DNA of 27,110 nt, from the IMG/VR virus record IMGVR_UViG_3300033981_000744, positions 1 to 27,110 of that record; one strand, 5' to 3'. Both the position numbers and the translations under genes were made by a program. This stretch comes from a virus. This document shows, one piece after another, positions 1 through 27,110 of the stretch (position 1 is its first letter; each line of letters begins with the position of its first letter). Under the pieces are notes generated by a model. It was not told where the DNA came from, did no database searches, and saw only the letters and a program-made list of their open reading frames with translations.

Positions 1-99
1 CGCTACTGCTTCGGCTCGTTGTGCTTCAATCTGTGCAACCTCAGCAGAAGTAGCGTTACGAACTTCGCCATCTATTTGAACTTTGTATGTTGCCATCAT
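1..99 (-). CDS. Partial hypothetical protein, cut by the left edge
   Basis: Only the first 33 codons are visible and the frame stays open to base 1. Two adjacent ATG codons (99 and 96) are possible starts; an AGGTAG sequence just upstream favours either. The visible N-terminus is MATYKVQIDGEV followed by a helical Ala/Glu-rich stretch. It starts 5 bases after the stop of the fibre-like gene at 104-652, so it belongs to the same leftward unit. The family is not recognised. Confidence 0.6.
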   Translation of the reverse strand, partial: MMATYKVQIDGEVRNATSAEVAQIEAQRAEAVA

Positions 100-103
100 C
101 TAC

Positions 104-652
104 CTAACTGTTCGTGTATCCGTAAACTCGGAGAGTTCCACCTGTAATCGTTCCGCTACTTACTGTCAAAGTAAACGCCGTGTAACTTGTTGCGTTATCA
201 AGATAACCGCCACCTGAAACATTAGTTCCGCCTGTAGCGACAGCAATATTTTCATATTGAACAAGTGTGCGACCTGCGACATTTGGTTGCTGTATTTGGA
301 TAATTGCACTTAAACCATCAGCACGACCATTACCGACCCTAACAAATGATGCAGCGTTCGTAGCAGTTTCGGTAGTAAAAGTACCTGTACCAAAAGCCTG
401 ATATGCGTTGTTGTAATAATAACCTGTTGATGTTGCACCCAAAGTTAAATCCAAATTAGGCGTAGATGAAGCAAGACCGCCCGACAAAATTATCAAATAG
501 TTTTCGTAAGTCGCAGAAAACGCATTAGAAACCGTCACACTAGAAACGGTTGTACCAATAGTTTGTGCTGTAACCAGAACTAGTGCAGATTGAATGCCTG
601 TAGGAACAGCCTGAACAACCTGCGCACTCGTATAGCCGTTAGGAACACCCAC
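104..652 (-). CDS. Virion or tail-fibre-like protein, 182 aa
   Basis: The product is rich in Ser, Thr, Gly and Asn, almost free of Lys, and alternates short beta-prone segments with Gly-rich turns. That composition is typical of phage fibre, decoration or receptor-binding proteins. The start is GTG at 652, two bases after the stop of the preceding gene, with only a weak ribosome site. It sits in a leftward run of small structural-looking genes downstream of the small-terminase-like gene. The virion role is inferred from composition and context; no catalytic motif is visible. Confidence 0.6.
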   Translation of the reverse strand: MGVPNGYTSAQVVQAVPTGIQSALVLVTAQTIGTTVSSVTVSNAFSATYENYLIILSGGLASSTPNLDLTLGATSTGYYYNNAYQAFGTGTFTTETATNAASFVRVGNGRADGLSAIIQIQQPNVAGRTLVQYENIAVATGGTNVSGGGYLDNATSYTAFTLTVSSGTITGGTLRVYGYTNS

Positions 653-654
653 GA

Positions 655-1026
655 TTAGACCGTAATTCTATTAACGAAACCGTGCAACATAATCACATTC
701 GCAGTACCAGCAAACGCACGAACAACCTTCGCCGTAGCATTACCCTGCAACAACAACCCTGGAATCACAGTCACCAAACCAGCCTCAGGCAAAACAGTCA
801 ATTCAATGTTGCCATCAGGTGCATCAGCCTGACCCCACTCAATCGTTAACTTAACCGAAGAAGCCGACGAGTTCACCGCATACAACCAAACCTCATCAAT
901 CGTTGTCGTAGTAGTTGACGCTGTATGAATCGCTGTACCCGCAGTTGCCGTAGCAGCAACCTTGACAGCCAAACCCGTACCAGTAGTACCCGCTGGCTGT
1001 AAACATAATTTTGTAAAAGTTGCCAT
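655..1026 (-). CDS. Small virion-type protein, 123 aa
   Basis: This is a Thr/Ala/Val-rich protein with predicted beta strands throughout and no Cys in the second half. The start ATG at 1026 is preceded by a good Shine-Dalgarno (GGAGATAACA on the minus strand). A Thr run (TTTTT) and the segment IDEVWLYAVNSS resemble the small beta-sandwich proteins found among phage fibre and head-decoration genes. It lies between two other structural-type genes on the same strand. Its function is inferred only from composition and location. Confidence 0.6.
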   Translation of the reverse strand: MATFTKLCLQPAGTTGTGLAVKVAATATAGTAIHTASTTTTTIDEVWLYAVNSSASSVKLTIEWGQADAPDGNIELTVLPEAGLVTVIPGLLLQGNATAKVVRAFAGTANVIMLHGFVNRITV

Positions 1027-1058
1027 TGTTATCTCCTAATAAGTGGTTAAATCGTTCC

Positions 1059-1355
1059 CTATGAGAATACTGCACCTTCAACAGGGTTATAAGCCGCAAC
1101 AGGTGCGCTATTAACCCATGCTGAACCATTATACGACAACAACTGTCCGCTAGAAGCGGACGTTATTGTAACGTCATCTAAACCATTTAAAGTAGTAACT
1201 CCAGCAACGACAAGACTATTAATGTAACTAGCAACATTAGTAGCCGTAATTTTTTTACTAATAGGAGTACCGTCAACGCTATCAACAACAACAAATAGGT
1301 CGCCCGAAGCCAATTCGGTCAGTGCATCAAGTTGTGTTATCTTTTTATCAGCCAT
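1059..1355 (-). CDS. Fibre-like structural protein, 98 aa
   Basis: The N-terminal segment KITQLDALTELASGDLFVVV, followed by a KKITATN motif, is the kind of repeat found at the start of many phage fibre and neck proteins ('...sGDlfvvvD...tkkIta.n...'). The C-terminal half is Ser/Gly-rich with SYNGSAWVNS, another motif frequent in fibre proteins. I place the start at ATG 1355 because GGAG lies 7 bases upstream. A TTG in frame at 1361 would sit too close to that site. It overlaps the upstream gene's 3' end by 8 bases. Confidence 0.65.
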   Translation of the reverse strand: MADKKITQLDALTELASGDLFVVVDSVDGTPISKKITATNVASYINSLVVAGVTTLNGLDDVTITSASSGQLLSYNGSAWVNSAPVAAYNPVEGAVFS

Positions 1356-1644
1356 TGCCAATCTCCATTAAAACAAAACCACCATCTTCTAATAAGAAAT
1401 CTGTTCCATCTTCCTGTTCTAAGTTTGAAACAACAAAGTCGCCATCTGACCAAAACTCATTAGCAACATCACCCCAAGTAGAACCAGCAGCCCCAGCCTC
1501 TTTGTAGTATTGATACTGCAAACTTCCACGATACTGTAACCCAACAGTAGACCAATGAGTATACAATAAATCCGCTAGAGTGTCTCCAGCCTCAGGATAC
1601 ATTGCCATCAAAGCAACAAACATTTGGTCGTTAGTTTGAGCCAT
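1348..1644 (-). CDS. Conserved-looking small phage protein, 98 aa
   Basis: The product begins MAQTNDQMFVALMAMYPEAGD, is rich in aromatic residues (WSTVGLQYRGSLQYQYY) and ends in an acidic tail (LEQEDGTDFLLEDGG). Its first 14 bases overlap the end of the small-terminase-like gene, which suggests translational coupling. ATG 1644 is preferred over the in-frame TTG at 1650. No catalytic motif is recognised. Position between the small-terminase-like gene and fibre-like genes suggests a virion or assembly role, which is inference. Confidence 0.6.
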   Translation of the reverse strand: MAQTNDQMFVALMAMYPEAGDTLADLLYTHWSTVGLQYRGSLQYQYYKEAGAAGSTWGDVANEFWSDGDFVVSNLEQEDGTDFLLEDGGFVLMEIGNG

Positions 1645-2074
1645 AACCAACTGTTTTTACTGAATCTAAACGAAACTGCTGCTCACTGGCGGCGGAAGCC
1701 GCAATCAACTCAGATAACTGCGCATCCGACAACTCAGAAACCTTACCAGAATGTTCAACCTGCAACTGAACAGGTGCAAGCCGACCAGTAGCCTGAAGAT
1801 ACAACTTAGCACTATTGTTATCACCATCCAAAGCACGTTGAAACAAATTATCCAACAACTGTTGAGTCCGCTCAGGACTATTCTGAGATTCCGCAACACG
1901 CCTCTCCCAAGCAGCCTTAAACGCAGGTTTCTTCTTCCAACGTCTAAGGGTAGATTCGTCAACACCCTCAACTTGAGCGTACTTCTCTTGAGAAGAAGGG
2001 ACACGAGCAACACTAGGTGTACATAGCCAGTCTAAAAATTTTTGTTGTCGGGCATCCAATAATTCCGTCATCAC
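1631..2074 (-). CDS. Small terminase subunit-like HTH protein
   Basis: This 147-residue protein carries an N-terminal helix-turn-helix (about residues 8-55): LDARQQKFLDWL, then EKYAQVEGVDESTLRRWKKKPAF. It is followed by a helical segment containing SAKLYLQATGRL. That layout matches phBC6A51-type HTH proteins commonly assigned as small terminase subunits, which recognise packaging sites on DNA and partner with the large terminase. The start is GTG 2074 or ATG 2071; AGGTGA lies upstream. It is the first gene of the leftward unit and faces the divergent control region. The large subunit is not in the window, so a plain DNA-binding regulator remains possible. Confidence 0.6.
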   Translation of the reverse strand: MMTELLDARQQKFLDWLCTPSVARVPSSQEKYAQVEGVDESTLRRWKKKPAFKAAWERRVAESQNSPERTQQLLDNLFQRALDGDNNSAKLYLQATGRLAPVQLQVEHSGKVSELSDAQLSELIAASAASEQQFRLDSVKTVGYGSN

Positions 2075-2092
2075 AATAGAGTCACCTGTTCC
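2073..2092 (-). promoter_or_regulatory. GGAAC-N9-TATTRT element, copy A
   Basis: Read on the minus strand, GGAAC (2092-2088) is followed after exactly 9 bases by TATTGT (2078-2073). The same spacing occurs at 26085-26066 and 21221-21202. It overlaps the GTG/ATG start of the small-terminase-like gene, so it may be a promoter or a translation-start element. Function is inferred from recurrence only. Confidence 0.35.
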
Positions 2093-2107
2093 TAATTGTT
2101 ACGGGAA

Positions 2108-2162
2108 TGTTAAATCTTTGTGACATTTGTGTAACATTTCTGTAACATTAATGTAACTTTTT
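2108..2162. repeat. Array of 11-bp direct repeats (TGTAACATTNN)
   Basis: Four tandem units have an exact 11-base period: TGTGACATTTG (2119), TGTAACATTTC (2130), TGTAACATTAA (2141) and TGTAACTTTTT (2152). A weaker unit, TGTTAAATCTT, precedes them at 2108. Repeats at one helical turn put the same face of the DNA on one side, as in cooperative operator or initiator-binding arrays. The array lies in the divergent intergenic region between the leftward late genes and the rightward genes. Confidence 0.75.
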
Positions 2163-2201
2163 AGATGAAACCCTGTTGCTGTCTAGGCTGTAACAAGATA
2201 T

Positions 2202-2216
2202 TGAGAATGATTCTCA
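2202..2216. promoter_or_regulatory. Fur/Zur-like 7-1-7 palindrome
   Basis: TGAGAATGATTCTCA is a perfect 7-1-7 inverted repeat. It differs from the Fur core TGATAATNATTATCA, and from the Zur-type TGAAAATNATTTTCA, at one symmetric position per half. It lies between the 11-bp repeat array and a candidate rightward promoter, where binding of a host metal regulator could control either strand. The palindrome is directly visible; the identity of the binding protein is inference. Confidence 0.5.
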
Positions 2217-2220
2217 TTAG

Positions 2221-2247
2221 GGAACAGCACTCTTTTTAGTAGGGGGG
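2221..2247 (+). promoter_or_regulatory. GGAAC-type element, plus-strand copy D
   Basis: GGAAC (2221-2225) is followed after 9 bases by TTTAGT (2235-2240) and then a run of six G. It resembles the minus-strand elements near 2073, 21202 and 26066, but points toward the plus-strand genes and starts five bases after the Fur-like palindrome. It is a candidate promoter for the gene at 2341. The match is looser than among the three minus-strand copies. Confidence 0.3.
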
Positions 2248-2279
2248 ACTGAGGGGGGTCAGTGCCTGACTGTTAGATA

Positions 2280-2297
2280 GCCACCCCTTAGGGTGGC
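2280..2297 (+). other. Leader hairpin before the basic-protein genes
   Basis: GCCACCC (2280-2286) and GGGTGGC (2291-2297) form a perfect 7-bp stem with a 4-base loop. It is followed by GGTTTAAGG rather than a T run, so it is a poor intrinsic terminator. Just upstream, ACTGA (2248-2252) and TCAGT (2259-2263) pair around a six-G loop. Together they would form a structured 5' leader for the gene at 2341. Confidence 0.5.
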
Positions 2298-2340
2298 GGT
2301 TTAAGGATAGTACTATTTACAGCAAAGACAGAGGAAGTGT

Positions 2341-2688
2341 ATGCCAAAACTACAGCGAATAGACGGAAAAGTTAAACACTATGCGTACACACCTGAAGGT
2401 AAACGTCAGTACGAACGTGATAAGGCTGCAATGAAAATGTCGCCAACAGCAAAACTGCCGCAAGATGCTGGTAGCGGTACGGGTAGCGGAACATACACAC
2501 CACCGAAACCAACAGAAAAACCTAGACGTAGTTCACGTATTGTTTACGCAAATACCCCAAAACCATCTACGACTAAATCTAAAGGTCAAAGAAAAGTAAG
2601 AACTTTACCGACAGCCAAAGAGTACCGAGATAAAATGGCGTTGCGGGAAAATGTTCGTAAAGGCAAAACTAGGACTCGTAAATATTAA
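2341..2688 (+). CDS. Basic hypothetical protein, 115 aa
   Basis: This is the first rightward gene, with GAGGAAG just upstream of ATG 2341. The product is strongly basic and probably disordered: Lys/Arg-rich ends flank a Gly/Ser/Thr/Pro-rich centre (GSGTGSGTYTPPKP). The N-terminus (KHYAYTPEGKRQYERDKAAM) has a short helical stretch. The composition suits nucleic-acid binding or virion DNA packing. Two further basic proteins follow directly, suggesting a shared role. The family is not recognised and the function is inferred from charge only. Confidence 0.6.
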   Translation: MPKLQRIDGKVKHYAYTPEGKRQYERDKAAMKMSPTAKLPQDAGSGTGSGTYTPPKPTEKPRRSSRIVYANTPKPSTTKSKGQRKVRTLPTAKEYRDKMALRENVRKGKTRTRKY

Positions 2689-2693
2689 CTATA

Positions 2694-3095
2694 ATGGGTT
2701 ACACAAAACCATCATTACGGGCAACAATCCTAGCGTCAGTAAAAGCAGGAAACAAAGGTGGACGTTCAGGGCAATGGTCAGCACGAAAAGCACAACTAGT
2801 AGCCCAAAAATATGAAGCCGCAGGCGGCGGATACACAGGAAACAAAACCAGTAAACAAAAATCTTTATCCAAATGGGGTAAAGAAAAATGGCGAACCAAA
2901 TCAGGTAAACCATCCACCCAAGGACCAAAAGCCACAGGTGAACGCTATCTACCTAAAAAGGCTATACAATCATTAACCGCCGCAGAATACGCTGCAACCA
3001 GCCGCAAAAAACGTGCAGGAACCAAAGCAGGCAAACAATTCGTACCCAACACCCCCAAAGCAAAAGCAGCAGGGAAAAAAGCAAGAGGCAAATAA
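2694..3095 (+). CDS. Basic DUF5872-like protein, 133 aa
   Basis: The opening MGYTKPSLRATILASVKAGN, the central GQWSARKAQLVAQKYEAAGGGY, and the later KSGKPSTQGPKATGERYLPKK and LTAAEYAATSRKKRAGTKAGK segments match my memory of the family usually labelled DUF5872. That family occurs in many environmental phages and giant viruses; the label should be checked. The protein is very Lys-rich with a basic tail. It starts 5 bases after the preceding stop with no clear ribosome site, and its stop overlaps the next start (TAATG). Function is unknown; DNA binding is an inference from charge. Confidence 0.7.
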   Translation: MGYTKPSLRATILASVKAGNKGGRSGQWSARKAQLVAQKYEAAGGGYTGNKTSKQKSLSKWGKEKWRTKSGKPSTQGPKATGERYLPKKAIQSLTAAEYAATSRKKRAGTKAGKQFVPNTPKAKAAGKKARGK

Positions 3096-3409
3096 TGGCT
3101 AAACAAAAAACAACCGCACGACAAGCCGCAACCAAAGCCTACAAGACGGCAGCATGGACACGCAAAGCAGGAAAAAACCCTGAAGGTGGACTAAACGCCG
3201 CAGGCATAGCATCCTACAGACGACAAAACCCAGGGTCAAAACTGTCAATGGCAGTAACCACCCCACCCAGCAAACTAAAACCAAACTCAAAAGCGGCGAA
3301 ACGCCGCAAATCATTCTGCGCCCGCATGAGCGGCATGCCAGGACCAATGAAAGACTCCAAAGGACGACCAACACGCAAAGCGCTATCATTGCGTAAATGG
3401 AACTGTTAA
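3095..3409 (+). CDS. Basic Cys-containing protein, DUF6321-like, 104 aa
   Basis: The C-terminal block RRKSFCARMSGMPGPMKDSK, followed by GRPTRKALSLRKWNC, is a signature I recall from a widespread small-protein family in phages and large viruses (possibly DUF6321; the number is uncertain). Its two conserved cysteines and terminal KWNC are notable. The N-terminal part (TRKAGKNPEGGLNAAGIASY) is also typical of that family. It is coupled by TAATG to the preceding basic gene, with GAGG upstream. Function is not established. Coding strand composition is very A+C-rich, unlike the G+T-rich genes that begin after 4300. Confidence 0.7.
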   Translation: MAKQKTTARQAATKAYKTAAWTRKAGKNPEGGLNAAGIASYRRQNPGSKLSMAVTTPPSKLKPNSKAAKRRKSFCARMSGMPGPMKDSKGRPTRKALSLRKWNC

Positions 3410-3517
3410 ACCATACAAAACTAGGGACTCCGTTCAAAACAACCCCCACCCCTGTTCAGCACAGACAAAACAGGCGGATGGTATCCGCTACCTCTATCTC
3501 GCCCTAGACTATTAGAG

Positions 3518-3580
3518 TCACACGTCCACGAGGGCTGCCGCCCCCCCATGCCCCCCCCCTCAACGTGTGCGGACGTGTGA
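3518..3580. repeat. Inverted repeat around poly-C tracts
   Basis: TCACACGTCC (3518-3527) is the exact reverse complement of GGACGTGTGA (3571-3580). The 43-base spacer holds seven C (3541-3547), ATG, then nine C (3551-3559). Both arms resemble the GGACGT motif that recurs downstream, so two motif copies face each other here. Confidence 0.7.
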
Positions 3581-3679
3581 GAAGTCTTACACACTAGCAC
3601 TCGCACCCACATAAAGAGCCATAATGTTTATAATCTGCCCACAATTTTTGGGGTCGCACATGTGTGTGGGCGGGCAAGC

Positions 3680-3910
3680 GGACGTGAAGGAAGTAGGGTA
3701 TTTGTTTGTTGCCTCGTATGCGGGCGGATGGTCGGGCGGTGACATGTGTTGAAGTAATTAGGGTAGTGTTGTTGGCAACGATGACATGGTGATGATGTGC
3801 TTGAGTGCATGTGCTTGGACGCATGTGTTGAAGTATTGTTGTTGTGTTGTCGTTGCTGATGACATGCTTTAGTGCATGTGTTCATGGTCGTGGACGTATG
3901 TGTTGAAGTT
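3680..3910 (+). repeat. Tandem copies of the GGACGTATGTGTTGAAGTA motif
   Basis: Copies start at about 3680 (degenerate), 3740 (degenerate start), 3817 and 3892; the last two are near-identical 19-mers. The sequence between them is also partly repeated (GACATG...TNAGTGCATGTG), giving long units of about 75-79 bases. Further single copies precede the genes at 4314, 5194 and 6577. This looks like a binding site array or origin iterons combined with an early-gene control signal. Confidence 0.65.
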
Positions 3911-3977
3911 GTTTGTTTGTCGTTGCCGTTCGGTAACGATTACCTAGTCATGCTACGGCATGGGAGAGTGAGTGAGT

Positions 3978-4112
3978 ATGTTGGAATTGTTGCAAGCACC
4001 GAAGCCTTTAACGGAGTTAGAGTTTGCTTTGCAGTTGAGGGCTGAGGCGAATATTCGCCGTGAAGCGGAAGTAGATGAGTTGATTGAGTTGATGAACGGT
4101 TACGCCGTTTAA
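3978..4112 (+). CDS. Small hypothetical protein, 44 aa
   Basis: A GGGAG ribosome site at 3962 and ATG 3978 open a 44-codon frame ending TAA at 4112. The product (MLELLQAPKPLTELEFALQL then an Arg/Glu-rich helix) is helical, acidic and rich in Leu and Glu, with heptad-like spacing toward the end. The G+T-rich codon usage matches the genes downstream. It lies directly after the motif array. The family is not recognised; it may be an early phage accessory peptide. Confidence 0.55.
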   Translation: MLELLQAPKPLTELEFALQLRAEANIRREAEVDELIELMNGYAV

Positions 4113-4138
4113 GTTTTGCCCGTTTCTCCTTGTGGGCA

Positions 4139-4182
4139 GGGTAGCGCTGGTGCGCTTGTTGAGGTTCAATTCCTCACTATCC
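4139..4182 (+). ncRNA. tRNA T-arm-like structure without anticodon arm
   Basis: TGAGG (4160-4164), TTCAATT (4165-4171) and CCTCA (4172-4176) form a canonical tRNA T arm: 5-bp stem, 7-base TTCRANY loop, GG-TTC...CC context. CTATCC (4177-4182) pairs with GGGTAG (4139-4144) as a 6-bp acceptor-like stem with one G-T pair. Between them GCGC-TGGT-GCGC (4144-4155) forms a small hairpin that shares one base. There is no D/anticodon arm combination, so it is not a normal tRNA. It may be a tRNA remnant or a tRNA-like RNA. Confidence 0.35.
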
Positions 4183-4207
4183 GCAATACGGTAGCATGTA
4201 TGTCCTC

Positions 4208-4226
4208 GGACGTATGTGTTGAAGTA
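4208..4226 (+). promoter_or_regulatory. GGACGTATGTGTTGAAGTA motif upstream of 4314
   Basis: This is an exact copy of the 19-bp consensus, 106 bases before the next start codon. A hairpin, TGTACG-TGAA-CGTACA (4269-4284), lies between motif and gene. Its placement upstream of a gene, rather than within one, supports a regulatory role. Confidence 0.5.
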
Positions 4227-4313
4227 GAATATTGAATGGTGGTTGTGGCATGGTGCTACGATATTAGATGTACGTGAACGTACAGCCGTTCCCTAGAGTG
4301 GAAGGACACTTTA

Positions 4314-4565
4314 ATGGCTAAGAAATCAACAAAGACAGCAACACCAACAATCGTAGGTCGCTTTGCGAAGATTGACAAGGATTGGGCTGTTGCGTTTTCT
4401 GCAAGTACCCCAATCAAGGTTGGTACGATTGTTACGGTTATGACCGCTGACAAGCGTGAGAAGCAAGTTCGCACCAATTCTGAAGGTGTTGTGTTGTTTG
4501 ATGTGAAGTCGGGTACGGTCATGAATGAGATTTTCTACACGTTTGACCGTGTGGCAAGCAAGTAA
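4314..4565 (+). CDS. Small hypothetical protein, 83 aa
   Basis: GAAGGA precedes ATG 4314. The product starts with a Lys/Thr-rich tail (MAKKSTKTATP), followed by alternating beta-prone segments (TIVGRFAKIDKDWAVAFS, GTIVTVMTADKREKQVRT, GVVLFDVKSGTVMNEIFYTF). That pattern suggests a compact beta-barrel or OB-like fold. It stands alone, with its own copy of the 19-bp motif and a leader hairpin upstream and a structured non-coding stretch downstream. It is probably an early gene. No family is recognised and no enzymatic residues are apparent. Confidence 0.65.
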   Translation: MAKKSTKTATPTIVGRFAKIDKDWAVAFSASTPIKVGTIVTVMTADKREKQVRTNSEGVVLFDVKSGTVMNEIFYTFDRVASK

Positions 4566-4799
4566 AACCTAAAGGGGTTTATGGGTTCGGGCATGTGCCG
4601 AGTTTGTGGGGTTCATAACCTTGCCGAACCGCTAGCGTGTGTGGTAGTATCATGCACGTGGGAGATAGTGTCTCCGCAAGGTTAGTCAGTAGGGTTAGTT
4701 TCCTATAATCTGATTATGTTGTGAATCACTGCGGGTAGCGGGCTATAATACACCCCCGCTACCCGTAAAAGGATACATTCATTATATGAAAGGACAATT
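4566..4799 (+). other. Structured non-coding stretch, candidate ncRNA or leader
   Basis: No gene is seen. Potential structures follow one another: AAACC/GGTTT at 4565-4580 (weak terminator-like), GGTTCGG (4584-4590) with CCGAACC (4624-4630) enclosing GGTT-CAT-AACC (4610-4620), GGAGA-TAGTG-TCTCC (4661-4675), and an 11-bp perfect inverted repeat at 4732-4765. Two TATAAT boxes lie at 4704-4709 and 4744-4749. The density of stems suggests a regulatory RNA or the leader of the small genes at 4800-5089. Confidence 0.4.
4732..4765 (+). promoter_or_regulatory. 11-bp inverted repeat with TATAAT in its loop
   Basis: CGGGTAGCGGG (4732-4742) and CCCGCTACCCG (4755-4765) are exact reverse complements around a 12-base loop containing TATAAT (4744-4749). 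TTGTGA at 4719-4724 is a possible -35 with a long 19-base spacer. A dyad spanning a -10 box would suit repression by a dimeric regulator. The first downstream gene starts at 4800. Confidence 0.45.
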
Positions 4800-4946
4800 A
4801 TGAATCCATTAAAGAAAATGGCACGTGTAAAGTGTTACAAACTTAATCGTTGGTTAGGTGATTCAATTCCCGTAGCGTTATGGCATGCGATGTTTCGTAG
4901 ACATTGGGATATTGATTTGCTTGAGATGAATGATTGGTGGTTATAA
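4800..4946 (+). CDS. Small hypothetical protein, 48 aa
   Basis: AAAGGA (4789-4794) lies 5 bases before ATG 4800. The product is basic and aromatic (MARVKCYKLNRWLGDSIPVA, then WHAMFRRHWDIDLLEMNDWW) with five Trp in 48 residues. Its stop overlaps the next start by one base (TAATG), so the two small genes are coupled. No family is recognised. Being short, basic and Trp-rich, it may be an early host-interacting peptide, which is speculative. Confidence 0.55.
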   Translation: MNPLKKMARVKCYKLNRWLGDSIPVALWHAMFRRHWDIDLLEMNDWWL

Positions 4947-5089
4947 TGTTTAAGGTTAGAGATTTGTTGGGTTATGCGTTGGATATTGTTTGCCGTTTAA
5001 CGTGTCACCGTTGGTGTCACGTTATAGGTAAATGGTCGTATGATTTATTAGACCAGCCAACAAACCAGCGTGTTAATGAACATTTCTAG
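4946..5089 (+). CDS. Small hypothetical protein, 47 aa
   Basis: ATG 4946 overlaps the preceding stop (TAATG). The product has a Cys/His cluster (CRLTCHRWCHVIGKW) that might bind a metal, followed by a polar helix (SYDLLDQPTNQRVNEHF). It resembles the preceding protein in size, basic character and the LG-containing N-terminal half, so the two may be diverged duplicates. It ends just before another 19-bp motif copy. No family is recognised. Confidence 0.5.
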   Translation: MFKVRDLLGYALDIVCRLTCHRWCHVIGKWSYDLLDQPTNQRVNEHF

Positions 5090-5101
5090 GTACACGGACG
5101 T

Positions 5102-5120
5102 GGACGTGCGTGTTGAAGTA
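5102..5120 (+). promoter_or_regulatory. GGACGT...GTGTTGAAGTA motif upstream of the AAA+ gene
   Basis: The copy GGACGTGCGTGTTGAAGTA has one additional GGACGT directly in front (from 5097) and lies 92 bases before ATG 5194. A small GCCC-TAGTC-GGGC stem follows at 5161-5173. It is placed like the other copies, upstream of an early gene. Confidence 0.5.
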
Positions 5121-5193
5121 ATAGATTTCGGTTGGCAATTCCGTCAGCCGATTAAACAAAAGCCCTAGTCGGGCAGAAAGAAAGGGTAGTGTT

Positions 5194-6480
5194 ATGGCAG
5201 GGAAGGCTATGAATATTGTTCGTGTTGATTGCACGGAAAGAAAAGCGTATGTTTTATTGGCTAGTGGAAAAGAATATCCATACGAAATTAGGTGGTTGGA
5301 CAAAAACACGCTAATTGTTATGTATAAACGTGCTTTTGGATTGACTTGGGTTGGTAAACCGATGGCGAAAACGAAAGATGAGGTTCTTGCGACAGTATTG
5401 CAAGCGTGCAACGATTGTGTTGCTCGTGGTGTAACGATGTTGCATGTTACTCAGCCAGTTCCGCCAGTTATTCCTCAGCCGTCACAACCTTCGTTTGTGC
5501 CGTCTGTGCCGACTGGTGATAGGGTTGCTAACGCTGTTCGTGACGTGATTCAGGACGCTCTGCGGTCTGTTGGCGTAGACGAAGATGCGGTGCGCAAGTT
5601 GATTGAGTCAGCATTAACGGAAGAACGTTCATACGTTAGGGAGTTGTTACGTGATGTTCGTCCGTTGGTTACTAACGTGGTTTTGCCGACTGGTGAAACT
5701 CGTCCCGTGACTGGTTTGACTCATGAGATATTCCCTAAGGTTCTTCGTGCGGTTTCTTGCGGTGAACATGTGTGGATGACTGGTAGCGCTGGTGTTGGCA
5801 AATCTAAGATTGCCCGTCAGGTTGCGGAGTCGCTCGGTGTTGCATTTAGTGCAGAGCCGTTCAATTCGCAGTCATCTAAAGCGGATATCAAAGGCTACAA
5901 GGCTATTAGCGATAACCTGTATCAGTCTACGGGGTTTCGTGACCGTTATGAACATGGTGGCGTGTTCTTGATGGACGAAATTGACGCTAGTAATCCGAAT
6001 ATTTTGACCGTGTTGAACGATGCGTTATCTAACGATAGCATGTCGTTTCCTGACGGTATGATTAAGCGTCACCCACAGTTTGTTGCGATTGCTGCAGCGA
6101 ACACGTGGGGTAATGGTGCTACTGCAGAATATGTTGGTCGTGCCCCGATTGATGGTGCTACGATTGACCGTTTCACGATGATGCACGTTAAGATTGATGA
6201 ACGCCTTGAGACTGAGTTGGTGCGTGGTACGGGTTTGAATATGGAACATGGTTCAACGTGGTTGAATATTGTGCGTACTGCACGCCGTAACGTTGATACT
6301 CATGGTCTGAAGGTGATTGTGTCGCCTCGTGCTAGTGTTGGTGGTGCTAAGTTGCTTGCTGGTGGGTTCACTTGGCAGGACGCTATTGACATGCGTTTGC
6401 TTAAAGGTGTCAAACCTGATATCGTTAGCAAGGTTATGGAATCGGTTATCGTACCCAAAGGTTCGCCAGTAGAAGTGTAA
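5194..6480 (+). CDS. CobS/MoxR-like AAA+ ATPase
   Basis: This 428-residue protein has Walker A GSAGVGKS (197-204), Walker B VFLMDEID (257-264), a sensor-1-like AAANT (300-304) and a DRF arginine-finger-like segment near 325. This is the arrangement of the MoxR/CobS class of AAA+ ATPases, which remodel proteins or insert cofactors and usually work with a VWA-domain partner. Residues 1-80 form a separate small domain, joined by a Pro-rich linker (86-106) and a helical stretch. AGAAAGGG precedes ATG 5194. The next gene (6577) encodes a plausible VWA-like partner. The substrate is unknown. Confidence 0.85.
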   Translation: MAGKAMNIVRVDCTERKAYVLLASGKEYPYEIRWLDKNTLIVMYKRAFGLTWVGKPMAKTKDEVLATVLQACNDCVARGVTMLHVTQPVPPVIPQPSQPSFVPSVPTGDRVANAVRDVIQDALRSVGVDEDAVRKLIESALTEERSYVRELLRDVRPLVTNVVLPTGETRPVTGLTHEIFPKVLRAVSCGEHVWMTGSAGVGKSKIARQVAESLGVAFSAEPFNSQSSKADIKGYKAISDNLYQSTGFRDRYEHGGVFLMDEIDASNPNILTVLNDALSNDSMSFPDGMIKRHPQFVAIAAANTWGNGATAEYVGRAPIDGATIDRFTMMHVKIDERLETELVRGTGLNMEHGSTWLNIVRTARRNVDTHGLKVIVSPRASVGGAKLLAGGFTWQDAIDMRLLKGVKPDIVSKVMESVIVPKGSPVEV

Positions 6481-6519
6481 CGTTCGTGACTACTAGTTCA
6501 CGTTCGTATCCTTCCCTGC

Positions 6520-6550
6520 GGACGTGGACTAGTATGTTAAATTATTAGGG
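6520..6550 (+). promoter_or_regulatory. Diverged GGACGT-TGTTGAAGTA motif upstream of 6577
   Basis: GGACGTGGAC is followed by TAGTATGTTAAATTATTAGGG, aligning with the copy at 5096-5125 (GGACGTGGAC then TGTTGAAGTAAT). It is the only notable element between the AAA+ gene and its neighbour. TTCCCT (6512-6517) and AGGGAA (6547-6552) flank it as an inverted repeat. Confidence 0.4.
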
Positions 6551-6576
6551 AAACAACAACTACGATTGGAGATATT

Positions 6577-7431
6577 ATGAGACAGTTTATACATGATTAT
6601 GTTAGTCCGTCAGGTACAGTTAAGACTGGCGTTTGGGTTGAAGAATATGATACACTGGCAGATTTGTTGGTGGACGCTAAAAGCAACAAGAAACGCAAGT
6701 CGTCTGATAAACGTGATAGACCTGATTGGCGTGGGTCTGATAGTTTGGACGAGGCTTGCGATTTGGGTACACGTGGTTGGCATGATATACGTCCTGAGGT
6801 TGATAAGTTGATTAACTCGTTGGATAACATCATCAGCGCAACGTTTGGTAACTTGTTTGAGACCAAGTTCAATATTACTGGCGAGTCAGGCGATATTGAC
6901 CGTTATCTTATGGGTGACCCTGAGTGTATGATTGATTATGTTGATGTGCCACAAACACGCATGGGGCGTGTTGTGCGATTACTGGTCAATGGTACTGTCA
7001 ATAGCGGTGTTTCAGCAGAGACAATCAAGCAACGTGGTGCGATGATATGTTCATTGGTTGATATCATTAATCGTTTGGGTGTCGGTGTTGAGGTTTATAG
7101 CGAGATTGCAACTTCTAGTAGCAACAAATATCATAGTATGCTCACGAAATTGCATGATTCGCAACAGTTGTTGGACATTGATAATTTGATGTTTGCAATT
7201 GCTCACCCGTCTATGCTTAGACGTATCTCGTTTTCTAACATGGAGATGTCTAAGTGGGAAGAAGCGAAGAAAATTATTGGTGGTAGTTACGGTTCAGCGT
7301 CTAATTGCAAAATGAAATCGCATGTTAATGCGGATATTGTAATTGATAACTTTGAGTCAGGCACTGGTGATTTTGAGGAAGATGGTATGAAGTTCATTAT
7401 GTCTACGATTACAGGATTGGGGCTGGTATGA
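6577..7431 (+). CDS. VWA-like partner of the AAA+ ATPase (DUF7192-like)
   Basis: The 284-residue product contains GDIDRYLMGDPECMIDYVDV (about 105-125), then a strand (RVVRLLVNGTVNSG), a helix (ETIKQRGAMICSLVDIINR) and a strand (GVGVEVYSEI). This pattern matches a Rossmann-like VWA domain with a degenerate metal site: TVNSG stands where DxSxS would be. I recall this as the DUF7192-type family found beside CobS-like ATPases in phages; the label needs checking. GGAG precedes ATG 6577. Following the AAA+ gene, it fits a MoxR-VWA pair that would remodel a protein target. The N-terminal 60 residues are Lys/Asp-rich and flexible. Confidence 0.65.
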   Translation: MRQFIHDYVSPSGTVKTGVWVEEYDTLADLLVDAKSNKKRKSSDKRDRPDWRGSDSLDEACDLGTRGWHDIRPEVDKLINSLDNIISATFGNLFETKFNITGESGDIDRYLMGDPECMIDYVDVPQTRMGRVVRLLVNGTVNSGVSAETIKQRGAMICSLVDIINRLGVGVEVYSEIATSSSNKYHSMLTKLHDSQQLLDIDNLMFAIAHPSMLRRISFSNMEMSKWEEAKKIIGGSYGSASNCKMKSHVNADIVIDNFESGTGDFEEDGMKFIMSTITGLGLV

Positions 7432-7571
7432 TAGAATATTGGTGGTATCGTATAGCGTATTGGTTAGAGAATGATACGCCTAGTAAACGTTTGTTTGCAA
7501 AAGCGTATCAAGTGTTGGTTGCGTTATGTGTTATAAATATAATAATCAAACTACTTATGAAAGGGTGGTAA
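7428..7571 (+). CDS. Single-span membrane microprotein, 47 aa
   Basis: ATG 7428 overlaps the preceding stop (ATGA). The product begins with an aromatic amphipathic stretch (MIEYWWYRIAYWLEN). After a Lys/Arg-containing hinge comes a hydrophobic segment of about 16 residues (YQVLVALCVINIIIKLL), followed by MKGW. One short membrane helix is likely. The family is not recognised. Small membrane proteins in early phage regions often affect host envelope or exclusion functions; here that is only a possibility. Confidence 0.55.
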   Translation: MIEYWWYRIAYWLENDTPSKRLFAKAYQVLVALCVINIIIKLLMKGW

Positions 7572-7575
7572 TGTA

Positions 7576-8190
7576 ATGAGTACAGTATCGGCAGTGTTAT
7601 TAAAGTGTGGTTCGGGTGTTGAACCTGAACCCGTTGTAATTAATGGGTTAGAGTCAATTCAGTCGTTGGTTGGTGGCAATATTGAGGCTGTGCGTGTTTT
7701 TGCACAGAAACGTGACACTAATGAACCGTTTGAGTTGGTTGGTTATTGCGATGATGAAGGGCGAATCAAGGATTCGGAAATGAATTGGCTTGCCAGTGCG
7801 TTGTTCCGTCAAGAGATTCGTGGTAACGTTGTTGTTGTTACTGACGCTGGTGACGGTGAGGACGGCGATGTTCCCGATACGTTTGTCAAGTGGTTGATGA
7901 GCGGATTTTTGCGACGTGTAGCCGAATCCTATAATGAAGCCAGTTTCATTGCGGAAGTAATGCAGTTCGCTGTGCAAAACAATTTAGTTCCTGAGGACGA
8001 AATTATGGAAGTAATGGATTCTTTCGGTGAAGATATTGCAAGAGGTGAACAAACAGAAGAAACGATTCACAAAATGAATACGTTATTGGAAAGAATATTG
8101 AAAGCGGTTCAAGATTATAATGCGGAAGAAGATGGGGTTGAGTTGGTTGGTGAGATTGAAGATTGGCTGAAAAAAGAAACGGAGAAATAA
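7576..8190 (+). CDS. DUF3846-like protein, 204 aa
   Basis: Residues 1-100 match the pattern of DUF3846: an N-terminal strand, then SIQSLVGGNIEAVRVFA, GYCDDEGRIKDSEMNWLAS and IRGNVVVVTDAGDGEDGD. That family is common in phages and mobile elements and has no firm function. The C-terminal half is acidic and helical (EDEIMEVMDSFGEDIARGEQ), unlike typical short DUF3846 proteins, and may be a fused domain. GAAAGGGTGG precedes ATG 7576. The stop overlaps the next start (TAATG). The strong acidity could suit DNA mimicry or protein binding, which is speculative. Confidence 0.7.
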   Translation: MSTVSAVLLKCGSGVEPEPVVINGLESIQSLVGGNIEAVRVFAQKRDTNEPFELVGYCDDEGRIKDSEMNWLASALFRQEIRGNVVVVTDAGDGEDGDVPDTFVKWLMSGFLRRVAESYNEASFIAEVMQFAVQNNLVPEDEIMEVMDSFGEDIARGEQTEETIHKMNTLLERILKAVQDYNAEEDGVELVGEIEDWLKKETEK

Positions 8191-8360
8191 TGAAAGCGCC
8201 AGTTGAACGCAAGTTATATCCGAAAGGTTATTATGAATGTTCGTTGTGTGGGCATGGTGTGGAAATCCATGTCCGCATGACAGACAAACCTATGTGTACC
8301 AAGCATGGGATTATGCAATTATCTAAGAAACCTAACGGTTTCGGAAAGGAATCAGAATGA
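8190..8360 (+). CDS. Small zinc-ribbon-like protein, 56 aa
   Basis: I choose ATG 8190 because GGAG lies 5 bases upstream and it overlaps the preceding stop (TAATG). The longer frame from 8163 would overlap far more. The product has CSLC then MCTKH (Cx2C...Cx2H-like spacing), suggesting one zinc-binding site in a 56-residue basic protein. The end overlaps the next start by ATGA. The family is unknown. Such mini zinc ribbons in phages can bind nucleic acid or host polymerase. Confidence 0.6.
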   Translation: MKAPVERKLYPKGYYECSLCGHGVEIHVRMTDKPMCTKHGIMQLSKKPNGFGKESE

Positions 8361-8566
8361 ATCTTTATCGTGGTACGTTCAGTATTTCGTTTGATGTTTA
8401 CGCCAAAGACTCAGATAGTGCAGTAGATTTGTTGTATGAACAGTTAGATAGTTCTATAACACACGGCATTAGCGCTGCGGCGTTTGGTTTACACGATGAA
8501 ATAGAAATGATAAGTAAAAATATAGGTGGATTTGTTATATCACAACCAAAAAAAGGAGATAAATAA
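8357..8566 (+). CDS. Small hypothetical protein, 69 aa
   Basis: ATG 8357 overlaps the previous stop (ATGA) with GGAAAGGAA upstream. The sequence reads like a small alpha/beta fold: strand (YRGTFSISFDVYAKD), helix (SDSAVDLLYEQLD), then an acidic helix and a beta end (GGFVISQPKKGDK). The stop overlaps the next gene (TAATG), with AAAGGAGATAA providing that gene's ribosome site. No family is recognised. It is part of a tightly coupled run of small early genes. Confidence 0.55.
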   Translation: MNLYRGTFSISFDVYAKDSDSAVDLLYEQLDSSITHGISAAAFGLHDEIEMISKNIGGFVISQPKKGDK

Positions 8567-8772
8567 TGAGTACAATTATATGGTTAGGTGAAGATATTAA
8601 AGGTTATCGTCCTGATTGGACGGACGACCAGTGTGATTATGTTATGGACGAAATTGGTACACGGTTATCAGAAGCGTGCATTGAATTTGGGCATGATATA
8701 ATGGAAGGATTAATTCAAGAATTTGAGGCAGAAAACCCGACAGATTGGAAAGACGAAGTAAATGACGATTGA
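8566..8772 (+). CDS. Small acidic protein, 68 aa
   Basis: ATG 8566 follows AAAGGAG. The product is acidic (many Asp/Glu, ending NPTDWKDEVNDD) and mostly helical after a short strand (STIIWLGEDIKGY). It overlaps its neighbour at 8762 by 11 bases. The family is not recognised. Small acidic phage proteins are often inhibitors or DNA mimics, but nothing in the sequence proves this here. Confidence 0.5.
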   Translation: MSTIIWLGEDIKGYRPDWTDDQCDYVMDEIGTRLSEACIEFGHDIMEGLIQEFEAENPTDWKDEVNDD

Positions 8773-9373
8773 ACAATGCGGTGTAACAGAACACGAAGAA
8801 TCGTGTTTATGTGACGTTCGCCCTGCCAAGTCAGTTATGGTGTCTAAAGACGCTGTGTTTGACATGTGGCAGGGTGAACGAATAGCAGAAATCTTAGGTT
8901 ATGTTAAAGGTCACGAATGGACTAATGACACAACTCTAGAGTATTTAGAAACATTATTGTATGTTCATGACCTGTGGGCGGAGTATGGCGGAATTTATTA
9001 TGCCAATGAATCCGACATCGTAGCCTTACGGTTTCCTGAATCTTACACTAATTTGCATAAATGGAAACTGATTCGTGACAGCGTAATGGCTGCCGCACAT
9101 CAACACCCAACGCTGCACATTATAGATATATTAAAACGGCTTAACGTTTCGTTAGAACAGTTTATCTGTGCCGTTAGTGTCAATAAACATAAACATGTTA
9201 TGACCGAAGAACAGTTTCGGAACTTTAGCACACTTATGATTGACACCGAAGGAAAAAGTTATGCTGGTATTGCCCGTTTGTTCCAAACAGGCAAAACTAC
9301 TATGACTTATTGGAAAAAACTATTCAGAGTTAGCAGAGACATGAAGAAGTCAAACAACAGAAAGGTATACTAG
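8762..9373 (+). CDS. Helix-turn-helix protein, 203 aa
   Basis: A C-terminal segment, GKSYAGIARLFQTGKTTMTY followed by WKKLFRV (about residues 162-190), has the form of a helix-turn-helix of the resolvase/homeodomain-like kind. A second HTH-like region may lie at LHIIDILKRLNVSLEQFICA (about 117-137). The N-terminus has a Cys cluster (CGVTEHEESCLC). It may be a DNA-binding regulator of the early genes. The start overlaps the preceding gene by 11 bases, with GGAAAG upstream. The specific family is unknown. Base composition is closer to neutral than in the G+T-rich genes before it. Confidence 0.6.
   Translation: MTIEQCGVTEHEESCLCDVRPAKSVMVSKDAVFDMWQGERIAEILGYVKGHEWTNDTTLEYLETLLYVHDLWAEYGGIYYANESDIVALRFPESYTNLHKWKLIRDSVMAAAHQHPTLHIIDILKRLNVSLEQFICAVSVNKHKHVMTEEQFRNFSTLMIDTEGKSYAGIARLFQTGKTTMTYWKKLFRVSRDMKKSNNRKVY
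9366..9371 (+). promoter_or_regulatory. Candidate -10 box for a leaderless transcript
   Basis: TATACT ends 6 bases before the A of ATG 9378, and no Shine-Dalgarno is present there. That spacing puts the expected transcription start at or next to the start codon, as in the leaderless genes common in actinobacteria. No convincing -35 is visible. This is an inference from position. Confidence 0.35.
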
Positions 9374-9377
9374 AACC

Positions 9378-9533
9378 ATGAGAGAAAATGAAACAACAGA
9401 ACAAATGAACGATAGAATACGTAAACATAAACAAAAAGTTTACAACGAAATCAAAAATGACCCTAGTGAAAAAGCCCAAAAATTATGGGCTAAGTTAAAG
9501 CAAGAGTTTCCTAATTTAGATAGCCAATCATGA
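9378..9533 (+). CDS. Small helical protein, 51 aa
   Basis: ATG 9378 opens a 51-codon frame. The product is highly charged and helical (NDRIRKHKQKVYNEIKNDPS, then EKAQKLWAKLKQEF). There is no ribosome site, but a TATACT box lies 6 bases upstream. Its stop overlaps the next start by ATGA. No family is recognised. It might act as a small regulator or adaptor. Confidence 0.5.
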   Translation: MRENETTEQMNDRIRKHKQKVYNEIKNDPSEKAQKLWAKLKQEFPNLDSQS

Positions 9534-9592
9534 AGATTGTCTATGCTGTAATTCTATTAACAGTTATATATATTCTATTACTTAATATCTAA
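9530..9592 (+). CDS. Predicted 20-residue membrane microprotein
   Basis: ATG 9530 overlaps the preceding stop (ATGA). The 20 codons encode Met-Lys followed almost wholly by Ile, Leu, Val and aromatics, enough for one membrane helix. The stop at 9590-9592 sits directly before the GGAG of the nuclease gene. The overlap and clean hydrophobicity argue for a real gene, but at this length chance cannot be excluded. Confidence 0.4.
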   Translation: MKIVYAVILLTVIYILLLNI

Positions 9593-9602
9593 AGGAGAAA
9601 TG

Positions 9603-10406
9603 ATGCGGGTAGATGAACTCAATAAAGTCGTTTATGTCAGACAGTCTTGGCTTGGTGACATGGCTATTTGCCCTGAACGTGCTAGACTTGGTATAGTACG
9701 TCCAGAGTTTAGAACGGGTTCAGATGCCACCATTATAGGTACAGCAGTTCATACAGGTATTGAGTCCGTACTTAATGGTACGTCCTCAAACTTTCTTGAC
9801 ATGTTAGATGTAGTTGCCAATGATTACGAGTCGCTGGAAACAACAAATTATAAAAAGTCTAACATTAATCAGGAAGAAATTCCGCAATATTTAGAATCAA
9901 TGTCTAAAGCGTTTTATGATTCAATTTTACCTAAAGTAAAACTGGGTGGAAAAACTGAACACCCATTTAAAGTACCGTTGGGCATTGACGTTAATGGTTA
10001 TAGCGTTTGGTTAGAAGGCACAATGGATTACGTAGACGAAGATGGTGTTGTGTGGGATTGGAAAACAGCAAAAAAATCCTACAGCCAGTTTAGTAAACAA
10101 AAGTCCGCTATTCAGCCAACAGTTTATACTTATGCGGTATCTCACGATACCGACATTGAACCAAAATTTAATTATGGTGTAATGATTCGGCAACTAGACC
10201 CGAAAGCACAAATTGTGCCAATTTATCGGGGTGCTGAACATTGGAATTGGTTAAAACATCATGTTCGTGGGGCGGTAAACGTAGCCCTAAGAACTGGTGT
10301 AGATAATCAATGGATAACGAATGATGAAAGTGCGTTATGTTCAGAACAGTGGTGTTCATTTTGGAGTGTTTGTAAAGGCGCTTTTAATTGCCACGACGCT
10401 GAATAA
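9603..10406 (+). CDS. Cas4/RecB-like PD-(D/E)XK nuclease with Fe-S cysteines
   Basis: Numbering from the alternative start at 9600, the protein has Cys24, His51 in GTAVHTGIE, Asp143 (LEGTMDYV), Asp153-x-Lys155 (VWDWKTAKK) and a QxxxY motif (QPTVY, 172-176). A C-terminal Cys cluster (247, 252, 258, 264) follows. One N-terminal and several C-terminal cysteines around a RecB nuclease core are typical of Cas4 and AddB-type Fe-S exonucleases. It would resect DNA ends during recombination or host DNA breakdown. GGAG ends 5 bases before ATG 9603, better spacing than for ATG 9600. No CRISPR is nearby, so the role is phage DNA metabolism. Confidence 0.85.
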   Translation: MRVDELNKVVYVRQSWLGDMAICPERARLGIVRPEFRTGSDATIIGTAVHTGIESVLNGTSSNFLDMLDVVANDYESLETTNYKKSNINQEEIPQYLESMSKAFYDSILPKVKLGGKTEHPFKVPLGIDVNGYSVWLEGTMDYVDEDGVVWDWKTAKKSYSQFSKQKSAIQPTVYTYAVSHDTDIEPKFNYGVMIRQLDPKAQIVPIYRGAEHWNWLKHHVRGAVNVALRTGVDNQWITNDESALCSEQWCSFWSVCKGAFNCHDAE

Positions 10407-10420
10407 GGATATGCTATAGT
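10388..10420 (+). promoter_or_regulatory. Candidate sigma70-type promoter
   Basis: TTGCCA (10388-10393) and TATGCT (10410-10415) are 16 bases apart, with an overlapping TATAGT (10415-10420). The site lies at the end of the nuclease gene, ahead of a 47-base gap and the gene at 10454. Matches are moderate and the call rests on motif and position. Confidence 0.3.
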
Positions 10421-10453
10421 TAGTTCACAACAACAAATAGATAGGAGATAGTT

Positions 10454-10900
10454 ATTACTACAGTAAACAGAGACCAATCAATTGTTATTCAGGTTGCAGG
10501 TAAAATCGCTGCCGATATAACACCCAAGACAGATGATGTTCAAATGAATATTGCCAATTTTGTCTTGGCATTAGACGCAACGGTAGACGCATTGTTTACC
10601 AAAATGGGTATGACAGGCGAAGCACCAACGCAAGAAGAAATGTTGGTTCAAGCGTTTCCAAATAGCCAAGTAGTAACACAATCAACACAACCAGCGTTTC
10701 AACCAGCGCAAGGCGGTCAAGTTCGTATCAAAGGTACGCAACATGGTCCAATTCCTGCATGGTTGCACACTGAATGTGCAAAGAAGGGCGTTACCGAAGT
10801 TTGGGATAACCGTGACGGTTTAGCGGTCAACCCTAAGCGCCCTTGGTTCAAATCCACTACAGGTACAGAAGCGTTTTGGGAACCACGAGTTAGGCGGTAA
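10454..10900 (+). CDS. Likely ssDNA/replication-associated protein with possible ATT start
   Basis: The first ATG is at 10544, but the frame is open upstream. A strong AGGAG (10443-10447) sits 6 bases before an in-frame ATT at 10454 that would give MTTVNRDQSIVIQVAGKIAA, a well-formed N-terminus. No comparable ribosome site precedes 10544. I therefore annotate 148 residues from ATT with caution. The C-terminal part (PIPAWLHTECAKKGVTEVWD, then NRDGLAVNPKRPWFKST) resembles a segment I associate with small phage DNA-binding or replication proteins. Placement between the exonuclease and helicase supports that. The exact function is unproven. Confidence 0.65.
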   Translation: MTTVNRDQSIVIQVAGKIAADITPKTDDVQMNIANFVLALDATVDALFTKMGMTGEAPTQEEMLVQAFPNSQVVTQSTQPAFQPAQGGQVRIKGTQHGPIPAWLHTECAKKGVTEVWDNRDGLAVNPKRPWFKSTTGTEAFWEPRVRR

Positions 10901-10903
10901 CCT

Positions 10904-11980
10904 GTGACCGACCCCGATTATGTGGGTCGTTGGGCAAAGTTGGGGCGTGGGGAAATTCTTCCCACGCCCGACTTGTCTACCGCACCTTTAGCGTATTACA
11001 CACCATTACACAAAGCCGCAGATGATTATGTTCACTGGGCGCAATCACCACAAGAAAGAATCTATCTAGGTTTTCATGAGATAGATGCACAAATGCGTGG
11101 CATTGCACCGTCAGAAATGTGTATTATAAACGGTTATAGCCATAGCGGTAAAACGTTGGCGTTGCTACAGATTCTTGTAGCCAACAAAGACAAACGTGTA
11201 ATCTATTTCTGTCCCGATGAGCCACGCACTTTAACGTTAATTAAGTTGGCTTGTGTTACTCACGGCATTGACGCAAACGTTTTAGAAACTCGCATTGCTG
11301 AAAACGACAGACAATCCATTGACTTATTGCGTAATACGGCATTAGAACATTTTCCGAACCTAGCAGTGTTTGACCAAACAGTGTCTCTCATTGAAATGGA
11401 ACGTGCTTTGTCTGAATCAATAGACGTATTGGGTGACCCACAACTAATCGTTGTGGACTATTTGGATTTGATTACAGGCGGTGGAGAAGATGTTCCGTCT
11501 AAAGCCAACAGCATTAAAGCGTTCGGTAAACGTCATAATATTCCGTTAATTGTTTTGCACCAGTCCAGTCGTACTGCAGGTGCTGATGGACGCAAAATGA
11601 CTATCAGTTCAGGTGCTTATGGTGGTGAACAACAAGCAACACACATTGTTGGTGTACGCCGTAAACGATTTGAGATAGAAGGACATATTCGTGACTTGCA
11701 AGAAAAATTAGATAAAGCATCAAACACTGAACGTATTATGTCCAAAATAGAAGAACTGCAATATAATTTACGTATCCACATGGATACGGTTACGTTGAAC
11801 TTGGTTAAGTGTAAACGTCCTGCGTCCGTCCTGTTAGACGATATGGACTTCTTGATTGAAGCAGGAACTGGTCGGTTGAAAAGGTTGGAGAACGGGGTGT
11901 TACCATACCGACTTGATGACAATATTGTGCAATCCGAAACAGAACAATTAACTATGCAAGAAATATTAACCGATTGGTAA
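10904..11980 (+). CDS. DnaB-type replicative helicase (RecA core)
   Basis: The 358-residue product has Walker A GYSHSGKT (77-84), Walker B LIVVDYLDLI (181-190, Asp185) and IPLIVLHQSSR (213-223). The last is the H4-like Gln-containing motif of DnaB-family helicases. The N-terminal primase-binding domain of cellular DnaB is absent or reduced to about 50 residues, as in many phage helicases. A charged insertion near 258-290 looks coiled-coil. The start is GTG 10904, three bases after the preceding stop, with weak AGGCGG upstream. It would unwind the replication fork together with the primase encoded immediately downstream. Confidence 0.85.
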   Translation: MTDPDYVGRWAKLGRGEILPTPDLSTAPLAYYTPLHKAADDYVHWAQSPQERIYLGFHEIDAQMRGIAPSEMCIINGYSHSGKTLALLQILVANKDKRVIYFCPDEPRTLTLIKLACVTHGIDANVLETRIAENDRQSIDLLRNTALEHFPNLAVFDQTVSLIEMERALSESIDVLGDPQLIVVDYLDLITGGGEDVPSKANSIKAFGKRHNIPLIVLHQSSRTAGADGRKMTISSGAYGGEQQATHIVGVRRKRFEIEGHIRDLQEKLDKASNTERIMSKIEELQYNLRIHMDTVTLNLVKCKRPASVLLDDMDFLIEAGTGRLKRLENGVLPYRLDDNIVQSETEQLTMQEILTDW

Positions 11981-11989
11981 AGGGGGTAT

Positions 11990-12904
11990 ATGATAGACGA
12001 CAAACTGTTAGATAACTTTATAAAACTATTTCGTGGTCGTGGTGACGTGTACGGCATGGACAGTGGGGGCTGTGCCAAGTTACCGCTTAATGTTGGCACA
12101 TTTGAACGACACTTAAACGGGTCAGAACGTATCGGCGTATATCCGATTGTTCCAATCAACGGTCAAGCATCCGTAGTGTGGGGCTGTTCAGACTTTGATT
12201 TAGGCTTAGAACAATCTTTACATCAAGCACGACAACTACATGACGCATTACAGGCAGGTGGTGTCACATCATGGATAGAACGTTCACGTTCCAAAGGTTA
12301 CCATGTTTGGGTGTTTGCCACAGAACCAGTGTCCGCTGAGATTATGCGTAACATGTTATTGGCTGCGCACCAAGTTGCCGAAGTGCCAGCAACAGAAGTG
12401 AACCCTAAACAAACCACATTACGACACGGACAGTACGGCAACTATGTTCGTTTACCTTACCCTAATTACGCTGACGAAACAACACACAACCAGCGTGTTC
12501 TTAACCCTAACGACTTTCAATCAGTTCTACATATTTGCGACTTTGTTTCTATGGCTATCGCCAACCGCACTACACCAGCCGACATCGCACGGCTTGCTGC
12601 ACATTATAAACCCATAATCAAACCCACACCTGGGATTATGCCCACAGAATATGATGCCACATTAGACGAGGCTATGCAAGTTCTGTCTCCGCTAGGTAAA
12701 GTCATTTGGCGTGACGGACCACTACCGTCCAAAGACCGTTCATCAACCCTAGCCAAACTCGGTTACGAGTGTGTCAAAACAGGACTCAACCCTAGTCAAA
12801 CCAAAATCATTCTCAAAACCGCTGACAAGCGGTGGGGTAAATATCATTTACGTGCTAACGGCGAACTAGAAATAGACAAACTAGTTATACGAGTACACTC
12901 ATGA
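11990..12904 (+). CDS. Archaeo-eukaryotic primase, TOTE type
   Basis: The 304-residue protein shows the AEP catalytic pattern: SDFDLG with Asp68 and Asp70, then SRSKGYHVWVF with the S-x-H-type triad (His105), followed by EVNPKQTT and GNYVRLPYP. These motifs match the TOTE-conflict type primase family used by many phages instead of DnaG. It would lay down primers on DNA unwound by the adjacent helicase. The C-terminal third (about 215-304) looks like a helical, PriCT-like accessory domain. AAAGGGGG precedes ATG 11990. It overlaps the next gene by 4 bases. Confidence 0.8.
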   Translation: MIDDKLLDNFIKLFRGRGDVYGMDSGGCAKLPLNVGTFERHLNGSERIGVYPIVPINGQASVVWGCSDFDLGLEQSLHQARQLHDALQAGGVTSWIERSRSKGYHVWVFATEPVSAEIMRNMLLAAHQVAEVPATEVNPKQTTLRHGQYGNYVRLPYPNYADETTHNQRVLNPNDFQSVLHICDFVSMAIANRTTPADIARLAAHYKPIIKPTPGIMPTEYDATLDEAMQVLSPLGKVIWRDGPLPSKDRSSTLAKLGYECVKTGLNPSQTKIILKTADKRWGKYHLRANGELEIDKLVIRVHS

Positions 12905-13485
12905 CAACAATACTTGCAATACAAGGCGACGATTATTGCGCCATAGGTTCAGACAGTCAATGGTCAGATGATTATGGTCGCATAGGCAAAATGACGCAAG
13001 CAAAAGTTGTTGCAGTCGGCAAATACTTTATAGGTGTAGCAGGTGACACACGAGGCGCAAACATTATTCAACACGTATTTAACCCACCACAACTACCACC
13101 AAAACTTAATGGCAACAAACTCACAAAATTTATGGTCAGCCAATTTATACCAACCTATAGAGAATGTTTAGAATCAAACGGTTTAGGACTACCACAATAC
13201 GAATCTAATCCCGCAGAAGCGTCCATAGACTCTTTGGTGTGCGCTAATGGTGTCATCTATCAAATAGACGCAGACTACAGTACAGAAATGGACGCAAACG
13301 GTTTGTATGCTATTGGTTCAGGTGCGCATTACGGGTTGGGTGCTATGCAAATGTATGCCAGCAACAAACGCATAACTCAACCATCAGCGAAACGTGTTCT
13401 GTTAAAATCATTATCTATTAGCGCCAGATTTGACAGCAACTCTGGCGCACCATTCCATACCTTTATACAGACTAGGAAAACATGA
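12901..13485 (+). CDS. Proteasome beta/HslV-like Ntn-hydrolase
   Basis: The 194-residue product begins Met-Thr-Thr-Ile-Leu-Ala. Thr2 would be the N-terminal nucleophile after Met removal, as in HslV (MTTIV). In mature numbering Asp17 is in GSDS, a Lys at 34 (MTQAKV) corresponds to the HslV catalytic Lys33 with a one-residue shift, and FIGVAGDT parallels IAGFAGGT. YAIGSGAHYGLGAM parallels the conserved IAIGSGGPYA segment. Length is close to HslV (about 175). It is embedded by 4-base overlaps between primase and RusA resolvase. Assembly, partner ATPase and substrate are unknown; other Ntn hydrolases of this fold are possible. Confidence 0.8.
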   Translation: MTTILAIQGDDYCAIGSDSQWSDDYGRIGKMTQAKVVAVGKYFIGVAGDTRGANIIQHVFNPPQLPPKLNGNKLTKFMVSQFIPTYRECLESNGLGLPQYESNPAEASIDSLVCANGVIYQIDADYSTEMDANGLYAIGSGAHYGLGAMQMYASNKRITQPSAKRVLLKSLSISARFDSNSGAPFHTFIQTRKT

Positions 13486-13817
13486 AAAAACATAGCCAAT
13501 TTATAGAAACAAAACCTATCCCTAAAGGGCGACCCCGTATGACAAGGTATGGGCGTGTTTATACTCCTGCTCGCACTTTAGAATCTGAAGATGTTATACG
13601 CACGGCGTACACTGGTCCAAAATATGAAGGTGACGTAATGTTGGTTTGTACATTTTCCAAAGATGGTATTTCTATCAATTTACAAAACATTGCGCAAAAC
13701 GACAGCAAACTTCGTGGCGACCTAGATAATTACATAAAGTTATTGATGGACGGATTAAACGGTGTTGCGTGGGCAGATGACAAGCAAGTGACACTTATAG
13801 TTGGGAGTAAAGAATGA
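13482..13817 (+). CDS. rusA: RusA-family Holliday junction resolvase
   Basis: The 111-residue protein has the RusA hallmarks: IPKGRPRMT near the N-terminus, GRVYTPART, then RGDLDNYIKLLMDGLNGVAW with Asp80 and Asp82, and ADDKQV with a further catalytic Asp at 99/100. RusA dimers resolve four-way DNA junctions formed during phage recombination and replication before packaging. It overlaps both neighbours by 4 bases (ATGA), giving tight coupling with the HslV-like gene and a second nuclease-like gene. The length is slightly below the usual 120 residues because the C-terminus is short. Confidence 0.88.
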   Translation: MKKHSQFIETKPIPKGRPRMTRYGRVYTPARTLESEDVIRTAYTGPKYEGDVMLVCTFSKDGISINLQNIAQNDSKLRGDLDNYIKLLMDGLNGVAWADDKQVTLIVGSKE

Positions 13818-14275
13818 GTAAGAAATCAGATTATGATATAGGTCCAATGCCTCACGATTGGCAAACAGATTTATCGTTCGGTCATAAAGGCGAAAAACTT
13901 GTATCCGAATTTTTAGGAAAAATTAGTAGTGGTGCGTTTGAAGTTAAAACAGACCGATACCGTAACGGCAGAATGGTGTTAGAAATGGTGCAGAATCCTC
14001 GCCGCCGTCTTGACGACAACGGCGAACCATTTTGGCAACCATCAGGTTTAGCGGTGACAAAAGCGGAATGGTGGGTATACGTGTATGCTTTGGACGGTGC
14101 GTTTGTTATTGTGTCTGTGCCACGATTAAAACGTTATTTGAAAGCAAACAAAGACAGATTTAATCCAAAAGCGTACCACAAATTTGCGTGGCGTAGTGGC
14201 AACCCCAGCATGGGATATTTGTTACAGCCCGAAGATGTTATGGACATGATGATAAACGAAAAATATGACTCCTGA
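13814..14275 (+). CDS. PD-(D/E)XK-like nuclease, 153 aa
   Basis: The segment GHKGEKLVSEFLGK (23-36), followed by FEVKTDRY (42-49) and MVLEM (54-58), fits a restriction-endonuclease-like core: a helix with Glu, then ExK-type strand Glu43-Val-Lys45. Two Trp-rich strands follow (AEWWVYVYALDGAFVIVSVP). It may cut recombination intermediates or host DNA. It overlaps RusA by 4 bases and the sigma-like gene by 11 bases. The fold assignment rests on short motifs only, so a non-catalytic relative is possible. Confidence 0.6.
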   Translation: MSKKSDYDIGPMPHDWQTDLSFGHKGEKLVSEFLGKISSGAFEVKTDRYRNGRMVLEMVQNPRRRLDDNGEPFWQPSGLAVTKAEWWVYVYALDGAFVIVSVPRLKRYLKANKDRFNPKAYHKFAWRSGNPSMGYLLQPEDVMDMMINEKYDS

Positions 14276-14612
14276 AAACATACCTAATCAGAAAAAATAT
14301 CATTCAAACGAAATAGAATGGTTAATGCAACCCAATGCTACGGCAAACGATTTTGATGACGACATCGTGTTGTATGACGCAATAGCAGAAACTGTCGCAT
14401 CTATGGATGCGACTGACCAGCAAATGATATACTTGATTTATTATGAACGCAAAACATTTCAAGAAGCCGCCCGTGAAGTAGGTATATCAGCAAAATCACA
14501 TGCTTGGCGTAAAACGAAATCAGCAGTAAATAAACTAGAAATATTGTTAAAACAGAATCCAGTTATCATGGAAATATTAAACAGCAAATACGGCATAATA
14601 GGAGACCAATGA
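14265..14612 (+). CDS. Sigma70 region 4-like transcription factor
   Basis: The 115-residue product contains LYDAIAETVASMDATDQQMI, followed by YLIYYERKTFQEAAREVGIS. This is the helix arrangement of sigma70 region 4 ('L...l..Lp...r.v..L.y.eg.s..EIA..lgiS'), then a recognition-helix-like stretch with Arg and Lys. No region 2 is present, so it is not a full sigma factor. Such phage proteins can bind promoter -35 DNA or divert host RNA polymerase to middle or late promoters. It sits in the replication block, where a temporal switch would fit. Promoter targets are unknown. Confidence 0.65.
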   Translation: MTPENIPNQKKYHSNEIEWLMQPNATANDFDDDIVLYDAIAETVASMDATDQQMIYLIYYERKTFQEAAREVGISAKSHAWRKTKSAVNKLEILLKQNPVIMEILNSKYGIIGDQ

Positions 14613-15112
14613 AACCAACATATAACACATTTAATAAAGCGGCTGATGCAGCATTAACAAAACTAAGAGAAGAAGCATCAACTACGTTACCTGACCCCAA
14701 AATGTTTAAACCAATAGAAACTTATATAAGTAAGTGGATAAAAAGTTTGCAACTTGGTGACGCAGAAGAATCCGACACAGAACTAGCCACATTAGTTTTG
14801 GAACGTGCGGGCGTACAAGCATTACAATGGCTACTAGATAACCACCCACCGTTTGAACATAGTGAAATGGTGCAATTGTTGTGTCGTAAACAACACGACT
14901 ATGGACACAACAACATCACAAACTTTGGAATTATTGGCGTAGCAATTCGCATATGTGATAAAATTGCTCGCATAGACAACCTAAGTAAACGCAATCAACC
15001 AACCAACGAATCATTGATAGATTCATATATTGATATTGTGGGTTATGCTATGATATCAATTATGTTAAACGAAGATTCGTTTAAGTTGCCATTGAAAGGA
15101 GATAAACGATAA
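14609..15112 (+). CDS. DUF1599/Nmad1-like protein, 167 aa
   Basis: The C-terminal half has KQHDYGHNNITNFGIIGVAI, RICDKIARIDNLSK and ESLIDSYIDIVGYAMI. This is the all-helical pattern of DUF1599 (nucleotide modification associated domain 1), related to dUTPase/MazG-type helical folds and found in many phages. A role in nucleotide metabolism or base modification is suggested from the family; the substrate is unknown. The N-terminal 80 residues are less conserved-looking. ATG 14609 overlaps the previous stop (ATGA) with GGAG upstream. Confidence 0.7.
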   Translation: MKPTYNTFNKAADAALTKLREEASTTLPDPKMFKPIETYISKWIKSLQLGDAEESDTELATLVLERAGVQALQWLLDNHPPFEHSEMVQLLCRKQHDYGHNNITNFGIIGVAIRICDKIARIDNLSKRNQPTNESLIDSYIDIVGYAMISIMLNEDSFKLPLKGDKR

Positions 15113-15282
15113 TGGTTACAGTTCGCTGTAACAACTGCAAACATGTTTTTCAAAATGATGAGAAACGAACAATAGGCTGTTATTGTGATAGCGATGCCCC
15201 AACATGGATAGCAGTTGCACCTAGTGGTCGTGTTTTATCAATGTCCTATTCCAATTATGATATATTAGAGGAAACAAAATGA
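15112..15282 (+). CDS. Small zinc-ribbon-like protein, 56 aa
   Basis: ATG 15112 overlaps the previous stop (TAATG), with AAAGGAGATAA upstream. The product has CNNC near the start and CYC at residues 23-25, a plausible single zinc site, followed by a short beta region (TWIAVAPSGRVLSM). It ends with ATGA overlap onto the next gene. The family is not recognised. It is one of two small metal-binding candidates in the plus-strand block (the other starts at 8190). Confidence 0.6.
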   Translation: MVTVRCNNCKHVFQNDEKRTIGCYCDSDAPTWIAVAPSGRVLSMSYSNYDILEETK

Positions 15283-15509
15283 GTGAACAAACAGAATCAA
15301 AATACGGCAAAGAAGGAACACAATACTCAATAGGTGAAGATAAAATTTTCATCAACATGGAGTTCATAATCTCAACCCTAATGGGTGTAATCGTAGTGAT
15401 GCGAGACATCTTGGGAAAAGATTTTAAATCAGAAAACGGATTAGACATAGACCAAATCGTAGAAGGAATAGCCCAACAACTATATGACCAAATTACCCCA
15501 AACAACTAA
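15279..15509 (+). CDS. Small hypothetical protein, 76 aa
   Basis: ATG 15279 overlaps the previous stop, with GAGG upstream. After a polar N-terminus the product has a hydrophobic helix (FIISTLMGVIVVMRDILGKD) and an amphipathic C-terminal helix (DIDQIVEGIAQQLYDQI). It could associate with a membrane or form a helical bundle. No family is recognised. It overlaps the next small gene by 26 bases. Confidence 0.55.
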   Translation: MSEQTESKYGKEGTQYSIGEDKIFINMEFIISTLMGVIVVMRDILGKDFKSENGLDIDQIVEGIAQQLYDQITPNN

Positions 15510-15645
15510 CATAGATAAACTACGACACGAACTAGCCGTAATGAAAAAAGAACTAAAACGTTACGGGTCACCACAAACGTTTATAAACAAAGTAAACGAC
15601 CTAGAAGTAGCAATACGTAAACTGGAACACTTCCGTGACATCTGA
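15484..15645 (+). CDS. Small coiled-coil protein, 53 aa
   Basis: ATG 15484 opens a 53-codon frame in another register inside the end of the preceding gene. The product reads as two helices with heptad-like Leu/Ile spacing (IDKLRHELAVMKKELKRYG and INKVNDLEVAIRKLEHF) broken by a short turn, as in antiparallel coiled coils. Codon use is A+C-rich like its neighbours. No strong ribosome site is present, so translation may be coupled. The family is not recognised. Confidence 0.5.
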   Translation: MTKLPQTTNIDKLRHELAVMKKELKRYGSPQTFINKVNDLEVAIRKLEHFRDI

Positions 15646-15922
15646 ACGACCCGACTGGGACCCCGAAGATTTAAACGAACTAATGTATCTATTTGACAAA
15701 GACGACATCAGCGAACTAGAAGGCGTATTTACAAGCATGATTAAAGACGACAGCGACGGATTCGTTGTAGAGTTCGTCATTTCTGTCCTTGCTGCACGAG
15801 AACTAGTTGAATTATATTTACGTGCGCAATCTGGCGATGAAATCGCCAAAAACAAAAGTTGGTTTGAATACTCTAAAATTATCGCAGAACTAACACAAGG
15901 ATTAAACCTGCACGACAATTAA
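15635..15922 (+). CDS. Small acidic protein, 95 aa
   Basis: The start is GTG 15635, overlapping the previous gene by 11 bases. The product is acidic and helical: RPDWDPEDLNELMYLFDKDD, then a hydrophobic helix (GFVVEFVISVLAARELVELY) and a polar end. It is the last rightward gene. Its stop TAA (15920-15922) overlaps the stop of the convergent giant gene on the other strand by two bases. The family is unknown. Confidence 0.6.
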   Translation: MTSERPDWDPEDLNELMYLFDKDDISELEGVFTSMIKDDSDGFVVEFVISVLAARELVELYLRAQSGDEIAKNKSWFEYSKIIAELTQGLNLHDN

Positions 15923-18900
15923 GGTTCTTCAGTTATTCCAATACCCTGTTCGTAACCGTATTGTTTTAATTGTTTAAGCAAATCTTCCACTTCTTTATTA
16001 CGCCGTTGCGCTTCCTGTTTTTGTTGCACAGGACCAATCTCACGAGCAGGTATACCAGCATAATTAAAAATACTGGACAACATACGTTCCTCTAATGCTT
16101 CTTTACCGCCAGTTGCACCACCAGTCAATCTGTTAATTTGCGCAATAATTGGGAAAACAGATTCAACAATATGGGTAACTCTTTCATCCATAACCCAATT
16201 ACCGTATTTGTCAGTAGTAATTTGACCATCGTTAACAAATCTGTTTAAAGCCTTAGCAATCAAAGTTTCGTATGGACCTCTAACTTCTTTTTGTTTCCCA
16301 TAGGCGTTAAAGTCTTGAACAAAAGTTCCAAACTTTTTACCCGCTATAAGTTCTGCTGGCAATCTAATTGGCAAACCAGTTTGACCCAACAATTGTTGTG
16401 GGTCAGCAAACCCTTCAAACATCGCCTTCATACGAATATGAGGCAAATCGGGTGTCAACACCCAATTAGCCAACCCATTACCCAAACCTAATGGTTCACG
16501 TTCGTTAATCCATTTAGGCATCATCAAGTTAGCGTTGACAGGCAGTTCTTCTTGAACTCTTTGATACTCATAATACGCTTTAGGGCGAGTTAATATTTGT
16601 GTCATTTGAAGCGGAATGTTTCGGGAAGTCCAAATCCAAAACGGAATAAACCGCTTTACGGTTTCATCCAACTTAGACAAATCGCTATAATCAAAATGTA
16701 CACGAGAAATACGTGCAACTGCCTCATCAAACGTATGCCCCTTGTTAAACGAATCTATTGCCATTGGCAAACGAACAGCACGTTCAACATAACTGTTTTT
16801 GTTTTGAAAAAAACCAATATATTTATCTGTCGTAACTTGAGCCAATCGCCCAATTGTCGGTGCAGCGAAATCATCATTAACACCATAACCAGTAGCCATA
16901 ACAACTTTAGTTGCCCACTCTGCTTTTGCCATTTCTTGTGGGTCTGTAATGCCTGCTCTTGCCATCCAGTTAGCAAAGTTTTTATTATTTAATCTTTTAC
17001 CAACAGTATCATTTTGCGCCGCCGCCCACTTTATGCCAGTACTAATAGCGTCATTAGTAACACCATCAGCATAATTCATAAACGTTGCAGACATGCCGTT
17101 ACGCACAAAGAAACCAATGCTAGCAGTAACCCAACGTTTCCAATATGCGTTCATTTTATCAAAGTTTCTTAAAAACGCACCATACTCGCCCGCATCACTT
17201 AACTTCTTTATAGCAGGCATCCACTGTTCTTTTGCTTCCTTTGGGATTTGCAATCCCAAACCAGCAAGTTCTTCCCAACCTTGTTCGGCAACATCAATAA
17301 ACTTTTGCCCACGAATACCCAACATTTTTGCTTGCGCATAAAAACTAAACGCTTGAGGAATCTCTGATTCAATTTTAGCCAACGCCAACTCATCGGCATG
17401 CAAAATTTTCGTTACACGGTCATAAGCCTCTTTAACTGCAGGTGAATCTTGCAATAACAAAGACGACTCAAGACTTTTCTCAACATGTTTAGACCAAGCC
17501 GCATTACTAGCAGCCGTAGAACCCTTAGGCGGTTTATTGGACAACAGCAACAAAAAGTCATTGACTTCTTGTTCCAACGCCGAACCAACCTCGTCAGTCC
17601 AAGTTTCCAAAACTTTAACCTCGTTTAACAACATAGGTAAACGTTGTTTATAATCTAAACGCAATGTTTGCAGTTCTTCTGGACCAAAAGTTTTTTCAAT
17701 TTCACGCAAAATATCTTGGTCAATTTTGCTATAAGCATTACTAAAAAAACTGTCAAGTGTTGCAAGTTTGTTAAGAATAACTGTTTTGGGAACAGATTTG
17801 CCACCAACTTGAACACTATCTGTGCTACGCAAATTCATTAAAGCCTTGAAAGCATTATCAACTTTAGTTGATTCCGCAATCTGCTCATCCAATTTTGCAC
17901 GTTCCGCTAACGTTTGCCCAACCTCAATACCGTTTTGTTGCAACAACTTCTTTACATCTGTCTTTGCTACATGGGTGGCTTCTAATGTTTCGTCCATAAT
18001 GGTTTTCATAAAACTATTATTTTCTAACAACTGCCAAGGCGAAGCAATAGAATCACCAACTTTAAACGCAGGTGTGTTGCTCGGCAACAACACCGCCCAC
18101 TCATTCAAAGAAGGTTCAAAGTCATCAAAAATGCGTGTTAAAGGCATTAAAGCACCTTTATAACCATTTGCGGCAGCATCGTCCACAACTCCACCAAACC
18201 ATTTATTTGCAACAACCTTACCAACACTTTCAGCATTATCAGGACTTAAAGACCCAGCAAGACGTTCTTGCATATCGGCAAACCATGTAAAGAAATCATT
18301 AAGTTCTTCATTAGACATTGGCAAAACATCGTCAGCGGTTTCTAAAAGTGTATCAACTTTAGTTTGCATATCATACATACCCATTAACCATTCCGCTTTT
18401 TCTGGATAAGCACGAATAAACTCTGGGTCTATAAAACCATTGTTAGCAAGCATATTGTCAACAACATCCATTGGCATCATATCAGGCACACCAACTTCAG
18501 CCCAAGCCCTGTTTAAATCATCAGCCCAAAACTCAGGATTAAGAAAATTTGCAAAAGTAGTTGGGTCACGCAAATCCAACAAATCTTGTTCAGGTATAGC
18601 ATGACCAACAACGGCATCTTTCATTTGCGCAAACGTACCAAATTCATTATCAATAGGTTTAGTTGTATAAAGTTGAAACGGAATAGGTTCGTCACTAAAA
18701 CCTGGTGGAAAACCATAAATCAAACCCTCAGTAGCATAAGACGCATTATCTTTAGCAACATTTATACGAGCCAACGCTTCTAACTCTGTTTCGTTCGCCA
18801 ATATTGCTTCGTCAATTACACGTGCTGCTTCAGGGTTGCCAGCAGGAATTTCGTCACGCAAATTAATTAAAGTGTCATGAGTTTTCTGACGGAAAACTTC

Positions 18901-21177
18901 TCTTGCATCTATTGCATCACCACCACCAGCGTCACGCACAATGCGTTCAGCCATCCATTCAGCCGATTTGCCTTGCCAATCATCATTATTGGGAAACCTA
19001 GAAACATATTCGTAACGCAACTCTTGCATAGACAAGAAACGGTCACCTTCGCCATTAAGCAACGCTTCTTTCATTTCCGCAGCATGACGCATGGTTGCTA
19101 AATACAAATTGTTAAACTCACCTTTTTTATCAGGTGAAACCTTCACAGCCTGTTCTGCAAGTTCTTGCATACGTTCAATAATTGCGTCAATGCTAGAAAC
19201 AACCTTTAAAGTCTCATCATTTACCGCTTTGCGGTAAGATGCTTTGCCCGACAAAACTGCACGAGCAACATCAGAAACCTCTTGGAGTTCCGTTGCCAAA
19301 CCTTCTCTAGTGCCCGCCAAGCCAGCAGTAACATTTCGTTTAACCCTTGGAGTTAATCTTTGATATTCAGAAGTTAAGTCCGTAACAATTTTATATAACG
19401 TATCAGCAATTGGACCGTCATCAACAGCCTGTTTAATCAAAGGTTTAATAACCTCTGGACCAAAATCTAACAAACGTTCAACATAGTCATACCTGCCGTG
19501 CATACGACTATAAGAAGCAATACTGTCATCAATGATTGTAGGCAAATCTGTTTTAAACCAAGGAACACCAAGTTCTTTCATGGCAATTTCATTAATTTCA
19601 GTAATGTCGCCTTTTAAAACTTTTTGTCCCAAAAACTCAGAATATTCAGTAACACCAGTTACGGGGTTAAGTTCAGGTCCACGAACTTTACGGTAACTAG
19701 CGATACCTCTGCCAGTTTTAATTTCATCAGCAGTAAGTTTATAGTCCGCAAAATATTTTGCATATTTTGCCCGACCAGTTTTTTTATTTCCGCCTTGGCT
19801 ACGCAAAAATTCTTTCGCATCATCAGTAATAGAATGATAAATATGGTCTTCAACAAAACCCATTTCTTTAACATTAATGCCATATTTAACTGAAAGTTCA
19901 TTTATTTTAGCGTTTATAACATCACGTTGCGCACCATCCCAAACCTTAAAACCTTCAACAATTTCTTGTGTTAAAGGATTGTTTGTCACCGCACCAGAAC
20001 GGTTTTCAATTAATGGAACTAAAAGTTTTTGTTCATCGTCAGGCAAACCTTTTACTGCCATAGCCGTGTTGGTTATTTCACCCGAAATAACACCTTTAGC
20101 ATACAAGGCAGTACTTTTGCCAACAGTGTTGGCAGAATAATGTGCTAAACCTTGTAAGTAGGTGTCATACCATTCTTTTCCAGATAAGTGTCTACGACCT
20201 AATCCAGCAAGGACAAGGGGTTTGGTTTTGGATTTAGAAATAAGTGTTTGCGCTTTAGGATATTTGCGGAAAAATATGTCGCCTGCTTTGGCGCTAACTG
20301 CACCAGCAGTATCAGCCCAAATTTCTGCTAAAACACTAGAGTTTGGAATTTCCTTACCCATATACTTGACACCGACAAAAATACCTTCAGCATCTCTAAC
20401 TTCTTTTGGAAAAGCAACAGGACCTTTGCGACCAAGATTATCCAATACGACATCATCAATTAGATTAGGGTACTTTTTTTGTAACTCAAGTCCTTTTAGA
20501 ACTGTTGCAAATTTACCCATTTTACCAGCAGCACTTGCTGGAAGTGTTACATACGTTGCAGGGTCAGTTAAAGTATTTGTAACAAAATTCATTATTTTGT
20601 TTGGAAGCGCATTAGCGTTTCCAACTGTTCCACCTTCGCCAAAAGGTTGAAAATCAAAATTACGGGCATTGCTAACAAACTCTTTTATAGAAGGTTTAAC
20701 TTTATTGCCACGTGCGTCAATTCTTGTTCTGCCAGTAAGAACAGTTAAACCATCAGCAACTTCATTTAACGCAGATTGCAAAGTAGACCTAACAGGCTTA
20801 CTAACCTCACCAAGCGACAACCATTTTTCTCTACTGGTCAAATTTAAAGGAAGTGTAGCAATATCATACACTTTCTTAAACCAGCCACCACCAATCTGTT
20901 TAGGCGCACCACCCATTGCAATATTGCCAAGTTGGTCAACGATGCTGTCTTTGCCAACTTCAAACGCTTTAGATTGTGCTTTAGAAATGTTTTGTTCTAA
21001 TTCATTTTGCGCATCAGCAAAATCTTGTTCATCTTGAGAGGTGTCACGTTGCGGTCTTAAGATACGTGACGTACCATCTTTGAACGTGTATATTGCCTTA
21101 CCTGCATCATCAAAGCCATATCCAGTAGGTCGGTCAAGTGTTTGTTTCTTAACAAACGGTGAACGTGTTACAGCCAT
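15919..21177 (-). CDS. Giant virion protein, likely internal/DNA-ejection protein, 1752 aa
   Basis: This is the largest gene. The C-terminal 500 residues carry WKRWVTASIGFFVRNGMSAT and HFDYSDLSKLDE, then KRFIPFWIWTSRNIPLQ (about 1508-1524). This set recurs in very large phage proteins associated with the virion interior or DNA ejection. The middle is long, helical and acidic with coiled-coil stretches; no lytic or protease motif is obvious. In T7-like phages a protein of similar position (gp16) forms part of the ejected core. It is the last gene of the leftward block, following two helical virion candidates. AGGGAC precedes ATG 21177. The role is inferred from size, motifs and context. Confidence 0.7.
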   Translation of the reverse strand: MAVTRSPFVKKQTLDRPTGYGFDDAGKAIYTFKDGTSRILRPQRDTSQDEQDFADAQNELEQNISKAQSKAFEVGKDSIVDQLGNIAMGGAPKQIGGGWFKKVYDIATLPLNLTSREKWLSLGEVSKPVRSTLQSALNEVADGLTVLTGRTRIDARGNKVKPSIKEFVSNARNFDFQPFGEGGTVGNANALPNKIMNFVTNTLTDPATYVTLPASAAGKMGKFATVLKGLELQKKYPNLIDDVVLDNLGRKGPVAFPKEVRDAEGIFVGVKYMGKEIPNSSVLAEIWADTAGAVSAKAGDIFFRKYPKAQTLISKSKTKPLVLAGLGRRHLSGKEWYDTYLQGLAHYSANTVGKSTALYAKGVISGEITNTAMAVKGLPDDEQKLLVPLIENRSGAVTNNPLTQEIVEGFKVWDGAQRDVINAKINELSVKYGINVKEMGFVEDHIYHSITDDAKEFLRSQGGNKKTGRAKYAKYFADYKLTADEIKTGRGIASYRKVRGPELNPVTGVTEYSEFLGQKVLKGDITEINEIAMKELGVPWFKTDLPTIIDDSIASYSRMHGRYDYVERLLDFGPEVIKPLIKQAVDDGPIADTLYKIVTDLTSEYQRLTPRVKRNVTAGLAGTREGLATELQEVSDVARAVLSGKASYRKAVNDETLKVVSSIDAIIERMQELAEQAVKVSPDKKGEFNNLYLATMRHAAEMKEALLNGEGDRFLSMQELRYEYVSRFPNNDDWQGKSAEWMAERIVRDAGGGDAIDAREVFRQKTHDTLINLRDEIPAGNPEAARVIDEAILANETELEALARINVAKDNASYATEGLIYGFPPGFSDEPIPFQLYTTKPIDNEFGTFAQMKDAVVGHAIPEQDLLDLRDPTTFANFLNPEFWADDLNRAWAEVGVPDMMPMDVVDNMLANNGFIDPEFIRAYPEKAEWLMGMYDMQTKVDTLLETADDVLPMSNEELNDFFTWFADMQERLAGSLSPDNAESVGKVVANKWFGGVVDDAAANGYKGALMPLTRIFDDFEPSLNEWAVLLPSNTPAFKVGDSIASPWQLLENNSFMKTIMDETLEATHVAKTDVKKLLQQNGIEVGQTLAERAKLDEQIAESTKVDNAFKALMNLRSTDSVQVGGKSVPKTVILNKLATLDSFFSNAYSKIDQDILREIEKTFGPEELQTLRLDYKQRLPMLLNEVKVLETWTDEVGSALEQEVNDFLLLLSNKPPKGSTAASNAAWSKHVEKSLESSLLLQDSPAVKEAYDRVTKILHADELALAKIESEIPQAFSFYAQAKMLGIRGQKFIDVAEQGWEELAGLGLQIPKEAKEQWMPAIKKLSDAGEYGAFLRNFDKMNAYWKRWVTASIGFFVRNGMSATFMNYADGVTNDAISTGIKWAAAQNDTVGKRLNNKNFANWMARAGITDPQEMAKAEWATKVVMATGYGVNDDFAAPTIGRLAQVTTDKYIGFFQNKNSYVERAVRLPMAIDSFNKGHTFDEAVARISRVHFDYSDLSKLDETVKRFIPFWIWTSRNIPLQMTQILTRPKAYYEYQRVQEELPVNANLMMPKWINEREPLGLGNGLANWVLTPDLPHIRMKAMFEGFADPQQLLGQTGLPIRLPAELIAGKKFGTFVQDFNAYGKQKEVRGPYETLIAKALNRFVNDGQITTDKYGNWVMDERVTHIVESVFPIIAQINRLTGGATGGKEALEERMLSSIFNYAGIPAREIGPVQQKQEAQRRNKEVEDLLKQLKQYGYEQGIGITEEP

Positions 21178-21201
21178 GAAAAGTCCCTAAATTAGTATCC
21201 T

Positions 21202-21221
21202 ATAATAAGAATACCTGTTCC
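21202..21221 (-). promoter_or_regulatory. GGAAC-N9-TATTAT element, copy B
   Basis: On the minus strand GGAAC (21221-21217) is followed after 9 bases by TATTAT (21207-21202), the same spacing as at 2073-2092 and 26066-26085. It lies in the 43-base gap before the giant virion gene and overlaps the stop of the preceding gene by one base. A late promoter is a possible role. Confidence 0.4.
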
Positions 21222-22594
21222 TAAAACTCCGCTCGCCGCATTGCTTTAACTTGCGCTATGCTTTCGTTTCGTTGAGCAGCAGCCTTAGCAGCGGCTTCTT
21301 CTTCAGCCTTCTTTTTCGCTGCTGCCGCAGCCGCAGCCGCATCATCGGCTGGCGGTTTTTCAGTTTCTTTAGGTTTTTCAGTTTCTTTAGGTTCTTCAGG
21401 TTTTGGCACATAACCATACTGTTGCATAGTTTGCGCCCTTATTGCTGCAGCCGAATCTTCTTGCGCTGCCTGTCTAGCATAAACGTTTTCACTTGCTTGT
21501 GCTTTTTGCAACGCAATATCTTGCAAACGTTTATTTAGGTCAGCCTGCATACCAGCCTTAATACGTGGTTCCTGACCAGCCAAACCCTGCAAAGCAGCAG
21601 TAGTAGCACCAGTAGCAGCACGTTTACTAGCAATGTCAAAGTTTTGTTGCCCAACATTCAATTGACTAGCAGCCCATTTACCCAAATCTGATGTACTAGT
21701 AGCAAACTGTTTAGCAAAATCGCTTATAGCCTGCACCTCGCCAGTACCAGCACCTTGAGATTGTAATGCAGCCAACAAAGGATTTGTTGGTGCTTCCAAA
21801 GTACTAATAGGAACATCTTTATAAGCGACACTATCAACAAAGTTTTTTAAGAAATCTTCACCCGCACCCGTAACTTGTCCACGTGCAGTTTTAAAATCAT
21901 TAGCCAATAGTTCAAGTTGTGTAGCAAATTCGCTATCAGCCATAGTTTTCATTGGGTCATAAAGTTCTTTAATTCTTATCAAACCTTCAGTGGTTCGTTT
22001 TCCTGCTTGTGAAAACAGATAATCAGCAGCAGCGTTACCACCCGCAATACCACGAAGTCTAGTTTCGGCTGCTAACGCATCTTCACGTGCTATTTGACGT
22101 TTTTCTGCATCAACTTGTTGTTGTTGCGCACGTGCCTCTGCTGCAACTTGTGCTTCACGGTCACGTTTTTCTTTAGCCAAAGCATCTATACGTTCTTGCG
22201 CACGAACAGCAGCAGCAGTACCAGCAGCAGCACGTTGTAAATCTAATTGTGCTTGACGATATTTGTCCTCACGTGCATTATCCAACAATGTTTGTTTTGT
22301 TGAAAAGTTTTGTGACATTATAACATTGTTGCGGTCAACTATTTCTTGTCGTGCTGACGTTTGTGCTTCTATCTGTCCCTGCAGCAACGCCTGACGTGGT
22401 TTTAACCACGAATCAGGCGGCATAACATTTGCGGTTTTTTTGTTTTCTTTTTGCCACGCAAGAACATCTTCATTATATTTTTTATACAAAGCATCCAAAT
22501 TTAATGGTGGAACAGGAAGCGGTTGTTGCAAATATGGGTTAGGCGGAAGTTGACCACTTTGTACCCATTTGCCATTAACTAATTTAAACGACAT
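21221..22594 (-). CDS. Coiled-coil internal virion-type protein, 457 aa
   Basis: The N-terminal 50 residues are Pro-rich (GQLPPNPYLQQPLPVPPLNL). Residues about 80-180 form a long Gln/Ala/Arg coiled coil. A helical Ala/Gly-rich middle follows, and the C-terminus has KPKETEKP repeats and an Ala/Lys helix (AAAAAAKKKAEEEAAAKAAA). This architecture suits scaffold, core or internal virion proteins. GGGGGTG precedes ATG 22594. It sits between a smaller helical gene and the giant gene, the region that encodes internal core proteins in podoviruses. The role is inferred. Confidence 0.6.
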   Translation of the reverse strand: MSFKLVNGKWVQSGQLPPNPYLQQPLPVPPLNLDALYKKYNEDVLAWQKENKKTANVMPPDSWLKPRQALLQGQIEAQTSARQEIVDRNNVIMSQNFSTKQTLLDNAREDKYRQAQLDLQRAAAGTAAAVRAQERIDALAKEKRDREAQVAAEARAQQQQVDAEKRQIAREDALAAETRLRGIAGGNAAADYLFSQAGKRTTEGLIRIKELYDPMKTMADSEFATQLELLANDFKTARGQVTGAGEDFLKNFVDSVAYKDVPISTLEAPTNPLLAALQSQGAGTGEVQAISDFAKQFATSTSDLGKWAASQLNVGQQNFDIASKRAATGATTAALQGLAGQEPRIKAGMQADLNKRLQDIALQKAQASENVYARQAAQEDSAAAIRAQTMQQYGYVPKPEEPKETEKPKETEKPPADDAAAAAAAAKKKAEEEAAAKAAAQRNESIAQVKAMRRAEF

Positions 22595-22602
22595 AACACC
22601 CC

Positions 22603-23040
22603 CTAATAGGCAGCATACTGCTTAAGGGCAGTAGCCGAACTAATAATATCTCTTTGTTTTTGTAAACGTAACTGCGTCAAATAATCCTCAAGGTCAGCCT
22701 GAGATGCTGCTTCACTCATAGCAATACGGTTCTGTTCATCCTGTAGCATTTGTGTTTCGTCAGATATTCCACGTTGCATATCGGCAGCGTAACGTTCTAA
22801 ACCTTTACGTTGAATACCTGAAGCCACACCAGGACCAGCCAAACCACGTTTACCATAACTAGCCATTTGTGGGCGAAAACCTTCGGTAAGTTTACGTGTC
22901 AAATCTGCTATGTTGCGTGTGCCACGTTGTTGTCCCAGAAACGCAGCCTGTTGGTTTGCTATTGAGGTTGCGGAACGGCGTTTACGGGCAGATGCTTCAG
23001 CCATCCCATAATCGCCATAATATGCGTCTATCATTGACAT
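22603..23040 (-). CDS. Helical virion-associated protein, 145 aa
   Basis: The product is helical with many Gln/Arg/Ala residues (IANQQAAFLGQQRGTRNIAD) and a Gly-rich loop (GKRGLAGPGVASGIQRKG) between helical halves. AGG overlapping the upstream gene's end gives a ribosome site before ATG 23040. It comes just before the coiled-coil gene and the giant gene in transcription order, suggesting a small internal core or assembly protein, as with gp14-type proteins of T7-like phages. No family is firmly recognised. Confidence 0.6.
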   Translation of the reverse strand: MSMIDAYYGDYGMAEASARKRRSATSIANQQAAFLGQQRGTRNIADLTRKLTEGFRPQMASYGKRGLAGPGVASGIQRKGLERYAADMQRGISDETQMLQDEQNRIAMSEAASQADLEDYLTQLRLQKQRDIISSATALKQYAAY

Positions 23041-23044
23041 AATG

Positions 23045-23188
23045 TTACCTAATTGCTTTCAACTGTTTTAATTCGTCTATTTCTTTTTGTAAACGTTCTA
23101 GTTCAGCCTGAAGTGACACAAAAATGTTTTGTAAAACATTTTTGTCCACACTTGTCAGCAAAGACAACGAGTTAACAGACCAAGCCAT
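23045..23188 (-). CDS. Small coiled-coil protein, 47 aa
   Basis: ATG 23188 overlaps the stop of the preceding gene (TAATG), and 47 codons lead to TAA at 23045. The C-terminal half (SLQAELERLQKEIDELKQLK) is a clear coiled coil with Leu/Ile heptads. The frame contains a perfect 28-base hairpin. It fills an otherwise empty gap in the late unit, which supports it being real. The family is unknown. Confidence 0.6.
   Translation of the reverse strand: MAWSVNSLSLLTSVDKNVLQNIFVSLQAELERLQKEIDELKQLKAIR
23118..23145 (-). other. Perfect 13-bp hairpin inside a small gene
   Basis: ACAAAAATGTTTT (23118-23130) and AAAACATTTTTGT (23133-23145) are exact reverse complements separated by two bases. The stem is A+T-rich and would fold in RNA with a 6-base loop and 11 pairs. 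It lies in frame within the 47-residue gene. It may attenuate or process the late transcript. Confidence 0.65.
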
Positions 23189-23487
23189 TAACCGAACACC
23201 TGCGAACCCAACACCAACTGGTCACTGTCACCAGTTACACCACTTGTACCAGTACTGGCTGCTGTTAAACGACCAGCCGAATCAACTGTAATGTTTGCTG
23301 TTGTGTAAACACCAGCAACCACACCAGTTGCAGACATTGCAGCCGAGTTTACAGCCCCAGCGTCAATGTTTGTGCCAGCCGCCAACGCTTCAGTAAACGT
23401 TTTAATAGCAACAAAGTTTGCATTAACTTCAGTCGCAATAGCGGCTGTGCCGTTTGTAAAACTATGTGGAATAGTAAGTGTAGCCAT
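23188..23487 (-). CDS. Short fibre-like virion protein, 99 aa
   Basis: The segment TIPHSFTNGTAAIATEVNAN, then FVAIKTFTEALAAGTNIDAG, is a motif often found at the N-terminus of phage fibre or spike proteins ('iphtFtngt.a.atqvNanF'). The rest is Ala/Thr/Ser-rich with DSAGRLTAAS, also typical of fibre repeats. AAAGGAT precedes ATG 23487. It follows the nozzle-like gene by 2 bases. It may be a short tail appendage or trimer adaptor; its exact location in the virion is inferred. Confidence 0.65.
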   Translation of the reverse strand: MATLTIPHSFTNGTAAIATEVNANFVAIKTFTEALAAGTNIDAGAVNSAAMSATGVVAGVYTTANITVDSAGRLTAASTGTSGVTGDSDQLVLGSQVFG

Positions 23488-23489
23488 TG

Positions 23490-25103
23490 TTATCCTTTAA
23501 CCTGTCTAGGTTGATATTTGTATCCAATACTGTTAATTCCCCACAACTGTCCCAAAGGACCGTTAAACTCTAGTTGAACAGTTTGGGCTAAACCCAAATT
23601 GTTTCCAGTAATCAACAAAGAACTAATAGCGCCAGTAGACCAATTATCCCCCCAATTACTAGACCCCCAAACCATACCAGAACCAATTGGTGATTGTGTT
23701 AAATTAAAAGTTCTACGTTCATTACCATCAGCCTCATCAAAATCATGATAAACTTTAACACCAATAGTTTGATTTACAGCAGATTGTTTAATAACAAACT
23801 CTGGACGGCGAAACATTTTACGTTGAGTATAGGAACCAGCATCAAACCATTTAGTACGATACTTACTAGTATAAGAAACATCAGTGCCAGAAATATTATC
23901 AAGTTCTTCATCATACATATCAATCTGTAAAACATAAGGTAAAGTTGGATGAGTTAGTAAACGAAACTCAACATTGGACGCATTATGCCAGTTACATCCA
24001 GCAGTCAAACCTTTGCCGTCCGCAGTTGAAAACTGCATCCAAGAACCCCTAGCACTAATAGTTGGGTCATAAACAAAATTAACAGTACTATTTGATACAG
24101 CACCAGTCCTAGAATAAGGTGCAGAAACCCACAACCGTTGACCAATCCAACTTAAATGAAAACCATCTTCAACACCAACAGTAATATAATCCAAATCAAT
24201 AATAGGTCTAAGGTTTTCAAAAATGTCCGTAATAGTAGAACCGTTATAATAATATACACCTTCAGGATTAGAAAAGAAATATACACCTTTGTCGCTAACA
24301 GCAATATTGTGTGGTGTGTCAACACCAAGATTACTAGAAACTTCCACAACTTGGAAATTATCTGAATCGTAACCAAACAAAGCAAAAATTGCGTTTGGTT
24401 TAAAAATAATTAACTGACCAGCAACAGTAGCCAAACCAGTAATACGATTACCGCCAGCATTAATTTCAATATAATCATCTTCATTCCAGTTCTCAGGTGC
24501 ATTTTCCAACGACCAATGCAAACGATTCGGATAATCAACACCATCAACACGAACATTAGCGGCAAACATTTTATTAGCATGAACATGCAACAACTCCGCT
24601 GTCGGCATTTTTCGTTCAGCCGCAGTAGGAGTAGTTTGCCAAGCATGCGGCGCAGTACCACTTGCTGTCAACGCCGTAGCATACGTGCTAGCAGTATCCC
24701 AAACATAGCCACCGTTGCCAGCAGTCCCAACAGCAATATACAATTTAGTACCCCACTGTGCAAAACTAGCACCATGCGTACTAGTAGCAACAATAGGATT
24801 ACCAGAACTATATTCCAACAAACTAAAATCAGCACCAGTGGACCGATAAACTCTAGTTTCTGTAGACAACATTATGCGTGGTGTAGCACCATAAAACGGA
24901 AACAACGTTTGTGGTGTCCAAGTACCAGATACCGCCGTACTATTAATACGGCGCATAGCACCACGACTAAAAACACCACCTCTAGGGTCAATTTCAACAT
25001 TCAACATATCAGGAGATTCATTATCAGCCAACTGAAACTGGTCGGCACGAAAGTTTAGTCCCCCAGTAAAATCTTTCAGTTCACGAACTTTAACTTTAGC
25101 CAT
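23490..25103 (-). CDS. Tail nozzle / tail tubular protein B-like, 537 aa
   Basis: The N-terminus (VRELKDFTGGLNFRADQFQL, then ADNESPDMLNVEIDPRGGV) is typical of podovirus tail hub and nozzle proteins of the T7 gp12 / P22 gp10 type. These usually begin with a 'GGln...p..l.dnespd..Nv' motif. A beta-rich propeller-like body follows (GVYFFSNPEGVYYYNGSTIT and WIGQRLWVSAPYS). It would form the distal part of the short tail through which DNA leaves. Its start overlaps the adaptor gene's stop (TAATG), the usual adaptor-nozzle order. Assignment is by motif and synteny. Confidence 0.7.
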   Translation of the reverse strand: MAKVKVRELKDFTGGLNFRADQFQLADNESPDMLNVEIDPRGGVFSRGAMRRINSTAVSGTWTPQTLFPFYGATPRIMLSTETRVYRSTGADFSLLEYSSGNPIVATSTHGASFAQWGTKLYIAVGTAGNGGYVWDTASTYATALTASGTAPHAWQTTPTAAERKMPTAELLHVHANKMFAANVRVDGVDYPNRLHWSLENAPENWNEDDYIEINAGGNRITGLATVAGQLIIFKPNAIFALFGYDSDNFQVVEVSSNLGVDTPHNIAVSDKGVYFFSNPEGVYYYNGSTITDIFENLRPIIDLDYITVGVEDGFHLSWIGQRLWVSAPYSRTGAVSNSTVNFVYDPTISARGSWMQFSTADGKGLTAGCNWHNASNVEFRLLTHPTLPYVLQIDMYDEELDNISGTDVSYTSKYRTKWFDAGSYTQRKMFRRPEFVIKQSAVNQTIGVKVYHDFDEADGNERRTFNLTQSPIGSGMVWGSSNWGDNWSTGAISSLLITGNNLGLAQTVQLEFNGPLGQLWGINSIGYKYQPRQVKG

Positions 25104-25816
25104 TAGTTAAGTTTTAAATCCTGTCCCATACGTCGCATCCAATCCTGAAAGGTTGGACGACCAGAAGTTTGCCCCTGAGATAAACGCAAATGCGCATGAC
25201 TACTAGGTTTCATAATGTTTTCTTTAGCCAAGACAACACCTTCGTCAAAAGCACGTTTATATTCTTGTGCCATAACCGTGTCCTCAAGGCGTTGATATAC
25301 ACGGCTGCAAGCATAATACACTAAAGGAAAATGCAAAGACGGACTGGCATCAACCGCACCACCAGTAGTAACCCAATCAATCGGTTCACGATAAGCCCGC
25401 ACCTTCAAGGTGCGAACATTGTTTGGTTTAGGAAACAAATGAATTTTACCTTCCCAAATAGCATAAAACAACGGGTCAGCAGATGTATCATACGAACCGA
25501 TATAAGTATTTTCACCCATATCAAGTCCAACCATATCTAAACGCAAACCCGTACCCGTAGGGTCAACAATAGAAATAACCTGACCAATAGGGTCAGCAGT
25601 AAAAGAACTAATAGTGTATTCACGTTGCTCAGCAACAGTATTAAAAGTAAACGACTTTTCTAGGAAAGACCAGCGTTTTTCCATATCCAATATGCGGTAA
25701 TATCCGTCACGGATATAAACATTCAACAACGAATCTGGTAGGTCCTCATTATCTAGGTCAGTAATGTCACGGACGGTTTGACGCAACGTTGTTGCGGTCA
25801 TTGTTGCGTATGCCAT
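25103..25816 (-). CDS. Head-tail adaptor / tail tubular protein A-like, 237 aa
   Basis: The helical N-terminal half (TLRQTVRDITDLDNEDLPDS, then LLNVYIRDGYYRILDMEKRW) and the middle beta section (PIGQVISIVDPTGTGLRLDM) match the general form of podovirus adaptor proteins. LHFPLVYYACSRVYQRLEDT in the C-terminal helix bundle does too. These proteins (T7 gp11, P22 gp4 type) join the portal ring to the nozzle. GAGGAAT precedes ATG 25816. The adjacent nozzle-like gene strongly supports the call. Confidence 0.72.
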   Translation of the reverse strand: MAYATMTATTLRQTVRDITDLDNEDLPDSLLNVYIRDGYYRILDMEKRWSFLEKSFTFNTVAEQREYTISSFTADPIGQVISIVDPTGTGLRLDMVGLDMGENTYIGSYDTSADPLFYAIWEGKIHLFPKPNNVRTLKVRAYREPIDWVTTGGAVDASPSLHFPLVYYACSRVYQRLEDTVMAQEYKRAFDEGVVLAKENIMKPSSHAHLRLSQGQTSGRPTFQDWMRRMGQDLKLN

Positions 25817-25818
25817 TG

Positions 25819-26067
25819 TTATTCCTCGGATTCAATTTGTTCAGCCAACTCAGCCAAATTAACAGCCTGACGGTAATGCCCGACACACAATTCTTGCCCC
25901 TTCATACGGTTAGCGCCACAGGTGTCGTCGTTGCCCATACATTTGTTGCCACGACCCAAATATTCGCCGCTGGCAGCCGCCAACGGCGCATCAGCAACAG
26001 CAGAAAGCCTATAATGGTCCACTGGTCTACCGTATAAAGCGTAACTAGGTATTGAATTGCTCATCAT
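25819..26067 (-). CDS. Small Cys-rich zinc-finger-like protein, 82 aa
   Basis: The central segment has CMGNDDTCGANRMKGQELCV followed by GHYR: Cys-x5-Cys-x11-Cys-x2-His, a likely single zinc site. The C-terminus is an acidic helix (LAELAEQIESEE). The gene has two adjacent ATG codons (26067, 26064) and overlaps the GGAAC-N9-TATTAT element. It precedes the adaptor gene by 2 bases. The family is not named with certainty; similar Cys-His proteins occur among virion and assembly genes of environmental phages. Confidence 0.6.
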   Translation of the reverse strand: MMSNSIPSYALYGRPVDHYRLSAVADAPLAAASGEYLGRGNKCMGNDDTCGANRMKGQELCVGHYRQAVNLAELAEQIESEE

Positions 26068-26085
26068 AATATGGGTATCCGTTCC
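26066..26085 (-). promoter_or_regulatory. GGAAC-N9-TATTAT element, copy C
   Basis: GGAAC (26085-26081) is followed after 9 bases by TATTAT (26071-26066), which runs into the start codon of the 82-residue gene. The same core and spacing occur at 2073-2092 and 21202-21221. It occupies the only real gap (19 bases) among these late genes. Confidence 0.4.
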
Positions 26086-26086
26086 T

Positions 26087-26611
26087 TTAAGGTAATGCCG
26101 ATAACACTTTTTCTAACACCTTGCGACCATACTTATTACCCACGCTGGCTTTACGAGTTAAAGCACCAACAGGTTTAGTCACACCTTTACCAAGCAACCC
26201 CAAACCTTTCATTTGTGTAGCGATACCTTTTTGAGTATATAGCCAAGCATTAAAAAGGTCACTTTTACTTCCCTTGCCAGTTAAAATGTTTTCTAACTCG
26301 TTTAAAGGCAACAAAGACTCACCTACAAAAGATGCTTTTTGACCATATTTATCTTCCGCCCGTACAATTCCAGGGTTCTTTTTATTTAACCTCAACAAAT
26401 CAGACAACTGTGCATCTAAATTTTCTTTACCAAAACGAACAACACCAGAAAAATTAACGATATCATTAAACGGTCCAAAACCAGGTTTAGTTTCAACAAT
26501 AGACTTAGTGCGTTGTTCGTACTCAAACCCTTTAGGGTCAGCAGCCATTTTAGACAAATCTAAAGCAGAATTAACCTTGCGCTTATAACGTTGGTTACGT
26601 GGAGTAACCAT
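26087..26611 (-). CDS. Basic hypothetical protein, 174 aa
   Basis: The product is basic, with an N-terminal MVTPRNQRYKRKVNSALDLS, a central region (GFGPFNDIVNFSGVVRFGKE) and a Gly/Lys-rich C-terminus (MKGLGLLGKGVTKPVGALTR). ATG 26611 overlaps the preceding stop (TAATG), with GAGGAAA upstream. It lies upstream of the adaptor in transcription order, where podoviruses often carry scaffold, capsid-associated or unknown genes. No family is recognised and no catalytic motif is visible. Confidence 0.6.
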   Translation of the reverse strand: MVTPRNQRYKRKVNSALDLSKMAADPKGFEYEQRTKSIVETKPGFGPFNDIVNFSGVVRFGKENLDAQLSDLLRLNKKNPGIVRAEDKYGQKASFVGESLLPLNELENILTGKGSKSDLFNAWLYTQKGIATQMKGLGLLGKGVTKPVGALTRKASVGNKYGRKVLEKVLSALP

Positions 26612-27110
26612 TATTTCCTCTTTGGTGCTTTAGAACCTTTTGATTGTTTTGCTCGGAACGCTGACAAACGTGCATTAAGTTCTTCGGCAGTTTCCTGTCG
26701 TCTGCCAGAACGTAAAGGCGCACTAGGTTTAATATTATAACCCTCGCCACCCTTGCCAAGAACCGCTCTTGCAGCAGCCACATCAGCAGATGTGGTCAAT
26801 TTAACATTCTTAAGTTCCTCGGGAGTATACTTTTTAGACGACACAGCCAAAGGCTTAACTTTAGAACGTTTCGCCGCATTTGCTTCCTGTTGCGCAACAA
26901 GTTTACGTTCAGAAGCCAAAGCAGACAAACGTTTCTCCCTAGCCTTAGCAGACTCAGGACCCTTAACCTTAGGACCAGTTGACGTACCAGTACCTCTATT
27001 AAGTTTAGCATCTGCACGTTTACGTTCCAAAGCCTCAAGACGCATATTCGTTTCTTTATCTTGACGAATTTGATAATCCCTACGAGAATCCTTAGGTTCA
27101 ACACCTTTTC
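26611..27110 (-). CDS. Partial basic Lys/Arg-rich protein, runs off the right edge
   Basis: An ATG occurs at 27045, but the frame is open without a stop to base 27110 (upstream codons read KGVEPKDSRRDYQIRQDKET), so the true N-terminus is probably outside the window. At least 166 residues are visible. The product is highly charged and largely helical or disordered (RLEALERKRADAKLNRGTGT; EKRLSALASERKLVAQQEAN; AELNARLSAFRAKQSKGSKA). Such low-complexity basic proteins occur as scaffold or DNA-packing proteins, but the family is not recognised. Confidence 0.55.
   Translation of the reverse strand, partial: KGVEPKDSRRDYQIRQDKETNMRLEALERKRADAKLNRGTGTSTGPKVKGPESAKAREKRLSALASERKLVAQQEANAAKRSKVKPLAVSSKKYTPEELKNVKLTTSADVAAARAVLGKGGEGYNIKPSAPLRSGRRQETAEELNARLSAFRAKQSKGSKAPKRK

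Follow-up and report, generated by a model that had tools for sequence, protein, structure and literature searches.

The adjacent genes at positions 5194–6480 and 6577–7431 of the analysed window encode an AAA+ ATPase of 428 residues and a DUF7192 protein of 284 residues that probably constitute a remodelling machine of the NorQD/CbbQO/CobST type, in which the DUF7192 protein serves as an adaptor without the canonical MIDAS; we assign this reading a probability of roughly three in four. The window is the whole stretch of 27,110 bases that was examined, and corresponds to positions 1 to 27,110 of virus record IMGVR_UViG_3300033981_000744 (IMG/VR), whose relatives in the same database are mostly contigs of 36–39 kb, or pieces of such contigs. 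An earlier reading of this DNA, made from the sequence only, had placed an AAA+ gene next to the gene for the 284-residue protein, and the two open reading frames were found at the positions, and with the motifs, that it claimed. The families, folds, gene pairing and loss of the metal motif described below were computed for this pair, and the features are collected in Table 1.

The first gene encodes an intact AAA+ ATPase of the CobS/CbbQ/NorQ type (MoxR class). The protein belongs to PHROG 249 (E 5.5e-47), which is labelled 'porphyrin biosynthesis', and matches PF07728 (AAA_5) in Pfam with an E value of 3.6e-12. Its best single-sequence match in the PDB is CobS (phmmer, E 3.8e-10), and its profile also matches midasin. 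Walker A (residues 197–204), Walker B (D261/E262), sensor 1 (N303) and R326 are all intact, as the sequence-only reading had stated for the first three, and all 44 aligned relatives share K203, D261, E262, N303 and R326, as well as G197, G200 and G202 of Walker A. The AlphaFold2 model (pLDDT 87.0, pTM 0.61) has CbbQ and NorQ as its top Foldseek matches, and these two proteins account for ten VIA rows with Z values of 19.3–22.8, followed by rows for dynein, PspF and McrB with Z values of 16.9 or less. The model predicts a helix-2 insert with short strands at residues 235–236 and 243–244, in which G234 is conserved in 44/44 relatives and T246 in 38/44, and a pre-sensor-1 hairpin formed by residues 282–285 and 288–291. 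By comparison with NorQ, the phage protein displays an extra folded N-terminal domain (residues 1–84, window 5194–5445) that is confidently predicted in the model.

The 284-residue protein is a member of PF23822 (DUF7192; E 2.1e-43, 149.1 bits against a gathering cut-off of 27) and of PHROG 1909 (E 2.4e-42), both of which carry the database label 'unknown function'. Of 50,697 phage records, 332 or more contain the family, whose members come from herelleviruses of Staphylococcus and Listeria, from mycobacteriophages, from a crAss-like phage and from numerous uncultured phages of small size. A family alignment of 55 members was assembled from the window and IMG/VR loci. None of these members matched the Pfam VWA/CobT models PF00092, PF13519 and PF11775 in a scan with E values up to 1, in which 16 families were matched by any member; PDB sequences gave no significant match to DUF7192, and NCBIfam gave no direct sequence link to known VWA proteins. 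A comparison of profiles and folds was consequently needed.

The AlphaFold2 model of the DUF7192 protein (mean pLDDT 81.3, pTM 0.78) shows a VWA-like strand-helix-strand arrangement, with a strand at residues 132–138, a helix at residues 147–166 and strands at residues 170–181 and 184–193. The segment 211–224 is helical where the fourth VWA strand is expected, which may reflect a real alteration of the domain or an error of the model. In a Foldseek search of the PDB, the VWA domain of NorQ-bound NorD ranks first and second (E 1.3e-4 and 5.7e-4), and the corresponding VIA superpositions have Z values of 10.1 (rmsd 4.3, 200 residues) and 9.6 (rmsd 4.4, 206 residues). The MIDAS domains of Rea1/Mdn1 reach Z values of 7.9 and 7.0, and VWA domains outside the class of AAA+ partners score 6.2 or less among the matches listed. 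CobT chains are not found among the PDB fold matches listed for the model, an absence that excludes nothing. Among predicted viral structures, the first 12 places are taken by DUF7192 proteins or entries without a name, with CobT-like and VWA proteins ranked after them.

The DUF7192 profile also aligns with the VWA domain of phage CobT in hhalign, with a score of 56.1 and an E value of 1.8e-7 over 67 columns (approximately residues 135–200); past residue 200 the alignment is unreliable, which limits the placement of the loop-2 Thr and loop-3 Asp of a MIDAS. The CobT profile was built from the VWA part of the proteins of Gordonia phage GMA7, its relatives and HVTV-1, and the match was obtained after trimming to this part and with realignment off; hhalign with CobT proteins at full length yielded no usable match, and a global run scored lower (19.6). 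None of 200 column-permuted controls, restricted to columns with at least 50% occupancy, reached the real score, the best of them scoring 22.4; in an earlier permutation that included gappy columns, one unexplained outlier among 99 scored 134.6, above the real 55.5. A search for CobT_C in one bacterial phylum returned one weak match in 149 genomes and was not used. The similarities to NorD and to CobT bear out the VWA-like topology that had been read from the sequence, with a VWA-like core that is predicted by the model and a full sheet that is not certain. They support placing DUF7192 among the VWA domains that act as partners of CobS/CbbQ/NorQ-type motors.

In the sequence-only reading, TVNSG replaced the DxSxS metal site of VWA domains. 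The site is indeed degenerate, and the window protein lacks the MIDAS aspartate in either of two possible registers, but its position can be fixed only to within two residues. The hhalign register puts the aspartate of DxSxS at T140, that is, at TVNSG. The loop N138-G-T-V-N142 is the likelier equivalent because aspartate occupies position 138 in 6/55 members (asparagine in 37/55) and is absent from the counts listed for position 140, and because DxSxS, found in a single member of the 55 (L085), lies at residues 138–142 as DTSFS. The looser pattern [ND]x[ST]x[SN] is present in 18 of the 55 members. Judged from this alignment, loss of the metal site is a trait of the DUF7192 family and not a peculiarity of the window phage.

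Two further regions of the protein are conserved. The segment 92–127, which is modelled with low confidence in part and lies just N-terminal to the first VWA strand, contains many residues that rank among the best conserved in the family (G102, D106 and GDPECM), and a hydrophobic C-terminus is kept in most members.

Table 1. Features of the AAA+/DUF7192 locus, in window coordinates.
Feature	Position	Strand	Basis or remark
19-bp motif copy	5102–5120	+	92 bp 5' of the AAA+ start; 4 copies in the window, 0 expected
CobS/CbbQ/NorQ-type (MoxR-class) AAA+ ATPase, 428 aa	5194–6480	+	PHROG 249, PF07728, CobS and CbbQ/NorQ matches
Walker A GSAGVGKS, residues 197–204	5782–5805	+	Sequence; invariant residues among 44 relatives
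Helix-2 insert hairpin, residues 234–246	5893–5931	+	Two short strands in the model; conservation
Walker B region, ending in D261 E262	5962–5979	+	Both residues in 44/44
DUF7192 protein, 284 aa, VWA-like AAA+ partner	6577–7431	+	PF23822, AlphaFold2 model, NorD match, CobT profile
Proposed pore finger, residues 92–127	6850–6957	+	Conserved G102...D106...GDPECM118 block; analogy with NorD finger 403–448
VWA core strands and helix, residues 132–193	6970–7155	+	Predicted fold; profile match
Degenerate MIDAS-equivalent loop N138-G-T-V-N142	6988–7002	+	Other register: T140-V-N-S-G144
Hydrophobic C-terminal tail TITGLGLV	7405–7428	+	Tail conservation; proposed contact to post-sensor-1 loop by analogy with NorD 637–638

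The two genes are a conserved unit. Among the matches listed, an AAA+ gene is located less than 400 bases 5' of the DUF7192 ORF, on the same strand, in 77 of 77 IMG/VR contigs that have this ORF, which are mutually related, were retrieved via DUF7192 itself and include two ORFs that are cut short (L064 and L072). The count comprised 78 distinct contigs, one of its two source searches supplying the best 80 of 139 matches; the 78th contig (L011) has the AAA+ gene and ends 45 residues into the DUF7192 ORF. The pair was also found in 9/9 annotated phage loci examined and in 6/6 bacterial-genome loci, dependent sets that were retrieved by way of one member of the pair. The nine phage loci include some from phages of the staphylococcal, mycobacterial, Listeria, Gordonia, Tunturiibacter and crAss-like groups, and their Listeria and crAss-like DUF7192 members are remote. 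The sequence-only reading would have been contradicted by the lack of a VWA-like fold in the 284-residue protein or of co-occurrence of the genes in related phages; such a fold is predicted, and the two genes of the pair do occur together. In 51 loci, with counts that are lower bounds and a flank that differs between loci, the genes downstream of the pair encode homologues of the window's PD-(D/E)XK exonuclease (at least 32), DnaB-like helicase (at least 32), DUF3846 protein (at least 31), 203-aa protein (at least 30) and primase (at least 27).

Since the AAA+ ATPase is closest to CbbQ/NorQ and DUF7192 to NorD, both halves of one solved complex, NorQ-NorD (PDB codes 9qh6 and 9qhd; PMC13036017), are matched by fold, and independently. 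NorD and DUF7192 have the same order of parts, which consists of a helical part, a segment at the finger position, a VWA core and a hydrophobic C-terminus. They differ in size (638 residues in NorD versus 284) and in the MIDAS aspartate, missing from DUF7192, and the phage pair lacks the nitric oxide reductase context of NorQ-NorD. The available text of PMC13036017 and PMC9976466 describes a VWA finger (NorD 403–448) that occupies the NorQ pore, and the abolition of NorQ co-purification upon deletion of the last two NorD residues. In the portion available of PMC9976466, NorD MIDAS mutants keep NorQ binding, whereas activation of the target is abolished.

The conserved segment at the finger position and the hydrophobic C-terminus of DUF7192 lead us to propose the same ring-and-adaptor mechanics for the phage pair, for which we infer a hexamer, a finger in its pore, a remodelling activity and a target. 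The AAA+ protein would assemble into a hexameric ring, and one DUF7192 protein would bind to it as an adaptor. The position of residues 92–127 is suggestive of a NorD-like finger, which would enter the ring pore and meet the helix-2 inserts; the insert at residues 234–246 is the predicted contact, by analogy with the role given to the NorQ H2i in the available text of PMC13036017. The hydrophobic C-terminus of DUF7192 would hold the post-sensor-1 loop of the AAA+ protein, and ATP hydrolysis would turn or pull the adaptor, with the consequent remodelling of the bound target. As NorD MIDAS mutants still bind NorQ, loss of the MIDAS need not break the complex; as the same mutations abolish target activation, a MIDAS-less partner must differ in its target binding. 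Nearly all members of the DUF7192 family have lost the aspartate, so that the canonical MIDAS metal would be unusable for this purpose and the target would be held by another surface of the protein. Because the pair opens a block of replication genes, a phage or host protein that acts during genome replication is the probable target. A wider proposal, in which DUF7192 proteins represent a widespread phage class of metal-free VWA adaptors that form, with a CobS-like ring, a finger-in-pore twisting machine that no longer relies on a metal for target binding and is specialised for remodelling a replication or host-takeover complex and not for metal insertion, is tentative and, in our estimation, somewhat unlikely.

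The arrangement of the pair has other counterparts. In the CobS-CobT pairs of phages and archaeal viruses (Gordonia phage GMA7, HVTV-1), a CobS-like AAA+ gene is closely followed by that of a VWA protein whose core resembles that of DUF7192 at the profile level. By contrast, these CobT-like proteins are long (607 and 743 aa), compared with approximately 280 aa in DUF7192, and retain an intact DxSxS (DASGS in GMA7, DRSSS in HVTV-1) that DUF7192 lacks. The jumbo-phage pair of a MoxR AAA+ and a vWA co-chaperone is similar by its description in the available text of PMC7824862, although its vWA domain is fused to a metallopeptidase and DUF7192 is not. Midasin/Rea1 is related to the pair through the AAA+ profile and through the Rea1 MIDAS match to the DUF7192 model (Z 7.9), but is a single giant eukaryotic protein with a role in ribosome assembly.

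The CobST likeness brings in a different function, in which the pair is a phage CobST that raises cobalamin synthesis together with a host CobN, as proposed for archaeal tailed viruses. The label of the AAA+ family, CobS as the best PDB match and the VWA core common to DUF7192 and phage CobT are consistent with a chelatase; the available text of PMC8651126 proposes the hijacking of host CobN by CobST of tailed viruses, that of PMC12282133 reports a rise of host cobalamin pathways in Listeria infected by a P100-like phage, and a Pecentumvirus record has the AAA+/DUF7192 pair. However, the AAA+ protein scores 35.4 bits with the NCBIfam CobS equivalog, far from its cut-off of 558.55, CobN was found in 0/36 phage records (some of them fragments; the host may have a CobN), DxSxS is missing from 54/55 DUF7192 members and the pair is grouped with replication genes. 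With the CobS cut-off missed, no CobN and the MIDAS motif lost, we regard a cobalt chelatase as quite improbable. Replication genes following on the same strand, and virion-like genes confined to the minus strand of the window, also argue against a virion assembly chaperone, which we consider unlikely, even though such a role has been suggested for MoxR-vWA pairs of jumbo phages and reported for Acidianus two-tailed virus (PMC7824862, in the part available), and 28 of the 51 loci counted have a homologue of the terminase small subunit on the opposite strand, about 5 kb upstream.

The sequence-only reading had further called an unfoldase-peptidase axis with an HslV-like peptidase (12901–13485) conceivable. 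In the form considered here, the AAA+ protein would feed substrates to this peptidase and DUF7192 would act as the substrate adaptor. The peptidase ORF is real (PHROG 1040, E 9.6e-17) and belongs to the same strand block as the AAA+ gene, but such a gene is present in only 11 of 35 DUF7192 records, which were chosen for carrying the pair, and the pair persists without it; a search of 37 with a profile of the HslV-like family recovered these 11 and, in addition, two bacterial chromosomes. The match of the AAA+ protein to HslU is at chance level (E 0.1), in contrast to its closeness to CbbQ/NorQ, and the available text of PMC9976466 argues against direct threading through the NorQD pore, which is plugged by the finger of the partner. 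The axis is not supported by co-occurrence, was rejected on this ground and appears highly implausible.

With respect to the expression of the proposed remodelling pair, the 19-bp motif GGACGTATGTGTTGAAGTA and its variants are clustered 5' of the AAA+ gene (window 3738–5120). Four copies with up to 3 mismatches occur, against none expected from 100 shuffles. Five of 12 relatives examined have a copy 90 to 92 bp ahead of the AAA+ start, all five of them close and one of the twelve (L001) being the sequence of the window itself, and the motif set as a whole is conserved in close relatives only. The claim that the motif controls the pair stands in part: where the motif lies, and the fact that close relatives keep it, are compatible with a cis element but say nothing of its timing, and the early expression suggested in the sequence-only reading is conjectural. 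The intergenic copy at 6526, between the AAA+ and DUF7192 genes, is degenerate (6 mismatches). Matches to sigma-70-type promoters near both genes are at chance level only, and the pair is not named in the examined text of published transcription data for staphylococcal and Listeria phages.

A search of the literature found no paper that names DUF7192 and no experiment on any DUF7192 protein. Phage MoxR-vWA pairs (PMC7824862) and CobST pairs (PMC8651126) are already in print, as seen in the available parts of both papers, and the titles and abstract openings retrieved describe no MIDAS-less version of either. The present comparison provides a structural identity and a testable mechanism for the DUF7192/PHROG 1909 family, which reaches lab-grown phages of Staphylococcus and Mycobacterium, and calls into question the 'porphyrin biosynthesis' label of the partner AAA+. 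Moreover, nature here supplies the comparison needed to ask whether MoxR/VWA machines can operate without the MIDAS metal.

Several minor observations were made on these proteins and loci. In GEPECM of the window protein (residues 113–118, window 6913–6930), the conserved cysteine is replaced by histidine in several relatives (PEHM, PDHM), an exchange that may hint at a metal-related or redox function. The HslV/proteasome-like ORF at 12901–13485 begins with MTTI; removal of the methionine would presumably expose an N-terminal threonine, as in HslV. The mycobacteriophage-type loci L084, L089, L090 and L091 (5944–6792) contain a second DUF7192 gene about 4 kb downstream, without an adjacent AAA+ gene, and two DUF7192 copies are located beside the AAA+ gene in the bacterial contigs L098 (4845–6774) and L103 (4671–6860) (Trebonia, Spirosoma). 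A protein of the crAss-like locus L094 (4717–5520), annotated as 'transcriptional regulator', scores as DUF7192 with 31.3 bits against the cut-off of 27. In the phage K record (L096, 3736–4855), the AAA+ region is annotated as two genes and a 304-aa frame spans 3941–4852, the split being possibly an annotation or sequence break.

Follow-up and report, generated by a model that had tools for sequence, protein, structure and literature searches.

The window, by which we mean the whole 27,110-nucleotide stretch of viral DNA analysed here, carries a gene for a proteasome-like N-terminal-nucleophile (Ntn) peptidase embedded in a replication operon (Table 1). The operon runs from a PD-(D/E)XK exonuclease through a gene for a 118-aa protein to a DnaB-like helicase, an AEP-type primase, the peptidase and RusA, and the replication genes including the peptidase lie on the + strand, with the structural genes on the - strand. 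Translation of the peptidase ORF gave the N-terminus MTTILAIQGDDYCAIGSDSQW, confirming the Met-Thr-Thr start that had originally been read from the DNA. The 4-base overlaps noted on both sides of the gene were also present as two ATGA junctions, the first formed by the peptidase start (12901) and the primase stop (12904) and the second by the RusA start (13482) and the peptidase stop (13485).

Table 1 Features of the window that bear on the peptidase and its possible partners
Feature	Coordinates	Strand	Remarks
CobS/MoxR-like AAA+ ATPase	5194..6480	+	No other AAA+ unfoldase-like candidate found
DUF7192 (PHROG 1909) protein	6577-7431		Downstream of the CobS/MoxR-like ATPase
PD-(D/E)XK exonuclease	9600..10406	+	Peptidase operon
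DnaB-like replicative helicase	10904..11980	+	Peptidase operon
Archaeo-eukaryotic-type primase (AEP-TOTE)	11990..12904	+	4-base overlap with the peptidase start
Proteasome-like Ntn peptidase gene (PHROG 1040)	12901..13485	+	194 aa, ATG start, TGA stop
Thr2 codon	12904..12906	+	Predicted N-terminal nucleophile once Met is gone; from alignments
Peptidase residues 93-109	13177..13227	+	Long low-confidence loop from helix 2 to the next strand; from model and alignment
RusA-like Holliday junction resolvase	13482..13817	+	4-base overlap with the peptidase stop

Positions 5000-20000 of the window had no nucleotide-level match among known phages, and no tRNA gene that might serve as a clue to the host was found in the window. 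Positions 3410-5193, which separate the left gene block from the AAA+ gene, hold few plausible genes on either strand and are a possible regulatory or early promoter region. On the - strand, positions 15919-21177 encode a 1752-aa virion-type protein with a weak PHROG match (phrog_19395), which may be an internal virion protein or an ejection protein.

The window peptidase belongs to the proteasome-like (N-terminal-nucleophile) family. Profile searches against proteasome and HslV families bore out the proposed kinship, with PHROG 1040 ('peptidase HslV family') matching the whole protein at E=9.6e-17. By itself the sequence scored 21.7 bits against the Pfam Proteasome model (PF00227), just under the cut-off of 22.4, and the model was matched by 31 of 32 relatives (best E 6e-10). 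Searches of the PDB with the single sequence and with a 32-sequence family profile both returned BPH first, HslV second and 20S beta subunits third, the profile finding BPH at E=9e-11. A single-chain AlphaFold2 model built on the 32-sequence alignment (pLDDT 89.4, pTM 0.86) likewise had BPH as its top PDB match (TM 0.77, E 4e-12), and the best 50 of its 1140 PDB matches at E<=0.001 were all BPH, HslV or 20S proteasome. The model contains the beta-sheet core and helices H1-H4 of the proteasome-like fold, with H1 at residues 50-58 and H2 at residues 71-92, and the residues that characterize the family (N-terminal Thr/Ser, Asp17, Lys33 and the oxyanion Gly47) are all represented. The PHROG match, the PDB profile match, the Pfam matches of relatives and the purifying selection described below confirm that the ORF is real beyond chance, and the enzyme class is well supported.

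Alignment with HslV and BPH placed Thr2 on Thr1, Asp18 on Asp17 and Lys35 on the Lys33 equivalent (Lys37 of Td-BPH), in agreement with the original reading that the latter two residues are kept. The same alignments assigned Gly48 to the oxyanion-hole Gly and Ser140 to Ser139 of Td-BPH; the latter falls within the YAIGSG segment (residues 136-141), which had also been recognized from the outset. The roles of these residues in proteasome-like peptidases have been described (PMC5777263, PMC8665760). Thr2, Asp18, Lys35, Gly48 and Asp178 did not vary among 32 sequences with identities as low as 31%, and every phage, AAH, PPH or BPH sequence sampled retained the Thr2/Asp18/Lys35 set. The dN/dS of the peptidase was 0.04-0.09, within the range of RusA, the primase and DnaB, and per-site synonymous change stood ~11- to 25-fold above amino-acid change. 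Taken together, the invariance of Thr2, Asp18, Lys35 and Gly48 across the 32 relatives and the low dN/dS argue that a working enzyme is being preserved, and the gene can be predicted to encode a functional peptidase kept by selection.

The original description of the product as a proteasome-beta/HslV-like peptidase held in so far as a phage replication operon does encode a proteasome-like Ntn-hydrolase whose catalytic set is intact, but it did not extend to strict HslV identity. HslV equivalog models gave 26.3 and 26.1 bits (E about 5e-6) against cut-offs of 137 and 157.75, BPH was closer in both sequence and fold, and no match to HslU (TIGR00390) exceeded its cut-off in 19 related records. 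The HslV of HslUV (ClpQ) has the fold and catalytic residues in common with the window peptidase, whereas E. coli HslV shows a gap opposite the BPH pore loop, a position at which the window peptidase carries its long loop 93-109. Assignment as a 20S proteasome beta subunit was also rejected (14.0 and 17.5 bits against bacterial/archaeal beta cut-offs of 191.9 and 224). BPH (bacterial/beta-proteobacterial proteasome homologue; PDB 5ovs/5ovt/5ovu), the best PDB match by sequence and by fold, shares the Thr1-Asp17-Lys-Gly-Ser set and the long pore loop. Identity to it is nevertheless 22%, a long branch separates the two, and the window peptidase is encoded in a phage replication operon; BPH is a tetradecameric double ring, whereas the window peptidase is known here from its sequence and a single-chain model.

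The phage proteasome homologues PPH (proteasome homologue of phages and their hosts) and AAH described by Fuchs, Alva and Lupas in 2021 (PMC8665760) were compared in the same way; CPH, the cyanobacterial proteasome homologue, occurs in phages as well. PPH is phage-borne and keeps Thr1/Asp17/Lys33, as does the window peptidase, but it is ~140 aa long and without helix H2 (PMC8665760), whereas H1 and H2 are both present in the 194-aa window protein, and PPH identity was rejected. AAH, which also occurs in phages, has Arg51, a PP motif at 62-63 and the helix after it in common with the window peptidase. In our AAH set, which consisted of rhizobial and Streptomyces plasmid homologues assigned to AAH by taxonomy, the rhizobial plasmid proteins were ~29% identical to the window peptidase; the AAH sampled start with MTC/MTV, replace the oxyanion Gly (Gly48 of the window peptidase) by Ser and read GCG where the window peptidase has GSG. 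The AAH-like rows formed a 100/99 clade that took in several phage proteins but not the window protein, and membership of AAH was rejected on this basis, although a joint clade of the window family and AAH was not rejected (p-AU 0.24). The BPH rows in the tree (n=2) stood apart on a long branch, and with long branches dropped a single group of clades A and B (described below) was neither supported nor rejected (p-AU 0.35). The AAH-like proteins of the rhizobial and Paraburkholderia plasmids L113, L115 and L122, annotated as hypothetical, show the same replacement of the oxyanion Gly by Ser and of GSG by GCG; these are large conjugative plasmids of legume-associated bacteria. We put forward only tentatively that the window family is a distinct phage-only group-I subfamily, outside HslV, BPH, AAH and PPH, that is fixed in the replication operon of one clade and would serve as an unfoldase-free chamber during DNA replication.

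Clade A comprises homologues 61-100% identical to the window peptidase, with full contigs of ~38 kb and a fixed gene order (AAA+/DUF7192/.../exonuclease/DnaB/primase/peptidase/RusA). Every clade A locus that covers the primase-peptidase-RusA segment had this order, interrupted in some by short extra genes, and the peptidase is a constant member of the replication operon in these ~38-kb relatives. Several members have one or two short genes, some nuclease-like, between primase and peptidase, suggesting that this gap is an exchange hotspot. The inserts (L016:9454-9987, L018:2368-2859, L054:7379-7801 and L058:7501-8004) are unrelated genes, and several contain E-V-K or E-V-E-V-K stretches reminiscent of PD-(D/E)XK nucleases. 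The related 42-kb podovirus MW202803 (L112) keeps the surrounding operon order and has an unrelated 140-aa ORF (15153-15575) between primase and RusA; the peptidase is therefore dispensable for that replication module.

Clade B homologues are 42-47% identical to the window peptidase and have neighbours that differ from those of clade A. WhiB, a possible mark of actinophages, was detected in 6 of the 11 clade B records searched and in none of the 14 from clade A. Homologues with 32-39% identity were found in Actinomycetia phage DSL-LC01 and in the Planktophila phages LanE43AprE7/F5 (PMC10202952; OX376640/OX376641; L027). The gene lies outside any primase-RusA slot in DSL-LC01, and in Planktophila phage E7 none of the window neighbours turned up next to it; both phages carry WhiB, unlike clade A. 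The OX376640/OX376641 records are unannotated yet encode a proteasome-like peptidase.

The suggestion that such an enzyme is unusual in a phage replication module had to be abandoned, as phage homologues have been published (PMC8665760) and are frequent. HslV without HslU has been noted in a Salmonella jumbo phage (PMC7823757), and the top match of our model among viral models, UniProt A0A6J7XBU4 from an uncultured Caudovirales phage (72% identical, TM 0.97), already bears the HslV name, transferred from HslV. Searching INPHARED with the window peptidase returned 15 phages, and searching it with a Microbacterium phage homologue returned 332 records, mostly Salmonella phages; the one inspected of these, SETP7, has the short PPH type. 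A first scan of IMG/VR found 24 loci with relatives, and a degenerate scan matched at least 600 stretches, of which at least 565 encode them. The literature gave no experimental characterization of PHROG 1040 or A0A6J7XBU4. Pattern scans of genome contigs, which used short seeds and are weak evidence, found no cellular homologues. PADLOC returned no defence or anti-defence match, and JSS1_004 was discarded as an anti-defence precedent because the paper proved unrelated. The window gene is best read as a well-preserved addition to the phage proteasome-like peptidases already known and not as a new kind of system.

We consider it reasonably probable that the gene product is a self-assembling, unfoldase-independent, BPH-like proteolytic chamber (a group-I proteasome-like peptidase) made in the replication phase. 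Methionine aminopeptidase readily processes Met-Thr, and the peptidase is without a propeptide; the host aminopeptidase would strip Met1 and expose Thr2 as the nucleophile, which Asp18 and Lys35 are predicted to activate, with Gly48 as the oxyanion hole. The subunits would probably form a closed chamber of two rings, as in BPH/HslV, and entry would probably be gated by the long inner pore loop and not by a dedicated HslU-type unfoldase. Loop 93-109, which coincides in position with the BPH pore loop, fits the unfoldase-free chamber proposed for BPH, for which no unfoldase is known and whose Thr1 binds epoxomicin (PMC5777263). Host or phage proteins that are unfolded, flexible or labile may enter the chamber and would be degraded or processed. 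Translation is probably coupled with that of the primase, helicase, exonuclease and RusA, which would place the action of the peptidase in the replication phase and not in capsid maturation; a maturation role is also disfavoured by the location of the peptidase among the + strand replication genes, with the structural genes on the - strand.

The failure to find a dedicated phage unfoldase in the HslU search of the 19 related records would also suit a peptidase that redirects host proteolysis, either by docking on an unfoldase of the host (Mpa/ARC, ClpX or ClpC) or by joining a host proteasome-like complex. Sister-lineage phages carry WhiB or infect Actinobacteria, many of which have a proteasome (PMC8665760). 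However, with WhiB missing from the 14 clade A records and no host docking motif identified in the peptidase, we regard recruitment of a host partner as unlikely.

It is quite unlikely, in our judgement, that the peptidase is one half of a phage AAA+ protease in which the CobS/MoxR-like ATPase, together with the DUF7192 protein, feeds it as HslU feeds HslV. This ATPase, the only candidate of its kind in the window, occupies the same early region in all 14 clade A records searched, and DSL-LC01 also has both proteins, with the only comparably strong ATPase match among the other peptidase carriers (E 4e-28). Against this, Salicola phage SCTP-2 gave a partial match (1e-11) and the other carriers outside clade A gave weak matches or none: no strong match was obtained in any of 11 clade B records, in Planktophila phage E7 or in Arthrobacter or Microbacterium phages. 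Moreover, 425 phage records carry a CobS-like ATPase and only 15 match the window peptidase, MW202803 encodes the ATPase and the DUF7192 protein without the peptidase, and the C-termini of the ATPases differ widely across lineages. No AAA+ partner was consistent across the family, and the CobS-like ATPase was rejected as a general partner, being absent from most other peptidase phages and present in hundreds without the peptidase; an ATPase-peptidase partnership specific to clade A may exist. The ATPase and DUF7192 genes form a constant pair in clade A, and proteins related to both recur in Mycobacterium, Gordonia and Staphylococcus phages without a peptidase match.

Connectase, a monomeric ligase with a proteasome-like fold (PMC8665760), and the inertness of BPH on standard, general substrates (PMC5777263) would be in keeping with a specific processing enzyme or a connectase-like protein ligase that acts on one phage or host target in place of bulk degradation. 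The window peptidase has both H1 and H2, which are missing in connectase, and is without the connectase-type insertion, and we consider such an activity highly improbable. Although another ORF fills the peptidase slot in MW202803, an inactive remnant or structural protein that kept the fold only is scarcely credible in the face of catalytic residues invariant over 32 diverged sequences and strong purifying selection.

Phage-borne proteasome-like peptidases are common, and the literature gave no assayed example. The homologues described here touch on the failure, stated in 2021 (PMC8665760), to find AAH in any Actinobacteria-specific phage, as related, non-AAH-type proteins are encoded by cultured Actinobacteria phages (Planktophila, Arthrobacter and Microbacterium). 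For the self-assembling chamber that we favour, clade A provides a clean test case, combining a small genome, a fixed gene position, invariant catalytic residues and strong purifying selection. It allows a direct test of whether a phage makes a proteolytic chamber of its own and whether that chamber needs an unfoldase.
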